In this document: positions 1 through 64,000 of the stretch, in pieces | Layout of the letters: each line of letters begins with the position of its first letter | Position numbering within the stretch: the first letter of the stretch is position 1 | DNA from: Flavobacterium palustre | Lineage (GTDB): Bacteria > Bacteroidota > Bacteroidia > Flavobacteriales > Flavobacteriaceae | DNA: 64,000 bases | Direction: 5' to 3' | Assembly (NCBI RefSeq): GCF_014639535.1 | Contig: NZ_BMGA01000009.1 | Span: 17,387 to 81,386, forward strand | Position numbers and translations under genes: made by a program | The notes under the pieces: generated by a model | Databases searched by the model: none | The model's input: the letters and a program-made list of their open reading frames with translations, nothing else | Told to the model about the DNA's origin: nothing

Positions 1-79
1 GATTAAGAATGTTAAACATCTAATCTGGAATCTGTTTTTTTGTTTTCTATATTCTAAATTCTGCTGACTGCTGTCTAAA

Positions 80-820
80 TTAAAACTCCAATTTCTTCTT
101 TCTTAATTCAAAATTTTGACCCAGATACACTCTGCGTACCATTTCGTCTTCAACTAATTCTTCCGGTTTTCCGGCTTTTAGAATTCCTCCTTCAAACATT
201 AGATAGGTTTTGTCAGTGATGGCTAAAGTTTCCTGAACGTTATGGTCGGTAATTAGGATTCCGATGTTTTTGTTTTTTAATTGCGCTACAATTCGTTGAA
301 TGTCTTCAACAGCTACGGGGTCAACTCCCGCAAAAGGTTCGTCAAGTAAGATGAATTTAGGGTCGGTTGCTAAACAACGGGCAATTTCAGTACGACGGCG
401 TTCACCTCCTGAAAGTAAATCACCACGGTTGGTGCGAATGTGTTCCAGGCTAAATTCGGCAATCAAACTTTCCATTTTAGCAATTTGAGCTTCTTTGGAA
501 AGATTTGTCAATTGTAAAACACTCAAAATATTATCCTCGATACTTAATTTTCTAAAAACAGAAGCTTCCTGTGCTAAATAACCAATACCTTGCTGCGCTC
601 TTTTGTACATTGGGAAATGAGTAATATCAGTGTCGTCAAGGTAAATGTTTCCTGCATTTGGTTTTACTAAACCAACAATCATGTAAAAAGAAGTGGTTTT
701 TCCGGCACCATTGGGACCTAATAATCCAACGATTTCTCCTTGATTTACTTCTACCGAAATGCCTTTTACAACACTTCTTCCTTTGTATGTTTTGACTAAA
801 TTATCGGCTCTTAAAATCAT
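80..820 (-). CDS. lptB: LPS export ABC transporter ATP-binding protein LptB
   Basis: Cytoplasmic ATPase of the LptB2FGC complex, which extracts lipopolysaccharide from the inner membrane and drives it across the Lpt bridge. The 246 residues carry a Walker A GPNGAGKT (about 35-42), a Q-loop glutamine near 84, the ABC signature LSGGE (136-140), Walker B ILLDEP (157-162) and the switch histidine in TDHN (193). LSGGERRRTEIAR and the FAGVDPVAV stretch are typical of LptB rather than of amino-acid importers. The length matches the family, with a short basic C-terminal extension. It is the last gene of a minus-strand group with tatC and kdsD, so LPS export sits beside an LPS (Kdo) precursor gene. 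Confidence is high from the motifs and the neighbours. Confidence 0.95.
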   Translation of the reverse strand: MILRADNLVKTYKGRSVVKGISVEVNQGEIVGLLGPNGAGKTTSFYMIVGLVKPNAGNIYLDDTDITHFPMYKRAQQGIGYLAQEASVFRKLSIEDNILSVLQLTNLSKEAQIAKMESLIAEFSLEHIRTNRGDLLSGGERRRTEIARCLATDPKFILLDEPFAGVDPVAVEDIQRIVAQLKNKNIGILITDHNVQETLAITDKTYLMFEGGILKAGKPEELVEDEMVRRVYLGQNFELRKKKLEF

Positions 821-898
821 CGTGTATTCGGTTATTTGAATATTTGTTTATCCGGCAAATTAACGAATAAGCCCATAAACAAGAGGTGATATTAACAA

Positions 899-1708
899 TT
901 AATTATTCTTTTCTTTTTTAGTTACTAAGACCGAAAGGAATATACTGGCTTCGTATATAATCAGCATCGGGATTGCTACAATAGTCTGACTTACCACATC
1001 AGGAGGAGTAACAATGGCTGCAATAATCAATACAAGTACAATGGCGTATTTTCGGTATTCTCTCAGGAAGTTAGGAGTTACAAGACCTAATTTGGTTAAA
1101 AAGTAAATAATGATAGGTAATTCAAAAAATAATCCGCTGGCTATCACTGAAGTTTTTACCATTCCAATGTAAGAATCCAGGGTGAACTGGTTAATTACAG
1201 TAGGGCTGACTGTGAAAGTCGCTACAAAATTAACCGACATTGGGATTACTACAAAATAGCCGAAAATCACTCCAAGAAAGAATAATAAAGAGGAGAAGAA
1301 GATGAAAACTTTGGCGTTTTTCTTTTCGTTTTTATAAAGCGCCGGACTTATGAATTTCCAGACTTCCCAAAGGATATAAGGAAAGCTTAAAATAAATCCA
1401 AACAGAATACAAATCCATATAAATACATTTACCTGTCCTTCCATTTGGGTGTTCTGGATGATAAAAGGCATTTCAGTGATACAAATACTGTCGGCAAAAC
1501 CCAAGCTGTGTGAGAGTTCACAAAAATATACATAGGTAAAAAAATCAGCTCTTGTAGGGCCAAATATAATGGTGTCAAATAAATAATCACTAATGGTATA
1601 GGTTACCATTCCCATTATGATTATAGCAATAGTACTTCGGACTAATAACCATCTTAAATCTTCAAGATGATCTAAAAAAGACATCTCGTTTACGTTTTTT
1701 TTTGCCAT
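899..1708 (-). CDS. tatC: Sec-independent protein translocase TatC
   Basis: Polytopic inner-membrane receptor of the twin-arginine translocation pathway. It binds the RR signal peptide and recruits TatA. The 269 residues begin with the conserved cytoplasmic stretch SFLDHLEDLRWLLVRS (about 10-25) and are followed by about six hydrophobic segments, including the family-typical SFPYILWEVWKFISPALY region (about 109-126). The loop after the first membrane segment is longer than in E. coli TatC, which I take to be a Bacteroidota trait. The ATG shares one base with the stop codon of kdsD (TAATG), implying translational coupling. No tatA/tatB gene lies in the window. Confidence 0.95.
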   Translation of the reverse strand: MAKKNVNEMSFLDHLEDLRWLLVRSTIAIIIMGMVTYTISDYLFDTIIFGPTRADFFTYVYFCELSHSLGFADSICITEMPFIIQNTQMEGQVNVFIWICILFGFILSFPYILWEVWKFISPALYKNEKKNAKVFIFFSSLLFFLGVIFGYFVVIPMSVNFVATFTVSPTVINQFTLDSYIGMVKTSVIASGLFFELPIIIYFLTKLGLVTPNFLREYRKYAIVLVLIIAAIVTPPDVVSQTIVAIPMLIIYEASIFLSVLVTKKEKNN

Positions 1709-2673
1709 TACAGGATTCCTTCTTTTAGTATGTCATGCAGGTGTAAAACACCTTTGTATTCTTTATTGTCAATTACAATCAGCTGTGTGATGGAGTGGTT
1801 TTCCAGAACTTGCAAAGCATCAATAGCCATGGTTTCAGATGAGATTGATTTTGGATTTTTGGTCATAATGTCTTTGGCTGTCAAATCGGTAAATGTATCT
1901 CTGTCGTTTAGCATTCTTCGGATATCTCCATCAGTGATAATACCTACAACTTCATTGTTTTCTACAACTGCTGTAACTCCAAGTCTTTTTTCTGAAATTT
2001 CAAAAATTACTTTTTTTACAAGAGTGTCCGGATTAACAATTGGTTTTTGATTGTGTTCAATCAAATCTTTTACTCTGAGTAATAGTTTTTTTCCTAAAGC
2101 ACCTCCAGGGTGGTATTTGGCAAAATCCTCGGCTTTAAAATCACGCATTTCCATTAAGCAAATAGCCAGTGCGTCACCCATAACTAATTGCGCTGTGGTA
2201 CTGTTAGTAGGGGCTAAGTTAATAGGACAGGCCTCGGCGTCTACAGTAGTATTCAGGGTGTAATCTGATCCTTTTGCAAGAGCAGAACTGCTGTTGCCGC
2301 TAATTCCTATCAGTGGATTTCCGTCTCTTTTTAATAAAGGAATAAGCGCTTTAATTTCCGGACTGTTTCCGCTTTTTGAAATGCAAATAATTACATCGTC
2401 TTTTTGAATCATACCTAAATCACCATGAATGGCTTCGGCGGCATGAAGAAACATAGAGGGAGTGCCGGTTGAATTAAAAGTGGCTACCATTTTTTGACCG
2501 ATAATAGCACTTTTTCCAATCCCGGTAACTACTAAGCGTCCTTTTGATTGAAAGATAATTTCTACAGCTTTTGAAAAATTATCATCGAGGTAATCAATAA
2601 GTTTTATAATTGCTTCACTTTCAGATAGTATAGTCTTTTTGGCAATGGCCAATATATTTTCTTCGGATATCAA
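1708..2673 (-). CDS. kdsD: Arabinose-5-phosphate isomerase (KdsD/KpsF), SIS-CBS-CBS
   Basis: Interconverts D-ribulose 5-phosphate and D-arabinose 5-phosphate, the first step towards Kdo in the LPS core. An SIS domain carries GRLVVTGIGKSA and the serine-rich ICISKSGNSPE loop, followed by two CBS repeats (for example GVTAVVENNEVVGIITDGD). The frame is open up to a TTG at 2730, but that codon lies inside a minus-strand TAAATTTG -7 box (2735-2728), so it should not be translated. I prefer the TTG at 2673, which begins LISEENILAIAKK and gives 321 residues, the usual family length. There is no ATG at the N-terminus, so the start is the uncertain part. It heads the kdsD-tatC(-lptB) group and is divergent from recQ. 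Confidence 0.9.
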   Translation of the reverse strand: MISEENILAIAKKTILSESEAIIKLIDYLDDNFSKAVEIIFQSKGRLVVTGIGKSAIIGQKMVATFNSTGTPSMFLHAAEAIHGDLGMIQKDDVIICISKSGNSPEIKALIPLLKRDGNPLIGISGNSSSALAKGSDYTLNTTVDAEACPINLAPTNSTTAQLVMGDALAICLMEMRDFKAEDFAKYHPGGALGKKLLLRVKDLIEHNQKPIVNPDTLVKKVIFEISEKRLGVTAVVENNEVVGIITDGDIRRMLNDRDTFTDLTAKDIMTKNPKSISSETMAIDALQVLENHSITQLIVIDNKEYKGVLHLHDILKEGIL

Positions 2674-2689
2674 AACAGAATGTTTAAAA

Positions 2690-2720
2690 TTTGTGTGTGT
2701 AAAAGAAATTTGTATCTTTA
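2690..2720 (+). promoter_or_regulatory. Predicted recQ promoter
   Basis: TTTG at 2690-2693 is separated by 19 bases from TATCTTTA at 2713-2720, close to the Bacteroidota -33/-7 consensus (TTTG, TAnnTTTG). Transcription would start near 2727, about 32 bases before the recQ ATG. The last base of the -7 box deviates (A instead of G). Confidence 0.5.
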
Positions 2721-2727
2721 TGTGATG

Positions 2728-2735
2728 CAAATTTA
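2728..2735 (-). promoter_or_regulatory. Predicted kdsD -7 box
   Basis: On the minus strand these bases read TAAATTTG, a perfect TAnnTTTG. No clear -33 TTTG lies at the usual spacing. The predicted start near 2721 leaves a leader of about 48 bases to the TTG at 2673 and excludes the TTG at 2730 as a start codon. Confidence 0.4.
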
Positions 2736-2758
2736 TACAAAATACCAGATAATAAAGA

Positions 2759-4954
2759 ATGAATTCAAACGAAATTGATATCCATAAAGAATTAAAGAAA
2801 TATTTTGGCTTTAGTCAATTTAAGGGATTACAAGAGCAGGTGATTACAAGCTTAATGAATAAGCAAAATACATTTGTGATAATGCCTACAGGTGGAGGAA
2901 AATCGTTGTGTTACCAGCTGCCTGCTTTAATACAGGAAGGGACTGCGGTAGTAGTTTCTCCATTAATTGCTTTAATGAAAAATCAGGTTGATGCTATAAG
3001 GAGTTTGTCTTCAGAAAACGGTATCGCCCATGTGTTAAATTCTTCGCTTACTAAAACAGAAACCGCTCAGGTTAAAAAAGACATTACTTCAGGATTAACC
3101 AAATTATTATATGTCGCTCCGGAATCTTTAACAAAAGAAGAGAATGTTGCCTTTTTGAAAAGTGTACCCATTTCTTTTGTAGCCATCGATGAAGCGCATT
3201 GCATCTCAGAATGGGGGCATGATTTTAGACCGGAATACAGAAATTTAAAGAATATTATCAAACAACTGGGTGATGTGCCTGTAATAGGGCTTACTGCTAC
3301 GGCCACTCCAAAGGTGCAGGAAGACATTCTGAAAAATTTAGAAATGTCTAATGCAGTTACCTTTAAGGCTTCGTTTAACAGACCGAATTTGTATTACGAA
3401 GTACGTACCAAAACTAAAAATGTCGAATCGGATATTATTAGGTTTATCAAACAACATAAAGGAAAATCAGGTGTAATCTACTGTTTGAGTCGAAAAAAAG
3501 TAGAGGCAATTGCCGAGGTGTTAAAGGTTAATGGTATTAGTGCTGTTCCTTATCACGCAGGATTAGATGCGAAAACCCGTGCCAAACATCAGGATATGTT
3601 TTTGATGGAAGATGTAGAAGTGGTGGTTGCTACAATTGCATTTGGAATGGGAATTGATAAACCAGACGTTCGTTTTGTAATTCATCACGATATTCCTAAA
3701 TCATTAGAGAGTTATTATCAGGAAACCGGTCGTGCAGGTCGCGATGGAGGTGAAGGACATTGTTTGGCTTATTACTCTTATAAAGATGTTGAGAAATTAG
3801 AAAAATTCATGTCAGGCAAACCGGTAGCTGAACAGGAAATAGGTTTTGCTTTGTTGCAGGAAGTGGTTGCTTATGCCGAAACTTCAATGTCCAGACGTAA
3901 ATTTTTACTGCATTATTTTGGTGAGGAATTCGACAGCGAAACCGGAGAAGGAGCCGATATGGACGACAACGTTAGGAATCCGAAGACGAAAGTTGAGGCT
4001 AAAAACGAAGTGGTGAAATTACTGGAAGTAGTTAGAGATACGAAGCATTTATACAAGTCCAAAGAAATTGTTTTTACTTTAATAGGTCGTGTCAATGCAG
4101 TAATAAAAGCGCATAGAACCGATTCGCAGTCGTTTTTTGGTTGCGGTGTTGCCCATGATGAAAAATACTGGATGGCATTGCTGAGACAGGTTTTGGTAGA
4201 AGGCTTTTTATCCAAAGATATTGAGACCTACGGAATTGTTAAAATCACTCAAAAAGGATTGGATTTTATTGCAAATCCTACTTCGTTTATGATGTCAGAA
4301 GATCATGAGTACAGCGATGCTGAAGATGAAGCGATTGTAACTGCTGCAAAATCAGCAGGAACAGCTGATGAGGTTTTGATGGAAATGTTACGTGATTTAC
4401 GTAAAAAAGTTGCGAAAAAATTAGGTGTGCCTCCTTTTGTGGTTTTTCAGGAACCTTCACTGGAAGATATGGCTTTGAAATATCCTATTTCTCAGGCTGA
4501 ATTAATTAATATTCACGGGGTAGGAGAAGGAAAGGCTAAGAAATACGGAGCTGAGTTTGTAGCATTAATTAGCAGGTATGTTGAAGATAATGACATTATC
4601 AGACCTGATGATTTGGTAGTGAAATCTACCGGAACAAATTCGGCTAATAAATTGTATATCATTCAGAATATTGACAGAAAATTGTCTTTAGATGATATTG
4701 CCAAGGCAAAAGGATTAACAATGGATGCTTTGATTAAAGAAATGGAGCAAATTGTGTATGCCGGAACCAAATTAAATATTCAATATTGGATTGATGATAT
4801 GCTGGATGAAGATCAGCAGGAAGAAATCCACGACTATTTTATGGAATCCAAAACCGATAAAATAGAAGAAGCTTTAAAAGAATTTGAAGGCGAGTATGAT
4901 ATTGACGAATTGCGTTTAATGCGTATTAAATTTATTAGTGAAGTAGCAAACTAG
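2759..4954 (+). CDS. recQ: ATP-dependent DNA helicase RecQ (long Bacteroidota form)
   Basis: A 3'-5' DNA helicase of recombination and replication-fork repair. The 731 residues show motif I TGGGKS (about 44-49), the DEAH box followed by CISEWGHDFRPEY (144-160), and motif VI QETGRAGRDG, which make it a RecQ-family enzyme. An RQC-like winged-helix region and an HRDC-like stretch (ISQAELINIHGVGEGKAKKYG) follow. A further C-terminal segment of about 100 residues, rich in acidic residues, extends beyond E. coli RecQ (about 610). Where RecQ proteins normally have four zinc-binding cysteines after CRR..LL.YFGE, this one has SRRKFLLHYFGEEFD followed by an acidic stretch with no cysteine. A strong terminator follows. 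Confidence 0.93.
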   Translation: MNSNEIDIHKELKKYFGFSQFKGLQEQVITSLMNKQNTFVIMPTGGGKSLCYQLPALIQEGTAVVVSPLIALMKNQVDAIRSLSSENGIAHVLNSSLTKTETAQVKKDITSGLTKLLYVAPESLTKEENVAFLKSVPISFVAIDEAHCISEWGHDFRPEYRNLKNIIKQLGDVPVIGLTATATPKVQEDILKNLEMSNAVTFKASFNRPNLYYEVRTKTKNVESDIIRFIKQHKGKSGVIYCLSRKKVEAIAEVLKVNGISAVPYHAGLDAKTRAKHQDMFLMEDVEVVVATIAFGMGIDKPDVRFVIHHDIPKSLESYYQETGRAGRDGGEGHCLAYYSYKDVEKLEKFMSGKPVAEQEIGFALLQEVVAYAETSMSRRKFLLHYFGEEFDSETGEGADMDDNVRNPKTKVEAKNEVVKLLEVVRDTKHLYKSKEIVFTLIGRVNAVIKAHRTDSQSFFGCGVAHDEKYWMALLRQVLVEGFLSKDIETYGIVKITQKGLDFIANPTSFMMSEDHEYSDAEDEAIVTAAKSAGTADEVLMEMLRDLRKKVAKKLGVPPFVVFQEPSLEDMALKYPISQAELINIHGVGEGKAKKYGAEFVALISRYVEDNDIIRPDDLVVKSTGTNSANKLYIIQNIDRKLSLDDIAKAKGLTMDALIKEMEQIVYAGTKLNIQYWIDDMLDEDQQEEIHDYFMESKTDKIEEALKEFEGEYDIDELRLMRIKFISEVAN

Positions 4955-4980
4955 ATTTTAGAATGCAGATTTCAGAATTA

Positions 4981-5027
4981 AGATTTCAGATTATATTGTA
5001 AACGATTTAATCTGAAATCTTTTTTTA
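4981..5027 (+). terminator. Rho-independent terminator after recQ
   Basis: AGATTTCAGATTA (4981-4993) pairs perfectly with TAATCTGAAATCT (5008-5020) and is followed by a run of T (5021-5027). It lies 27 bases after the recQ stop. Confidence 0.85.
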
Positions 5028-5058
5028 TTTCTGCCTTCTGCTTTCTGAATACTGCAGA

Positions 5059-5292
5059 CTAATAAAGTACAGCTCGATGTGGCTTTAATGCATCTCTGAC
5101 CTGAATCATATTTTCATCGGTAACAACCATAAATGCGATAGCCTGCATTTCGCCCTGAATTTCAAATCCGGTGATGTTTAACGACAATTTTTCAATAGCG
5201 ATATATTCTTTCAAATGAATTTCGTGATGTTCGGCTGTTTTAGCTGCTGCAGGACCACGAAAATCCCAAATCATTTTTATTTTTCTGGACAT
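5059..5292 (-). CDS. Small conserved protein of unknown function (77 aa)
   Basis: A 77-residue soluble protein with no signal peptide and no recognisable catalytic motif. It starts MSRKIKMIWDFRGP and has a conserved-looking AEHHEIHLKEYI segment followed by a beta-rich half (FEIQGEMQAIAFMVVTDENM). The composition and alternating hydrophobic pattern suggest a small ferredoxin-like alpha/beta fold, which is inference only. It is monocistronic, convergent with recQ, and its upstream region carries the long inverted repeat at 5368-5459. I do not recognise a function. Confidence 0.75.
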   Translation of the reverse strand: MSRKIKMIWDFRGPAAAKTAEHHEIHLKEYIAIEKLSLNITGFEIQGEMQAIAFMVVTDENMIQVRDALKPHRAVLY

Positions 5293-5367
5293 TTTTTCTA
5301 AAGATGTTTAGGTTCTAAGGTGCAAAGTTACAAAGTCTGTTTTACGAAGAAGAAAAAAGTTGCTACA

Positions 5368-5459
5368 TAATTAACCGCAAAGTACGCTAAAATTTAATTT
5401 CACTTTGTGTTTTTATACAACCAGATCTTAAAAAACTTAGCGCACTTTGCGGTTAATTA
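5368..5459. repeat. Long inverted repeat, 23-bp arms
   Basis: The left arm 5368-5390 (beginning TAATTAACCGCAAAGT) and the right arm 5437-5459 (ending TTTGCGGTTAATTA) are reverse complements with a single mismatch in 23 positions, around a 46-base AT-rich loop. Related words (AACTTTGCGCTAAAATTA) recur at 36111-36129, so this looks like a dispersed flavobacterial intergenic repeat rather than a gene-specific signal. Confidence 0.75.
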
Positions 5460-5480
5460 CATAAAGTTATTTCAAAATAG

Positions 5481-5488
5481 TATTTTTG
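5481..5488 (+). promoter_or_regulatory. Predicted -7 box for the FAD oxidoreductase gene
   Basis: TATTTTTG matches TAnnTTTG exactly and would place the start near 5495, 40 bases before the ATG at 5535. I see no good -33 element at the usual spacing. Confidence 0.4.
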
Positions 5489-5534
5489 CAACTTCTTTCA
5501 TAAAAAGAAAGCTAATTAGAATAAATAAGATACC

Positions 5535-7112
5535 ATGCCAAAAGAACTTTTACTTCAGGTAACTCCGGAAATAGCTGCCAACGAATTGTTGCTTAAAGAC
5601 TATTTATCTAAACAGATAAAAGTTGCTCCAAATGAAATTCAGCATATTGCTATTTTAAAACGTTCCATTGATGCGCGCCAAAAAGCGATAAAAATCAATC
5701 TGAAGGTTCTTATTTATCTAAATGGCGAATCGTATCAGGAGAATATTTTACAACTTCCGGATTATCCCAATGTGACCAATGCACAGGAAGTAATTGTGGT
5801 GGGAGCTGGTCCTGCCGGGCTTTTTGCTGCTTTGCAATTGATAGAATTAGGTCTGAAGCCAATTCTTATCGAACGCGGAAAAGATGTTCGTGGTCGCCGT
5901 AGGGATTTAAAAGCGATCAACCGTGATCATGTAGTTGATGAAGATTCTAATTATTGTTTTGGTGAAGGCGGAGCAGGAACGTATTCGGATGGGAAATTAT
6001 ATACCCGTTCTAAGAAAAGAGGTGATGTCAATCGAATTTTAGAATTATTGGTGGCTTTTGGGGCTACTCCCGATATTTTAGTAGATGCACATCCACACAT
6101 TGGAACGAATAAATTGCCTAAAATCATCGAAGATATTCGTGAGAAAATAAAAGAATGTGGCGGTCAGGTTTTATTTGAAACCCGAGTAACTGATATTTTA
6201 GTTAAAAATAATGAGATTGAAGGAATTGTAACTCATAAAGGCGATACTATTTTAGCTAACAAATTAATTTTAGCTACCGGACATTCTGCCAGAGATATTT
6301 TCGAATTATTAGACAGAAAAAAAATAGTAATTGAAGCAAAGCCTTTTGCTTTAGGTGTTCGTGCCGAACATCCGCAATCGTTAATTGACAGTATTCAATA
6401 CAGCTGTGATTACCGTGGTGAATTGTTGCCACCTGCTCCTTATAGCATTGTAAAACAAGTAGGAGGAAGAGGAATGTATTCGTTTTGTATGTGTCCCGGC
6501 GGTGTGATTGCTCCTTGTGCAACGAGTCCGGGCGAAGTGGTTACAAATGGCTGGTCGCCTTCTAAAAGAGATCAGGCTACCGCCAATTCTGGAATTGTAG
6601 TAGAGTTAAAATTAGAAGATTTTAAGCCTTTTGCAAAATTTGGCGCTTTGGCCGGAATGGAATTTCAAAAGAGCATCGAACAAAAAGCCTGGCATTTGGC
6701 AGGTCAGACTCAAAAAGTACCGGCTCAAAAAATGATTGATTTTACGCAATCTAAAATTTCGAAAGATATTCCTAAGACTTCTTATGTGCCCGGAACAACT
6801 TCGGTTGAATTAGGGCAGGTTTTCCCTGGTTTTTTGACCCAAATATTACGTGAAGGATTTACTGCTTTTGGGAAATCTATGAAAGGCTATCTGACCAATG
6901 AGGCGGTACTTCATGCGCCTGAGTCCAGAACTTCATCACCAGTGCGAATTCCGAGAGACGGAATAACATTAGAGCATTTGCAAATTAAAGGTTTGTATCC
7001 TTGCGGAGAAGGCGCCGGTTATGCAGGCGGAATTATTTCGGCAGCAATTGATGGTGAAAAATGTGCCTTGATGATTGGCGAAGCTTTGAAGAAAAATAAA
7101 GTCATTCGCTAA
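5535..7112 (+). CDS. FAD-dependent oxidoreductase (NAD(P)/FAD Rossmann)
   Basis: A 525-residue cytoplasmic flavoprotein. An N-terminal domain of about 85 residues (beta-alpha, with SIDARQKAIKINLKVLIY) precedes the dinucleotide-binding motif VVGAGPAG (about 88-95), with the acidic end of the second strand in LIERGK. Further signatures are CFGEGGAGTYSDGKLYTRSK, an ATGHSARDIFELL segment, and the C-terminal FAD-contacting CGEGAGYAGGIISAAIDG. This organisation is that of the widespread uncharacterised FAD-dependent dehydrogenase family (COG2509-like). The substrate is unknown. The cysteine-rich FCMCPGGVIAPCA segment in the middle is typical of the family. It stands alone, with no operon partner. 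Confidence 0.88.
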   Translation: MPKELLLQVTPEIAANELLLKDYLSKQIKVAPNEIQHIAILKRSIDARQKAIKINLKVLIYLNGESYQENILQLPDYPNVTNAQEVIVVGAGPAGLFAALQLIELGLKPILIERGKDVRGRRRDLKAINRDHVVDEDSNYCFGEGGAGTYSDGKLYTRSKKRGDVNRILELLVAFGATPDILVDAHPHIGTNKLPKIIEDIREKIKECGGQVLFETRVTDILVKNNEIEGIVTHKGDTILANKLILATGHSARDIFELLDRKKIVIEAKPFALGVRAEHPQSLIDSIQYSCDYRGELLPPAPYSIVKQVGGRGMYSFCMCPGGVIAPCATSPGEVVTNGWSPSKRDQATANSGIVVELKLEDFKPFAKFGALAGMEFQKSIEQKAWHLAGQTQKVPAQKMIDFTQSKISKDIPKTSYVPGTTSVELGQVFPGFLTQILREGFTAFGKSMKGYLTNEAVLHAPESRTSSPVRIPRDGITLEHLQIKGLYPCGEGAGYAGGIISAAIDGEKCALMIGEALKKNKVIR

Positions 7113-7326
7113 ACTAACGAAATGATAAACTAACAAGCAGTTACACGGATAATAATCGGTGTGTTTGTATTATGCCAAAAGTCAATATGGTATTCTGTAT
7201 TTTGAGAGTTTTGTACAGGAACAGCCCCAGTTAGCAGTGTGCTTTGAAGTCTCCTGATCCACTTTGCGTTGTTGTAAAAAGACCTTAAAGTTTTCTTAAA
7301 TCAAAGTTTATCACTTTGTATTACTA

Positions 7327-7334
7327 TATATTTG
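7327..7334 (+). promoter_or_regulatory. Predicted -7 box before the RND locus
   Basis: TATATTTG matches TAnnTTTG. Transcription would begin near 7341, giving an almost leaderless message for the 127-aa gene at 7345. No convincing -33 box is visible. Confidence 0.35.
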
Positions 7335-7344
7335 CAATCCAAAA

Positions 7345-7728
7345 ATGAAAGAGCCACAAATACATATTAATTCCATTTTGATTTGGCTAATTCTGCCATT
7401 TCTTTTCTTTAGTACTTGCATCATAGCAAATACTACAGGAAAAATGGATTCTTTTGTGTCATTTTCAGAAATCGAAAAAACGATTGCATTTAGTATTAAA
7501 AATACCTCAGAACCAACCCGAAAGGGACTTCCTGAAAAATCTTCTACAGAAAATAATCTGATATCAAATCCGGATATTGAAGAGGTTACTAATCTTTTGA
7601 TGGTAAAAAATATTATTTTCTTAAATGTTTTTCATTTGTGTTTTCCAAGACGAGTGCCCATTAATTACGAGGAAACTTACCATATGCAATTTCATTCTGA
7701 TATTGTACCTCCACCTCCTAAAGTTTAA
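7345..7728 (+). CDS. Small membrane-anchored protein upstream of RND pump
   Basis: A 127-residue protein with one hydrophobic segment near the N-terminus (about 12-31, ILIWLILPFLFFSTCIIANT), either a signal peptide or an anchor, a serine/threonine-rich middle and a proline-rich end (PPPPKV). I find no known domain. It lies 103 bases before the RND adaptor on the same strand and could be co-transcribed with the pump, but no motif ties it to efflux. Small genes of this kind sit near envelope operons in flavobacteria and are normally left unnamed. Confidence 0.6.
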   Translation: MKEPQIHINSILIWLILPFLFFSTCIIANTTGKMDSFVSFSEIEKTIAFSIKNTSEPTRKGLPEKSSTENNLISNPDIEEVTNLLMVKNIIFLNVFHLCFPRRVPINYEETYHMQFHSDIVPPPPKV

Positions 7729-7831
7729 TAATTTTTATAAGTCCTTCTACTGATTTGCTATTCTAAAAACACAGAATACGCAAACAGCTTTGCTTTGAAC
7801 TACTTTTAAATTTTATTAAATAATCCTAAAA

Positions 7832-8947
7832 ATGAACAAAATTGTTTTAGTTTTTGGCCTATCTGTACTTTTAGGCTCTACAATTGCTTGTGACTCAAAA
7901 AAAGCAGAAAAAATTGCTTTAGAAAAATATCCAACAACAAAACCGATAGTAGTAGATACTACCTACACCAATGAATATGTTGCTGAAATTCAATCGTTGC
8001 AAAATGTTGAAATTCGTAGTAAAATCAATGGTTATATCGAAAAAATTCACATAGACGAGGGAAAACCGGTTAAGGCAGGACAATTGTTGTTCAGCATCAA
8101 TAGCCAAGGTCTTCAAAAGGAATTTCTTAAAGCCAAAGCTATGGTGAAAAGTGCTTTGGCAGAAGCTAAAAACGCCGAATTGGATTTGCAGAATGTAAAA
8201 ACTTTAGCGGTGAATAATGTCGTTTCTAAAACGGAATTGGAAAAAGCTCAGGCTGTCTATGCCGCTGCTTTGGCACGTATTGATGAACATCGTGCTAACG
8301 AAGCAAGTGCCGCTATTCATTTGTCGCTGACAAAAATCAAAGCACCTTTTGATGGAATTATCAACCGTATTCCATTTAAAACAGGAAGTTTGATTAACGA
8401 AGGAACTTTGCTGACTACGATTTCCAATAACCGTTCGGTTTATGCGTATTTCAACGTATCTGAAAAAGAATACCTGCAATTTAAAGCACAAAATACTAAC
8501 AAAGACCGTAATGGTATTACCTTACTTTTGGCAGATAATAAACCGCATAAGTACAAAGGTATCATAGAAACTATCGAGGGGGAATTTGACCCCAATACCG
8601 GAAATATTGCTTTTAGAGCCAAATTCCCGAATCCGGAATTATTACTAAAACATGGATCAAGTGGAAAAATCCAATTGACCAATACCCTGAATAAAGCTTT
8701 GATTATTCCTCAAAAAGCTACTTTCGAAATTCAGGACAAACAATACGTTTACGTAGTTGATAAAAATAATACCGTACATGCCCGAAATGTCGAAATAAGA
8801 CAACGAATTCCACACTTATATGTAATTGCTTCGGGACTTTCCGCATTTGATAACATCATTTACGAAGGAATTCAAAATCTAAAAGAAGGGGATAAAATAA
8901 AGCCACAGCTTGTAGCGATGCATCAATTGATTTCTAAATTACAATAA
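7832..8947 (+). CDS. RND efflux periplasmic adaptor (MFP) lipoprotein
   Basis: The periplasmic membrane-fusion subunit that couples an RND pump to an outer-membrane channel. The 371 residues start with a lipoprotein signal ending at Cys20 (GSTIAC). A beta-barrel/lipoyl half follows (EIRSKINGYIEKIHIDEGKPVKAGQLLFSI, about 62-91), then an alpha-hairpin (about 95-150), the second lipoyl half (KIKAPFDGIINR) and the C-terminal barrel. This is the AcrA/MexE arrangement. It is the first of three adjacent pump genes and is separated from the permease by 31 bases. The substrate range cannot be read from the sequence. Confidence 0.93.
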   Translation: MNKIVLVFGLSVLLGSTIACDSKKAEKIALEKYPTTKPIVVDTTYTNEYVAEIQSLQNVEIRSKINGYIEKIHIDEGKPVKAGQLLFSINSQGLQKEFLKAKAMVKSALAEAKNAELDLQNVKTLAVNNVVSKTELEKAQAVYAAALARIDEHRANEASAAIHLSLTKIKAPFDGIINRIPFKTGSLINEGTLLTTISNNRSVYAYFNVSEKEYLQFKAQNTNKDRNGITLLLADNKPHKYKGIIETIEGEFDPNTGNIAFRAKFPNPELLLKHGSSGKIQLTNTLNKALIIPQKATFEIQDKQYVYVVDKNNTVHARNVEIRQRIPHLYVIASGLSAFDNIIYEGIQNLKEGDKIKPQLVAMHQLISKLQ

Positions 8948-8978
8948 GGCGTAATTCAAACAAAAAACAAATCAATTT

Positions 8979-11900
8979 ATGTTTACAAAATTCATACACA
9001 GACCCGTACTGTCGATAGTTATATCGCTGATGATAGTACTTTTGGGGGCATTGTCATTGACGCAATTGCCTATGACCCAATTTCCTGATATTGCACCACC
9101 CGAGGTTACTGTAACTACCAAATATACTGGTGCTAATGCTGAAGCCTGCGTGAAAGCTGTGGTAACCACTTTGGAACGAGCTGTAAATGGAGTTCCCGGA
9201 ATGGCTTATATGTCGTCGGTTTCCGGAAATGACGGAACCAGTGTTATCAATATCATTTTTAATGCCGGTACTGATCCGGAAATTGCCGCTGTAAACGTAC
9301 AGAACAGAGTTTCCTCAGTTTTGGACGAACTACCCGAAGAGGTAATTAAATCGGGAGTTATTGTTGAAAAAGTACAAAACAGTATGTTGTTGTACCTCAA
9401 CATTTTGAGTTCGGATACCAAATTAGACGAAAAATTCCTGTACAACTTTGCCGATATTAATATCCTTCCTGAGCTGAAACGTATTGAAGGAGTTGGATTT
9501 GCTGATATTATGGGACAACGCGAATACGCTATGCGTGTGTGGCTGAATCCTGTTAAAATGGCTTCTTATAATATTTCTACCGAAGAAGTAGTGCAAAGTT
9601 TAAAACAGCAAAACATTGAGGCTGCTCCCGGAAAAGTGGGAGAAAGTTCGGGTAAAATAGAACAATCACTGCAATATGTAGTGAAATATACAGGGAAATA
9701 CAATACCAAAGAGCAGTATGAGAACGTAATTATTAAAAGAGATTTTCAGGGCGAATTATTGCGTTTAAAAGATATTGCTGAAGTAGAATTTGGCTCACTG
9801 GACTACGACGTTCTTTCTAAAGAAAATGGTAAGCCATCTGCAGCAATTGTGTTAAAACAACGTCCGGGAAGTAATGCCAGCGATGTAATTGAAAATATCA
9901 AAAGCAAGATGGAGGAATTAAAAACCTCTTTTCCGGCTGGAATTTCATACACTTACAGCTATGATGTTTCGAATTTCCTGAACGCATCGGTAGAAGGAGT
10001 ATTGCATACTTTGGTGGAAGCGTTTTTATTAGTGGCTTTAGTGGTTTTTATCTTCTTAGGAGATTTTCGTTCGACACTTATTCCTGCTATTGCCGTTCCG
10101 GTATCGCTTATCGGGACTTTTTTCTTTATGCAGTTGTTCGGGTTTTCCATTAACCTGATTACTCTGTTTGCCTTGGTGCTTGCTATCGGTATTGTGGTAG
10201 ATAATGCCATTGTTGTAGTGGAAGCGGTTCATGCCAAAATGGAAGAAGAACACCTTGAGGCTAAAGAGGCTACTGAAAGTGCAATGCACGAAATAGGAGG
10301 AGCCATTATAGCGATTACCTTAGTGATGGCTGCGGTATTTATTCCGGTTGCTTTTCTTCCCGGTCCTGCGGGAGTTTTCTACCGTCAGTTCTCTGTCACT
10401 ATGGCTATTGCCATTGTACTTTCAGGGATTAGTGCTTTGACTCTTACGCCTGCTTTGTGCGCAATGATGTTGAAAAATACGCACGGACAAGCTAAAAAAG
10501 ACAACTGGATCAATCGTTTTATTGATTCGTTTAACAAGCAATACAATAAGATATCAGATCGTTACCGAAAATTATTAGGATTAATAGTTAACCGTCGTGT
10601 AGTAACTATTGTGAGCTTACTGATTTTCTGTGTTGCAACTATGGGCTTAGGGAAATTATTGCCTACCGGATTTATTCCAAATGAAGACCAGGGGACCATT
10701 TATGCGAGTATCACAACTCCGTCCGGAGCTACCCTTGAGCGTTCGGAAGCAATTGTTGATGCAATTCAGGAAGTGGCTATGAAAAACGAAGGAGTTGCTT
10801 CGGTTTCAACTCTGGCAGGATATAATTTCCTGACAGATGGAACAGGTGCTTCTTACGGAATGAATTTAATCAGTTTGAAAAGCTGGAACGACCGTAAAAA
10901 TGCTACCGACCAGGATATTATTCAGGAATTAAAAGAAAAAACCAATCATATTAAGGATGCTAAAATTGAGTTTTTCACGCCACCTCCTGTGCCCGGATAC
11001 GGAAATTCCAGTGGATTTGAACTCCGAATTTTAGATAAAACCGGAAAAGGGGATTTGAAAAAACTCGAAGAGGTAGCTCAGAATTTTGCTGCTGAATTAA
11101 ATAAAAATGAGGCTATTAAGAATACTTTTTCCTCTTTTGATGCCAGTTTTCCGCAGTATTTGGTCAATATTGACAATACCAAAGCTGCCCAAAAAGGAGT
11201 CAACATCAACGAAGTCTTAAGCACTTTACAGACTTATTTGGGAAGTGATTATGCCACCAACTTTATCCGATTCAATCAGATGTACAAAGTGATGGTGCAG
11301 TCATCACCGGAATACCGGGCTAAACCCGAAGATATTTTGAAATTGTATGCCAAAAACTCCGAAGGTGAAATGGTGGCAATGTCTTCGTTTTTATCTATCG
11401 AAAAAGTTTACGGACCGGAGCAAATTACCCGTTACAACATGTACACTTCGGCTATGTTAAATGGAGAGCCGAAAGAAGGTTACAGTAGTGGTCAGGCAAT
11501 TGAAGCTATAAAAACCATTGCAGCTGAAAAACTGCCTAAAGGTTATGGATATGATTGGGGAGGATCCTCACGTGAACAGGCCAATTCAGGTAACGAAGCG
11601 ATATACATTTTCTTAATTTGTTTGTTGTTTATTTACTTTTTATTGGCAGCGCAATACGAGAGTTTTCTGTTGCCATTACCGGTGATTTTATCCTTGCCTA
11701 CAGGAATCTTAGGAGCCTTTTTTCTATTGGCTGCTTTGGGATTAGAGAATAATATTTACGCTCAGGTAGCAATGGTAATGCTCATTGGGTTATTAGGTAA
11801 AAATGCCGTATTAATTATCGAATTTGCAGTATTGCGTCACAAAGAAGGACTTCCTCCGTTGCGGGCTGCTATTGAAGGGGCAACAGCGCGTTTACGTCCT

Positions 11901-12143
11901 ATTTTGATGACTTCATTTGCTTTTGTTGCCGGATTAATTCCGTTGATGCTGGCCTCTGGAGCCGGTGCCATTGGAAACAGAACTATCGGAACAGCCGCAG
12001 CCGGAGGAATGTTTTTCGGAACCGTTTTCGGAGTACTGATTATTCCGGGCTTGTATTTCATATTTGCCACTATTTCCGAGAAAAATATCCTTATTGAAGG
12101 AGAAGAAGAAAATCCATTAACCGAAGAAATTGATTCCTTATAA
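8979..12143 (+). CDS. RND efflux pump permease (AcrB/HAE1 family)
   Basis: Inner-membrane proton-driven drug/hydrophobe exporter of 1054 residues, the normal length for HAE1 pumps. The start MFTKFIHRPVLSIVISL is typical, and two large periplasmic domains alternate with two six-helix membrane blocks. The fourth helix carries LAIGIVVDNAIVVVEAVH. AcrB has two adjacent aspartates here (D407, D408), and this protein has Asp-Asn. The tenth helix keeps the relay lysine in GLLGKNAVLIIEFA, and PVSLIGTFFFMQLFGFSIN is a family hallmark. It overlaps the outer-membrane channel gene by one base (TAATG). It probably exports antibiotics, dyes or detergents, but the specificity is unknown. Confidence 0.95.
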   Translation: MFTKFIHRPVLSIVISLMIVLLGALSLTQLPMTQFPDIAPPEVTVTTKYTGANAEACVKAVVTTLERAVNGVPGMAYMSSVSGNDGTSVINIIFNAGTDPEIAAVNVQNRVSSVLDELPEEVIKSGVIVEKVQNSMLLYLNILSSDTKLDEKFLYNFADINILPELKRIEGVGFADIMGQREYAMRVWLNPVKMASYNISTEEVVQSLKQQNIEAAPGKVGESSGKIEQSLQYVVKYTGKYNTKEQYENVIIKRDFQGELLRLKDIAEVEFGSLDYDVLSKENGKPSAAIVLKQRPGSNASDVIENIKSKMEELKTSFPAGISYTYSYDVSNFLNASVEGVLHTLVEAFLLVALVVFIFLGDFRSTLIPAIAVPVSLIGTFFFMQLFGFSINLITLFALVLAIGIVVDNAIVVVEAVHAKMEEEHLEAKEATESAMHEIGGAIIAITLVMAAVFIPVAFLPGPAGVFYRQFSVTMAIAIVLSGISALTLTPALCAMMLKNTHGQAKKDNWINRFIDSFNKQYNKISDRYRKLLGLIVNRRVVTIVSLLIFCVATMGLGKLLPTGFIPNEDQGTIYASITTPSGATLERSEAIVDAIQEVAMKNEGVASVSTLAGYNFLTDGTGASYGMNLISLKSWNDRKNATDQDIIQELKEKTNHIKDAKIEFFTPPPVPGYGNSSGFELRILDKTGKGDLKKLEEVAQNFAAELNKNEAIKNTFSSFDASFPQYLVNIDNTKAAQKGVNINEVLSTLQTYLGSDYATNFIRFNQMYKVMVQSSPEYRAKPEDILKLYAKNSEGEMVAMSSFLSIEKVYGPEQITRYNMYTSAMLNGEPKEGYSSGQAIEAIKTIAAEKLPKGYGYDWGGSSREQANSGNEAIYIFLICLLFIYFLLAAQYESFLLPLPVILSLPTGILGAFFLLAALGLENNIYAQVAMVMLIGLLGKNAVLIIEFAVLRHKEGLPPLRAAIEGATARLRPILMTSFAFVAGLIPLMLASGAGAIGNRTIGTAAAGGMFFGTVFGVLIIPGLYFIFATISEKNILIEGEEENPLTEEIDSL

Positions 12144-13573
12144 TGATGTCACGAATAAAAATAATAACAGGATGTGTCGCTCTTGTACTTTTTGCGCTGG
12201 GATGTAAAACCGCAGTAATTCCTCCAACGGAGGCCATCAAGCCGCTGCCGGAATTCTATACAGCCTCAAAAGATACAATCAATGTCGCTGCAACCAAATG
12301 GGATGTGTTTTACAAAGATGCTTATCTGAAGCAATTAATAGAAACCACCTTGGCTAATAACTACGATTTATTAGCCGCAATGCAAAAAATTGAAATCGCT
12401 CGAAACACCGTACGTTTTAACAAAGGCGCACAATTGCCAAGTTTGAATGCAGGTATTGGTGCTGCCCAACGCAAATTTGGGTTGTACACCATGGACGGTG
12501 CCGGAAACGCTACAACAGACATGCTGCCCGGACAAAGAGTGCCGGAACACTTACCGGATTATCTGGTAGGATTCAACGCCAGCTGGGAAGTTGATGTTTG
12601 GGGCAAACTCCGTTCTAAGAAAAAGGCTGCTTTGGCTCGTTACAGCTCTAGTATAGAGGCAAAAAATGCCATACAAACTGCGCTGATTGCTGAAGTTGCC
12701 GCTACTTATTTTGAGTTATTGGCTTTGGATAACGAATTGGATATTATCAGAGAAACCATTTTATTACAACAAGCGGCCTTAGCCATTATTAAAATTAAAA
12801 AACAAGCAGCTGTTTTGAACGAATTGGCTGTGAAACAATTTGAAGGTCAGGTTTCCAATTCAAAAGCGCTTGAATTTGAAATTTTGCAGAAAATTACCGT
12901 TGCTGAAAACAAATTAAATTTCTTGAGTGGTCAGTTTTCCAAAACCGTTTTGCGGGACAAAACAAAATTTAATACTCTCGACAGCCAACTTATAAGCGTG
13001 GGGATTCCATCGCAACTCCTTAAAAACAGACCTGATATTCGTCAGGCTGAGTTGGAATTGTTTGCTTCAAAATGTGATGTAAAATCGGCTAAAGCTGCTT
13101 TTTATCCATCGTTTACAATAACCGGAAGTGTAGGTTATCAGGCTTTCAAGACAGCTCTCCTGTTTCAGGCACCCGAATCGTTTGCTTATAGTATTTTGGG
13201 AGGATTAAGCGCTCCTTTGCTAAACCGAAATGCCATCAAAGCGCAGTTCAATACGGCCAAAGCGAATCAAACAGAAGCCCTGCTTAATTATCAGAGAATC
13301 ATTTTGTCAGGCTATTTCGAGGTAGCAAATGAATTGTCGAATCTGAATAATTTAAAGCAATTCTATGAATTAAAAGAAAAAGAAGTGGCTACTTATACAC
13401 AAAGTACCGCTATTGCAAATGATCTTTTTAAATCAGGAAGAGCCAGCTATTTAGAGGTTTTAATGAGTCAGCGTACGGCTTTAGAATCCAAAATAGAATT
13501 GATTACTACCCGAAAATTACAGCATCAGTCAGCAATCCATCTCTACAAAGCTCTGGGAGGCGGATGGCAATAA
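12143..13573 (+). CDS. Outer-membrane efflux channel (TolC/OprM-type) lipoprotein
   Basis: A 476-residue outer-membrane factor that completes the tripartite RND pump. The signal peptide ends in a lipobox with Cys21 (FALGC). Two repeated OEP halves follow, with the typical alpha-barrel sequences (WEVDVWGKLRSKKKAALARY; IPSQLLKNRPDIRQAELEL; AAFYPSFTITGSVGY). The GIPSQLLKNRPDIRQAE stretch is diagnostic of the NodT/OprM class. The ATG overlaps the permease stop, and a second ATG follows at once (MMSR), either of which may be used. The strong terminator at 13637 closes the operon. Confidence 0.95.
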   Translation: MMSRIKIITGCVALVLFALGCKTAVIPPTEAIKPLPEFYTASKDTINVAATKWDVFYKDAYLKQLIETTLANNYDLLAAMQKIEIARNTVRFNKGAQLPSLNAGIGAAQRKFGLYTMDGAGNATTDMLPGQRVPEHLPDYLVGFNASWEVDVWGKLRSKKKAALARYSSSIEAKNAIQTALIAEVAATYFELLALDNELDIIRETILLQQAALAIIKIKKQAAVLNELAVKQFEGQVSNSKALEFEILQKITVAENKLNFLSGQFSKTVLRDKTKFNTLDSQLISVGIPSQLLKNRPDIRQAELELFASKCDVKSAKAAFYPSFTITGSVGYQAFKTALLFQAPESFAYSILGGLSAPLLNRNAIKAQFNTAKANQTEALLNYQRIILSGYFEVANELSNLNNLKQFYELKEKEVATYTQSTAIANDLFKSGRASYLEVLMSQRTALESKIELITTRKLQHQSAIHLYKALGGGWQ

Positions 13574-13636
13574 GCCGGTATCTGTTTTGGTATCGTTTTA
13601 GCTTGTAATTTAGAGTACAAATTGTAACAGCATTAG

Positions 13637-13674
13637 AGGTTGTTTGAAAATTAGTTTTCAAACAACCTTTTTTT
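13637..13674 (+). terminator. Terminator of the RND efflux operon
   Basis: AGGTTGTTTGAAAA (13637-13650) pairs perfectly with TTTTCAAACAACCT (13655-13668) over a 4-base loop, followed by T668-T674. It isolates the pump operon from the cassette array downstream. Confidence 0.9.
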
Positions 13675-13802
13675 ACGCATTATCTTTTCATCAAAGGCAA
13701 ATAATAAAAATTGCGCTGTTGCCCCGAGGCTTTTGTGAAAAAGAAAAGAGTTTTGAATATATATGAAAAGTATTTGAATAAATTAAATATCTTTCTTGTT
13801 TA

Positions 13803-13831
13803 TTTGTAATAAAAATATTATTCTATATTTG
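13803..13831 (+). promoter_or_regulatory. Promoter reading into the cassette array
   Basis: TTTG (13803-13806), a 17-base spacer and TATATTTG (13824-13831) make one of the best Bacteroidota promoter matches in the window. The start would fall near 13838, just before the first palindromic junction, so the promoter reads through all three cassettes, whose four genes are all on the plus strand. The position is like that of the Pc promoter of integrons; that role is inferred. Confidence 0.55.
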
Positions 13832-13840
13832 TGAAATAAT

Positions 13841-13920
13841 GCGCTATAAAGTAGCGACTATACACCCAAAATAGGGTAGATTGTCGCTACTTTGTAGCGA
13901 GTATATACTAGTTATGTGCC
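13841..13920 (+). repeat. Cassette junction A (short, divergent attC/attI-like site)
   Basis: Arms 13848-13867 (beginning AAAGTAGCGAC) and 13874-13893 (ending GTCGCTACTTT) form a strong hairpin. The right-hand core GTTATGTGCC lies at 13911-13920 and belongs to cassette 1. The left side has only GCTATAA (13843-13849), which resembles the GGCTATAAC core of junction C rather than the partner of GTTATGTGCC. At about 80 bp it is much shorter than junctions B-D and lacks the AACGTT motif (it reads CTAGTT). It may be the attI-like entry point or a decayed junction. Confidence 0.5.
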
Positions 13921-13947
13921 ATTTAACAGCAGAATCGGAAATAAAAA

Positions 13948-14796
13948 ATGAAACAAAGGGAATTTACATCAATAGGATTTATTTTAAGCTTGGTCATTTT
14001 ACTTCTAAATGATTTTTATTTAAAAAGTCTTTACGGAAATTGGCTAACTGGAAAATTATCTGACTTTGCTGGATTATTTATTTTTCCCTTATTTTGGACA
14101 ATTCTATTTCCAAAATTGAAAGATAAAATATACTTTGCATCTGCTATTTTATTCATTTATTGGAAAACAGTTTACAGTGAACCTTTAATTGAAATTATAA
14201 ATCAATATTCTATAATTAACCTGAATAGAGTTGTTGATTTGACTGATTTATTAGCATTACTAATTTTACCATTTTCCTACTCATATCATCAAAAAGACAA
14301 TAAAAATTTCATAACTATTAATCCAACATTTATTGTTATTTTAACCTGTTTTTCTTTTATAGCTACTAGCTATGATTCAGAAATAGAATATAAAAACGAA
14401 TATACTTTTGACTTTCCTATTGATACTCTTAAAACAAAAATTTATTACCTGAAAACTATTTCTAACCAATATGAGAAAGAAAAAGAAAATTACATTTTAG
14501 ACTCAACTGGAAAATACAAAATTCATAAATATTATTGGGACACAATTGATGCAAAAAAGCCACCTATTGATAAGTTTGTGAAAGACACAGTGGCCTTATT
14601 TATTTTCGAAGATTTTTGTTTTGAAGGATATGACGCAAAACTTGTAATTAGTGGCGATAATACGAAATCAAAAATCAAAGTTTTAGGCTTTCATCATAAA
14701 TGCCCAAAAGATGAAAAGACTTTAACACATTGGAATGATGACGAAGAAATATTATCTAAATCATTTGAGAAAAAAGTCATCCAACAACTAAAATAA
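13948..14796 (+). CDS. Cassette 1 cargo: multi-pass membrane protein of unknown function
   Basis: A 282-residue protein whose N-terminal half has about five hydrophobic segments (roughly 9-25, 38-55, 60-75, 98-112 and 126-145) with a conserved-looking loop GNWLTGKLSDFAGLFIFPLF (about 31-50). A hydrophilic C-terminal domain of about 130 residues, rich in lysine, aspartate and tyrosine, follows. The KLSDFAGL motif suggests a real family, but I cannot name it. It is the only gene in cassette 1, starts 36 bases after the GTT cut of junction A, and ends 4 bases before the left core of junction B. Its codon use resembles the host (GAT for Asp) more than that of the next cassettes. Confidence 0.7.
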   Translation: MKQREFTSIGFILSLVILLLNDFYLKSLYGNWLTGKLSDFAGLFIFPLFWTILFPKLKDKIYFASAILFIYWKTVYSEPLIEIINQYSIINLNRVVDLTDLLALLILPFSYSYHQKDNKNFITINPTFIVILTCFSFIATSYDSEIEYKNEYTFDFPIDTLKTKIYYLKTISNQYEKEKENYILDSTGKYKIHKYYWDTIDAKKPPIDKFVKDTVALFIFEDFCFEGYDAKLVISGDNTKSKIKVLGFHHKCPKDEKTLTHWNDDEEILSKSFEKKVIQQLK

Positions 14797-14800
14797 AAAC

Positions 14801-14937
14801 GGCACATAACACACGCTACAAGCAATTTGGGTTTTAGGCTTAATTTGAAATTGGTTGTCTATTTGGAAGATTTGGCAAATCCGAAGAATGGGCTTAATTT
14901 AGTCCCAAACTGCTTGTAGCGCGAGAACGTTATAGCC
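14801..14937 (+). repeat. Cassette junction B (attC-like, 137 bp)
   Basis: The left core GGCACATAAC (14801-14810) and the right core AACGTTATAGCC (14926-14937) flank an 11-bp perfect stem, CGCTACAAGCA (14814-14824) against TGCTTGTAGCG (14911-14921), continuing into TTTGGG/CCCAAA. The right side carries four extra bases between core and stem (the GTT-side insertion), giving the site a direction. The loop holds a direct repeat GGCTTAATTT. Confidence 0.75.
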
Positions 14938-14943
14938 AATTTT

Positions 14944-15201
14944 ATGAACGACACACTTAACGACTTTAAAGTAAAGGACAGACAAAGCTTCATTAAGTTT
15001 CTTGACTTATTACGCAAGAACTTTTTGGATAATCCTGAAAGTTGGGAAAATAAAACTTTGCCTGACTTTTTAGAAGCGTTAAGTGCATACACAGAAGACG
15101 TTCAAGGTTATTACGACAATATGAAACTAAATGTAAACGCTGACAAACCAGACTGGTCAACATTTGCCGATATTTTTAAAGGAGCGAAAATTTACGAATA
15201 G
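14944..15201 (+). CDS. Cassette 2 cargo: DUF7660-like small acidic protein
   Basis: An 85-residue soluble protein with a helical N-terminal half (DRQSFIKFLDLLRKNFLDNPESWENKTLPDFLEAL, split here by a proline) and the ending WSTFADIFKGAKIYE. The pattern of 'ESW-NKTL--FLEAL-A---D--GYY' and the terminal W..FAD.F..AKIYE match what I know of the DUF7660 family, common in small-gene arrays; the function is unknown. The ATG is 7 bases after the core of junction B, typical of tightly packed cassette genes. Aspartate codons are mostly GAC, unlike the GAT preference of surrounding genes, suggesting a foreign origin. The next gene follows 5 bases later. Confidence 0.75.
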   Translation: MNDTLNDFKVKDRQSFIKFLDLLRKNFLDNPESWENKTLPDFLEALSAYTEDVQGYYDNMKLNVNADKPDWSTFADIFKGAKIYE

Positions 15202-15206
15202 AAGAA

Positions 15207-15659
15207 ATGACCAGGCAGGAACAAATATATAATTGGCTAACAACTGGACTTCAACAACCAACCGACCGATTTTCGGAGATATTCTATTACGATAAAAGAG
15301 ATAATGAATTTTTCTCAATTCTTGTCACAGACTATTTTATGTTTGACGAAAACTTGAATATTGCGAAAGACATAACAACGACTTACTCCAAAGAAAATCT
15401 TGAAACGCTTATTGACAGAATAAGGCGAATAGAAAACAAGGACGTTGCAATTATTTCTTTGCCAAGGCTGGGTAATTCACCAAATACTGCGGACACAGAA
15501 TTCATTTCTCAGCAAACAGAGAGTTTTTTAAACTTAAATTCAATTAACATTGAGACAGCAACAATTTGGGAAGTTGAAGAAAGTGGAACAATAACCATTG
15601 ACCTAAAAAATGAAAGAGAATCATTGATTAAAAAACCTTGGTGGAAAGTATGGAAATAA
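15207..15659 (+). CDS. Cassette 2 cargo: protein of unknown function (150 aa)
   Basis: A 150-residue soluble protein with no signal peptide. It begins MTRQEQIYNWLTTG, has a beta-rich acidic centre (DNEFFSILVTDYFMFDEN), and ends in a basic tryptophan-rich tail (KKPWWKVWK) often seen in short cytoplasmic Bacteroidota proteins. I do not recognise the family. It lies 5 bases after the DUF7660-like gene in the same cassette, making a two-gene unit. An inhibitor/antidote or stress function would be a guess. GAC-rich codon use is shared with the preceding gene. The stop codon is 5 bases before the left core of junction C. Confidence 0.65.
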   Translation: MTRQEQIYNWLTTGLQQPTDRFSEIFYYDKRDNEFFSILVTDYFMFDENLNIAKDITTTYSKENLETLIDRIRRIENKDVAIISLPRLGNSPNTADTEFISQQTESFLNLNSINIETATIWEVEESGTITIDLKNERESLIKKPWWKVWK

Positions 15660-15664
15660 AAACT

Positions 15665-15802
15665 GGCTATAACAGGGGTTTTGCGAAATTGGGGCTGAAG
15701 TGCTAAATTAAAACATTCGGAATTTTTATGTACATTAGTGCTAGGCTGAAACGAAGTGCATTTTAAACCCCAACTTCGCAAAGCCCCGAAACGTTATGTG
15801 CC
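15665..15802 (+). repeat. Cassette junction C (attC-like, 138 bp)
   Basis: The left core is GGCTATAAC (15665-15673) and the right core AACGTTATGTGCC (15790-15802). The stem arms GGGGTTTTGCGAAATTGGGG (15675-15694) and 15768-15787 pair at 18 of 20 positions. The same four-base asymmetry on the right is present. Left and right cores differ from each other, but each matches the outer end of its own cassette. Confidence 0.75.
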
Positions 15803-15824
15803 ATTTTAAGACAACGACAACAAA

Positions 15825-16337
15825 GTGACAGAGAAAATCAACAAAATATTACAAGACTTAGTTGGACTTCCCTTGACAAGGACGACCAGAGCTTCAAATA
15901 TGGAGTGTTTAAAATTTGGGACTTTATATCTCAAAGACAGAGAAGGTGAGACTTGGAATTCTGGAGAATTTGGATTACACCTTCAATGTCCTTGGCGTTT
16001 GACAAATGACAACGAAATAATTGTTGGCAGTAACGACTTATATGAACAAGCAGACGAAACAGCGGACTATGACGAAAATTTTAATTGGGAAGAGTTCAAC
16101 GCAAATTTAAGGGACGTAAAACTTGACAGGTTTATATCAGAAACTAAACACTTAGTAAAATCAGCATTTGCAGACAATTTTGGCGGACTTCAAATATGTT
16201 TTGACAGTAATGTAGTTTTGACTGTTTTTCCTGTAATCGCATCAAAGGCGGACAACGAACATTGGCGACTACTTGACAACAGGGATGAAACTAAAAATCA
16301 TTTTATTAGTAAATCAACAGGCTATGTTTTGGACTGA
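15825..16337 (+). CDS. Cassette 3 cargo: protein of unknown function (170 aa, GTG start)
   Basis: A 170-residue soluble protein starting with GTG at 15825, 23 bases after the core of junction C. An N-terminal LVGLPLTRTTRASNMECLKFG and GEFGLHLQCPWRL, followed by a VGSNDLY segment, recall a widespread uncharacterised family in which 'GLPL-G--RA--M--F-FG' and 'LH-QC-WR' are conserved; I recall the pattern but cannot give a function. An acidic middle (ADETADYDENFNWEEFN) precedes the C-terminal beta region. It uses GAC heavily, as cassette 2 does. The stop is 24 bases before the left core of junction D. Confidence 0.7.
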   Translation: MTEKINKILQDLVGLPLTRTTRASNMECLKFGTLYLKDREGETWNSGEFGLHLQCPWRLTNDNEIIVGSNDLYEQADETADYDENFNWEEFNANLRDVKLDRFISETKHLVKSAFADNFGGLQICFDSNVVLTVFPVIASKADNEHWRLLDNRDETKNHFISKSTGYVLD

Positions 16338-16361
16338 CAATTACACGACCGAAAGAAAAAC

Positions 16362-16497
16362 GGCACATAACAGCACCTACCCAAAAGGCGGGGTTTCGTG
16401 CTCCGCAGACAGTTTTGTGGTTAATCAAACATTAGTTTTTCAAATCAAGTTTTGTGGTATAATTTTGTTTTTTGGGTAGCTGCAAAACGTTATGAGC
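16362..16497 (+). repeat. Cassette junction D (attC-like, 136 bp)
   Basis: The left core is GGCACATAAC (16362-16371) and the right core AACGTTATGAGC (16486-16497). TACCCAAAA (16378-16386) pairs with TTTTGGGTA (16470-16478), and a direct repeat GTTTTGTGGT lies in the loop. The four-base right-hand asymmetry is again present. The right core GTTATGAGC has no matching GCTCATAAC downstream before 16640, so this is the end of the array or the stub of a lost cassette. Confidence 0.7.
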
Positions 16498-16584
16498 AAC
16501 CCCAGCTCTCAAAAGACTCTTTAAAAACAAGAACAACATTAATTAGCATCATCCGAAACTAAATCAGAAACATTTCTTATAAGC

Positions 16585-16619
16585 AAAACAAGCTATCTTT
16601 TTTAAGGATAGCTTGTTTT
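16585..16619. terminator. Bidirectional terminator between cassette array and GH2 gene
   Basis: AAAACAAGCTATC (16585-16597) pairs perfectly with GATAGCTTGTTTT (16607-16619), with A and T runs on either side. It serves both the plus-strand array and the minus-strand galactosidase gene ending at 16641. Confidence 0.8.
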
Positions 16620-16640
16620 GTTATTAGTTTTAAAAAGTAA

Positions 16641-18974
16641 TTATTTCTTCTCAGCAACAATTTCAACAGGAATTGAACCTGGTGTCAGACCTTCAACATC
16701 CGCTTTAATTGTAATTGTGCCGTTGTCTTTAGCTGCTTTAATAATTGCAATGGCGCTACCCTGATACGCTCTGGTTGCAGGACCTTGGTAGCCTTCGTGG
16801 TCAATAATATTTCCGTTGTCCACAGCAACAATTTTACCGGAATCCGTAATAGAGAATTTGATTAGATTATCAGCATTCGCGCATCGGATTCCTTTTTCGT
16901 CCACAATAGTTGCGGTAATAAAAGTCACATCATCCCAGTTGTTAGCAACCGTAGCATTGCTTTTGGTCAGGATAATTTTTGCCGGTTTTCCTGCTGAGGT
17001 ATGTTCTTCCTGAGCCACAATTTTTCCGTTGTTTTTTCCAATGGCTTTGATAGTGCCTTCTTCAAAAGTAACATTCCATTCTCTTGGCGAATCATCGGCA
17101 GGTTTTTTCAAAGAACCTAATGATTTATCATTCAGAAAAAGTTCTACTTCGTCGCAGTTACTATATACATTTATTTTGGCATTGTCATACGTATCGAAAT
17201 CATTTGGCGTCCAGTCGGCAACCCAAAATCCAGCTCCTGCATTATCTGATTTTCGAACAATATGAACAACCGGTTCTTCAGACCACCAGCTGTCTCTTTG
17301 CAAAGATTGTTGTTTCCAGTTTCCGGCTCTGTCAAATAATCCTTGATTGTTAGTGGTTTCCGGCCAATCGGCTTCGCCTAAATAATCGTAACCGGTCCAT
17401 AAAAATTGTCCAGCCATGTATGGTTTGTCTCTTAAGGCTAACCATTGGTTCAATACATGTGTGTTTTCAGTACCAATAACTTTCCATGTCGGATTTGCTT
17501 CGTGAGCAGCTATCAGTTCGTTTTCACGGTAATTTTGCCCTACAACGTCCATTTGTGCTGCAAAACCGCTAAGATATACTTTAGAATTTGCCGGTCTGAA
17601 AAGCGCCATTGTTACAGGTCTGGTATTATCATATTTTTTAACTACATCTTCCTGCATTTTATACGTTTTGTAGCCTTCAGGATAACTTAAATTATCATGG
17701 ATTTCATTTCCAATGCTGTAAATCACAATCGAAGGATGATTTCGGTCTCTCAAAATCATATCTTTCGTGTCCTGTTCCCACCAATCCTTAAAGTTTAGAT
17801 TGTATCCTTTTTCACCATTGTGTTTGGCAGCCGTCCAGGTATCGAAAGTTTCATCCATAACCACAAATCCCATTTGATCACACAAATCCAAAAATTCAGG
17901 TGCTACAGGATTATGAGAAGTACGAATTCCGTTTACGCCCACTTCTTTTAGTTTTTTCAAACGTTCTTTCCAAACGCCAAGCGGAACGGCAGCTCCCACA
18001 GCGCCACCATCGTGATGCAGACAAACACCTTTTATTTTGTAATTTTTGTTGTTCAACCAAAAACCGGTTTCGGCTCTAAATTCGGCATTTCTGATTCCAA
18101 TAGTTGTCGTCTCATTATCGATAAGCGTTTTTCCGGAATACAATTTGGTAGTTACAGTATATAAATTGGGTGCTTCAATATTCCATAATTTAGGATTGAT
18201 GATTTCAATCTCTTTTGATAATTCGTTGTTTTTTCCGGCGACAATATTTTCCTGACTTTCTATAGATTTCACGACTTTTCCGCTGTTATCAATAATGTCA
18301 ATCTGTAATTTATAAGTTCCGGCAACTCCGTTTTCTATTTCCGTTTTTATATTTATTACCGCTTTTTTTGCAGTAGGATTAGGTGTCGTAATTTGTGTTC
18401 CCCAATGTTTAAAATGGGTTTTGTTTACAGCAACTAATCGTACATGGCGATAGATTCCTGCTCCGGTATAATAGCGTGAAGCGGGTTGGATTGTATTGTC
18501 TGCACGAACTGCAATTACGTTGTTTTTTCCTTTTCCAAAGTTCAAATACGGAGTTAAATCATATACAAAACTGATGTAGCCGTAAGGCCGTTTGCCTAAA
18601 TGTTTGCCGTTAATCCAAACCTCGCTGTTGGCCATCACGCCATCAAATTCGATAGAAAATAATTTTTTTGAATCGGCTTCGTCTAATTGAAATGTTTTGC
18701 GGTACCAGCCAATTCCGGCAGGCAAATAACCGCCACCACGGGCTGTAGGGTTTTCACGGTCATAAGGACCTTCGATGCTCCAATCGTGTGGAACATCCAG
18801 TGTTCTCCAGCTTTTATCATTGAAATCTAATTTTTCAGCTCCAGCAATTTCTCCTTTTATAAATTGCCAGTTGGCGTCAAAGTTGATTGTTTTTCGCACT
18901 TGAGCAAAAACTGTAGTTGTAAATGCTAAAAAGAATAAAAGACTGTAGGTTTTTATATTTTTATGTTTTTTCAT
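16641..18974 (-). CDS. Glycoside hydrolase family 2 beta-galactosidase, secreted
   Basis: A 777-residue exo-glycosidase with a signal peptide (cut after about residue 25, VFAQ). Domains in order are a sugar-binding jelly roll (about 30-185), an Ig-like sandwich (about 190-295), a TIM barrel (about 300-560), then a DUF4982-like domain and a C-terminal Ig-like domain. The acid/base is Glu424 in SIGNEIH and the likely nucleophile Glu503 in GTENTH. RTSHNPVAPEFLDLCDQMGF is the classical GH2 signature. It probably removes beta-galactosyl units, such as galactan side chains of rhamnogalacturonan I. This substrate is inferred from the neighbouring pectin esterases. Periplasmic location is likely. It is the distal minus-strand gene of the utilisation locus. 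Confidence 0.92.
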   Translation of the reverse strand: MKKHKNIKTYSLLFFLAFTTTVFAQVRKTINFDANWQFIKGEIAGAEKLDFNDKSWRTLDVPHDWSIEGPYDRENPTARGGGYLPAGIGWYRKTFQLDEADSKKLFSIEFDGVMANSEVWINGKHLGKRPYGYISFVYDLTPYLNFGKGKNNVIAVRADNTIQPASRYYTGAGIYRHVRLVAVNKTHFKHWGTQITTPNPTAKKAVINIKTEIENGVAGTYKLQIDIIDNSGKVVKSIESQENIVAGKNNELSKEIEIINPKLWNIEAPNLYTVTTKLYSGKTLIDNETTTIGIRNAEFRAETGFWLNNKNYKIKGVCLHHDGGAVGAAVPLGVWKERLKKLKEVGVNGIRTSHNPVAPEFLDLCDQMGFVVMDETFDTWTAAKHNGEKGYNLNFKDWWEQDTKDMILRDRNHPSIVIYSIGNEIHDNLSYPEGYKTYKMQEDVVKKYDNTRPVTMALFRPANSKVYLSGFAAQMDVVGQNYRENELIAAHEANPTWKVIGTENTHVLNQWLALRDKPYMAGQFLWTGYDYLGEADWPETTNNQGLFDRAGNWKQQSLQRDSWWSEEPVVHIVRKSDNAGAGFWVADWTPNDFDTYDNAKINVYSNCDEVELFLNDKSLGSLKKPADDSPREWNVTFEEGTIKAIGKNNGKIVAQEEHTSAGKPAKIILTKSNATVANNWDDVTFITATIVDEKGIRCANADNLIKFSITDSGKIVAVDNGNIIDHEGYQGPATRAYQGSAIAIIKAAKDNGTITIKADVEGLTPGSIPVEIVAEKK

Positions 18975-19032
18975 TTCGGTGGGTTTATTTTTTATTGTGA
19001 CTATCCGTTCCTCATGTTAATTATTGAAAATG

Positions 19033-19124
19033 GCACGCAGATTAAGCTGATTTTAGCAGATTATCATAAATGTAATTTATGAAAAATCCGTTTTTATCTG
19101 TTCAATCGGTGTAATCTGTGTGCT
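19033..19124. repeat. Imperfect inverted repeat (flavobacterial intergenic type)
   Basis: A left arm around 19033-19062 (GGCACGCAGATTAAGCTGAT...) and a right arm around 19093-19124 (...GGTGTAATCTGTGTGCT) are imperfect reverse complements with the recurring word CAGATT. Non-coding; it looks like a dispersed intergenic repeat between the aldo/keto reductase and GH2 genes. A short hairpin GTCCGC-TTA-GCGGAC follows at 19138-19152. Confidence 0.6.
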
Positions 19125-19159
19125 ATTTTTTTATTTAGTCCGCTTAGCGGACAGTCATG

Positions 19160-20149
19160 CTATTTTAAAATGGAATTGATTTTGTCTAATTCGGCTGCGC
19201 TGAAAGCAGTGTTTTCCAAAGCCTTAATAGAATCTATAATTTGTGCCGGTTTGCTGGAGCCAATCAATACTGAAGTAATTCGCTCATCACGTAAAATCCA
19301 GGCTAGAGCCATTTGCGCTAATTTTTGACCACGTTCTTTAGCAATGTCGTTGAGTGCGATGATTTTTTCAAGTCTTTCGGTAGTAATATGTTCTTCTTTT
19401 AAGAATTGCCCGCTGGTGGCAACTCTCGAATCAGCCGGGATTCCGTTTAAATATTTATCAGTTAATAGTCCTTGTGCCAAAGGCGAAAACGGAATGCAGC
19501 CTACTTTTTCTTTTCCTAGTAAATCAAAAAGTCCGTCTTCAACCCAACGCTCAAACATCGAATATTTAGGCTGGTGAATTAAGCAGGGAGTTCCCATTTC
19601 TTTTAATAATTGAAAAGCTTTTTCCGCTTCGACTGGGCGGTAGTTCGAAATCCCTACATACAAAGCTTTTCCTTGTTGCACGATTAAATTCAATGCAGCC
19701 ATGGTTTCTTCTAAAGGTGTTTCCGGATCAGGTCTGTGATGGTAAAAGATATCTACATATTCTAAATCCATTCTTTTTAAACTCTGGTCTAAACTGGAAA
19801 CTAAATATTTTTTCGAACCCCAATCGCCATAAGGACCGTCCCACATGGTATAACCGGCTTTTGACGAAATTATCATTTCATCTCGGTGGTTTTTGAAATC
19901 CATTTTTAAAATTTTTCCCATACATTCTTCTGCCGAACCCGGAGGCGGACCATAATTGTTAGCCAAATCAAAATGAGTGATTCCGTTATCGAAAGCGGTT
20001 TTTATTAGGTTTCGGCTGTTTTCAAAATCGCTGTTCAGTCCGAAGTTGTGCCAAAGTCCCAATGAAAAAGCCGAAAGTTTCAATCCTGAGTTGCCGCATC
20101 GGCGGTATTCCATGTTTTCGTATCGGTTAGCTGCTGGTTGATATGTCAT
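19160..20149 (-). CDS. Aldo/keto reductase (L-glyceraldehyde-3-phosphate reductase-like)
   Basis: A cytoplasmic NADPH-dependent carbonyl reductase of 329 residues with a TIM-barrel pattern. The catalytic tetrad can be placed: Asp61 and Tyr66 (THFDLANNYG), Lys97 (ISSKAGY) and a His at about 137 (IFYHHRPD). The NNYGPPPGSAEE motif and the MWDGPYGDWGSKKYL insert are those of the YghZ/KvB-beta-like group, annotated as L-glyceraldehyde 3-phosphate reductases. It lies between lacI and GH2 and has a LacI-type operator 15 bases before its start, so it probably handles a sugar-derived aldehyde in the same regulon. The actual substrate is unknown. Confidence 0.9.
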   Translation of the reverse strand: MTYQPAANRYENMEYRRCGNSGLKLSAFSLGLWHNFGLNSDFENSRNLIKTAFDNGITHFDLANNYGPPPGSAEECMGKILKMDFKNHRDEMIISSKAGYTMWDGPYGDWGSKKYLVSSLDQSLKRMDLEYVDIFYHHRPDPETPLEETMAALNLIVQQGKALYVGISNYRPVEAEKAFQLLKEMGTPCLIHQPKYSMFERWVEDGLFDLLGKEKVGCIPFSPLAQGLLTDKYLNGIPADSRVATSGQFLKEEHITTERLEKIIALNDIAKERGQKLAQMALAWILRDERITSVLIGSSKPAQIIDSIKALENTAFSAAELDKINSILK

Positions 20150-20163
20150 TTTTTATAAGTTTA

Positions 20164-20177
20164 CGTAATCGTTTACG
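20164..20177. promoter_or_regulatory. LacI-family operator upstream of aldo/keto reductase
   Basis: CGTAATCGTTTACG is a near-palindrome centred on CG, the typical LacI/PurR-type half-site layout, and it recurs exactly at 21222-21235 before lacI. It lies between the lacI stop and the aldo/keto reductase start. Confidence 0.65.
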
Positions 20178-20196
20178 GTGAATAATTAAATTTTTT

Positions 20197-21216
20197 TTAA
20201 TTCTTTTTTGAAGATTCTCTTAGTATTAATGTTGGAGTCAAAACTCGTTTTTGGCTGTTTGTTTTTTCTCCTTTTTTCGAAATCAATTCATAAATAAGGT
20301 TGAAGGCTTCTTCGCCCATTTGGACTGTTTTTTGATCGACTGTAGAGAGTGAAGGCGTAATGTGTTCGCCAAATAAATCATTACAAAAACCAATTACACC
20401 AAACTCGTTAGGAACTTGAATTTCTCTTTCTTTTAATTCTTTCAGGGCGCCAAGTGCTGTGAAATCTTCAACGGCAAAGACAGCGTCGGGTTTGTTTTCT
20501 AGATTTAAAAAGTGTTGGACGCCTTTTCTTCCGGCTTCAATACTGATGTCTCCATTGTGAATTAAATTATTATCGAAAGGGATGTTGTATTGGTGTAAAG
20601 CGGCCTGATAACCTCGGACTCTTTCTGCAAATGCTTTACTGTGTTGAGGTCCGGAAATGTGTGCAATCCTTTTGTATCCTGATTTTATCAAGGATTCGGT
20701 AGCCATAAAAGCGCCCAGATAATCGTCAGTACTAACGGATGAGATTCCCAGATTATCATTAGTACGGTCAAAAAAAGCAATGGGAATGTTTTTTTCTTTG
20801 ACCCATTCGAAATGGGAATAATCAGTAGTGTTTTTCGAAATGGATACTAAAATCCCGTCAACTCTCGCGTTAATAAAAGTTTCTATACCTTTTTTTTCAA
20901 ATTCTTCCGACTCATTCGATTGGTAAATAAGTACATCGTAATCCTGCTGACTGGCCAGATTTGAAATACCGTGAATCACAGATCCAAAGAATAAATGTTC
21001 GGCTGTGGGGATTAAAACGCCTATCAGTTTTGTTTTTCCGGAACGCAGCGAAGAAGCCAATTTGTTGGGTCTGTAATCCATGCGTTCGGCAACTGCTTTG
21101 ACTTTTTTCTTGGTAGCGGCACTTATTTCAGGATGATTGCTCAGAGCACGGGAAACTGTGGCAGGAGCAATTCCTAATTCTTTCGCAATATCGCTAATAG
21201 TGATTTTTGTTTTCAT
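20197..21216 (-). CDS. LacI-family transcriptional regulator
   Basis: A 339-residue repressor. The N-terminal helix-turn-helix (ITISDIAKELGIAPATVSRAL, in two parts about 4-24) and hinge helix RPNKLASSLRSGKT are followed by a periplasmic-binding-like effector domain (LIGVLIP..., ending LTPTLILRES). This is the CcpA/LacI arrangement with normal length. Identical operators before its own gene and before the aldo/keto reductase imply autoregulation and control of the minus-strand genes, probably responding to a sugar released from the polysaccharide. It is divergent from the ECF sigma gene, across 226 bases. Confidence 0.95.
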   Translation of the reverse strand: MKTKITISDIAKELGIAPATVSRALSNHPEISAATKKKVKAVAERMDYRPNKLASSLRSGKTKLIGVLIPTAEHLFFGSVIHGISNLASQQDYDVLIYQSNESEEFEKKGIETFINARVDGILVSISKNTTDYSHFEWVKEKNIPIAFFDRTNDNLGISSVSTDDYLGAFMATESLIKSGYKRIAHISGPQHSKAFAERVRGYQAALHQYNIPFDNNLIHNGDISIEAGRKGVQHFLNLENKPDAVFAVEDFTALGALKELKEREIQVPNEFGVIGFCNDLFGEHITPSLSTVDQKTVQMGEEAFNLIYELISKKGEKTNSQKRVLTPTLILRESSKKN

Positions 21217-21221
21217 TTTTT

Positions 21222-21235
21222 CGTAATCGTTTACG
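21222..21235. promoter_or_regulatory. LacI-family operator upstream of lacI
   Basis: CGTAATCGTTTACG, identical to 20164-20177, lies only 5 bases before the lacI start codon. A bound repressor would block expression of its own gene. Confidence 0.65.
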
Positions 21236-21442
21236 AAAATAGAATTTTATTTTGGATTATAATGAATTAGTGATGTCTTTTATTTGTTTATTGGAATAAA
21301 ATACAGATTTAATGATTTTTAAAACCATATAATTTCAATCTTTGTAAGGATTGTTTTCTTTGTTTAATAAAATTTTATGTTAATTTTTTAAGATATTCGA
21401 AAATCAATTATTTATTTTTAGATTTGACGCAACAACATTAAA

Positions 21443-22039
21443 ATGTATTATACAATGTCATTTGCAAATAAATATACCGATGTGGAACTTGTTGAGCGTC
21501 TTCAGAACAATGAAGAAGGGGCTTTGACAATTATCTATAAGGAATATTGGGAAATTATGTTTTTGGCGGCCTATAATCTTGTTAAGGATCGATCGGTGTG
21601 TGAAGACATCGTTCAGGAGGTTTTTATTTCGCTATGGCAAAGAAGGGATAAGATACAGATAAAAGTTTCTTTGAAAAGTTATTTATACACCAGTACGGTT
21701 TATAAGGTGTATGACCATTTTAATAAAAATAAAAAAATGGCAAAGGATGAGTTGTTTGATAATTTTGAAAATAAAATTGAAACTTCAAATCCCGAAACCA
21801 AGTTAATGCATCAGGAATTAATTAGTTATTTAGATACCATTGTTGATTCTTTGCCTGATAAATGCAAAGAAGTCTATAAGCTGAGCAGGGAGAATATGTT
21901 GTCTAATAAAGAGATTGCGGAGCAGTTAAATATTTCACAACGTACCGTTGAGGGACATATTTCTAAAGCTTTGAAGATTTTGAAGGAATCGCTTGGAGTA
22001 GCTGTGAGTATTGAGTTTATCATATTTTTTTTGAAGTAA
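21443..22039 (+). CDS. ECF RNA polymerase sigma factor (FecI-like)
   Basis: A 198-residue extracytoplasmic-function sigma factor of the Bacteroidota PUL type. Region 2 includes ALTIIYKEYWEIMFLAAYNL and VQEVFISLWQRRDKI; region 4 includes LPDKCKEVYKLSREN and the helix-turn-helix LSNKEIAEQLNISQRTVEGH. A TAGATTTG box at 21419-21426 would put transcription start near 21433, so the second ATG at 21455 (MSFANKY) is a more comfortable start than 21443. It is followed by its anti-sigma FecR and by a SusC with a signalling domain, a full transenvelope regulatory set. Confidence 0.93.
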   Translation: MYYTMSFANKYTDVELVERLQNNEEGALTIIYKEYWEIMFLAAYNLVKDRSVCEDIVQEVFISLWQRRDKIQIKVSLKSYLYTSTVYKVYDHFNKNKKMAKDELFDNFENKIETSNPETKLMHQELISYLDTIVDSLPDKCKEVYKLSRENMLSNKEIAEQLNISQRTVEGHISKALKILKESLGVAVSIEFIIFFLK

Positions 22040-22141
22040 AAAAAACAGATGTGTAAAAAAAAGTAAAAATTTTTACTAATAGAGCAGGTGTGAAACGTTT
22101 TTTTGGAGACTTAGTTATATAAGCATTCAAAAAACGAACAA

Positions 22142-23293
22142 ATGAGTTTAAATCCCCAACACAATTTTTCAGACTTAGTTGCTAAACTTATCGATGGTTC
22201 CATAACCAAAAGTGAGTTAGATAAACTGTTGTATTTCTTTTTGAATAATCAGGAAATTAAAAACTGGCCTGAACACCTGGGGTCAAAAGAAGATGTACAG
22301 GAAAGAATTCATCAAAAAATCCGATTAGAACTGGATTTTTACAAAAATGAAGGAGTTAAAGTAATTCCGTTTTACAAAAAGCCTTTCTTTAAATATGCTG
22401 TAGCGGCATCGGCGGCATTGTTGATAACATTAACAGCTGTTTTTAAACAACAAAATCAGGATGCTATTGCTAAAGTTGTTCCTAATAAAATTGAAATAGG
22501 TACCGATAAAGCCATGTTAACTTTAGAAGATGGAAGTACTGTTGTTCTGGAAAAAGGGAAAACCTATACTAATAAGAGCGTAAACAGCACAGGGAAAGAG
22601 TTATTGTATAATAAATCCAATTCGTCATCAAACAAAGTGGCTTATCATTATTTGACTATTCCACGTGGTGGGCAGTTTGCCATTACGCTTGCTGATGGTA
22701 CCAAAGTTTGGTTGAACTCAGAAACCAAACTGAAGTTTCCGGTCAACTTTACAGAAGGAAAAACCCGAAGTGTAGAATTGGTTTACGGAGAGGCTTACTT
22801 TGACGTGTCTCCAAGTACAGCTCATAAAGGTGCCGGTTTTACAGTCTATCAAAAGAAACAGCAGATTCACGTTATAGGAACCGAATTCAATATCAAAGCC
22901 TACAAAGACGATTCGAATATCGCTACCACTCTAGTCGAAGGAAAAGTCGAAATGCAATTTGCTAATGTAAAGCAAAAACTAATCCCAAATCAACGAGCTA
23001 ATTTTGATATTAAAACCAATAAAGTCAAGATAGCCAAGGTAGATGTTTACAGCGAAATATGCTGGAAAGACGGAGTTTTCAGTTTTGAAGACAAACCATT
23101 GGACGAAATCATGAAAGTCTTATCAAGATGGTATGATATCGAAGTAGTTTTTGAAAACGAATCTCTTAAAAAAGAGCAGTTTAACGGTGTTTTAATCAAA
23201 GACAGAAATATTGATGAAATTTTAAGATCGATTAAAAACTCCGGAATTATAAAAAAATATGAATTTAAAAATAAAACATTGCTATTGAAATAA
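22142..23293 (+). CDS. FecR-family anti-sigma factor
   Basis: A 383-residue single-pass inner-membrane protein that holds the ECF sigma inactive until the SusC signal arrives. It has a cytoplasmic anti-sigma part (about 1-80), a membrane segment (about 83-101, FFKYAVAASAALLITLTAV), then the periplasmic FecR domain (IPRGGQFAITLADGTKVWLN, about 180-199; YGEAYFDV) and a C-terminal DUF4974-like domain (about 312-383, FEDKPLDEIMKVLSRWYDIEV). It lies 102 bases after the sigma gene. The C-terminal domain is expected to contact the STN domain of the SusC encoded next. Confidence 0.95.
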   Translation: MSLNPQHNFSDLVAKLIDGSITKSELDKLLYFFLNNQEIKNWPEHLGSKEDVQERIHQKIRLELDFYKNEGVKVIPFYKKPFFKYAVAASAALLITLTAVFKQQNQDAIAKVVPNKIEIGTDKAMLTLEDGSTVVLEKGKTYTNKSVNSTGKELLYNKSNSSSNKVAYHYLTIPRGGQFAITLADGTKVWLNSETKLKFPVNFTEGKTRSVELVYGEAYFDVSPSTAHKGAGFTVYQKKQQIHVIGTEFNIKAYKDDSNIATTLVEGKVEMQFANVKQKLIPNQRANFDIKTNKVKIAKVDVYSEICWKDGVFSFEDKPLDEIMKVLSRWYDIEVVFENESLKKEQFNGVLIKDRNIDEILRSIKNSGIIKKYEFKNKTLLLK

Positions 23294-23390
23294 AAAAAAG
23301 AGGGTTAGTAGTTTAGATAATTTGCGGTTGCCTAACTACTTCCCTCCCATATATTAATTAAACCATTTGTCTAACTAACTCCACAAAATT

Positions 23391-26300
23391 ATGAAAATTA
23401 ATTCTATTAATTGTCGTTTTGAATTTCAAAAACGGCTACTACTGATTATGATGAGAACATTTTTAATTCTATTCTGTACAACCGTTTTCAGTTTCAACAC
23501 TGCAACCACTTTTTCGCAGGCAAAAATTGCTATTGAGCAAGATCAATTAGTGTCGGTGAAAGAAATTTTTAAAATTATACAAAAACAAACCAGTTACAGT
23601 TTTATTTATCCTAACGACTTTTTTAAAGATGCGCCAAAAGTGCAACTCAAAAAAGGTACTATTGAAGTTTCTAAATTGTTAGGTCAGATTTTTAAATCGG
23701 CAAATTTGAATTTTGAAGTAACAGCCGATAAAAATATCATCATTAAAGAGGGTTTACATACTACCGCAACTAAGCCCGCTGAAGAAAAAGAAATAGTAAT
23801 TCAGGATATTAAAATTTCAGGAAAAGTAACTGATGAGAATAATCAGCCGATTCCGGGAGTAAGTATTCTTGTCAAAGGAACTCAAATAGCAACCCAGACA
23901 GATCTTGACGGTAAATATCAAATAAGAGTACCATCAGCTGAGAGTGTTTTGGTGGTGTCATTTATAGGATACGGAACTAAAGAAATTAAGGTGAATAATC
24001 AAACAGTGGTTAATTGCCAACTTTTACCTGAAACGGCTAAACTGGAAGAGGTGGTCGTTGTAGGGTATGGTTCCAGTAAGCAAAAAGACCTGACAGGAGC
24101 TGTTTCTTCTGTAAAATCAGAAAATTTTAATAAAGGACCACAATTGAGTGCACAACAGGCTATTCAAGGAAAAATGGCCGGTGTTGTAATTGCTCAGAAT
24201 AGTGGAAAACCAGGAGGTTCTAATACCGTTATTATTCGTGGTGGAACTTCGTTAACCGGAACTAATGACCCTTTGTATGTTATCGATGGTGTGCCAATCT
24301 CAACTTCCGCAGGGGTGAGTCAGGCTAACATCAGAGGAAATGGTACTGATTTCTTTGATCAGGAACCAACCAACCCTTTGATGACGATTAATCCAAATGA
24401 TATCGAATCGGTAACGGTTTTAAAAGATGCTTCTTCAACTGCTATTTATGGTTCAAGAGGAGCTAATGGGGTAATTGTTATTACCACTAAAAAAGGAAAA
24501 TCAGGCAATTTAAAAGTGAGTTTAGATGTTACCGGAGGAATTTCGACAGTTTCAAACAAGCTGGATGTGTTGTCAGCTGATGAATACAGAAAAATTAATA
24601 CCGATTTGAATTTGACTTTTTCTGATTTAGGAGGAAATACCAATTGGCAGGATGAAATTTACAGAACCGCAAAAACTCAGGATTACAATATGTCTTTTTC
24701 AGGAGGCTCAGACAAAACCGCATACAGAGCTTCCTTAGGATATGGAAATCAGGAAGGGGTTTTAGTTGGTTCAAAATTAGAAAGAGCTAATGCAAGAATC
24801 AATGTAAATCATTCCGCACTTGATGATAAACTTTCATTTGATTTAAGAGTGAATTATGGACAAACTTTTTCTAATAATTCTCCGGTATCCAATACTGTAG
24901 GTAGTGAAGCAGGAACAAGTATCAACTATGAATCCTATGTTTTCAATCCTACGTATCCAATTTATGATGCAAATGGAAACTACAATCATGTTCCACCTTA
25001 TCGTATCAATCCGGTTTCTTTTTCAAATGATGTTTTGGACGAAGTTACCAATAATCGTTTCTTAGGGAATTTATCAACTACGTACAAGATTTTTAATCCC
25101 TTAAGTGTCAATGTGAATTTAGGTTATACCAACCAAGCCATAAACAGAAACTCTTATGTTAAAAAATCAAATCCGCTGGGAGAAGGTATGGGAGGATATG
25201 CCAGTGTTCAAAAGCTGGAAGATTACAGCAAGTTATTGGAAACTGTTTTGAGATATAATAATTCATTCGGTAAGCATAGTGTAGATGCTATAGCGGGTTA
25301 TTCATACCAATATTTTGTAAATGAAGGAATTCGTAATGCAGTTTCAGGATTTTTATCAGATGAGTTCCGTTGGTATAGTTTACAGGCTGCCAGTACAAAT
25401 CAGGGAGTAACTTCTTTCAAAGGAAGTAATAAATTGATTTCGATGTATGGTAGATTGAATTATAATTTTGACGACATCATTTTGGCTACTGCAACTATCA
25501 GACGCGATGGCTCAAGCCGTTTTGGTTCAGGAAACCAATGGGGAGTATTTCCATCGGGGTCTTTAGCATGGAGGATTTCTAATATGGACTTTTTTAAATC
25601 AAAAACAATTTCTGATTTAAAATTAAGAACCAGTTATGGGGTGACAGGAAATCAGGAAATAGGGAATTTGAATTCGATAACAAGACTGGGAGCTACTTCA
25701 GCCGGATATATAGTTGGAGGACAAAGAATTACTACTGTTTTACCATTACAATATGCTAACCCTGATTTAAAATGGGAACAAACAGCTCAGTTCAATACAG
25801 GTATCGATTATACGATATTAGATGGCAGAATTCGCGGAAGCATCGATTATTATGTTAAAAAAACTACTGATTTATTATTGCGTATTCCGGTGCCATCGCC
25901 TACAGCAGTTAGCACACAATTGGCTAACGTAGGAAGCGTACAAAATAAAGGTATCGAGTTAGAAATTTCTGCTGATATTATCAAAAAAGCCGATTTTTCA
26001 TGGAGTACTTCTATCAATTATACCAGAAACAGAAATAAAGTTTTAAGTCTGTCGAATAGTTTATACAAAGGAGATAACATTCAGGTAGCGCCACTACAAG
26101 GACAAGGGTTGACTGCCGGGATTTATGCTCAGCTGATACAACCGGGATTGCCTGTGGGAACTTTTTACGGAAGAGAATTTAAAGGGATTGAAAACGGTGT
26201 TGAAATTATCGATTCGGAAATGAAAGTAATTGGTTCAGCACAGCCTGATTTTACATTTGGTATCACCAATTCGTTAAATTATAAAAGATTCTCATTAGGA

Positions 26301-26708
26301 TTTAATTTCAGAGGATCTGTAGGTAATGATGTTTATAATTTGACCGCTAACAATTTAGGTTACTTAAGTAATCTTCCGGGGCGAAATGTATTGCAGGAAG
26401 CGGTTTCAAGTGGTGTTTTAAGAAGCCAGCCTAAACAATATTCTTCAAGATGGATTGAGGATGGTTCTTTTGTAAGATTGGATAATATTACTTTAGGTTA
26501 TGATATCAATCTTAAAAATTTCCCTGCAATTTCTAATGCAAGATTGTTTATTACCGGACAAAATTTATTGTTGTTTACTAAATATTCCGGTTTAGATCCT
26601 GAGGTAAATTCAGATGTTTCAGGTACAGGAATCGCTCCTATAGGGGTGGATTACTTAGCTTATCCTAAAGCTAAAACGGTAAGTGCCGGATTAAGCGTGT
26701 CATTTTAA
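23391..26708 (+). CDS. SusC/RagA TonB-dependent transporter with STN signalling domain
   Basis: A 1105-residue outer-membrane oligosaccharide importer. An N-terminal extension and signal peptide (about 20-43) precede an STN (secretin/TonB short N-terminal) domain (about 45-118), a carboxypeptidase-D-like beta domain (about 142-210), a LEEVVVVGYG TonB-box-like segment (about 218-227), the plug (DPLYVIDGVPI; NPNDIESVTVLKDASSTAIYG; GANGVIVITTKKG) and the barrel. The STN domain marks it as a transducer that signals through FecR to the sigma factor upstream. The likely functional start is one of the ATGs near residue 20-21 (MMRTFLILF). Its partner SusD follows after 30 bases. Confidence 0.96.
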   Translation: MKINSINCRFEFQKRLLLIMMRTFLILFCTTVFSFNTATTFSQAKIAIEQDQLVSVKEIFKIIQKQTSYSFIYPNDFFKDAPKVQLKKGTIEVSKLLGQIFKSANLNFEVTADKNIIIKEGLHTTATKPAEEKEIVIQDIKISGKVTDENNQPIPGVSILVKGTQIATQTDLDGKYQIRVPSAESVLVVSFIGYGTKEIKVNNQTVVNCQLLPETAKLEEVVVVGYGSSKQKDLTGAVSSVKSENFNKGPQLSAQQAIQGKMAGVVIAQNSGKPGGSNTVIIRGGTSLTGTNDPLYVIDGVPISTSAGVSQANIRGNGTDFFDQEPTNPLMTINPNDIESVTVLKDASSTAIYGSRGANGVIVITTKKGKSGNLKVSLDVTGGISTVSNKLDVLSADEYRKINTDLNLTFSDLGGNTNWQDEIYRTAKTQDYNMSFSGGSDKTAYRASLGYGNQEGVLVGSKLERANARINVNHSALDDKLSFDLRVNYGQTFSNNSPVSNTVGSEAGTSINYESYVFNPTYPIYDANGNYNHVPPYRINPVSFSNDVLDEVTNNRFLGNLSTTYKIFNPLSVNVNLGYTNQAINRNSYVKKSNPLGEGMGGYASVQKLEDYSKLLETVLRYNNSFGKHSVDAIAGYSYQYFVNEGIRNAVSGFLSDEFRWYSLQAASTNQGVTSFKGSNKLISMYGRLNYNFDDIILATATIRRDGSSRFGSGNQWGVFPSGSLAWRISNMDFFKSKTISDLKLRTSYGVTGNQEIGNLNSITRLGATSAGYIVGGQRITTVLPLQYANPDLKWEQTAQFNTGIDYTILDGRIRGSIDYYVKKTTDLLLRIPVPSPTAVSTQLANVGSVQNKGIELEISADIIKKADFSWSTSINYTRNRNKVLSLSNSLYKGDNIQVAPLQGQGLTAGIYAQLIQPGLPVGTFYGREFKGIENGVEIIDSEMKVIGSAQPDFTFGITNSLNYKRFSLGFNFRGSVGNDVYNLTANNLGYLSNLPGRNVLQEAVSSGVLRSQPKQYSSRWIEDGSFVRLDNITLGYDINLKNFPAISNARLFITGQNLLLFTKYSGLDPEVNSDVSGTGIAPIGVDYLAYPKAKTVSAGLSVSF

Positions 26709-26738
26709 GGGTAATTTCAATTAATAAATAATACTATT

Positions 26739-28277
26739 ATGAAAAAATATACAATCAAATTAATAATGTGTTCATTCGTAGCCGTATTTGGTTTGGCAGG
26801 ATGTACTAATTTAGATGAAGAAACATTCGGAAGTTTATCTCCTGATACTTATTATAATAATGAAGCAGAAGCACTTTCTTCTGTTGTAGGAGTGTATCAA
26901 TCCTTATCACAGGTAGCTCATATTGGGGATCCATGGCGTATTGCCGAATTTGGAACTGATGAATTTATAGTTCCCGGAAGAGCAAGTGGCGGATGGTTTG
27001 ATCAAAATAATATTGATATCATCAATCATACTGTAGCTCCAACAAATGCAACATGTGGAAGAGCATGGAGAAATATTTTTCAGGAAATAGGTACTGCGAA
27101 TGCTGTTTTAGAAAGTTTGCAGGCTTCGCCAAACAGTGCTAATTTAAAAGGATTAGTTGCAGAAGTAAGGGCTTTGCGTGCTTATGGTTATTTTTATGCG
27201 ATGGATTTTTGGGGTAATGTACCATTAGTTACAGTAGCAAGAATAGATCCTAATAATTTGCCTGGTACTACTCCGAGGGCTGAAATATTTGATTTTATCG
27301 AAACAGAAATGTTAGCTGCTATTGAAGATTTACCTTCAATAACAACCGTTAACAAAGCAAGTTATTATCCAAGATTTACTAAAGAAGCTATTTACGGACT
27401 TCTGGCAACCATGTATCTAAATGCGGAGGTATATACCGGAACTCCTAAATGGACTGAAGCTGTTGCAATGTGTGATAAAATTATCAGTACCAATAAATAT
27501 TCGTTAGAAGCAGCAGTGGTGGACAATTTTAAGTCAACGAATGAGCAAAATTCGACAGAAATTATTTCTTCTTTTTCGATTTCACCATCACAAAATGCGG
27601 GTAATAATCAGTTTATATTATATGCTCAAAACGGTTTAGATAAATTAAAATACAATTTGCCTTTTACTCCGGCAAACGGATATAGTACGTATCAGGAAGC
27701 TTTGGACAGATATGAAAATCAGGATGTTCGTAAATCATTGATTGAATATGGACCACAATATTATTTAGATGGTGTTACGCCTTTGAAATATCCAAATGGA
27801 ACACAATTGAATATCATTGCTGTGCAAAGTTTGATTAGTGCCGAAGATAATGAAGGTTACAAAGTGTTGAAATATACGCCTATTGGTACATCATGGTCTG
27901 GTTTTAATGCAGATAATGATTTAGTTTTAATGCGTTATGCAGATATTTTACTGATAAAAGCCGAGGCGTTGTTTAGAGGTGGTACTACAACAATTCCGGA
28001 TACACCATTGAATTTAGTAAATACGGTAAGAGGCAGAAGTAATGCTTCTGTTCTGACAAGTTTGACTCTGAAAAACATTGAAGACGAAAGAGCCAGAGAA
28101 TTAATTTGGGAAGGACACCGCAGAAGAGATATGATTCGTTTTGGGACTTATTTCACTGGAACCTGGGCTTTTAAAACAACACAAACGGCTACTTTTAGAG
28201 GAATATATCCTATTCCACAGGAGCAGCGAACTGCAAATCCAAAACTGGAACAAAATCCGGGATACCCGTTGAATTAG
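26739..28277 (+). CDS. SusD/RagB glycan-binding lipoprotein
   Basis: A 512-residue surface lipoprotein that forms the lid of the SusC transporter and captures oligosaccharide. The lipobox GLAGC puts the lipidated cysteine at about residue 22. The N-terminal SusD-like part (TPDTYYNNEAEALSSVVGVYQSL-like, TPR helices) and the C-terminal RagB part (ERARELIWEGHRRRDMIRFG; YPIPQEQRTANPKLEQNPGY) are both complete. A terminator follows at 28311. Binding specificity cannot be read directly; the pectin esterases downstream are the only clue. Confidence 0.95.
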   Translation: MKKYTIKLIMCSFVAVFGLAGCTNLDEETFGSLSPDTYYNNEAEALSSVVGVYQSLSQVAHIGDPWRIAEFGTDEFIVPGRASGGWFDQNNIDIINHTVAPTNATCGRAWRNIFQEIGTANAVLESLQASPNSANLKGLVAEVRALRAYGYFYAMDFWGNVPLVTVARIDPNNLPGTTPRAEIFDFIETEMLAAIEDLPSITTVNKASYYPRFTKEAIYGLLATMYLNAEVYTGTPKWTEAVAMCDKIISTNKYSLEAAVVDNFKSTNEQNSTEIISSFSISPSQNAGNNQFILYAQNGLDKLKYNLPFTPANGYSTYQEALDRYENQDVRKSLIEYGPQYYLDGVTPLKYPNGTQLNIIAVQSLISAEDNEGYKVLKYTPIGTSWSGFNADNDLVLMRYADILLIKAEALFRGGTTTIPDTPLNLVNTVRGRSNASVLTSLTLKNIEDERARELIWEGHRRRDMIRFGTYFTGTWAFKTTQTATFRGIYPIPQEQRTANPKLEQNPGYPLN

Positions 28278-28310
28278 AATAATTAAATTGGTTAATAAAT
28301 AGTTGGTTAA

Positions 28311-28355
28311 ACCCATGTGTGACTAGATTTTTCTAAAATACATGGGTTTTTTTCT
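28311..28355 (+). terminator. Terminator after susD
   Basis: AACCCATGT (from about 28311) pairs with ACATGGGTT around 28340-28348 and is followed by a T run to 28353. The in-frame ATG at 28342 lies in its 3' arm. It may allow partial read-through to the esterase genes, giving higher susCD than esterase expression. Confidence 0.7.
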
Positions 28356-28368
28356 TAATTTAATTTGT

Positions 28369-29370
28369 ATGAGAATCAATATGAATTTTAGATTTCAATT
28401 TGTCTTACTATTCGCTTCAACATTATTTCTAAGCAAAATATACAGTCAGTCTTATAAAGGAGTTACCGGAGTAAAAGACACTTCTTACTCCACTAAGGCT
28501 GCTTATCGGTACGATGTAAAAAAACATCCAAACATTAAGATTGTTCCTGAATTTCGTTTTAATTCAGTGAAAGAAAAACGAAATGTAAGTTATTGTGAAA
28601 TTGAAAAACGTAAACTGAATCTGGATGTTTTTTATAATGCTGAAAAATCAAATTCAAAGCGAACAGCGGTTATCATTATTCACGGTGGCGGTTGGCGTAC
28701 AGGAAGCAGGGAGCAACATTATCCGATGGCACAAAAATTAGCCAGCATAGGCTATGTGTGTTTCACTCCCGAATACCGCCTTTCTACCGAAGCGCTTTTT
28801 CCGGCAGCTGTATTTGATATTAAATCGGCTATACGCTGGGTTCGAAAAAATGCTGCTGTTTATAATTTGGATGCCAATAAAATTGCAGTTTTAGGATTTT
28901 CGGCTGGTGGAGAAATGGCAGCTTTTATGGGAACAACGGCGAATATGCCGTTATTTGAAGGAACTTCTTGTAATTTAGGTACGGAATCTAAGATTAATGC
29001 TGTTGTGGATATTGACGGAACCTTGTCATTTGTACATCCGGATGGTAGAGAAGGAGATGATTCTAAAAGTACTTCGGCCGGGACTTATTGGTTTGGCTAT
29101 TCGAAAGCAGAAAACCCTAAATTATGGGAGGCTGCATCGCCTTTGAGTTATGTGAGTGCTCAAACGCCTCCAACGCTTTTTATCAATAGTGCTGTGCCCT
29201 GGATGCACGCCGGAAGAGAAGATTACATCCAGGTTTTGGATAAAAACGGAATCTATTCTGAAGTAAAAGAATTCGAAGGAGCACCGCATTCTTTTTGTTT
29301 GTATGAGCCTTGGTTTAGTCCAACAATTCAATATATAGATAATTTTTTAATAAAAGTTTTCAATAAATAG
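28369..29370 (+). CDS. Secreted alpha/beta-hydrolase, putative carbohydrate esterase 1
   Basis: A serine esterase/lipase-type alpha/beta hydrolase with a signal peptide (FVLLFASTLFLSKIYSQ). The oxyanion motif HGGGWRTG, the nucleophile elbow GFSAGG and a C-terminal GAPHSF histidine are present, as in the BD-FAE/acetylxylan-esterase-like COG0657 group. An upstream in-frame ATG at 28342 lies inside the susD terminator and is unlikely to be used; ATGs at 28369 and 28381 both precede the signal peptide, and the latter gives 329 residues, the same length as the paralogue that follows. Probably removes acetyl or feruloyl groups from pectin; this is inferred from the context. Confidence 0.85.
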   Translation: MRINMNFRFQFVLLFASTLFLSKIYSQSYKGVTGVKDTSYSTKAAYRYDVKKHPNIKIVPEFRFNSVKEKRNVSYCEIEKRKLNLDVFYNAEKSNSKRTAVIIIHGGGWRTGSREQHYPMAQKLASIGYVCFTPEYRLSTEALFPAAVFDIKSAIRWVRKNAAVYNLDANKIAVLGFSAGGEMAAFMGTTANMPLFEGTSCNLGTESKINAVVDIDGTLSFVHPDGREGDDSKSTSAGTYWFGYSKAENPKLWEAASPLSYVSAQTPPTLFINSAVPWMHAGREDYIQVLDKNGIYSEVKEFEGAPHSFCLYEPWFSPTIQYIDNFLIKVFNK

Positions 29371-29407
29371 TTCTACTGGAAATGTTGTGAACATTCTTTT
29401 TTTTAAA

Positions 29408-29471
29408 CCATTAAGCGAATTAAGAAAGTTAATAAAATAGCAAATCTTAATTTTCTTAAATGCTTAAAAGG
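29408..29471. repeat. Imperfect inverted repeat between esterase genes
   Basis: The arm 29408-29432 (CCATTAAGCGAATTAAGAAA...) is an imperfect reverse complement of 29447-29471 (...TTAATTTTCTTAAATGCTT...), with about 19-20 of 25 positions matching. Non-coding; it resembles dispersed flavobacterial intergenic repeats and lies upstream of the second esterase gene. Confidence 0.5.
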
Positions 29472-29521
29472 CTTTATCTTTCAGATAAATACCAATAAAC
29501 TAATAAATAATTTTCAATGCT

Positions 29522-30511
29522 ATGAAGCAGTTTTTTAAAAGTATATTTCTCATGTTGTTTTTTGTGTCTTTTTGTACCAATGCGCAGCAAGCACCAATTA
29601 AGATTCCAAAAGATACTTCGTTTACGGTGAAAAATGAGTTCAAAAAATATGTAAAATATTTTCCAAACATAAAATCCGCCAAAGACTCTTTGCCGGAGAA
29701 TGTAAATGAAAGCCGAAACTTGGTTTATACCACATTAAAAAACACTCCTTTCGGAGACCGGGATTTACATGTTGATGTTTTTTCGCCAAAGAAAAAAGGA
29801 AAATATCCGGCACTGATCATGGTTCACGGCGGAGGATGGAAAGCGGGAGATAAAATGTTGCAGGTTCCTTTAGCTCAAAAATTGGCTGCCAAAGGAATTG
29901 TGACGATATGTGTGGAATACCAATTGTTACAGGAAGCCAAATATCCCGCAGCCCTTTACAATATAAAATCGGCTGTGCGATGGACGCGCGCTAATGCTGA
30001 TAAATTCGGAATTGACCCGGATAAAATTGCGATTTCAGGTTGTTCGGCAGGAGGACAATTGGCATTGTTAACAGGACTTACAAGCGGAATTGAATCTAAA
30101 GAAGGTGATCAGGGAAATTTAGGTTTTTCAAGCAAAATTCAGGCTATTGTAGATTTGGACGGAGTGGTAGATTTTATGGCGCCGCTGTCATTGAATTTAA
30201 ATCGAAAAGCGGATTCTCCGGATGTACAATGGTTAGGAGGGACTTTTTATGAAAAACCGGAAATATGGAAAGAGGCTTCACCCATTTTTTGGGCGAATGA
30301 AAAATCCTGTCCCATTTTGTTTATCAATAGTGGTTTTCCCAGATTTCATGCCGGTCAGGATGAGTTAATCGGAATGATGAAAGATTGGGGAATATACACC
30401 GAAGTTCATAAATTTGATATCCAACTGCATACTTTCTGGCTGTTTCATCCGTGGATTGATCCAACGGCGAATTATATCAATGATTTTTTAATTAAAGTTT
30501 TTAATAAATAA
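29522..30511 (+). CDS. Secreted alpha/beta-hydrolase, putative carbohydrate esterase 2
   Basis: A 329-residue paralogue of the preceding gene, with signal peptide (IFLMLFFVSFCTNAQ), HGGGWKAG oxyanion motif, GCSAGG nucleophile elbow, an aspartate in DLDGVVDF and a C-terminal QLHTFW histidine. Shared stretches such as NIKSAVRW.RANADKFGIDPDKIAISG show a tandem duplication. It is 3 bases from the next gene and so co-transcribed with the acetylesterase and methylesterase. Likely role: de-esterifying pectin-derived oligosaccharide in the periplasm. The exact bond is unknown. Confidence 0.86.
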   Translation: MKQFFKSIFLMLFFVSFCTNAQQAPIKIPKDTSFTVKNEFKKYVKYFPNIKSAKDSLPENVNESRNLVYTTLKNTPFGDRDLHVDVFSPKKKGKYPALIMVHGGGWKAGDKMLQVPLAQKLAAKGIVTICVEYQLLQEAKYPAALYNIKSAVRWTRANADKFGIDPDKIAISGCSAGGQLALLTGLTSGIESKEGDQGNLGFSSKIQAIVDLDGVVDFMAPLSLNLNRKADSPDVQWLGGTFYEKPEIWKEASPIFWANEKSCPILFINSGFPRFHAGQDELIGMMKDWGIYTEVHKFDIQLHTFWLFHPWIDPTANYINDFLIKVFNK

Positions 30512-30514
30512 TAA

Positions 30515-31327
30515 ATGAGAAAATTTATAATCCCTGCAATTGCTGTGATAGCCAGTTGTATCATCATGGCTTTTAGCATGCAAAAACCGAATGTAACTAC
30601 TGTTTATTTAATAGGAGATTCTACTATGGCAGATTATGCCAATAATTACGAACCGGGCAAAGATTACATGAAAACCCGATATCCTGTTACGGGATGGGGG
30701 CAGGTTTTTCAGCAGTTTTTAGTGAAAGACAGTCTGCAACAAGTCAATAAACTGATAAAAAAAGCAAATGCAGTTGTCGATGACCGTGCCAGAGGCGGTC
30801 GCAGTACACGAACGTTTTTTCAGGAAGGAAGATGGCGTTCGGTGTTTGAAGAACTTAAAAAAGACGATTTGGTTATTATGCAATTCGGACATAACGATGC
30901 TGCTGAAGACAGAACCGAAAGGTATATTCCTATTGAAGGATATAAAGAATTTTTGAGATTGTTTGTAGATCAAACCAGAGCTAAAGGCGCATTACCAATT
31001 ATTTTAACACCTGTTGCCAGAAACTTTCCATGGAAAGATGGAAAATTGCAAAATGTGCACGGATTGTACGATCAGGCGGCAAAAGATGTGGCGAAAGAAT
31101 TGAATGTATTGTTTATCGATTTGAATAAAAAATCAATGGACTTTTTTACTAAAAAAGGAGAAACTTTTTCGGCAGAAAATTATTTTATGAATTTCCCTGC
31201 GGGTAAATATGAGGCTTATCCGGAAGGACAAAAAGATAATACTCATTTTCAAACCAAAGGAGCTGTTGAGGTAGCCAGACTGGTTTTTGAAGGGATGAAA
31301 GAATTAAATGCTACTATTAAAAATTAA
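30515..31327 (+). CDS. Rhamnogalacturonan acetylesterase-like SGNH hydrolase (CE12)
   Basis: A 270-residue SGNH/GDSL hydrolase with an N-terminal hydrophobic signal. Block I is LIGDSTMADY (nucleophile Ser at about 36), block II includes ARGGRSTRTF (oxyanion glycine), block III is QFGHNDA (asparagine) and block V is DNTHFQTKGA (Asp and His). This pattern, with WGQVFQQF and GRSTRTFFQEGRW, is that of rhamnogalacturonan acetylesterases, which remove acetyl groups from galacturonic acid in RG-I. The gene is 6 bases from the pectin methylesterase gene. Together they define the locus as pectin-targeted. Confidence 0.9.
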   Translation: MRKFIIPAIAVIASCIIMAFSMQKPNVTTVYLIGDSTMADYANNYEPGKDYMKTRYPVTGWGQVFQQFLVKDSLQQVNKLIKKANAVVDDRARGGRSTRTFFQEGRWRSVFEELKKDDLVIMQFGHNDAAEDRTERYIPIEGYKEFLRLFVDQTRAKGALPIILTPVARNFPWKDGKLQNVHGLYDQAAKDVAKELNVLFIDLNKKSMDFFTKKGETFSAENYFMNFPAGKYEAYPEGQKDNTHFQTKGAVEVARLVFEGMKELNATIKN

Positions 31328-31332
31328 TAAAA

Positions 31333-32316
31333 ATGAAGAATACAATCAGACTAAAATACATTTTGTTTTTTCTATTGGTTACCCAATTGTTTTTGGCACA
31401 AACATCCAATCCTGAAAAGTACAAATACCAATTTACTGTTGCTAAAGACGGCAGCGGCGAATTCAAATACATTCAGGATGCCATTGATGCGATGCGAAAA
31501 TTCCCTTTGGCTCCGATAACTTTATATATTAAAAACGGAGTTTACAACGAAAAGATAGAATTATCGGCTAATAATACCGATGTGACTTTTATAGGCGAAA
31601 GCGTTGATAAAACGATTATTACCTACAATGATTATTCCGGCAGAGGCAAAATGGGGACTTTTGATTCTTATACCGCTAAAATATCCGGAAACCGATTCAG
31701 GGCAGAGAATATTACTTTCGAAAATTCAGCAGGTCGTGTTGGGCAGGCAGTTACCTTATATGTTGATGCCGATAAAGCCGTTTTTAAGAATTGTAAGTTT
31801 TTGGGAAATCAGGATACCATTTATCATGGCGGCGAATATTCGAGACAATTTTTTACAGACTGTCATATCGAGGGAACAACAGATTTTATATTCGGACCAG
31901 CCACAGCAGTATTTAAAAACTGTACCATCTTTGGAAAAGCTAATTCGTATATAACAGCACCGAATACACCAAAAGACAAAGAATTTGGTTTTGTTTTTCT
32001 GGATTGCAAAGTGATTGTCAACGAAGAAGTCGATAAGTTGTATCTGGGCAGGCCCTGGAGAGCCTGGGCAAAATCAGTATTTATAAGATGCGAATTGCCG
32101 AAACAAATCGCTGCTGAAGCATGGGATAATTGGGGGAATGCAGATAATGAAAAAACAGCTTTTTTTGCGGAGTATGAATGTACTGGCGAAGGTTTTAAAC
32201 CAAAAGAAAGAGCGGCATGGACACATCAATTAAAAAAATCAGAAGCCGAAAAATATACGCTTAAAAATATTTTAGGAAATCCAAAGTCCACAGAAAAAGA
32301 ATGGTATGAGTTGTAA
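31333..32316 (+). CDS. Pectin methylesterase (CE8)
   Basis: A 327-residue secreted right-handed beta-helix enzyme (signal peptide ending LFLAQ) that hydrolyses methyl esters of homogalacturonan. The catalytic set can be placed: Gln138 (GQAV), Gln160 and Asp161 (GNQDT), Asp184 (TTDFIFG) and Arg240 (LGRPWR). The YLGRPWRAWAKSVFI and WDNWGN motifs are diagnostic. It is the last gene of the plus-strand locus and is followed by a terminator. No pectate lyase, GH28 or GH105 gene accompanies it in this window. Confidence 0.95.
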   Translation: MKNTIRLKYILFFLLVTQLFLAQTSNPEKYKYQFTVAKDGSGEFKYIQDAIDAMRKFPLAPITLYIKNGVYNEKIELSANNTDVTFIGESVDKTIITYNDYSGRGKMGTFDSYTAKISGNRFRAENITFENSAGRVGQAVTLYVDADKAVFKNCKFLGNQDTIYHGGEYSRQFFTDCHIEGTTDFIFGPATAVFKNCTIFGKANSYITAPNTPKDKEFGFVFLDCKVIVNEEVDKLYLGRPWRAWAKSVFIRCELPKQIAAEAWDNWGNADNEKTAFFAEYECTGEGFKPKERAAWTHQLKKSEAEKYTLKNILGNPKSTEKEWYEL

Positions 32317-32343
32317 AATTCTAAGTCATTTAATATTAATGAA

Positions 32344-32382
32344 AACAGCCGCAGGGAATATTCTTGTGGCTGTTTTTTTTTA
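32344..32382 (+). terminator. Terminator at the end of the pectin locus
   Basis: AACAGCC (32344-32350) and GGCTGTT (32368-32374), extended by CA/TG, form a hairpin followed by a T run. Confidence 0.8.
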
Positions 32383-32478
32383 ATATCATCGCTAAAAAAC
32401 TATGGATTTCATAGCGGAGATACAATATTGAGTTAACTGAAAAAGACTGAATGCCTGTTTTGTGTATTTTTAATCCCT

Positions 32479-33945
32479 TTACAATGGTTTTTTCTTGTCT
32501 TTGTCGTCTTTAGAATCGTTTTTAAAACCAATGAGTTTGCGGTATTTGGTTTCGGTTTCTTCGAGTTCTTCTTCCATTTTTTTGTATTTGCTAATGTCTT
32601 TGATGGTAATAACAGCAGCAACTATATTGTTGTCCTGGTCAACTAAAGGACGACCGCTAATTAAAACCCTTCTTTTTTCGCGGGCAACAGGATCCCAAAG
32701 TACTAAATCGACATCATCGGTAATTTCGCCATTAAAGGCACGTTCCATGGGTAAATTTTGAGCGGGAAATATGGTTTTTTCATCAGGGAAATAGAGTTCG
32801 AAGTGAGTGGTTAAATCGGTTGAGATTTTATCGTCTTCTTCAATTCCAAAAATATCATTGGCTATATAATTTGCCAGAACCACTTTTTTATCAGCATTGG
32901 CAACAATAACGCCTTCGCCAATATTTTCGACAATCACACGTAATTTTTCTTCGTTTTCATAGAGTTCTTCAACCGCTTTTTGTTGTTCCATTTCAAGAGC
33001 TATTTGTTCGGTAATATCACGGGCAGCCGAATAAATAATCCCTTCTTTTAAATCAATACTGCTATTCCAGTCCAGCCATCGGTAGGTGCCGTCTTTATGG
33101 CGTACCCGGTTTTTAAAGCTCACCACCGTGTTTCCTTTAAGTATTTGAGTCAATACTTCATCAGATGTGGGACGATCTTCAGGGTGCGTCAAATCCATGA
33201 ATTTTATTTCGTCCATGTCTTTTTGTGTATAACCCAGGGTGTTTGTAAATGCAGTGTTAATTTTGATGAAATGATCGTTTTTGGCAACCGTAAAAATATC
33301 AAAGGACATATTGAAAAAAGCGTCCGTAGCTTTTAGAGAATCTTCCAGTTTTTTTCTTTCGGTAATATCTGTCGAAATGCCTCCGATAGCGTAAATTCTT
33401 CCCGTTTCGTCATACAAAGGGAATTTAACCGCAATATAGGTGTGGATTCCGTCTTTTTGCGGAATGGTTTCTTCTGATTTTAATTCGATTAATTTCTTAG
33501 CCACTTCTAAATCCGAATTTCGATAGGTTTCGGCAATTTCTTTCGGGAGAAAATCCTGATCGGTTTTACCAATGATTTTATCATTGGCTATGCCAAATAA
33601 TTCGCCAAAATTTTTATTGACTAACAGGTATTCTCCGTTTAGTTTCTTGATGGCTATAGGATTTGAAGTATTATCAATAATTGACTGAAGCAATTGTTTG
33701 TTTTGTTCCAATAGTTTTTGGGCTGTTTCTTTAGCTTTTAATTGGCTTCGTATAATAAAATAAACAACAACCAATAGAATTACAGAAAGTATCAATAGAG
33801 AGATTGCAATTACCTCCAGTTTACTGTCAAGAGTGCTGTCGCGTTCCGGATTGATTCGGACTAAGAAAATCCATGCGGCCGCAATAATAACCATTACATT
33901 AATTATAAATCCCAGAAATATTTTTTTTTCGAAAGAGATGTTCAT
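32479..33945 (-). CDS. Membrane protein with three PAS domains and no output domain
   Basis: A 488-residue protein with two membrane segments (about 8-29 and 46-66), a short coiled linker, then three PAS/PAC units (about 82-196, 205-318 and 335-455), each ending in the ITE or IS-type linker (GGISTDITERKKLE; AARDITEQIALE; TIKDISKYKKME). It ends at YRKLIGFKNDSK plus a lysine/aspartate tail, with no HisKA, HATPase, GGDEF, EAL or HTH domain. Either it is a sensor that acts through partners or it is a truncated sensor kinase. No response regulator is adjacent. Confidence 0.85.
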   Translation of the reverse strand: MNISFEKKIFLGFIINVMVIIAAAWIFLVRINPERDSTLDSKLEVIAISLLILSVILLVVVYFIIRSQLKAKETAQKLLEQNKQLLQSIIDNTSNPIAIKKLNGEYLLVNKNFGELFGIANDKIIGKTDQDFLPKEIAETYRNSDLEVAKKLIELKSEETIPQKDGIHTYIAVKFPLYDETGRIYAIGGISTDITERKKLEDSLKATDAFFNMSFDIFTVAKNDHFIKINTAFTNTLGYTQKDMDEIKFMDLTHPEDRPTSDEVLTQILKGNTVVSFKNRVRHKDGTYRWLDWNSSIDLKEGIIYSAARDITEQIALEMEQQKAVEELYENEEKLRVIVENIGEGVIVANADKKVVLANYIANDIFGIEEDDKISTDLTTHFELYFPDEKTIFPAQNLPMERAFNGEITDDVDLVLWDPVAREKRRVLISGRPLVDQDNNIVAAVITIKDISKYKKMEEELEETETKYRKLIGFKNDSKDDKDKKKPL

Positions 33946-34022
33946 GGCTTTCTGATTTTTGGTTGGTTACAAATATCTTTTTGCTCAGTGAAAGTTAGTG
34001 AATAAACTCCAAAAAGATAATT

Positions 34023-35918
34023 TTAAGTTTTCGATTTTTCAAACCGCATGAGGTTCAGGCTGAATAAGATGACGATTAATGTTACTCCTACATCGGCAGC
34101 TATGGCCAGTGCCAGATTACTAATACCAAAAACAGCAAGCAGAACAAAAATAAACTTGGTTATAATAGCACCCAGAGTATTCATTTTGATTTGTTTCATG
34201 GTTTTTTTGCTCAACCGGATTAAAAAAGGAATTAATGAAAGCTGATCGTTCATTAAAGCAATATTGGCGGTTTCTATAGCAGTATCACTTCCCGCAGTTC
34301 CCATAGCAATTCCTACGGTGCTTATTGCCAGTGCCGGGGCATCGTTAATTCCGTCGCCTACCATAGCAACTTTGTCGTATTGTTGTAATAAAGCTTTTAT
34401 TTCTTCTGATTTTTCTTCCGGAAGTAAGCCGCCAAATACTTTTGTGATACCTACTTGTCGGGCTATGTAATGTGCCGCTTTTTCGCTGTCGCCGGTAAGC
34501 ATAATTACATCAATATTTTGTTCCTGCAGTTGTTGTATGGCTGTTACACTGTCAGGCTTAATTTTGTCGGTAAGACCAATAATTCCCACAACGCCTTTCC
34601 CAAAACTAATCACCACACTGGTTTTTCCTTCGGAGGCCAGTTGTGCCTCAATTGCTTCCACTTCAGTAGAAATTTCATGGTATTCTCTAATAAATTCGAG
34701 TTTACCTACCAGAACACTGTCGGTTTGACAAACTTCGCATTTTGCTGTTGCGCCTTTTCCAATAATGCTTTTAAAATCTTTAGCGGTATGTGGTTCAAAA
34801 CCTTCAGCTCTGGTTGCTGTAATTATGGCCTGAGCCAATGGATGTTCAGAAAATAGTTCCGCACCCGATACACAGGAAAGCAAATCTTTTCGGCTCGTTC
34901 CTATCAAAGGAAAAACATCTGAAACTACAGGAGTTCCATAAGTTATGGTTCGGGTTTTATCTACGGCTATTGCTTTGATTTCGGCTAAGGCTTCAATGTA
35001 TTTTCCGCCTTTTACCAAAGCACCTTTTGCAGAAGCGTTTCCAATAGCAGCATAAATAGCAACCGGAGTTGATATAACTAAAGCGCAGGGACAGGCAATA
35101 ACCAATAATGTAATGGCTTGTTTTAGCCAATGGTTGAGATCCTGATGCAGTAAAAAAACAGGAACAACAAAAATCAATAACGCCAATCCAATAATAACAG
35201 GAGTGTATAATTTAGAAAAGCGTTGGATGAATTTTTGAGTTTCGCTTTTAGCTGCTCCGGCTTCAAATGTGAGTTGGATAATTTTTGCAAAAGTAGTATC
35301 ATTTGAAAGTTTGGTAGTTTTAATTTCGATGAATCCATTGGTATTAAGAGTCCCTGCAAAAACTGAATCTCCTACTTGTTTTTCTTTAGCAATTGGTTCT
35401 CCGGTAATAGCCGATTCGTCTATCAGGCTTTCGCCAAAAGTGATTTGACCATCCAGTGGAATAATATTTCCGGACTTGATTTGGATGACAGTCCCTATCT
35501 CAATTTGGTTGATAGGAACTTCTTTATTGGCTTTTTTTACAAATGCGGTTTTAGGAACACTTTTAATTAATTCGTCTAATGCTGATTTTGAATTTTCCAG
35601 TCCAATATCTTCCAGCCGTTCGCCCAAAACGTACAATACAATAACAACAGCAGCCTCGGGATATTGACCCAGATATAAGGCAGCAATAACTGCAATTGTC
35701 ATCAGTAAATTGATGCTGCTAAAGTTGAGTTTGACGAGTGATTGAAGTCCGTTAAGAATCACTTTATGCCCGATAGCAATAATAAAAGTACAAAAAATAA
35801 ACGGCGCATAAGGCATAGGCAAATGAATTCCTAAAAGCGATAATATTTCTAAAACAACAACAATACCAACAGCTAGTAGCAAAAAAACAAACTTTTTATC
35901 TTTAAAAGGTAGGTTCAT
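34023..35918 (-). CDS. P1B-type heavy-metal translocating ATPase (CPC type)
   Basis: A 631-residue metal pump with no N-terminal HMA domain and no histidine-rich tail. TGEP (172-175), the membrane CPC (276-278, IACPCALV), the P1B SEHPLA motif and GDGINDAPALA are all present. CPC with SEHP suggests the Zn/Cd/Pb or Cu classes; the residues I can see do not decide between them. The phosphorylation motif reads DKTRT (Asp320) instead of the near-universal DKTGT, from a CGA codon one base away from GGA. The rest of the gene is intact, so a lineage variant is more likely than decay. It is monocistronic, on the minus strand. Confidence 0.92.
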   Translation of the reverse strand: MNLPFKDKKFVFLLLAVGIVVVLEILSLLGIHLPMPYAPFIFCTFIIAIGHKVILNGLQSLVKLNFSSINLLMTIAVIAALYLGQYPEAAVVIVLYVLGERLEDIGLENSKSALDELIKSVPKTAFVKKANKEVPINQIEIGTVIQIKSGNIIPLDGQITFGESLIDESAITGEPIAKEKQVGDSVFAGTLNTNGFIEIKTTKLSNDTTFAKIIQLTFEAGAAKSETQKFIQRFSKLYTPVIIGLALLIFVVPVFLLHQDLNHWLKQAITLLVIACPCALVISTPVAIYAAIGNASAKGALVKGGKYIEALAEIKAIAVDKTRTITYGTPVVSDVFPLIGTSRKDLLSCVSGAELFSEHPLAQAIITATRAEGFEPHTAKDFKSIIGKGATAKCEVCQTDSVLVGKLEFIREYHEISTEVEAIEAQLASEGKTSVVISFGKGVVGIIGLTDKIKPDSVTAIQQLQEQNIDVIMLTGDSEKAAHYIARQVGITKVFGGLLPEEKSEEIKALLQQYDKVAMVGDGINDAPALAISTVGIAMGTAGSDTAIETANIALMNDQLSLIPFLIRLSKKTMKQIKMNTLGAIITKFIFVLLAVFGISNLALAIAADVGVTLIVILFSLNLMRFEKSKT

Positions 35919-36228
35919 AAGAGTATTTTTTTTCGAAAACTAATTTTTAGATTGGGTGGTTTTTTACTTTTTTTAGCCTGATAAATAACAGTTTTTATTC
36001 AAAAAAGCATTGTATATTAAATTTACTGAAAATTTGCCTGATGCTGTTTGGCTTTAGTAAAATCTTAAGATTATAACCGACAAAATGCCCGAGATGTGAA
36101 AAAGTTTGCGAACTTTGCGCTAAAATTACAGATATGAAATCGCCACTAAGAATAAGTTTGCGCAAGCAAAGACTGCTAAGTAAAAAGGCGATAACCTATA
36201 TAACCGCTAAAAAATAAATTTTACATAT
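35919..36228. other. 310-bp intergenic region with repeat-like words
   Basis: No gene is seen. The region 36102-36129 contains TTTGCG-AACTTTGCGCTAAAATTA, related to the inverted repeat at 5368-5459. ATCGCC (36139-36144) faces GGCGAT (36187-36192) around a stretch with the small palindrome TTTGCGCAAGCAAA, suggesting a folded RNA or a repeat relic. Confidence 0.45.
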
Positions 36229-36669
36229 ATGAAAATAAACCTTAAAAACGGAATTGATAAGCTCATTTTCGGGATGAAACAAAAAGATGTCACTGCCGTT
36301 TATGGAACTCCGGACAGAAATTATAAAGACGAAGATGATAATGTGATTTTTGTGTATAATAAATTTAAAATGCGTTTGACTTTTTATAAAGACGAAGATT
36401 TTAAATTTGGTTATGTTGTTGTTTCCGGGGCTGATTTGGAATTATTTGGCAATAAATTAATCGGCAGAAATATTAAAGACGTAAAGAAAGATTTAGCTCA
36501 AAAAAACATTACTAAATTCACACAGGAGGAGTTTGATACTTTTGAGAATTACTTTAACGAAGAAAATTGGTTGTTGTTACAAACCGAGTTTGAAGAAGTG
36601 GTCAAGGTTGAGGTAGGCGCCATTATCAATAATAAAGATGAATTTGACTGGAAGTTTGGTAAAAAATAA
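36229..36669 (+). CDS. Protein of unknown function (146 aa)
   Basis: A 146-residue soluble, charged protein without signal peptide or membrane segment. It begins MKINLKNGIDKLIFGMKQKDVTAVYGTPDR, a pattern reminiscent of small proteins that open with an SmpA/OmlA-like 'FGM---DV---YG-PD' turn, and continues with beta-rich YVVVSGADLELFG. I cannot assign a function. It is monocistronic, ended by the terminator at 36688, and convergent with the next minus-strand pair. Confidence 0.7.
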   Translation: MKINLKNGIDKLIFGMKQKDVTAVYGTPDRNYKDEDDNVIFVYNKFKMRLTFYKDEDFKFGYVVVSGADLELFGNKLIGRNIKDVKKDLAQKNITKFTQEEFDTFENYFNEENWLLLQTEFEEVVKVEVGAIINNKDEFDWKFGKK

Positions 36670-36687
36670 TGCCTGATTTTAAAAATC

Positions 36688-36724
36688 AAAGCCCTTTAAT
36701 TCTCTGGAATCAAAGGGCTTTTTT
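36688..36724. terminator. Bidirectional terminator
   Basis: AAAGCCCTTT (36688-36697) pairs with AAAGGGCTTT (36712-36721), with a T run to 36724. It lies between the convergent genes ending at 36669 and 36745. Confidence 0.85.
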
Positions 36725-36744
36725 GTATGCTGAAATTGTTTTTT

Positions 36745-37059
36745 TTACTGTTTTAATTCTGTTTTTTTTTCAAGGTTAATTTTGGATAAATCCACTAAAT
36801 TCAGGAAAGATTTAGCATATTTATTAGCAATGGGTTCCAGAATTTCTTCGACATTAGTGTTTCGGTTTTTCTTAATCAGTTTTGATAAATTCAAACTTAG
36901 CTGTCTTTGAAAGCGTTTGAATTCACGGTCAAATTTGGGATAATCTTCGGGTTTTAAGTTTTTTTTCTGCTCATTAAATGAGGTTTTTTCAATCAAACTT
37001 TTTTTGTGAATTAAGAATAGTTTCTCGCATTCCTGAGAAAAAAAATCTTGAATACTCAT
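36745..37059 (-). CDS. Small helical protein of unknown function (104 aa)
   Basis: A 104-residue, highly charged, all-helical-looking soluble protein (lysine and glutamate rich, MSIQDFFSQECEKLFLIHKK...). No known domain is seen. Its ATG overlaps the stop codon of the gene before it by four bases (ATGA), so the two are translationally coupled and likely work together. Confidence 0.65.
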   Translation of the reverse strand: MSIQDFFSQECEKLFLIHKKSLIEKTSFNEQKKNLKPEDYPKFDREFKRFQRQLSLNLSKLIKKNRNTNVEEILEPIANKYAKSFLNLVDLSKINLEKKTELKQ

Positions 37060-37454
37060 ACTTTTCTTTTTTTAAGAATATTTTTGAAATGATTAGCGAT
37101 GAAAAAGAAAGAGCTTTTACCAATTAAAACCGCCTTTTTCTTTTTTACTTTTTTATGCAGATGCTGATTTTTTTTAGATTCTTCCGATTTTCTTATTTCG
37201 GTTTCTTCCTTTTTTTTCAAATGTTCAAACCAACCACCATTTTCAACAATGTTTTTTCCAAATTCGGTGATGTAACACCTGTTGTTTTCTATTGTAATCA
37301 GGTTTTCTTTTTCCATAAACTGAAAAAGTTCCATTATTTTACCTAATTTTTTTCCACTGTTATCCTTGAACTCTGAAAATTTCAAAGATTGGTTTTTGGA
37401 TGAAAACAGCAATTTCAGGTTGATGTCTATTATTTCATTTACTTGATAAAACAT
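37056..37454 (-). CDS. Small winged-helix-like basic protein (132 aa)
   Basis: A 132-residue protein. The first 75 residues look like a winged-helix fold (IMELFQFMEKENLITIENNRCYITEFGKNIVENGGWFEHL), where the CYITEFGKNIVENGGW motif is common in small Bacteroidota proteins that join such a domain to a membrane segment. Here the C-terminal part is strongly basic (KKVKKKKAVLIGKSS) with only a weak hydrophobic stretch (FFFIAN). It is coupled to the 104-residue gene by a four-base overlap. DNA binding is possible but not shown. Confidence 0.65.
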   Translation of the reverse strand: MFYQVNEIIDINLKLLFSSKNQSLKFSEFKDNSGKKLGKIMELFQFMEKENLITIENNRCYITEFGKNIVENGGWFEHLKKKEETEIRKSEESKKNQHLHKKVKKKKAVLIGKSSFFFIANHFKNILKKRKV

Positions 37455-37633
37455 GAGCTTATAAAATTGATTTTTATAATATATTACAGCAGTTCTTCAA
37501 GATAGTTCCAAAATGGGGGGTTAATAGCAGTTTTTGAAAAACTCAGAATATTTTTTCAAATATATAAAAAATAACTTCGTTTAGGTAAGAAAAATAACTT
37601 ATTTTTTTAATACAAATAGTTGTTGGGTAAAAA

Positions 37634-37668
37634 AAATCCGATTGACTTGAGAAGGCAATCGGATTTTA
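37634..37668 (-). terminator. Terminator of the PPIase gene
   Basis: Read on the minus strand, AAAATCCGATTG pairs with CAATCGGATTTT and is followed by further T, 12 bases after the stop of the gene ending at 37680. Confidence 0.8.
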
Positions 37669-37679
37669 AAGTGTTGTTT

Positions 37680-38834
37680 TTATTTTGTTGGAGCTTGTTT
37701 GTCAAAAATTTCAAGTTCGAATATCAAAGTTGCATTTGGCGGAATCACTCCACCTGCTCCGCTTTCGCCATAAGCTAATTTTGAAGGGATATAAGCAATC
37801 ATTTTATCTCCAAAAGAAAGTAAATTGATGGCTTCGATAAATCCGGGAATCATACCGTCTTTTTTTCCTATTTCAAACGGAAAAGGATTGTAACCTCCTT
37901 GCATGGCTCGCATTTCGTTGAATTTGTCGTAGGATTTAGCTACCGATTCAAGGCTGCTGTCAAATAAGTTTCCGTCTTCAAAAAAGCCGGAATAATGGAA
38001 ATATACGGTGGTTCCCGCAGCTGGTTTAGCACCGTTTCCTTTTTGTGTTATTTTGTACACTAAACCGGAAGGAGTAGTAGTAGCGCCGGTTTTTTGATTG
38101 TTCAAATATGCTACTTTTTCAGCATTCAAAGCTGCTATTTTTTCTTTTTTAATTTTTTCAGCTGCTGCTTTAGCTTCGGCTTCTTTTCTTTCTTCTTCGG
38201 CTTTGTTGTTGTAATAGTTAGCAAAAACTTTTTGGGCATTGAATTTTTTTGCCAAAGTTCCTTTTTGAGTAATAGTGATGTTTTTGATTACATCATCCTG
38301 GACAATTTTATTCACAACATCCATTCCTTCTACAACGTGTCCAAAGATGGTGTGTTTGCCGTTTAACCAGGGTGTATCTTTGTGGGTGATAAAAAACTGA
38401 CTTCCATTGGTTTTTGGTCCGGAATTGGCCATCGCCAAAATTCCGCCTTTGTCAAATTTTAACTCAGGAATGAATTCGTCTTTAAAAGAATAACCTGTTC
38501 CTCCTGCACCGGTTCCTTGCGGATCACCACCCTGAATCATGAAATCACTAATAACGCGGTGAAATTTTAAACCATCAAAAAAGGGTTTTCCTTTCAGTTT
38601 GCTGTCGGTTACAAATTCGTTTTTGCCTTGAGCAAGACTGATAAAATTGGCAACTGTAACAGGTGTTTTTTCAAATTCTAATTGTAAAACAATGGCTCCT
38701 TTACTGGTGTTAATGGTTGCAAAAATACCGTCCTCTTTTACAGGAGTTGTTTTTTTTACTGCTTTTTTAGAAGTTTCCTGAGCCTGAACCGTAAATAAAG
38801 CAAAAAATGCTAAAAATAATATTCTAAATTTCAT
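37680..38834 (-). CDS. Periplasmic peptidyl-prolyl isomerase, cyclophilin-FKBP fusion 1
   Basis: A 384-residue secreted protein (signal peptide ending VQAQ) that joins two unrelated prolyl-isomerase folds. The cyclophilin domain (about 37-190) has FHRVISDFMIQGGDPQGTG (catalytic Arg93), NSGPKTNGSQFFIT and WLNGKHTIFG. A lysine/alanine/glutamate coiled linker (about 205-248) leads to an FKBP domain (about 252-383) with GTTVYFHYSGFFEDGNLFDSS (split) and IPSKLAYGESGAGGVIPPNATLIFELE. Such dual-family isomerases are known from a few bacteria, including a Flavobacterium, and protists. A likely role is folding of envelope or secreted proteins. It is followed upstream by a second fusion gene of the same design. 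Confidence 0.92.
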   Translation of the reverse strand: MKFRILFLAFFALFTVQAQETSKKAVKKTTPVKEDGIFATINTSKGAIVLQLEFEKTPVTVANFISLAQGKNEFVTDSKLKGKPFFDGLKFHRVISDFMIQGGDPQGTGAGGTGYSFKDEFIPELKFDKGGILAMANSGPKTNGSQFFITHKDTPWLNGKHTIFGHVVEGMDVVNKIVQDDVIKNITITQKGTLAKKFNAQKVFANYYNNKAEEERKEAEAKAAAEKIKKEKIAALNAEKVAYLNNQKTGATTTPSGLVYKITQKGNGAKPAAGTTVYFHYSGFFEDGNLFDSSLESVAKSYDKFNEMRAMQGGYNPFPFEIGKKDGMIPGFIEAINLLSFGDKMIAYIPSKLAYGESGAGGVIPPNATLIFELEIFDKQAPTK

Positions 38835-38871
38835 TGGTTTTGCGTTTTTCTAATAGTTGTATTTAAAATTA

Positions 38872-39987
38872 TTAGGGATTAATTAATTCAATTTCAAAAA
38901 TAAGGTTGGTGTGCGGCGGAATTACATTTCCTGCGCCTCCGGAACCATAGGCTAAATAAGATGGTATGAATAAAACGGCTTTGTCTCCAAAAGACATTTT
39001 TTCAAGACCTTCAGTAAATCCGGGAATTATGCCGTCTTTTTTTCCTACCTGAAAAGGGACTGGCTGGTAGCCGTTTTGAGCTGCACGTTGCGGATCCAAT
39101 TTTCCGAAAGCCTTTGCGACATTTTCGATAGTTGTATCAAAAAGCTCTCCATATTCTGAATAAACAGCATAATTAACATTAACCGTAGTTCCGGTAGCAG
39201 GTTTTGGACCATTTCCTTTTTGAATGATGCGATACCTTAATCCTGAAACGGTTTTGGTTGTTTTTCTTTTTAAAGCGTCAAAATAGTTAATTTTATCTAC
39301 AATTGTTTTTCCGTACTTTGCATTGTATTTTTTCTCGTTTTGCGCTTCAATGGCTTTTTGTACTTTTTGGTTTTTAGATTCGATAACAAAGTAATCATCG
39401 AATGTTTTTACCGCATTGAATTTCTTAGCCGCTTCTCCCTTGCGGATAATAGTGATGGATTTGACAGCATCGCCCTGATAAATTTCATTAACAACGTCCA
39501 TTCCGTTATTCATCACATGACCAAAAATAGTGTGTTTACCGTTCAGCCATGGGGTAGGGTTGCGTGTGATAAAAAATTGACTGCTGTTAGATGCCGGACC
39601 GTTATTAGCCATAGCCAAAACGCCTTCTTTATCAAAAATTTCATCACTGAATTCGTCTTTAAATATATAGCCGGAATTTCCTGTTCCTGTTCCTTCGGGA
39701 TCTCCGGTTTGAATTACAAATCCTTTGATGACACGGTGGAATTTTAAACCATCATAAAAAGGACGTCCTTTTCGGTATTCTGTAGCGACAAAATTATTTT
39801 TTCCCTCAGCCAGTGTAATAAAATTAGCTACAGTAATTGGGGCTTTGTGGTAATCCAGTTCAACATAAATAATCCCTTTGTTGGTTTCAATTTTAGCATA
39901 CAAACCATCTGCGAAATAATCACTTTCATTTTTACAGGAATAAAAACTAGTGATAAGAAGTAGTACAAACAGGATGCTTTTTTTCAT
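38872..39987 (-). CDS. Peptidyl-prolyl isomerase lipoprotein, cyclophilin-FKBP fusion 2
   Basis: A 371-residue paralogue of the gene 37 bases downstream, here with a lipobox (SFYSC, Cys18), so anchored in the envelope. The cyclophilin part has FHRVIKGFVIQTGDPEGTGTG, NNGPASNSSQFFIT and WLNGKHTIFGHV. The C-terminal FKBP has IPSYLAYGSGGAGNVIPPHT. The linker is shorter and less lysine-rich. With gldI next to it, three isomerase genes in a row probably form one transcription unit serving envelope protein folding and the gliding/secretion machinery. Confidence 0.92.
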   Translation of the reverse strand: MKKSILFVLLLITSFYSCKNESDYFADGLYAKIETNKGIIYVELDYHKAPITVANFITLAEGKNNFVATEYRKGRPFYDGLKFHRVIKGFVIQTGDPEGTGTGNSGYIFKDEFSDEIFDKEGVLAMANNGPASNSSQFFITRNPTPWLNGKHTIFGHVMNNGMDVVNEIYQGDAVKSITIIRKGEAAKKFNAVKTFDDYFVIESKNQKVQKAIEAQNEKKYNAKYGKTIVDKINYFDALKRKTTKTVSGLRYRIIQKGNGPKPATGTTVNVNYAVYSEYGELFDTTIENVAKAFGKLDPQRAAQNGYQPVPFQVGKKDGIIPGFTEGLEKMSFGDKAVLFIPSYLAYGSGGAGNVIPPHTNLIFEIELINP

Positions 39988-40050
39988 AATCGTTAGTCGT
40001 TTGATTTATTGCAGGGGCAATGGTGAGCTGGAATTGGACTTGTTCTGGAG

Positions 40051-40722
40051 TTATTCCTCAAGAGTATCTTTAGCTGTTGGTTTTGTTTTTACAATTGCTT
40101 TTTTTTGTTTTTTAACACTGTCGGTTTTCGCCAGACTATTTGTAATGTTTTGTTCCAATTCTTTTTTATAAACTGCTTCCGGTTTGAAGTCATTCAGTGT
40201 TACGGTGCAAATTAAAGGTTGGTTTACACCAATTTTTTTGTTGTCTCCATGATAACCATAAGCAATATGCGATGGAAAATAGAAATTTACTTTTTCATTT
40301 TTACGCATCAATTTGATTCCGTCTCTCAATCCCATCATAATGTCCTGTTTATCTACCCGATACACCTGAGGTCTCAATTCTACTTCCGAATAGATAACCG
40401 CGCCATTAAGGTCTTTTAATTCGTAGTTAAAAAACGCTACGTCACCTTTTTTTGGTGTTAAGGAGTCCAAATCGTTTTTAATTTCATACGAATACCAATA
40501 ACCTTTAGAAGAAGCAATGTAGTTGATTTTTGGATTTTTTTTAATCAAAGCTTTGATTTGGTCTTCTTCAGAAGCAATTAGTTTTTTATTTCTTTCAATA
40601 GATTTTTTCATAAAAACTCCCGAAGCTCTCGAAACAGGACGTCGGGCCTCCTGAGGTTCTTTGCAAGCGGTAAAACCTAAGCATAAAAAACAGCTTAAAA
40701 TCATAAATCGGATTGCTTTCAT
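40051..40722 (-). CDS. gldI: Gliding-motility lipoprotein GldI, FKBP-type isomerase
   Basis: A 223-residue lipoprotein (lipobox GFTAC, Cys20) with an FKBP-like domain (about 95-185; KGDVAFFNYELKDLNGAVIY and YFPSHIAYGYHGDNKKIG). GldI is needed for gliding in Flavobacterium johnsoniae. The short FKBP with a degenerate active site and the SRASGVFMKKSIERNKKLI segment fit that family. The C-terminus is rich in lysine and threonine. The gene lies 5 bases from the nrnA-like gene upstream and close to two cyclophilin-FKBP genes. The symbol rests on recognition of the sequence pattern. Confidence 0.85.
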   Translation of the reverse strand: MKAIRFMILSCFLCLGFTACKEPQEARRPVSRASGVFMKKSIERNKKLIASEEDQIKALIKKNPKINYIASSKGYWYSYEIKNDLDSLTPKKGDVAFFNYELKDLNGAVIYSEVELRPQVYRVDKQDIMMGLRDGIKLMRKNEKVNFYFPSHIAYGYHGDNKKIGVNQPLICTVTLNDFKPEAVYKKELEQNITNSLAKTDSVKKQKKAIVKTKPTAKDTLEE

Positions 40723-40727
40723 AGTAT

Positions 40728-41732
40728 TTACAGCGTTAGGTTATGTACTAATTTTTCAAATTTGGCTATGGTTTCTTCCATTGAAACTTCTGATTTTCCT
40801 CCGGCAGCATTACGATGCCCGCCTCCGTTAAAGTGTTCTCTGGCAAATTCATTGACATCAAAACCTCCTTGAGAACGGAAAGAAATTTTGATAATTTTTT
40901 CGTCTTTGTTTTCGATAAAAATAGCAGTAAACTGAATTCCTTTGATGCTTAGACCATAATTTACAATGCCTTCTGTATCGCCTTTTACATAGTTAAAACG
41001 GTCTAGTTCTTCCTGACTTAGTGTAATATATGAGGTTTTGTGTTCAGGTAATACTTTTAAATTTTGCAAAGCTCTGCCTAATAATTGCAAACGATTATAC
41101 GAACTATTGTCGAAAAGTAAATTAGGAATTTTAGTGTTTTCAACCCCTAAATCAATTAATTCGGCAACAATTCTATGAGTGTCTCCAGTGGTGTTAGGAA
41201 ATTTAAAAGAACCGGAATCGGTTAAAATACCGGTATAAATACAGGTTCCGATGGTTTTATCAATTTGGTCTTTTTGATTTAAAAAAGAGATAAAGTTGTA
41301 CACCATTTCGCAGGTAGAACCAAATGTAGTGTCGGAATAAGTATAAGCCGCATAATCATCCGGTTTTTGATGATGGTCAATCATGATGTAAGTGGTGTCG
41401 AGTACTTCGAGTACTTTTTCCATTTCGCCTACACGATGAAAAGCATTAAAATCGAGGGTGAAAACTATATCGGCTTCTTGTAATATTTGGGTACAATTTT
41501 CTTTGTCGGTTTCAAAAACACGAACCATCTCCGAACCCGGCAGCCAGGCTAAGAAATCAGGAAATTCGTTAGGCGAAATTACAGTGGCTTCGTGATTGTT
41601 TTTATTTAAAAAGTGGTACAGCGCCAAGGTTGACCCCATGGCATCTCCATCAGGATTTCTATGTGGAATAATAGCAACTTTTTTAGGTGTTGCCAGTAAG
41701 GATTGTATTGCTTGTATGTCTTGTGTTTTCAT
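40728..41732 (-). CDS. nrnA: DHH-family phosphoesterase (NrnA-like oligoribonuclease/pAp phosphatase)
   Basis: A 334-residue cytoplasmic phosphoesterase. Motif I is HRNPDGDAMGS (about 24-34), then TLDFNAFHR, the DHH motif IDHHQKPDD (Asp119-His121) and the C-terminal DHHA1 signature GGGHRNAAGG. This is the layout of NrnA, which degrades nanoRNA and dephosphorylates 3'-phosphoadenosine 5'-phosphate. The length is normal. The gene is 5 bases upstream of gldI on the same strand. Confidence 0.9.
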   Translation of the reverse strand: MKTQDIQAIQSLLATPKKVAIIPHRNPDGDAMGSTLALYHFLNKNNHEATVISPNEFPDFLAWLPGSEMVRVFETDKENCTQILQEADIVFTLDFNAFHRVGEMEKVLEVLDTTYIMIDHHQKPDDYAAYTYSDTTFGSTCEMVYNFISFLNQKDQIDKTIGTCIYTGILTDSGSFKFPNTTGDTHRIVAELIDLGVENTKIPNLLFDNSSYNRLQLLGRALQNLKVLPEHKTSYITLSQEELDRFNYVKGDTEGIVNYGLSIKGIQFTAIFIENKDEKIIKISFRSQGGFDVNEFAREHFNGGGHRNAAGGKSEVSMEETIAKFEKLVHNLTL

Positions 41733-41800
41733 AGGTTGCGAATTTACATTTTTTTAGTGTAAACTGTGAAAACATTTCAGGATTAACTTCTTTTTGCAAT

Positions 41801-43048
41801 TTATAAATCGTCAAGTTTGTTTCTTTTGAATTTTTCATACAAATGGAATTTTATCCCTTTTACTGTTTGTGCATGATAAATCCCAACAGAACCTGAGGCG
41901 AGATAGGCTATAGAGCAAGCAATACCAATGAAAACAGCGCTTTCGATACCAAAAAGTTCAATTCCCATAACAGTACAGGCAATAGGTGTGTGAGTAGCGC
42001 CCGAAAAAACAGCTACAAATCCCATTCCGGCCAAAAGGGCTATTGGTAGCGGAATAAAAACAGATAAAGCACTTCCTAAAGTCGCACCAACAAAAAATAA
42101 CGGAGTTACTTCGCCGCCTTTAAAACCAGCTCCTAAAGTGAATCCGGTGAATAGGATTTTGAGCAGAAAATCATAGGATTCATTCGGTTTTGAGAAAGCT
42201 TCTACAATAGAAGGAACTCCTAATCCCATGAATTTTGCAGCATTAAAATAATAGAAAGTGAATGCTAGAATGATTCCGCCTATGAAAGGTCGTAATGGCG
42301 GATAAGGGATGTTTTTTGAAAATAAGGAACCCCAAAAATGAGTGCTTCTTGAAAAAAGCATCGCTGCTAAACCAAAGAGAATACTGCTTGGAATTATCCA
42401 AAGTAAATTTTCGATAGTTATTTCCGGAATGACCGGAATACTGTAATGAGTGTGATGAACCGGCCAAAATTCTACAGTGTAGTAAGCGAAATAAGCAACA
42501 ACAAAAGATAAAATACTGCTTTTTAAGCTGATTTTACAAAAATAAACGACCTCTAAAGCAAAAATAGCACCTGCAAGGGGTGTTCCAAAAACGGAAGCAA
42601 ATCCGGCACTGATTCCTAAAATAATAAGTGTTTTTCGGTCGGTTGCATCGAGTTGAAATATTCGGCTAAACTGGTCGGCAATAGCACCTCCCATTTGTAC
42701 CGCTGTTCCTTCACGACCTGCCGAACCTCCAAAAAGATGAGTAATAAGGGTTCCTATAAGTACAAAAGGAGCCATTTTTAACGGAATGGTTTGTTTGGGA
42801 TTTTCGTATTCTTCCAGTAAAAGATTGTTTCCTTTTACAACACTTTTTCCATAATAATGATAAAGGAGACCAATTGCTAATCCTCCAACGGGCAATAACC
42901 AAATAAACCAATTATTGTGTATTCTAAGTTGGGAAACCCATTCGAGAGCAATTAAAAAAAACGCAGAAGCCGAACCGGAAAAAAAACCTATCAAAGCACA
43001 GATTAAAATCCATTTGAGTGAAAGTGATATTGCTTTTTTTAAGTTCAT
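41801..43048 (-). CDS. ClC-family anion transporter, probably fluoride-type (CLC-F clade)
   Basis: A 415-residue polytopic ClC protein. The gating-glutamate motif reads GSAGREGTAVQ (GREGP in classical chloride ClCs). The first selectivity loop reads KGNNLLLEE rather than GSGIPE, and the third motif is GAGFKGGEVTPLF. These replacements resemble, in my recollection, the fluoride/proton antiporters of the CLC-F clade, so fluoride detoxification is more likely than chloride transport, but this is inference. No fluoride riboswitch consensus is visible upstream; instead a long hairpin stands at 43070-43123. Confidence 0.88.
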   Translation of the reverse strand: MNLKKAISLSLKWILICALIGFFSGSASAFFLIALEWVSQLRIHNNWFIWLLPVGGLAIGLLYHYYGKSVVKGNNLLLEEYENPKQTIPLKMAPFVLIGTLITHLFGGSAGREGTAVQMGGAIADQFSRIFQLDATDRKTLIILGISAGFASVFGTPLAGAIFALEVVYFCKISLKSSILSFVVAYFAYYTVEFWPVHHTHYSIPVIPEITIENLLWIIPSSILFGLAAMLFSRSTHFWGSLFSKNIPYPPLRPFIGGIILAFTFYYFNAAKFMGLGVPSIVEAFSKPNESYDFLLKILFTGFTLGAGFKGGEVTPLFFVGATLGSALSVFIPLPIALLAGMGFVAVFSGATHTPIACTVMGIELFGIESAVFIGIACSIAYLASGSVGIYHAQTVKGIKFHLYEKFKRNKLDDL

Positions 43049-43069
43049 TGGTTTTTGTTGTGTATAGCA

Positions 43070-43123
43070 TTCGAGCGCAACAAAAGCAGTTTTAGGTTTC
43101 TAATTGCTTTTATTGCGCTCGAA
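43070..43123. repeat. Strong hairpin upstream of the ClC gene
   Basis: TTCGAGCGCAACAAAAGCA (43070-43088) pairs at 18 of 19 positions with 43105-43123, around a 16-base loop, and is followed on the plus strand by a long T run (43128-43138). It sits between the Rid-family gene and the ClC gene, both on the minus strand, so the T run is on the wrong side for a terminator of those genes. It may be an attenuator, an RNA processing site or a repeat. Confidence 0.6.
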
Positions 43124-43147
43124 AAGATTTTTTTTTTTGAAATTAAA

Positions 43148-43534
43148 TTATTCAGCTAATACAGCAGTTAATTCAATTTCAACTAAGTATTCAGGAGCTA
43201 CTAATTGGTTAATTCCGTAGAAACCAGTTGTAGGTTTGATGTCTTTGAAAAATGTAGCGTGAGCTGTAGCAACTGCTTCAAAAGTACTTACATCAGTAGT
43301 AAAAATACGAGTACGGATTACATCTTTCATACTTGCGTTTAAATCTTCCAATACTTTTTCAACTCTTTCTAAAATATTTAAAGTTTGTGCGTGAGCGTCA
43401 TCAGCTTTTACTTTGTCGCCATCAACAATTGCAACAGTTCCTGAAACTTCGATGATGTTTCCAATGCGAACTGCACGACAATATCCCATTTTGTCTTCCC
43501 ATGGCGATCCCGTTAAGATGTTTTCTCTTTTCAT
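43148..43534 (-). CDS. Rid-family protein without the catalytic arginine
   Basis: A 128-residue protein of the RidA/YjgF/UK114 superfamily, trimeric and cytoplasmic (SGTVAIVDGDKV; DVIRTRIFTTD; YLVEIELTAVLAE). The archetypal imine deaminase RidA has an essential arginine (Arg105 in E. coli) just before the last strand pair, but here the aligned position falls in KPTTGFYGINQLV, with threonine or glycine. It is therefore better placed in one of the Rid subfamilies that lack this residue, for which activity is uncertain. Monocistronic, minus strand. Confidence 0.85.
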   Translation of the reverse strand: MKRENILTGSPWEDKMGYCRAVRIGNIIEVSGTVAIVDGDKVKADDAHAQTLNILERVEKVLEDLNASMKDVIRTRIFTTDVSTFEAVATAHATFFKDIKPTTGFYGINQLVAPEYLVEIELTAVLAE

Positions 43535-43774
43535 TTTGATGTATTTAATTAGTTTATAGAGGAATACACCTCTGGTTAAAGTTTAGAATATTTTGCGCAA
43601 TTTATAAAAAATAGTAAAATAAAAAACACTCATTTCGATAAAGACAAATAGTATTAGGCTGTTTTTGATTAGCTTTGTACATAATAAATTAAAAACTTTG
43701 CTGTTATCTATTAGGAATAGACTAATAAAAAAAATTTTTTTTGAATATAGTTTCTAAATTAAATATGTAAAAAG

Positions 43775-44389
43775 ATGAGTCAATATTTTAGTTTTAAAGG
43801 TCAGGTTTTTATTTTCGGTTTGATGTTCGGGATGCTGTCAACAGCTTATTCTCAGGAAGAATTTGGAGCCGAGTTTAAGGTTAAAGCTGCTCCGGTCAAA
43901 AAGAAAGAAGTGAAGGCGAAAGAAATCAAAGAGAAAGATGTGAAAGTGTCTAAGGCCGATTATAATGCGATAAAAAATTATGTGATAACTGACATAGGAG
44001 AAAATAAATATGAAGTTCCTAAAGGAGAAGAAAAAGATCCTGAAAAATTAGCTAAAAGAGATCAGGATTTTGGAGTGGTTAAAACAGCTTCAGGAGCTGC
44101 AAAAGTAAGTTATCGTGATGCGGCTTATGTTGATGGCGACAAGGTGCGAGTGTATTTGAATTATGTAATTGTTGAGCCGGAAGTGCTTTTGAATGGTGAA
44201 GCGCAAGGATTTGATATTACTTTGCAAAAAGGAGTAAATCGTATTGATTTTGAAGCAATCAATGAAGGCTATGCTGCACCTAATACAGCTGAATTTAAAA
44301 TCTTTGATGATAAAGGAAATCTTATTACCGCTAATCAATGGAATATTGCTCAGGGATATAAGGCTACTATTGTAATTGAAAAGGAATAA
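43775..44389 (+). CDS. Secreted protein of unknown function, paralogue 1 (204 aa)
   Basis: A 204-residue secreted protein (signal peptide ending about SAYSQ), a lysine-rich low-complexity stretch (VKKKEVKAKEIKEKDVKV), then a beta-rich domain of about 120 residues beginning RDQDFGVVKTASG, with DGDKVRVYLN, LQKGVNRIDFEAINEG and EFKIFDDKGN. The next gene carries the same domain (see the paralogue). The domain looks like a carbohydrate-binding or Ig-like sandwich, unconfirmed. Function unknown. Confidence 0.7.
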   Translation: MSQYFSFKGQVFIFGLMFGMLSTAYSQEEFGAEFKVKAAPVKKKEVKAKEIKEKDVKVSKADYNAIKNYVITDIGENKYEVPKGEEKDPEKLAKRDQDFGVVKTASGAAKVSYRDAAYVDGDKVRVYLNYVIVEPEVLLNGEAQGFDITLQKGVNRIDFEAINEGYAAPNTAEFKIFDDKGNLITANQWNIAQGYKATIVIEKE

Positions 44390-44501
44390 AAACGGATGCT
44401 TTGGTTAAAATTTCTTTAATGTTCAATGTTGATTTTGTTTTCTAAAATGAAAGCTTGGTATATTTGTTGATGCTTAAGAGTTTTAAAAAAGGCAAAATAA
44501 C

Positions 44502-45218
44502 ATGAATAGGAAGCAGTTTTTATTGTTGGTAATGATTTGTTTTACAGTAGGTAGTTATGCTCAAAATGATTTTGGTACTACTAAGCTTAAAATAAAAGCG
44601 CCATTGAATACTGCTCCGGTTCCTAAGAAAGTAACTCCGTCTGCTACAGCCGAAGCACCTGTTATCAAGGCACCTGATATTTTAAAAAACCCGGATGCGG
44701 TTATGCCTTTAGGTTCTAAATATCAGATAGGGGAAACAAAGTCCTTTTCGATGGAACAAACCAATGATTTTATAAATCCCGGTGACAGAGTGAGAGACAA
44801 GCTTAACGAGAGTATAAGTAAATCGTTGATTGCAAATGGTCTTAAAGAAGATGATTCCTATATTAGAAAAACAGACGTGGATTTCGGAGTAATTCGAACA
44901 AAATCTAATTATTTAATTGTGAGAATTCGTGATTATGGAGCAATTGATGGTGATTTAGTTAAAGCTTCTGTGATATATGATTACAAGCCTACTGTTTTAA
45001 CGAATAGTTTGTTGCTTGGTCCCGGTTTTGATGATATTAGAGTGAATTTGAATGATGGTTTGAATTATTTAGAATTAGAAGCACTTAATCGGGGGAACTT
45101 AGGCGGGAATACCGGAAATTTTGAGATTTATGATCAGGAAGGTAAAATGTTGATTTCTAATTATTGGGATAATATTGATAAAGGAGTTAAGTCTAAATTT
45201 ACTTTCATAAAAGAATAA
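44502..45218 (+). CDS. Secreted protein of unknown function, paralogue 2 (238 aa)
   Basis: A 238-residue secreted protein with a signal peptide (LVMICFTVGSYAQ) and a proline/alanine-rich spacer, followed by the same C-terminal beta domain as the preceding gene (TDVDFGVIRTKSNYLIVRIRD; DGDLVKASVIYD; LNDGLNYLELEALNRG; NFEIYDQEGK). The two genes lie 112 bases apart on the same strand, indicating a tandem duplication. Such pairs recur in flavobacteria; I know no function. Confidence 0.7.
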   Translation: MNRKQFLLLVMICFTVGSYAQNDFGTTKLKIKAPLNTAPVPKKVTPSATAEAPVIKAPDILKNPDAVMPLGSKYQIGETKSFSMEQTNDFINPGDRVRDKLNESISKSLIANGLKEDDSYIRKTDVDFGVIRTKSNYLIVRIRDYGAIDGDLVKASVIYDYKPTVLTNSLLLGPGFDDIRVNLNDGLNYLELEALNRGNLGGNTGNFEIYDQEGKMLISNYWDNIDKGVKSKFTFIKE

Positions 45219-45306
45219 AAAATACTGTTTTTAGCTGTTGATTTCTTTTGAAATAAGAGGGGTTAAATTGGAATAGAAAAAAAATAAAAAATTTCAAAAA
45301 TCCACT

Positions 45307-45336
45307 TTTGCAATCCAAATTTAAAAAGTAATTTTG
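45307..45336 (+). promoter_or_regulatory. guaA promoter
   Basis: TTTG (45307-45310), an 18-base spacer and TAATTTTG (45329-45336) match the Bacteroidota promoter consensus exactly. The ATG of guaA begins at 45342, so the transcript would be nearly leaderless. Confidence 0.65.
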
Positions 45337-45341
45337 CGCCC

Positions 45342-46871
45342 ATGCAACACAACGTACTTATTTTAGATTTCGGGTCGCAATACACTCAGCTGATTGCGCG
45401 TAGAGTTCGCGAATTAAATATATTCTGCGAAATTTTTCCATACAATAATATCCCTTCGGATTTATCAAGTTACAAGGCAGTAATATTGGGAGGAAGTCCA
45501 TTCTCTGTTCGTGGAGAAGATGCACCACATCCTGATTTATCTCAAATTAGAGGGAAGCTTCCATTGTTAGCTGTTTGTTATGGTTCACAATATTTAGCGC
45601 ATTTTAGCGGTGGTGAAGTGGCAGCGTCTAACACCAGAGAATACGGAAGAGCTAATTTATCATACATTAAAGAAGACGAAGTTTTCTTTGAAGGAGTTTC
45701 TCCAAACAGTCAGGTATGGATGAGTCATAGTGATAGCGTGAAAGCATTGCCTACTAATGGTGTGAAATTAGCAAGTACACATGATGTGGAATTTGCTGCT
45801 TACAAAATTGAAGGTGAAACTACTTATGCAATTCAATACCATCCTGAAGTTTACCATTCTACAGATGGAAAACAAATGCTGGAGAATTTCTTAGTGAAAA
45901 TTGCTCACGTTCCTCAAAACTTTACGCCAAATGCTTTTGTTGAGGAAATTGTAGCTGAAATGAAAGAGAAAATCGGAAACGATAAAGTAGTTCTTGGACT
46001 TTCAGGAGGCGTAGATTCAACTGTGGCAGCAGTTTTATTGAACAAAGCTATCGGGAAAAACCTGTATTGTATTTTTGTAAATAACGGTTTGCTTCGAAAA
46101 AATGAGTTTGAAAGCGTATTGAATCAATACGAAGGAATGGGCTTGAATGTGAAGGGGGTTGATGCTTCTCAGCGTTTTTATGATGCCTTAGCCGGAGTTA
46201 CTGATCCTGAATTAAAAAGAAAAGCCATCGGAAATGCTTTTATTGAAGTTTTTGATGATGAGTCACATAAAATTGAAGATGTTACCTGGTTAGCTCAGGG
46301 GACAATTTATCCTGATGTTATCGAGTCGGTTTCTGTAAAAGGACCATCGGCAACAATTAAATCGCACCACAATGTGGGAGGTTTGCCGGATTATATGAAA
46401 TTGAAAATTGTAGAACCTTTGCGTATGCTTTTTAAAGATGAGGTGCGCAGAGTGGGAGCAAGTTTAGGTATTGATCCGGAATTATTAGGAAGACATCCTT
46501 TCCCTGGACCAGGATTGTCTATCCGTATTTTAGGAGATATTACTTTAGAAAAAGTACGAATCCTGCAAGATGTAGATAAAGTTTTTATTGACGGATTAAA
46601 ATCTTGGGGATTGTATGATAAAGTTTGGCAGGCAGGAGCAATTTTGCTTCCTGTAAATAGTGTTGGAGTTATGGGTGACGAGCGTACTTATGAAAAAGTA
46701 GTAGCGCTACGTGCTGTAGAATCTACCGATGGTATGACTGCTGACTGGGTTCACTTACCGTATGATTTCCTGATGAAAGTATCAAATGATATTATCAACA
46801 AGGTAAAAGGAGTGAACAGAGTAGTGTATGATATTAGTTCGAAACCACCTGCAACAATTGAGTGGGAATAA
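45342..46871 (+). CDS. guaA: GMP synthase (glutamine-hydrolysing)
   Basis: Converts XMP to GMP using glutamine and ATP, in cytoplasmic purine synthesis. The class I amidotransferase domain has Cys79 (AVCYGSQ) and the His167/Glu169 pair (YHPEV). The ATP-pyrophosphatase domain has the P-loop SGGVDS (221-226), and the C-terminal dimerisation domain ends PPATIEWE. Length (509) and motifs are normal. It is monocistronic with a near-consensus promoter and a terminator at 46906. Confidence 0.97.
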
Positions 46872-46905
46872 TAGAAACGACTTAATTGCTGTTTCTTAAA
46901 TTATA

Positions 46906-46948
46906 AAAACGGTATCAGATTTTGAAATAAAATTTGGTACCGTTTTTT
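46906..46948 (+). terminator. Terminator after guaA
   Basis: AAAACGGTA (from 46906) pairs with TACCGTTTT around 46938-46946, followed by a T run. It lies 34 bases after the guaA stop. Confidence 0.75.
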
Positions 46949-46984
46949 ATCTTAAGTGTGTAATTTTATAAATAAAATAATCGA

Positions 46985-48889
46985 ATGAAGCGTTTTTTTG
47001 CAATTTGGATTCCTGTTTTACTGTTTGCTAATTTTCTTTTTTCGCAAGGAACAATAACTCATAAAGTAGAGAATGGAGAAACTATAATTGATATTGCTAA
47101 GAAGTATCAGGTAACTCCGTATGATATTTATAAATTAAATCCTGATGCGCAACGTAAATTAACTCCTAAAAGTGTGTTGTTGATTCCGGCTAAGGCGGTA
47201 GTTAAAAAAACAGTCGTTCAAAAAGAGACGACTCATAAGGTGTTGCCTAAGGAAACTTTGTTTGGGATCGAAAAAAAATACAATGTTTCGGATGCTGATT
47301 TGAAAAAAGCCAATCCTTTTTTAGAAACTGATGGTTTGCAGATTGGTCAGGTTTTGGTGATTCCGTCTAAAAACGCTGCTAAAGTTGGAGGGTTGTCGCA
47401 GGCAAAAGTGATTTATCATGATGTGCTTCCTAAAGAAACTAAATTTTCAATTGCTAAAAAATACGGAATTACAATTGCTGAATTAGAAAAGAAAAATCCT
47501 GAAATTGTAGCTAATTTAACTGTTGGTTCGCACTTATTGATTAAAGGAACTCCTGCTAAAACACCGGTTTCGGCTCAAAAAGAAACGCCTAAGCGGGAAG
47601 TGATTACGGCTTCTGTTAAGAAATATGTAACTTATGAAGTAAAACCAAAGGAAACTTTGTATAGTTTGTCTAAAATGTTTGATCTGAGTCAGGAGGAATT
47701 ATTGACTTTAAATCCGGAACTTAAAAATGGTGTTGAAATAGGGATGCTTTTAAAAGTACCAGCCGGTTTTGTTCCTGTTCAGGAAAATAAAGTTTATACT
47801 GATTTAGTTCCAAAAACTAACATTGCAGGGCGTAAAAAAATGATAATGCTTTTGCCGTTTAACGTGAGCAGAGTAGAGGGCGATTCAGTGAATTCGGTTG
47901 TTGAGCAGTTAAAAAAGGATAAGTTTTTAAATATGACTTTGGATTTTTATGCAGGAGCTTTGATGGCAATAGATTCGGCTAAAACTTTAGGATTGCCTAT
48001 CGATGTTCAGATAGTGGATTCGGAAGAGAAAAAATATGGATCGGATATTGCGACTGTTGTTAAAGCGAATAATTTGCAAACTGCCGATGCTGTTGTAGGT
48101 CCATTTTACCAAAATAATGCTGAAGCAACTGCCCGTTTGTTGGCGGCTAATAATGTACCGGTGATTTCACCATTGTCAAAAGATGCGGGGAATTCCATAG
48201 TTAATTTGTATCAATCTGTTCCTGTGAATGATGTTTTAAAGGCAGCTATGTTTGATTATATGCGATCTAAAAAAGGAAATGTTGTTGCGGTGGTGGATAG
48301 AAAAAAAGAATCGGTAATTCAATATCTAAAACTGAATCAGCCTGACGTGCGATTAGTTCCTTTGACTGAAAAAGGCAGTGTAGCAGCCGAAACTTTGAGA
48401 GGGATGCTGGTTGCCGGGCGCATGAATTATGTGGTTATGGAAACGGCTAATACGATGATGATTAAAGCAACTATTGCTTCGATGTTGAGTGCTATGTCTG
48501 ATTATCAGGTTCAGTTAGTGATTTTAGAGCCTAATGAAACTTTAGATACGGATGAAATTAATTTTTCAAATTTAGTGAAGTTAAAATTGATGTATCCTTC
48601 GGTAACCAGGGATAATAATTCCCCTGAAGGAATAGCTTTTGAAAATAAATTCAGAAAGTTGAATTCGATTGCTCCAAGTGATTACGCAGTGAGGGGATTT
48701 GATGTCACTTTTGATACTATGATGCGTTTGATGCAAAATAAATCTTTTGAAGAAACGGTTAATGCGACAGCAACAGAGCAATTTGAAAATAAGTTTGAGT
48801 ATTATAAAAAGGACGGAGCGGGTTATAGTAACAAAGGAGTTTACATCATGTATTATGATGCTGATTTGACTGAGAAAGTAGCACATTAA
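46985..48889 (+). CDS. Secreted fusion: four LysM repeats plus periplasmic-binding-protein domain
   Basis: A 634-residue protein with a signal peptide (about 1-20, FLFSQG) and four LysM-type repeats (about 22-66, 79-125, 143-188, 217-262; for example HKVENGETIIDIAKKYQVT and YEVKPKETLYSLSKMF). A C-terminal domain of about 350 residues resembles type I periplasmic-binding proteins (PIDVQIVDSEEKKYGSDI; DAVVGPFYQNNAEATARLLAANNVPVISPLS). LysM domains bind peptidoglycan, so the binding domain is held at the cell wall. The ligand is unknown. It resembles Bacteroidota proteins annotated as LysM/ABC substrate-binding. Confidence 0.9.
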   Translation: MKRFFAIWIPVLLFANFLFSQGTITHKVENGETIIDIAKKYQVTPYDIYKLNPDAQRKLTPKSVLLIPAKAVVKKTVVQKETTHKVLPKETLFGIEKKYNVSDADLKKANPFLETDGLQIGQVLVIPSKNAAKVGGLSQAKVIYHDVLPKETKFSIAKKYGITIAELEKKNPEIVANLTVGSHLLIKGTPAKTPVSAQKETPKREVITASVKKYVTYEVKPKETLYSLSKMFDLSQEELLTLNPELKNGVEIGMLLKVPAGFVPVQENKVYTDLVPKTNIAGRKKMIMLLPFNVSRVEGDSVNSVVEQLKKDKFLNMTLDFYAGALMAIDSAKTLGLPIDVQIVDSEEKKYGSDIATVVKANNLQTADAVVGPFYQNNAEATARLLAANNVPVISPLSKDAGNSIVNLYQSVPVNDVLKAAMFDYMRSKKGNVVAVVDRKKESVIQYLKLNQPDVRLVPLTEKGSVAAETLRGMLVAGRMNYVVMETANTMMIKATIASMLSAMSDYQVQLVILEPNETLDTDEINFSNLVKLKLMYPSVTRDNNSPEGIAFENKFRKLNSIAPSDYAVRGFDVTFDTMMRLMQNKSFEETVNATATEQFENKFEYYKKDGAGYSNKGVYIMYYDADLTEKVAH

Positions 48890-48893
48890 TTTT

Positions 48894-49127
48894 ATGGATG
48901 CAAATCAACAGAAACTCATTAAATTAGCGCATACTAAAATGCCTTTTGGAAAATACGAAGGTCGATTTTTGATCGATTTACCCGAATATTATGTGGTTTG
49001 GTATCACAACAAAGGCTTCCCAAAGGGAGAATTAGGTGAGCAGTTGCAATTGGTTTACGAATTAAAATTGAATGGCTTAGAAGAATTGATACGAAATATT
49101 AAAAAAAGATACCCAAAACCTCATTGA
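48894..49127 (+). CDS. DUF3820 family protein (77 aa)
   Basis: A 77-residue protein with the DUF3820 signature MPFGKYEGRFLIDLPEYYVVWY, HNKGFPKGELGEQL and VYELKLNGLE. The family occurs as stand-alone proteins in Bacteroidota and as exonuclease-linked domains elsewhere; the function is not established. It starts 4 bases after the LysM gene stop and is certainly in the same transcript. The terminator hairpin overlaps the stop codon. Confidence 0.88.
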   Translation: MDANQQKLIKLAHTKMPFGKYEGRFLIDLPEYYVVWYHNKGFPKGELGEQLQLVYELKLNGLEELIRNIKKRYPKPH

Positions 49128-49150
49128 ATTATTAATTTAATGAGGTTTTT
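49115..49150 (+). terminator. Terminator overlapping the stop of the DUF3820 gene
   Basis: AAAACCTCATT (49115-49125) pairs with AATGAGGTTTT (49139-49149), followed by T. The left arm includes the last codons and the stop codon TGA. Confidence 0.75.
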
Positions 49151-49223
49151 ATTTTTGTATCGGTAAATCTCAATTTTAGAAATTATCTCATTTCCAAATT
49201 AGCATAATCTAAATTTATAATCG

Positions 49224-49231
49224 TATTTTTG
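49224..49231 (+). promoter_or_regulatory. Predicted -7 box of pyrG
   Basis: TATTTTTG matches TAnnTTTG. It would start transcription near 49238, 33 bases before the pyrG ATG. No clear -33 element is visible. Confidence 0.4.
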
Positions 49232-49264
49232 CCACGTTTTTTACACAACTACAATACAAACTAG

Positions 49265-50884
<1,620 letters not shown>

Positions 50885-50952
50885 TTAGTGTTTTCTAGTA
50901 ATAGAATCAAATAAATTAGGCTTAAAAGGCCAATAAAATAAGTTGTGTAATA

Positions 50953-52845
50953 ATGGAAGAAAAAAAGTTTGACCCTAATTCGTTAATCGGTTTTGTATTG
51001 ATTTTTGGTATTTTGCTTTGGATAATGTACCAGAACAAGCCCTCTGAAGCTGAACTTGCTGCAGAAAAAGCCAAAAAAGAATTGGTCGCAAAAGAGGCTA
51101 AGGTTCAGGAAAATGCTGTGAAACTAAATGCAGCTCCGGTTACAAGTAGTGATACTTTGAAATTAGCACAATTACAAAAATCGTTAGGAAGTTTTGCTTA
51201 TTCGGCTACTTTACCTTCTGCAAAAGATGATTATACTACCATCGAAAACAAATTGGTAAAACTTAAAATTGCTAATAAAGGTGGTTATATTGCAGAGGCA
51301 ACTTTAAAAAACTTTGAACGATTTAAAAAAGGTTCAGGTAAATTAGTGCAATTGGTAAAAGACAATAATGCACAATTTAATCTTCAGTTATTTACTAAGG
51401 ACAATCATACTTTAAATACGAAAGATCTTTATTTTGAGCCTACTTTGACAAAAAATGGTGAAGACCAAATTTTGACAATGCGTTTGAAAGCTTCTGATAA
51501 TGCGTATTTGGAATACAAATATGTATTAAAAGCAACTGATTACATGTTGGATTTTGATATTCAGTCCCAAGGTTTGAATACTGTTTTGAAAACAGAAAAA
51601 CCATTGCAGTTAGAATGGAATCTTAAGACGTATGCTAATGAAAAAAGTATCTCTTATGAAAACCGTTATTCTGAAATTTATTTCGAATATGAAGAAGGTA
51701 AAAGTGATTACCTGGGGCAGGGAAATGATAAAACTGAAACTGCTGAGAATGTTTCTTATGTAGCATACAAGCAACATTTCTTTTCTTCTATTTTGTTGTC
51801 GTCAACTCCGTTTAAAACAGCCGAATTGTATTCTAACAATTTAGTAAATGATGATAAGGTTGATACTACTTTTACAAAGCAGTTTAAGGCTACTTTGCCA
51901 TTGGCTTTTAAAAATGGTGAGATTGACCAAAAAATGAATTGGTATTATGGTCCTACAGATTACAAATTGTTAAAGTCTTACGATAGAAATCTGGAAGACA
52001 TTGTAGCCTTAGGTTGGGGAATTTTCGGTTGGATTAACCGTCATGCTTTTATCCCAATGTATGGTTTGTTAAGTATGTTTATTTCACAAGGTTGGGCAAT
52101 TGTATTGTTTACTATTTTGGTAAAATTAATCATGTCTCCTGTTACTTATAAATCATTCCTGTCTCAGGCAAAAATGAAAGTGTTACGTCCTGAAATCACT
52201 GAAATTAGTGAGAAATTCAAGGATGAACCAATGAAAAAACAACAGGAAACGATGAAGTTATACAATAAAGCCGGCGTGAACCCAATGGCTGGTTGTGTAC
52301 CCGGTTTGTTGCAAATGCCTGTTTTTTATGCTTTATTCCAGTTTTTTCCGGCTGCTATTGAGTTAAGACAAAAAGGATTCTTCTGGGCAGACGATTTGTC
52401 TTCTTTCGATTCAGTTTACAAATTGCCTTTCCATATTCCTGCTTATGGAGATCACATTAGTTTGTTCCCAATTTTAGCTTCGATTGCTATTTTCTTTTAT
52501 ATGAAAATGACAACCGGAGACCAACAAATGGCAACACCACAACAGGAAGGAATGCCAGATATGGCTAAGATGATGAAAATTATGGTGTACATTTCGCCAT
52601 TAATGATGTTGTTGTTCTTTAATAGTTATGCTTCAGGATTGAGTTTGTATTATTTTGTTTCTAATACTATTACTATCGGAATTATGTTAGTTATCAAAAA
52701 CTATATTATTGATAGTGATAAGATTCACGCTCAAATTCAGGAAAACAAAAAGAAAGAGCCTAAGAAGCCAAGTAAATTTCAACAAAAATTACAGGAAGCT
52801 ATGGCACAACAAGAAGCTATGAAAGCTCAAAATAAAAAGAAATAA
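50953..52845 (+). CDS. yidC: Membrane protein insertase YidC
   Basis: Inserts and folds inner-membrane proteins with or without Sec. The 630 residues have an N-terminal membrane anchor (about 8-25, IGFVLIFGILLWIMY), a large periplasmic beta domain (about 80-350), and a C-terminal 60-kDa core of about five membrane helices (GWAIVLFTILVKLIMSPVTY; GCVPGLLQMPVFYALFQFF; MMLLFFNSYASGLSLYYFVSN), with a lysine-rich tail typical of Bacteroidota YidC. It follows pyrG directly and is closed by the terminator at 52855. Confidence 0.96.
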   Translation: MEEKKFDPNSLIGFVLIFGILLWIMYQNKPSEAELAAEKAKKELVAKEAKVQENAVKLNAAPVTSSDTLKLAQLQKSLGSFAYSATLPSAKDDYTTIENKLVKLKIANKGGYIAEATLKNFERFKKGSGKLVQLVKDNNAQFNLQLFTKDNHTLNTKDLYFEPTLTKNGEDQILTMRLKASDNAYLEYKYVLKATDYMLDFDIQSQGLNTVLKTEKPLQLEWNLKTYANEKSISYENRYSEIYFEYEEGKSDYLGQGNDKTETAENVSYVAYKQHFFSSILLSSTPFKTAELYSNNLVNDDKVDTTFTKQFKATLPLAFKNGEIDQKMNWYYGPTDYKLLKSYDRNLEDIVALGWGIFGWINRHAFIPMYGLLSMFISQGWAIVLFTILVKLIMSPVTYKSFLSQAKMKVLRPEITEISEKFKDEPMKKQQETMKLYNKAGVNPMAGCVPGLLQMPVFYALFQFFPAAIELRQKGFFWADDLSSFDSVYKLPFHIPAYGDHISLFPILASIAIFFYMKMTTGDQQMATPQQEGMPDMAKMMKIMVYISPLMMLLFFNSYASGLSLYYFVSNTITIGIMLVIKNYIIDSDKIHAQIQENKKKEPKKPSKFQQKLQEAMAQQEAMKAQNKKK

Positions 52846-52854
52846 CAGATTTTA

Positions 52855-52897
52855 AATCATAAAAAAAGCTCTCAATTTGAGAGCTTTTTTTATGATT
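52855..52897. terminator. Long symmetric bidirectional terminator
   Basis: GCTCTC and GAGAGC arms with A and T runs extend into ATCAT/ATGAT, giving a near-perfect palindrome of about 19 bases per arm across 52855-52897. It lies between the convergent genes yidC (plus) and fasciclin (minus). Confidence 0.9.
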
Positions 52898-52902
52898 CAA
52901 AA

Positions 52903-53862
52903 TTAATTCAAATTCGGTAATAATACTTTGTCAACTACATGTATAACACCATTTGAGCATTGAACATCAGTTGCTGTGATATTCGAAATTCTATTGTTAA
53001 CATCCTTAATTTTTGCGCCTCCTGTTAATTGCACAGTAAATGTTTGTGGTGTTTGTAGTGTATTGACTATTTGTGCTTCGGTTAAACTTGCTGCTAAAAT
53101 GTTTCCGTTTACAACATGGTATCGCAATACTTTTGTTAAATTGGCAGCTGAAACTCCTGCAATTCCCCCTGGAGCTAGTTCTGTATTCAAAGCGGTAAAT
53201 GCGGCATTCGTTGGCGCAAATACAGTAAAAGGTCCTGTTCCGGATAAAATACTAACAAAGTCAGGTTGACCTGCTCCGGTTAAAGCCCCCACTAATGAGG
53301 TAAAGTTAGGATTTGCAGTTGCATGCGTAACAATTGTAGGCAGATTGATTACGGCATCAACCACATGTATTACTCCATTAGAAGCCATTACATCAGCGGT
53401 TATTACTTTGGATACTCCATTTAGTTTTACTCCTGATGTTAGGTCCACATACATGCTCATTGTGTTAGTTCCTGAAGTGGCACTTTTAGCAAGTGTTTTA
53501 ACATATCCGGTTGTTAAGTCAGTAGATTTTACGTTGCCACTCACAACGTGATTTAATAAAATTTGTGTCAATACGTCTTTTGGGACGTCGTTAATTGTTG
53601 CATAAGGTGTTGTTTCTAAAAAAGCTGTAAACGCTGCGTCGGTAGGTGCAAACACAGTAAAAGGACCTGCTCCTTTGAGTGTAGTGGCTAATTCGGCACG
53701 GGTTAAGGCCTGTACTAAAATTTTAAGATTTGAATTTTTAACTGCAAGACCAGTTATTGTATTGTCAACCGGTTTAGGATTGTCGTCATTATCGCAAGAT
53801 ACCATTAATGATAAAAATGCAATACAGGTTAGGGCTAATCTGAGTTTTGATACAATTTTCAT
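52903..53862 (-). CDS. Fasciclin (FAS1) domain lipoprotein
   Basis: A 319-residue surface lipoprotein (lipobox MVSC, Cys23) with a short Asp/Asn-rich spacer and two FAS1 domains (about 38-172 and 178-318), each with the H1 motif GPFTVFAPTDAAF or GPFTVFAPTNAAF and the H2-like YHVVNG and NGVIHVVD(K/A)V patterns. FAS1 domains mediate cell adhesion or matrix contact. Monocistronic and divergent from the MORN-repeat gene at 54187. Confidence 0.92.
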   Translation of the reverse strand: MKIVSKLRLALTCIAFLSLMVSCDNDDNPKPVDNTITGLAVKNSNLKILVQALTRAELATTLKGAGPFTVFAPTDAAFTAFLETTPYATINDVPKDVLTQILLNHVVSGNVKSTDLTTGYVKTLAKSATSGTNTMSMYVDLTSGVKLNGVSKVITADVMASNGVIHVVDAVINLPTIVTHATANPNFTSLVGALTGAGQPDFVSILSGTGPFTVFAPTNAAFTALNTELAPGGIAGVSAANLTKVLRYHVVNGNILAASLTEAQIVNTLQTPQTFTVQLTGGAKIKDVNNRISNITATDVQCSNGVIHVVDKVLLPNLN

Positions 53863-54186
53863 AATTCTTAGTTTTATAGTTGTTGTTAATTTTGTTTAAA
53901 GTTAGTTAATAAAAGTTGAACAAAAATTACTTTATAATTTGATTAATAGTTGTTTAACTTTTTAAAATGGGCTTTTTCATTGTTGATAAAGCTTTTTGTT
54001 TAGTTATTTTAGATTAATTGTTAAACAAAATAACATCCTGATAAATTCTTGTTTGTACGCCGTCATTTAGTAAATTTGACCTAAGGATACAATTGAGTCG
54101 CCTGATTGTTTAATGGCCATATTTCAAAGCTGTTTGACTAATTGCTGTTAATACATATAAGTTGTTTAAAATTTAATTTGACCAAA
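53863..54186. other. 324-bp divergent intergenic region
   Basis: It carries the promoter at 54049-54078 for the MORN-repeat gene and presumably that of the fasciclin gene. The rest is AT-rich without any other feature I can support. Confidence 0.5.
54049..54078 (+). promoter_or_regulatory. Predicted promoter of the MORN-repeat gene
   Basis: TTG (54049-54051), a 19-base spacer and TAAATTTG (54071-54078) match the consensus. The start would be near 54085, leaving a leader of about 100 bases to the ATG at 54187. Confidence 0.5.
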
Positions 54187-54891
54187 ATGATACAAAAGAG
54201 TTTGTTTTTCTTTTTCTTTATACAATGCACAGCTTTAATAGCTCAGACAGCAATTAATCAATTTGACAGTGAGCAAAAAAAAGATGGCTTATGGAAAGGT
54301 TTTTATCCTGAATCCAAAAGATTGCGATACGAAGGCACTTTTTCGCATGGAAAAGAAATTGGAGAATTTAAGTTTTATGATGATACCAAGGCGGGAACTG
54401 TAATTGCAACCCGAACTTTTAATGCAAATGATAATGCGGCTTACACCGTTTTTTATGATCAGGCAAAAAATAAAGTAAGCGAAGGGAAAGTGGTTAATAA
54501 ATTGTTTGAAGGCGAATGGAAGTATTACCATAAAGCAGCCACAACGATTATGAGTATTGAGCATTATAAAAACGGTAAACTGGAAGGTTTGCGTTCAGTG
54601 TTTTTTCCCAGTGGAAAAATAGCCGAAGAAACAATATATAAAGGAGGTTTAAAAAATGGAATTTCTAAAAAATATTCCGAAAAAGGAATTGTATTGGAAG
54701 AGGCTTTTTTTAAGAACGATCAATACGATGGGACTGCTGTTTTTAAGGATGTAGATGGTAATATGGTTTCGAAGGGTAAATTTACAAACGGAAAAAAAAC
54801 GGGAATCTGGCAATTTTTCGAAAACGGAAAATTAAAAGAAGAAACCAATATGAGCCATCCTAAAGCAAAAACAACAGTGAAAACAAAGTAA
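54187..54891 (+). CDS. Secreted MORN-repeat (YwqK-like) protein
   Basis: A 234-residue secreted protein with a signal peptide (about 1-18, SLFFFFFIQCTALIAQ) followed by MORN-like repeats of about 20-24 residues ('GLWKGFYPESKRLRYEGTF', 'YKNGKLEGLRSVFFPSGK', 'NGKKTGIWQFFENGKLKEE'). The frame is open to a TTG at 54142, but the ATG at 54187 directly precedes the signal peptide and is preferred. Automatic annotation often calls this family 'toxin-antitoxin YwqK antitoxin'; nothing here supports a toxin-antitoxin role. Probably an envelope or surface protein. Confidence 0.8.
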   Translation: MIQKSLFFFFFIQCTALIAQTAINQFDSEQKKDGLWKGFYPESKRLRYEGTFSHGKEIGEFKFYDDTKAGTVIATRTFNANDNAAYTVFYDQAKNKVSEGKVVNKLFEGEWKYYHKAATTIMSIEHYKNGKLEGLRSVFFPSGKIAEETIYKGGLKNGISKKYSEKGIVLEEAFFKNDQYDGTAVFKDVDGNMVSKGKFTNGKKTGIWQFFENGKLKEETNMSHPKAKTTVKTK

Positions 54892-54962
54892 TCCTGCTTT
54901 TTGTAAAAGGATTTTGATTACAAACGGAATGTTATAATTATCGGAATCGTTTGAAAACTTTG

Positions 54963-54970
54963 TACCTTTG
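54963..54970 (+). promoter_or_regulatory. Predicted -7 box of mnmA
   Basis: TACCTTTG fits TAnnTTTG exactly, 24 bases before the ATG. The nearest TTTG lies only 9 bases upstream, so no -33 box is assigned. Confidence 0.4.
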
Positions 54971-54993
54971 CAGCCTCAAAAATAAACTTTATT

Positions 54994-56181
54994 ATGAAAC
55001 GTGTTGTAGTAGGACTTTCCGGAGGTGTCGATTCGAGTGTTGCGGCTTATTTGTTGCAACAACAAGGCTATGAAGTGATTGGTCTTTTTATGAAAAACTG
55101 GCATGACGATTCGGTTACCATTTCCAATGATTGTCCGTGGTTAGAAGACAGTAATGATGCTTTGTTAGTCGCTGAAAAGTTAGGAATTCCGTTTCAAACC
55201 GTTGATTTAAGTGAGCAATACAAAGAAAAAATCGTTGATTACATGTTCAACGAATACGAAAGAGGAAGAACTCCAAATCCTGATGTATTGTGTAACCGCG
55301 AGATAAAATTTGATGTTTTCATGAAAATTGCCTTAAGTCTGGGCGCTGATTATGTGGCAACAGGACATTATTGCAGAAAAAGTGAAATTGAAGTTGACGG
55401 AAAGCCGGTATATCAATTGCTTTCCGGAGTAGATACTAATAAAGATCAATCTTATTTTCTGTGTCAGTTATCGCAGGAACAATTGGCAAAATCACTGTTT
55501 CCAATTGGCGAATTAACGAAACCTCAGGTGCGTGAAATTGCTGCCGAAATGGAATTAGTTACTGCCGAAAAGAAAGATTCGCAAGGATTGTGTTTTATTG
55601 GAAAAGTACGTCTTCCGGAATTTTTACAACAAAAATTACAGCCTAAAGAAGGAATTATTGTTCAAATTGATAAAGATCATCCGGTTTATAACACTACGGT
55701 TTCAGACGATTTAGTTACAGAAGAAGCCTTGTCTTTAGCGGCAAAACCTATTCAATATGCAGTTGAAATGGGTAAAAAAGTAGGAAAGCACCAAGGAGCT
55801 CATTATTTTACCATTGGACAACGAAAAGGGTTAAATGTAGGAGGTACGGCTGAAGGTCTTTTTGTTATTGCAACAAATGTTGAAACCAATACTATTTATA
55901 CCGGAATGGGAAGTCATCATCCGGGATTGTTTAGAAAAGCTTTGTTTATAGAAAAATCAGAAGTGCATTGGATTCGTAAAGATTTGGCTTTAGCCAATGG
56001 CGAAACCATGAAAGTAATGGCAAGAATCCGATACAGACAGCCGTTACAGGAAGCCATTTTACATCAGTTTGAATCTGGTATGTATGTGTCTTTTGAAGAA
56101 CCTCAATCGGCAATTACCGAAGGACAGTTTGTAGCCTGGCACATTGGTGACGAATTAGTAGGTTCAGGAGTGATTTCGTAG
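54994..56181 (+). CDS. mnmA: tRNA 2-thiouridine(34) synthase MnmA
   Basis: Thiolates U34 of Lys, Glu and Gln tRNAs. The 395 residues have the ATP-pyrophosphatase motif GLSGGVDSS (about 7-15), the catalytic Cys100 ([11 protein letters not shown]) and the second cysteine Cys200 ([10 protein letters not shown]), with [13 protein letters not shown] and the RYRQP barrel motif. Length is slightly above the E. coli enzyme (368). A TACCTTTG -7 box lies at 54963-54970, 24 bases before the ATG. Monocistronic, with a terminator at 56210. Confidence 0.96.
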
Positions 56182-56209
56182 TTTGTTTTCGAAAAAAATA
56201 ATATATTTA

Positions 56210-56246
56210 AGTGATTAATTCGTTTAGGAGTTAATCACTTTTTTTT
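56210..56246 (+). terminator. Terminator after mnmA
   Basis: AGTGATTAA (56210-56218) pairs perfectly with TTAATCACT (56231-56239), followed by a T run to 56246. Confidence 0.85.
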
Positions 56247-56276
56247 GAATTTCCCCAAGAGAATAAATAAGTTTCT

Positions 56277-57221
56277 ATGAACAGAATAACCACGCTTTTC
56301 AATATCAAATACCCCATAATTCAGGCAGGAATGGTTTGGGTTAGTGGTTATAAATTAGCCAGTGCGGTAAGTAATGCAGGAGGCTTGGGATTATTGGGAG
56401 CGGGTTCGATGTATCCGGAAGTTTTAAGGGAACACATTCAAAAATGTAAAAAAGCCACTTCGAAACCTTTTGGTGTCAATATTCCGATGTTGTATCCCAA
56501 TATCGAAGAAATTATGAAAATTATTGTTGAAGAAAAGGTGCAAATTGTGTTTACTTCCGCAGGAAACCCGATGACCTGGACGTCCTATTTGAAAGAAAAT
56601 GGTATTACGGTAGTGCATGTGGTGAGCAGCAGCAAATTTGCTTTAAGAGCGCAAGAAGCAGGTGTTGATGCCATTGTTGCCGAGGGTTTTGAAGCCGGAG
56701 GTCATAACGGTCGGGAGGAAACTACTACTTTTACTTTAATTCCGATGGTGAAAGAACAAATAAAAATTCCTATTATTGCAGCCGGCGGTATAGCCAATGG
56801 AAACGGAATGCTTGCAGCGATGGTTTTAGGTGCTGATGGCGTTCAGGTAGGCAGCCGATTTGCAGCTTCGGTTGAATCTTCGGCACATGATAATTTTAAA
56901 CAAGTAATTCTGAATACTAAAGAAGGAGAAACGCAGTTAACATTAAAAGAGTTAACTCCGGTGCGGTTGATTAAGAATAAATTTTTTGAAGATATTCAGG
57001 AGTTATATAAAAAGTGTCCAACTAAAGAAGATTTGTCTCAATTGTTAGGCAGGGCTCGTGCCAAAAAAGGCATTTTTGAGGGTGATTTGACAGAAGGTGA
57101 ATTAGAAATAGGGCAGGTAGCAGGATTAATTCACGATATAAAAACTGCCGAAACAATAATTGCAGATATGATGCAGGAATATCAGCGAGCCCAAAAAGAA
57201 GTTGCTGATTTCTTATTTTAA
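56277..57221 (+). CDS. Nitronate monooxygenase / FabK-like flavoprotein
   Basis: A 314-residue FMN-dependent TIM-barrel enzyme of the nitronate monooxygenase/enoyl-reductase (FabK) superfamily. Visible signatures are YPIIQAGMVWVSG, AGGLGLLG (glycine-rich), EGFEAGGHNGREE (active-site histidine), AAGGIANG and GADGVQVGSRFA, the phosphate-binding strand-loop. The family is split between oxidation of nitronates and the enoyl-ACP reductase FabK; the sequence does not clearly decide, and general bacterial annotation favours nitronate monooxygenase. The next gene begins 11 bases later. Confidence 0.88.
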   Translation: MNRITTLFNIKYPIIQAGMVWVSGYKLASAVSNAGGLGLLGAGSMYPEVLREHIQKCKKATSKPFGVNIPMLYPNIEEIMKIIVEEKVQIVFTSAGNPMTWTSYLKENGITVVHVVSSSKFALRAQEAGVDAIVAEGFEAGGHNGREETTTFTLIPMVKEQIKIPIIAAGGIANGNGMLAAMVLGADGVQVGSRFAASVESSAHDNFKQVILNTKEGETQLTLKELTPVRLIKNKFFEDIQELYKKCPTKEDLSQLLGRARAKKGIFEGDLTEGELEIGQVAGLIHDIKTAETIIADMMQEYQRAQKEVADFLF

Positions 57222-57232
57222 AATAAATTGAA

Positions 57233-57646
57233 ATGACAAAATTGAAATGCTTTTATGTAAGCTTATTTTTTTTACTTCTGGGAATACAGCAGTCCTACAG
57301 TCAGGTCTATCGGTTTAAAACTTCAGGCTTTAGCGTTTTAGAAAAAAACGAAAAGGGAAAATGGGGAAAATGGTCCGATTTAAGTTTGGTGAATATTGTA
57401 GTTACCCTGGATACAGATAAAAACAGGTTTTTGATTTATTCCCAAAATATTCAATTGTATGAGATATTAACCTACCAGCCGGAGTCAGAATCCGAAAGTG
57501 ATTTGGTTTACTCTTTCACATGTAGAGATAATGATGGTATAGACTGTACGGTTTCAATCATTACCCGAAAAAAACAGGAAAATCGAAAGCAATTGTATAT
57601 TACTTACAGCGATCATGTAATTGTGTATAATATTTTTACGATGTAA
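57233..57646 (+). CDS. Secreted protein of unknown function (137 aa)
   Basis: A 137-residue small secreted protein (signal peptide ending near SYSQ) with a beta-rich sequence (FSVLEKNEKGKWGKWSDLSLVNIVVTLDTDKNRFLIYS) and a cysteine pair (TCRDNDGIDC) that could form a disulfide. Eleven bases after the flavoprotein stop, it is likely co-transcribed with it. No function recognised. Confidence 0.7.
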   Translation: MTKLKCFYVSLFFLLLGIQQSYSQVYRFKTSGFSVLEKNEKGKWGKWSDLSLVNIVVTLDTDKNRFLIYSQNIQLYEILTYQPESESESDLVYSFTCRDNDGIDCTVSIITRKKQENRKQLYITYSDHVIVYNIFTM

Positions 57647-57647
57647 A

Positions 57648-57682
57648 AAAGGCGGTTCAAAATTTACTCTTGAACCGCCTTT
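57648..57682. terminator. Bidirectional terminator
   Basis: AAAGGCGGTTCAA (57648-57660) pairs perfectly with TTGAACCGCCTTT (57670-57682) between the convergent genes ending at 57646 and 57716. Confidence 0.9.
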
Positions 57683-57715
57683 AATTATTTATTGCAAAAT
57701 GATTTTGACTTTTTA

Positions 57716-59686
57716 TTAATTGGAAAGTATTACTACAATCTTATTAAAGTCGGCAGCTGCATTTATTACTGCTTTATAATCTTCAAAACAAGATAGAGGG
57801 TAGTTTATTATATTGTAGTATTCGGTGTTTTCTACAACAATTTCATTGTCTTTTTTATTGTAATTGCTTATAAAAGCAGCTTCTGTTTTATTGTTTATGT
57901 TTGTTTTGAAATCCATGTTGAATTTTTCTAAATTCTGAATTGTAGCACCCTGAGGTAAAATTATTTTAATTTTACGAGTGTAAAAATGTGGATAGTCAAT
58001 TTCTACAGGTAAGACTCTTTTGTTTTCCTGATAAAACTCCATTTGACGACCGATAATTTGACCAATTGAAAATAAGTATTTATCTCCTGCCATCTGAATA
58101 AGCTCTTTTCCTTCAAAATTCAAATCTAAAACAAATGGTTTTTTACCTATATTTTCAACACCATCATTGCTGGCTGTTAGCGTTTTGTATTCTGTTTTAA
58201 CAGAGTAATTTTCGGCAATATTTTTAAGTATGGTTTGATATTGCTCTGCAGGGTAAAAATCTTTGATAGGTTGCATATTAAATCCTGAATAACCTCCAAA
58301 TGAAAGTTTACTGGTTATATTGGGATTAGCAATATCTTTTGTGAAATCGACCACTATATCCATATAGTCATGAGAAATTTCAGTTCCCGGAATTTCAATA
58401 AAATTTACATCACTAATTGCCATAGTAGTTCCTGCAAATTCTTTTTCCTTGATGAAAAGACCATAGTTATTGCCTAAAAATTTTGGGAAAAGAGGAATTC
58501 TAAATTCAACTTCTCTTGGGCTCAGGTATTTCTTTATATTTGGAAAATAAAGTAAAAAATCATTTAGGTTTTCATAACTTTCAAAATCTTTGTCAAAAGG
58601 TATTTTATAACGGCTCGTTGTAAAGACTACATTGTTTTCAATTTTAAAATTTTTCAAAACGGCTTTGTATAATTTTAAAATATCAACTTCATTAGCTTGT
58701 TTTGATTTGATGATTTCGGTTAGATTTTCTTTAGAATCAATAAAACGTTCAAAAGTTATTGTTTTTTTGATTTTGTTTTCAATATTCCAAATTTGTTCTT
58801 GTTCATCATTGGATTTTGTAATTGTAGCACAAAAATCATCAATTGATTTTTGCTCTTTTTTATCTAGAGCTGCATTAATACGGTTGTGTACATTAGTTGC
58901 AAATTCTTTGTAATTATAAAGGTTCTTTGCGCCATTATTATTGTTTGCATCTAATTTGTATCTGAAAAGTTTAATTTGAACATCCCAATTCGAATACTTT
59001 TCGTCGTCATCTAATGCTGCTATATCTTTTTCATTAATTGTAAGTACAGCTTTATCGGCTATTTCGTTATCATTAAGTATTGGATTACTTAGGCCATTAT
59101 AAGTTTTGGTTTTGAATACTAAGTTTTTTGGGTAAATTAGTTGAAAGTTTAGATTGCTAATAGGAAGTTGTGCTTGCATTTTTATGGTTTTTCCTTTTAG
59201 ATCAGGGTTTTCTTCCAGTAAATATATTTTTTCAATTATTGCACCTTTCTCCAGACCATTTACTGCAAAGTAATTGTATTTAACTCCTCTCTCTTTATCT
59301 ATCTCTTCTTTGATGTCTTCTGGATTTAAAGTAATTACAGAACCATTTTTTAAAAGTACCCTTACTTTGTTCATTAAAATGGTTTCGTTATTTCCAAATG
59401 AAATATAGATTTTATTGTTTCGTTCTATTGCTTCATCAGAATTGATAAATATTTTTTCATGTTTAAGGTGGTATTGTTTCGCTGTATTGCCATTAACAAC
59501 AATTTCAATTTTTTCCGTACAGTCCAGAACAACTTCTTTACTGTCTTTGTAAAGTGTTGGAATTTCTATTTTGTTTGGTTTTTCTTGCCAGTCATAATTT
59601 TTAAAGGAGAAGTCTTGTCCATAGTTGATTGTAACATTGATGAATAAGAGCAATGTTAGAATGATTTTTAAATTTGTTTTTTTCAT
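57716..59686 (-). CDS. Secreted DUF3857 protein with a degenerate transglutaminase-like region
   Basis: A 656-residue secreted protein (signal peptide about 1-23, VTINYGQ), with a DUF3857-like N-terminal domain (about 30-250) and a central region aligned with the transglutaminase core of the neighbour. Where the neighbour has GDCKD, this protein has ANEVDILKLYKAVLKNF, and the later DNHMIAVF/LDATD motifs are absent. So the catalytic cysteine, histidine and aspartate are not recognisable and it is probably a non-catalytic paralogue. It ends with a beta-rich C-terminal part. The start overlaps the end of the upstream gene by four bases. Confidence 0.82.
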   Translation of the reverse strand: MKKTNLKIILTLLLFINVTINYGQDFSFKNYDWQEKPNKIEIPTLYKDSKEVVLDCTEKIEIVVNGNTAKQYHLKHEKIFINSDEAIERNNKIYISFGNNETILMNKVRVLLKNGSVITLNPEDIKEEIDKERGVKYNYFAVNGLEKGAIIEKIYLLEENPDLKGKTIKMQAQLPISNLNFQLIYPKNLVFKTKTYNGLSNPILNDNEIADKAVLTINEKDIAALDDDEKYSNWDVQIKLFRYKLDANNNNGAKNLYNYKEFATNVHNRINAALDKKEQKSIDDFCATITKSNDEQEQIWNIENKIKKTITFERFIDSKENLTEIIKSKQANEVDILKLYKAVLKNFKIENNVVFTTSRYKIPFDKDFESYENLNDFLLYFPNIKKYLSPREVEFRIPLFPKFLGNNYGLFIKEKEFAGTTMAISDVNFIEIPGTEISHDYMDIVVDFTKDIANPNITSKLSFGGYSGFNMQPIKDFYPAEQYQTILKNIAENYSVKTEYKTLTASNDGVENIGKKPFVLDLNFEGKELIQMAGDKYLFSIGQIIGRQMEFYQENKRVLPVEIDYPHFYTRKIKIILPQGATIQNLEKFNMDFKTNINNKTEAAFISNYNKKDNEIVVENTEYYNIINYPLSCFEDYKAVINAAADFNKIVVILSN

Positions 59687-61620
59687 ATTTTTTTTGATAA
59701 AATTAAGACTTGGTTGTAATTCGTTTTTAATGCTTTTATACTTGAATTCCAGAGTTCAAAGTCAGATTTGTTTAAGGTTAGTTTCTTCTGAATTAAAGTG
59801 ATATTTAGGTTTATATTCCCGTCTTTTAATTCATAAATAAAATCAGCTTTTATACAATCATTGTTTATGCTAAAATTCTTTGGGATTTGTTTTATATTAT
59901 ATTTTTTTGGAATTTCTAAATTGTAATTTTTACTGAATTGTGTTAGGTATTCAAAATCAAAATCTGAAATTCTGTTTTTTTCAATTAGAAGGTCATCAAA
60001 AAATTTGTCCAGAAATAAATTGATATAGAGATCAGAATCTAATTGTATGATGTAGTTATCTAAATCAAAATTGTAATTTATAATATAGGGTTTGTCTTTG
60101 TCATTTTTGTTTTCTTCATTGTATTCTGTTAAATTAAATTTATTAGAGCCTTTTAAAACTAAGTTTTTAATAGATTCAAATCTGGTTTTATTATAGGTAT
60201 CCCCAATTTTCATTAGTGTATGACTCCTATTGTAGCCTTCAAGCTTTAATTTTCCTGTTCCAATTAGTTTATTGTTTTTAATGCTAAGACTTACATCATC
60301 TGATATTGTGTTGTTTTCTGCAGGGACAATAGGCACTTTTACAATTTTATATTTTTCATTTTCATAAAGTAAGGCTTCTTTTCCTTGTATAAAGGCTGTT
60401 GGGATACCATAATTGGTTTCGTTATCAGTGGCATCAAGAAAAATATAATTGTCATTTTTTTTAAATACCGCTATCATGTGATTGTCAACAGCAGGAGTAG
60501 GTAAATCGTTATAAGTATAAGGTAAACTTCTTGTACCAATCCAAGCTATGGTTACATCTTTTATTTCGGCATATTTTGCCATACAGTTTATCATGTTCCC
60601 CATGTCTTTACAATCACCAAATTTGCGTTGAAAAACTAAACTTGCTTCACGAGGGATGAAGCCTTCATAACCATTTTCAAAAGCAATGTATTTGATGTTT
60701 TCTTTTACCCAATAAAATATAGCTTTTATCTTTTCTTCATCGGTTTTTTTGTTCTGTGTAATTTCTAATGTTAAGTTTTTTAAAAGAGTATCTTCTTCTT
60801 TATTTAAGTCTTTAATGAATCCTTTGTAATAGGAATAAAGATTATCGATATTACCCAATACATTATTGGTTTGATTATCTATAACATAATTTTTTATATA
60901 AAAATTAATATGAGGAACTATGTACAAATAACCAGGTGCGTTGTTTTCGTATTTTAAAGGTTTAATATCTTTCAATGTCCATTTGTAAATCCATTTTCCT
61001 TTTTTTTCAGATTTTGAAAAAACAATACTATTATTAGGGTCATTAAAGATTTTGTATCCAATTTCAATGTCCTTTTCGGTAGTTATTTCAAGTGTTGAAT
61101 TTTGAATTGGTAATTCATCACCAAAAATAAACTTATGTAATAAATATGGGTCAATAAATTCAGTTTGATAATTGTACACTTTTTTTGAACCTGTTTCCAG
61201 ATTGTTAAAAGTGAGTTCACGTACCATTACATCATCAAAGAAAACACTACCGTTTTTTGAAGGTTTTTCATTTGATTGAGATACTTTTATTTTTTTTTCT
61301 TTTCCATTATCATTAAACAACGCATAAGCATCATAGTTGTTTAGTTTTACTAAATTGGAATAAGAAAATGATTCTTTATTGTTTTGAATACCATTTTCAG
61401 AGAGAATCATTGACTCAAAATGGTTGTCTTGTATTATTTTTAATTTTTTATTTTCTATAGATATGTTATAGGATTGTTGGTTGTTGATTATAAGTTCGTT
61501 ATAGTCCGGGTATGTTTTTTTGTATTCAGTGAGTGTATTTTGAGCAAGAGTACTTAAGCTAAAAAAACACGATAAGAATAAAAAATTAAATAGCTTGTAT
61601 TGAAATTTCGTGTAATTCAT
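59683..61620 (-). CDS. Secreted DUF3857/transglutaminase-like protein
   Basis: A secreted protein of 645 residues (signal peptide ending STLAQ) with a DUF3857 domain (about 35-235) and a transglutaminase-like core. The catalytic triad is visible: Cys337 (FGDCKDMGN), His381 (DNHMIAVF) and Asp396 (FLDATDNETNYG), counted from the ATG at 61620. A second ATG in frame at 61629 lies further inside the upstream gene; 61620 begins MNYTKFQYK before the signal peptide. Family members are surface or periplasmic and probably act as proteases or amide-bond enzymes. Coupled by overlap to the genes on both sides. Confidence 0.86.
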   Translation of the reverse strand: MNYTKFQYKLFNFLFLSCFFSLSTLAQNTLTEYKKTYPDYNELIINNQQSYNISIENKKLKIIQDNHFESMILSENGIQNNKESFSYSNLVKLNNYDAYALFNDNGKEKKIKVSQSNEKPSKNGSVFFDDVMVRELTFNNLETGSKKVYNYQTEFIDPYLLHKFIFGDELPIQNSTLEITTEKDIEIGYKIFNDPNNSIVFSKSEKKGKWIYKWTLKDIKPLKYENNAPGYLYIVPHINFYIKNYVIDNQTNNVLGNIDNLYSYYKGFIKDLNKEEDTLLKNLTLEITQNKKTDEEKIKAIFYWVKENIKYIAFENGYEGFIPREASLVFQRKFGDCKDMGNMINCMAKYAEIKDVTIAWIGTRSLPYTYNDLPTPAVDNHMIAVFKKNDNYIFLDATDNETNYGIPTAFIQGKEALLYENEKYKIVKVPIVPAENNTISDDVSLSIKNNKLIGTGKLKLEGYNRSHTLMKIGDTYNKTRFESIKNLVLKGSNKFNLTEYNEENKNDKDKPYIINYNFDLDNYIIQLDSDLYINLFLDKFFDDLLIEKNRISDFDFEYLTQFSKNYNLEIPKKYNIKQIPKNFSINNDCIKADFIYELKDGNINLNITLIQKKLTLNKSDFELWNSSIKALKTNYNQVLILSKKI

Positions 61621-64000
61621 TAGAATCATATTTTTTAGTTGATTTTAGTTTTCCGTTAGTATAAATTAAAGTTTTACCATTTAGATCGTTATTCTTATAC
61701 TCTGAGGATATTTTTAGTTGACCATTTTCGTCAAAAAATTCCTGAATCCCATCATAATTATCGTTTAAAAAATGCTCTTTTCTATAAATATTTCCATTAG
61801 AATAATATTCGATTCGTTCACCGTTCATTAGACTGTTAGTGTAATTACATTGGTATTCGGTTTTCCCTTCAGCATTGTTAATTATGAATTTGCCATCTGT
61901 CTCGCCATTAACCAGATTCATTTGCATCGCTATTTTTCCATTAGGATAATAAGCTGTAATGTTAGCATTTTCTTTATTAATGATAGTTTTAGATAATGGA
62001 TCATTGTTTTTATTTCTGGAAATGTAATATATCGGGCTATCGTTTTGGTAAGCTATTGTAAGAATCAATTCTCCTTTTTGATTGTAGTAGGAATAGTCGC
62101 CTTCTTTGTAATCGTTTATTTTGTTATGCTCAGAAAGTTTGGATTTATTGTGATAGTAATGCGTTATTTTTCCATTTTCAACACCATGAGTAGAGGTATA
62201 TTCAGATCGGAGGTTTCCATACAAATCATAATTTTTAGATGTGCCATTAGTATATCCTAAGAAATAATTACTTTCATATTTTATAGTTCCCAATGGACCA
62301 TAATATTTATAATTACCGTGTAAAAGACCGTTGGTATAGTTCGCATTTACAATAGTATTGCCTAATTTGTCTTTTTCAGTATAAGTGCCATTGAAAATAC
62401 CATTTGCAAGTTGGAAACTACGAGTTATTGTACCATGAAATAAATTAGTGGTAAATATTCCAGTTTTGTTTTTATAGTCAAATTCATTTTCAAGTTCTCC
62501 TTTTTCATTATGAATTTTAGTATTTGTAGCAATTCCGTCAATATAGATAGAATGTTTATATATGTTTCCGTTTTGCCAATATGATTTATAATCATAATTT
62601 AAATTTCCATCAATATAGTAACCTTCTTCGTTTAAGGTGCCGTCAGGATGATTAGTTTGGTAAGGGCCATGTTTAATGTCATCTGTATAATAGTGAGTAG
62701 AAGTTAATTTGCCATTTTCATAAACTTCATATTTTCCGTTAATTTTATCATTAGTAAAGTTTTTTATACTGTTAACACTTCCGTTTTTGTTAATGGTTTT
62801 ACTAATACCATTTAGAACACTATTGGTATAATTTTCCTCTAACCTTTTTGTGCCTGAAGGATAGTAGTACAGCCAAAGGTCATTCTTTTTTCCATTGCTG
62901 TAATTACCGGAAACCATTCTGGTTCCATTATAATCGGCCATATCGAATTTGTTATTCAACAAATTAGTTTCAATTGGTTTTGGAGTGTTTAATGAATATT
63001 GTGTACCTGAATTGATTTCTCCGGACTTAAATTTTTCGGTATAATACAAATTTCCTTCAATATCGTAGTAGTTATAATTTTCTAATTGCTCTTTGTCATT
63101 ATAAAAGGCCTGACTGGATTTTTTTCCATTAGAATAATAGTTCGTTAGATTTTTTAATTTCCCATCGATATAATTAAGTTCTTTTTCTAATAATGAATTA
63201 GCATAATAAGATTTATAAAAATCCTTTATTTTACCTTTATTATAGATTGCTTCAGATTTGATGGTTTTGTCGTTGTAATATTCTAAATATTCTCCATCAA
63301 GTATGTCGTTCTCATAATTCTCTATTGCAGTTAAATTGCCTAATTCATTAAAGGTTTTGAAAGCTCCATTTAGTTTTCCATTCAAATAACCTATTTCAGA
63401 TTTTAATTTACCATTTTCGAACAAACAAACATATTTTCCATTTCTTTCTCCATTTGTAAAGTTAACTTCACAACTTTTGCTTCCATTAGGGTAAAATGAA
63501 GTGCTGATGCCTTCTAAGATTCCATCTTGGTAATTTTCTATTATACTTACACCTCCATTTTGATAATAAGTAGTTCTCGTCCCATTTAATTTTCCATTTT
63601 TAAATGTTTTTTCTTCAGTTAGTTGGCCTTCATTATTATAATATTTTTGAAGTCCGTCTAATTCATTGTTCACAAAGTTTAATTCACCAATAAGAAGACC
63701 ATTTTTATTCAGGTATTTGTATTTTCCTTCGTATTTTCCGTCAATTACCTTCCCTACAAGATAAGGCTCGTTATCTTTTAAAAAAGTAATAACTTCTTCC
63801 TCTTTTCCAAATAAATCTTTTTTACGTTTTGCGAAAAAATACCAAAAATCCTTGCTGTAAAAATTCTCTTCAAAGTATGTTATTTTTTTCTTTTGCTTAT
63901 TTAATTCTTTTTCCAGTTTGTCTTGATAGGATAAAAGCATGTAATATGTAAATCCTTCAAAATAGTTTTTCTCAACCATTTCTTTAATCCATGGAATGTA
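61586..64000 (-). CDS. Very long MORN-repeat protein, 5' end outside window
   Basis: At least 797 residues. The reading frame stays open to the window edge (upstream codons read YIPWIKE), so the ATG at 63979 is not proven as the start and the gene is reported as partial. After a lysine-rich helical N-terminal stretch come roughly thirty YwqK/MORN-like repeats of 20-24 residues (for example NGLLIGELNFVNNELDGLQKY and YSNGKKNDLWLYYYPSGT). No signal peptide is seen in the visible part. Its 3' end overlaps the following transglutaminase-like gene by about 35-44 bases. Automatic 'YwqK antitoxin' naming is not supported by anything here. The function is unknown. Confidence 0.78.
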   Translation of the reverse strand, partial: YIPWIKEMVEKNYFEGFTYYMLLSYQDKLEKELNKQKKKITYFEENFYSKDFWYFFAKRKKDLFGKEEEVITFLKDNEPYLVGKVIDGKYEGKYKYLNKNGLLIGELNFVNNELDGLQKYYNNEGQLTEEKTFKNGKLNGTRTTYYQNGGVSIIENYQDGILEGISTSFYPNGSKSCEVNFTNGERNGKYVCLFENGKLKSEIGYLNGKLNGAFKTFNELGNLTAIENYENDILDGEYLEYYNDKTIKSEAIYNKGKIKDFYKSYYANSLLEKELNYIDGKLKNLTNYYSNGKKSSQAFYNDKEQLENYNYYDIEGNLYYTEKFKSGEINSGTQYSLNTPKPIETNLLNNKFDMADYNGTRMVSGNYSNGKKNDLWLYYYPSGTKRLEENYTNSVLNGISKTINKNGSVNSIKNFTNDKINGKYEVYENGKLTSTHYYTDDIKHGPYQTNHPDGTLNEEGYYIDGNLNYDYKSYWQNGNIYKHSIYIDGIATNTKIHNEKGELENEFDYKNKTGIFTTNLFHGTITRSFQLANGIFNGTYTEKDKLGNTIVNANYTNGLLHGNYKYYGPLGTIKYESNYFLGYTNGTSKNYDLYGNLRSEYTSTHGVENGKITHYYHNKSKLSEHNKINDYKEGDYSYYNQKGELILTIAYQNDSPIYYISRNKNNDPLSKTIINKENANITAYYPNGKIAMQMNLVNGETDGKFIINNAEGKTEYQCNYTNSLMNGERIEYYSNGNIYRKEHFLNDNYDGIQEFFDENGQLKISSEYKNNDLNGKTLIYTNGKLKSTKKYDSNELHEISIQAI

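What the first reader, a model, noticed from the sequence alone, without database searches (positions are those of the whole stretch)
13838..16497. Integron-like gene-cassette array with a non-classical core
Seen in the sequence: three plus-strand cassettes carrying four unknown or DUF genes, separated by imperfect palindromes of 137, 138 and 136 bp (14801-14937, 15665-15802, 16362-16497). Each has a left core GGC(AC/T)ATAAC and a right core AACGTTATRDGC. Genes start as little as 7 bases after a core. Established knowledge: integron cassettes have one or two promoterless genes plus an attC palindrome, cut at G^TT. Inference: this is a Bacteroidota version of a cassette system whose core GTTATRD breaks the GTTRRRY rule, or an integron cluster lacking an integrase.
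Basis: partly seen in the sequence, partly recalled or inferred. Interest (0 to 1): 0.88.

Follow-up and report, generated by a model that had tools for sequence, protein, structure and literature searches.

The report
Integron-like gene cassettes in Bacteroidota
A bacterial genome carries movable gene cassettes built like those of integrons, the systems that collect antibiotic-resistance genes, but its recombinase lacks the protein part thought necessary for them, and the two ends of each cassette match each other in a pattern for which I found no description.

Summary
The palindromes are real. The window holds three cassettes (13912-14929, 14930-15793, 15794-16489) behind an orphan attI-like site (13838-13910). 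In 1.07 Mb, 102 such end pairs carry A·C at 11 and 9 anything else. The hairpin repeats the pattern: A·C at inner position 15 in 62 of 71. The same genome has a tyrosine recombinase followed after 102 nt by a five-cassette array. Of 100 recombinase loci scanned, 41 hold such units. Recombinase relatives occur in 94 of 296 Bacteroidota genomes (arrays not checked there). The recombinase lacks the additional (I2) domain of IntI: 25 residues where six canonical IntI have 65-66. One cassette is 97% identical between two species whose arrays otherwise differ. Best reading: a structure-reading cassette platform that works like an integron without IntI. No recombination was assayed. I found no description in open PMC papers; preprints were not searchable.

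The parts
13824..13831 (+). TATATTTG, match to the Bacteroidota promoter -7 motif TAnnTTTG (motif recalled), 87 nt before the first cassette; candidate cassette promoter
   Evidence: motif in 12 of 28 recombinase-attI gaps (1.6 expected by shuffling), and here at -87, as in L017
13838..13910 (+). orphan attI-like site (inverted repeats around ACCC/GGGT, ending TATATACTA before G|TT)
   Evidence: 71.6% over 95 nt to the attI-like site between recombinase and first cassette on C8; inverted repeat I3
13912..14929 (+). cassette 1 (inferred cut points G|TT at 13911/13912 and 14929/14930)
   Evidence: own ends pair over 14 nt, only mismatch at 11 (A/C)
13948..14796 (+). gene of cassette 1, 282 aa, no Pfam family above cut-off (membrane-like by eye)
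14797..14810 (+). left arm (R'') of attC-like site 1, pairs with 13911-13924
14811..14928 (+). hairpin of site 1; inner stem with A·C at its position 15
14930..15793 (+). cassette 2, two genes
14944..15201 (+). gene, 85 aa, DUF7660 (PF24693, E 3.6e-30)
15207..15659 (+). gene, 150 aa, weak DUF5881 (E 0.0055, under cut-off)
15660..15673 (+). left arm of site 2, pairs with 14929-14942
15674..15792 (+). hairpin of site 2; inner A·C at position 15
15794..16489 (+). cassette 3
15825..16337 (+). gene of cassette 3, 170 aa, no Pfam family
16358..16371 (+). left arm of site 3, pairs with 15793-15806
16372..16488 (+). hairpin of site 3 (last site; inner position 15 is paired, not A·C, and pairing beyond it is poor)

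Best explanation
It is an integron-like gene-cassette array, here without its recombinase gene. Each cassette is a small gene or gene pair plus a folding site. When the cassette is a circle, its two ends come together and one strand can fold into two inverted arms around a short unpaired centre. The outer arm is GTT-N7-A, paired with the cassette's own other end; the inner arm is mostly G-Y-T-N7-A. In both, pair 11 is usually A·C on the top strand, hence a T·G wobble on the bottom strand (shown in sequence). A tyrosine recombinase without the IntI additional domain, encoded elsewhere in the same genome next to an attI-like site and an array, most likely recognises this shape, reading GTT plus the wobble at pair 11 more than the seven variable bases (inferred). 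It would cut the bottom strand at G|TT and insert the cassette behind attI or attI-like sites (inferred). A promoter in the attI region may express the first cassettes (weakly supported).
For: Pairing rule, with no condition on position 11: of end pairs with 10 exact matches and at least 3 of 4 at positions 12-15, 102 are A·C at 11 and 9 are anything else; one Markov-1 resample gives 2 A·C. With a looser choice (positions 1-8 and a hairpin, 107 candidates, chance pairs left in): 61 A·C at 11 and 13 more read from the other strand; matches at 12-15 in 79, 80, 68, 62 and at 16 in 11. The 98 'type i' units were chosen with A·C at 11 and 1-10 paired, so their 98 of 98 proves nothing by itself; swapping ends among them lowers pairing at 4-10 to 38%, which shows the sequences are unit-specific. 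Inner arm: A·C at 15 in 62 of 71 alignable of 79 hairpins, neighbours 14 and 16 paired in 62 and 65 of 71. Strand: the own-end (circle) site folds better on the bottom strand in 70 of 74. Linkage: 126 units run in the recombinase's direction and 13 opposite, in 41 of 100 loci; the first unit lies 100-103 nt after the stop in 10 of 28 loci whose first unit is within 330 nt. Content: longest ORF sense in 136, antisense in 9, none in 5 of 150 units; 139 gene families among 145 proteins. Movement: one cassette 96.9% identical over 1319 nt between G011 and F. enshiense, its neighbours unrelated, recombinase region 69%.
Against: No recombination, circle or enzyme was assayed. 59 of 100 recombinase loci showed no unit by the rule; some end at a contig end, some belong to far relatives. 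Some units face the other way from the recombinase (13 of 139; L075, L103, L106, L122, L124, L127). The rule has variants: an A·A mismatch also at 10 (27 of 139 units) or a one-base bulge before the A·C (23 of 139). The seven bases are not wholly free: position 4 is A or G in 96 of 98 and position 8 is G in 60 of 98 type i units. The last window hairpin lacks the inner A·C. Circle-versus-array fold energies (74 of 74 in favour of the circle) are partly built in by how units were chosen. The cassette transfer rests on one pair of genomes. The promoter motif is missing in 16 of 28 gaps.
Confidence: 0.85

Rival explanations
1. A canonical integron of the IntI class, simply missed in Flavobacteria, with an ordinary but divergent integrase and attC sites.
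Against: Below the family cut-off of 265 bits, with profile positions 177-237 not matched. 25 residues (23-35 in the other rows) in the interval where six canonical IntI have 65-66. Those six form their own branch at 100* (quick tree). The canonical controls lack A·C at 11: 0 of 5 pairs in L157, and 12 straight pairs in one class 1 cassette (a small, rough control). Inner stems here align without a gap in 71 of 79.
Confidence: 0.08
2. Transposable elements with terminal inverted repeats (or IS200/IS605-type single-strand transposons) rather than cassettes moved by site-specific recombination.
For: Each unit does have 15-nt imperfect inverted termini and a hairpin; units are scattered over the genome as well as in arrays.
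Against: Units carry 139 gene families among 145 proteins, so no common transposase. Head-to-tail units share a joint at G|TT. Termini are not shared between units as in an element family; GTT and A·C are the fixed parts. Arrays lie beside a tyrosine recombinase. Target duplications were not searched for systematically.
Confidence: 0.04
3. The palindromes are intergenic repeats (REP/terminator-like) that happen to separate small genes.
For: Hairpin families recur in the genome, for example 89% and 86% copies on C1 and C3.
Against: 8 of 10 palindromes examined sit at the end of a unit whose start pairs with them 490-1570 nt upstream with a single mismatch at 11; one more (C3:269150) does with two mismatches; for one (C8:103399) its own start was not found. 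One whole unit is shared at 97% between two species.
Confidence: 0.02
4. Cassettes as described, but moved by another enzyme (XerC/D or a phage-type recombinase); the linked recombinase is a passenger.
For: Other Xer-like genes exist in the genome; NF040815 XerA_Arch scores 218.5 for the linked recombinase, just under its cut-off of 220.
Against: Recombinase-to-first-unit spacing is 100-103 nt in 10 of 28 loci, and units run in one direction (126 to 13) relative to it.
Confidence: 0.1

Closest known systems
Integron (IntI, attI, attC cassettes)
   Same: Recombinase gene with adjacent attI-like site; head-to-tail cassettes of one or two sense-oriented genes; joint at G|TT; cassette's own R'' pairs with its own R'; bottom strand folds better; core variable apart from AAC/GTT.
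   Different: Recombinase lacks the IntI additional (I2) domain and has an extra N-terminal ββαββα domain in many members; self-pairing runs to 15 nt with A·C at 11 (canonical: 9-11 consecutive pairs for most cassettes, PMC2727003, passages); inner stem mostly ungapped with A·C at 15 where canonical sites have extrahelical bases.
CALIN (cluster of attC sites lacking integrase)
   Same: The window array has attC-like sites and no recombinase gene beside it.
   Different: It keeps an attI-like site, and a recombinase is in the same genome; sites do not follow the canonical attC structure.
Treponema chromosomal integrons
   Same: Recombinase transcribed toward attI and in the cassette direction (PMC3607928, passages).
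   Different: Treponema attC sites have a protruding G (same passages); that its IntI has the additional domain is recalled, not tested.
XerA / XerC / XerD recombinases
   Different: Linked to cassette arrays; scores below the XerC, XerD and XerA cut-offs.
SMARCAL1 HARP domain / DUF5710
   Same: N-terminal domain: DUF5710 in 10 of 20 members, HARP in 2 of 20 (best E 7.3e-4); HARP structure 4o66 ranks first by Foldseek.

Membership tests
Integron sensu stricto (IntI family) | Tyrosine recombinase with catalytic R, K, H, R, H/W, Y | tested here: met
   conserved in the alignment; PF00589 E 3.5e-39
Integron sensu stricto (IntI family) | IntI-specific additional domain around patch III | tested here: not met
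   25 residues in P0001, 23-35 in the other non-IntI rows with the interval complete (8 of 80 locus rows incomplete), 65-66 in six rows taken as canonical IntI by this interval and their common branch; relatives of L148 on plasmids are annotated integron integrase. TIGR02249 200.8 under cut-off 265
Integron sensu stricto (IntI family) | attI site next to the recombinase gene, first cassette joined at G|TT | tested here: met
   by sequence comparison only
Integron sensu stricto (IntI family) | attC: cassette-own R''/R' pairing, folded single strand | tested here: met
   folding is computed, not measured
Integron sensu stricto (IntI family) | Conserved extrahelical bases in the L arm | tested here: not met
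   71 of 79 inner stems align without gap, A·C at 15 in 62 of 71; several of the rest have a one-base bulge before the A·C
Integron sensu stricto (IntI family) | Diverse promoterless genes in one orientation | tested here: met
   136 sense, 9 antisense, 5 none of 150; 139 families of 145; promoterlessness itself not tested
Integron sensu stricto (IntI family) | Cassette promoter Pc in the platform | tested here: inconclusive
   TAnnTTTG in 12 of 28 gaps, 1.6 expected
Integron sensu stricto (IntI family) | Recombinase-catalysed attC x attI and attC x attC recombination | not testable with these tools
   needs an assay; comparative support for one moved cassette
CALIN | Two or more attC sites without a neighbouring integrase | tested here: inconclusive
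   three attC-like sites and the recombinase only on contig C8; the canonical attC model was not run on them
XerC/XerD/XerA | Score above curated cut-off | tested here: not met
   XerC 180.5/335.15, XerD 184/329.6, XerA 218.5/220
HARP domain (N-terminal part) | Pfam HARP match or clear fold match | tested here: inconclusive

The most novel reading that the evidence does not exclude
A second lineage of cassette platforms, spread through Bacteroidota and with outliers in a Spirochaetota and a Firmicutes bin, in which a recombinase without the I2 domain reads DNA shape: two inverted arms GTT-N7-A around an unpaired centre, each marked chiefly by GTT and by a wobble at the eleventh pair. If it predates or parallels IntI, it supplies the intermediate form missing from the account of how folded attC sites and their reader arose together.
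Probability: 0.6. Interest if true: 0.95.

Novelty: new variant of a known kind. Interest (0 to 1): 0.9.

Why it matters
Integron evolution has an open puzzle, stated in PMC4792948 (passages) as a chicken-and-egg paradox: how could folded attC sites be selected before the I2 domain that reads them existed, or the domain before the sites? The authors say that such puzzles are solved by finding functional intermediary forms. A working cassette platform without that domain would be an intermediate or a parallel form, and it makes the question testable. It could also mean that many Bacteroidota have a cassette-collecting system that attC finders do not report: recombinase relatives are in 94 of 296 genomes and 62 of 139 genera sampled (arrays not checked there), while the passages seen of IntegronFinder 2.0 name one Bacteroidetes genome, Salinibacter ruber, with a complete integron (PMC9024848). 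A recombinase that reads a mismatch at a fixed distance across seven variable bases would be, to my knowledge, a new recognition principle.

Tried and rejected
Rfam search of 9000-20000 gave nothing above a gathering score. Left-flank gene (window 12143-13700) in six relatives: no DNA match, so no clean empty-site comparison for the window array; the right-flank gene gave a neighbourhood comparison instead. Canonical arrays in L147, L148, L152, L154, L155, L156 were too noisy with a 7-nt seed to serve as controls; L157 and one class 1 cassette were used. Among the five L157 pairs, one is complementary over 18 nt save position 5, and at least one spans more than one cassette, so this control is rough. 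L158 had no array by its annotation. HARP as the N-terminal fold: kept only as a lead. Strand-fold advantage of circle over array: kept, but partly circular. No covariance model was built; the pairing rule was more specific. Papers: ten searches (listings seen) and passages of PMC2426708, PMC9668308, PMC8618304, PMC9024848, PMC2727003, PMC4792948, PMC8352920, PMC3607928; PMC7370490 searched for four terms with no occurrence. None of what I saw describes these arrays; bioRxiv and most subscription journals are not held, so absence is not shown.
Full report
OBSERVATION. BLAST with the first palindrome finds further copies in the same 3.97-Mb genome, on contigs C1, C3 and C8.

THE KEY PATTERN. 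For ten palindromes I took the 14 nt ending in AAC and looked upstream for the reverse complement. In 8 of 10 it is found 490-1570 nt upstream, at the start of the gene unit that the palindrome ends, with a single mismatch in 14, at position 11. One (C3:269150) matches with mismatches at 6 and 11. For one (C8:103399) the only upstream match with a 10-nt run is the start of another unit, with mismatches at 11 and 13; its own start was not found. The seven bases after GTT differ between units. The pairing therefore links the two ends of one unit, not the two sides of one palindrome. That is what an excised circle brings together, as in integron cassettes (annealing of R'' and R' is described in PMC2727003, passages).

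STATISTICS. In 1,074,720 bases of this genome, its relatives and other recombinase loci, I counted GTT/AAC pairs 180-4000 nt apart that match over 10 nt and in at least three of positions 12-15, with no condition on position 11. Position 11 is A (start) opposite C (end) in 102 pairs and anything else in 9; one Markov-1 resample of the same loci gives 2 A·C pairs. With a looser choice (positions 1-8, plus a hairpin that ends in C|GTT, no condition beyond), 107 candidates give matches of 81, 58, 9, 79, 80, 68, 62 and 11 at positions 9 to 16, with 61 A·C at position 11 and 13 more read from the other strand. This list also holds chance pairs, which I did not remove. Pairing runs to 15 and stops. 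There are variants: an A·A mismatch also at 10 (27 of 139 units) and a one-base bulge before the A·C (23 of 139). The seven bases are variable but biased: position 4 is A or G in 96 and position 8 is G in 60 of 98 type i units (these units were chosen with A·C at 11).

THE INNER ARM. In 79 hairpins, 71 align without gaps between their two inner arms. Position 15 after AAC is A in 70 and A·C in 62 of 71, while positions 14 and 16 are paired in 62 and 65; position 7 is T in 69; position 5 is G in 46; position 6 is T or C in 55. The inner arm thus reads mostly G-Y-T-N7-A·C from its position 5, and the outer arm GTT-N7-A·C: two arms of the same build in inverted order around an unequal unpaired centre. 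In a recount over 74 chained hairpins, 58 are A·C at 15; of the 16 others, several show a one-base bulge before an A·C. Two of the three window hairpins show it; the last one does not. Canonical sites of the Thiodictyon plasmid do not show it and have no A·C at 11 (0 of 5 pairs), and one class 1 cassette pairs straight through 12. That control is small and rough.

RECOMBINASE. The own genome has a 347-aa tyrosine recombinase at C8:107737-108777 (minus; P0001), followed after 102 nt by a first unit and an array of five units in the same direction. Of 28 loci with the first unit within 330 nt of the recombinase stop, 10, this one included, have it 100-103 nt away. In all, 41 of 100 scanned recombinase loci hold 139 units, 126 in the recombinase's direction. 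Within the set L017, L057-L075, L077-L120 (64 loci, nearly all Bacteroidota) it is 37. L122, L124, L127 and L131 add four; of these only L124 (Firmicutes bin, four units) is convincing. A starred clade (L075, L103, L106) has units on the other side of the recombinase and facing away from it, as in classical integrons.

attI AND PROMOTER. The stretch before the first cassette holds inverted repeats. The window's site matches the C8 site at 71.6% over 95 nt; four other orphan arrays match over 41-57 nt at 84-89%; three (C3:49, C1:1183, C3:183) have no meaningful match and look, by eye, like attI types of other species. TAnnTTTG occurs in 12 of 28 recombinase-attI gaps against 1.6 expected, in 9 of the 12 at 87-109 nt before the cut.

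CASSETTES AND MOVEMENT. In 150 units the longest ORF is sense in 136, antisense in 9 and absent in 5; the 145 proteins form 139 families, two of the six matching pairs being one gene counted in overlapping units. Near the 3' end of the gene beside the window array (16641-18974, minus), G074 has one unit, G162 two by the rule about 3.3 kb away, and G005 the recombinase with an array. G011 and Flavobacterium enshiense share one cassette at 96.9% over 1319 nt (protein 98.5% over 199 aa), while their recombinase regions are 69% identical, other shared flank 76-78%, and no other cassette protein matches between the two. By eye the identity breaks within a few bases of G|TT on the right. On the left the preceding sites are themselves alike, so the left break is less sharp.

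SPREAD. Recombinase relatives (E at most 1e-45) are in 94 of 296 Bacteroidota genomes and 62 of 139 genera; arrays were not checked there. The scan of genome contigs kept the best 80 of at least 592 candidates. Loci with units include Flavobacterium, Algoriphagus, Algibacter, Aquiflexum, Rufibacter, Winogradskyella, Seonamhaeicola, Sphingobacteriales and Bacteroidales bins, and one unit in a Spirochaetota bin (L111). Bins can be contaminated.

MECHANISM. Shown: unit-own end pairing with A·C at 11, the same build in the inner arm, bottom strand lower in energy in 70 of 74 circle sites, linkage to the recombinase, gene diversity and one shared cassette among unlike neighbours. Inferred: that this recombinase does the work, that it reads GTT and the wobble (T·G on the bottom strand), that one strand is exchanged at G|TT and resolved by replication as in integrons, and that attI supplies a promoter. 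That seven bases vary but stay paired follows if shape more than sequence is read.

NOVELTY. The PMC passages seen place integrons in Bacteroidota only in passing, and IntegronFinder 2.0 names Salinibacter ruber. Ten searches found no description of these arrays or of an integrase without the additional domain that serves cassettes. Preprints were not searchable. I therefore call it a new variant of a known kind: it works like an integron, but fails two tested defining features of one (additional domain, extrahelical bases).

Noticed in passing
L124 (MAG Firmicutes bacterium HGW-Firmicutes-8), units at 611-4467 on the minus strand, recombinase 5060-5962: Four cassette units, all of the variant with mismatches at 10 and 11, facing away from a recombinase without additional domain that groups next to canonical IntI (support 94): a candidate link between the two lineages.
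   Followed up: partly
L122, L127 (Patescibacteria bins): One variant unit each, far from the recombinase; may be chance.
   Followed up: no
L075, L103, L106: A clade of these recombinases with the units facing away from the recombinase gene, the classical integron layout, where most others are co-directional.
   Followed up: partly
own genome C3:49, C1:1183, C3:183 (L022, L023, L026): Orphan cassettes preceded by attI-like sites that, by eye, resemble types seen beside recombinases of other species, not this genome's own type.
   Followed up: no
L017 10463-11841 (minus orientation): A cassette with an HxlR-like regulator divergent from a short-chain-dehydrogenase-like gene (names by eye): a cassette that may carry its own promoter.
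   Followed up: no
recombinase N-terminus, residues 1-60 (L081:10001-10192): Extra ββαββα domain with a W-S..W-x-P motif; weak pointers to HARP/DUF5710, the former with a DNA-fork role (role recalled).
   Followed up: partly
window 16641-18974 and its counterparts in G005, G074, G162: The 3' side of this glycosidase-like gene is a repeated neighbourhood of cassettes or the whole platform in the genus.
   Followed up: partly
L096 (Rufibacter), L100: Short cassette sites with hairpins of about 41-55 nt that keep the outer A·C rule.
   Followed up: no
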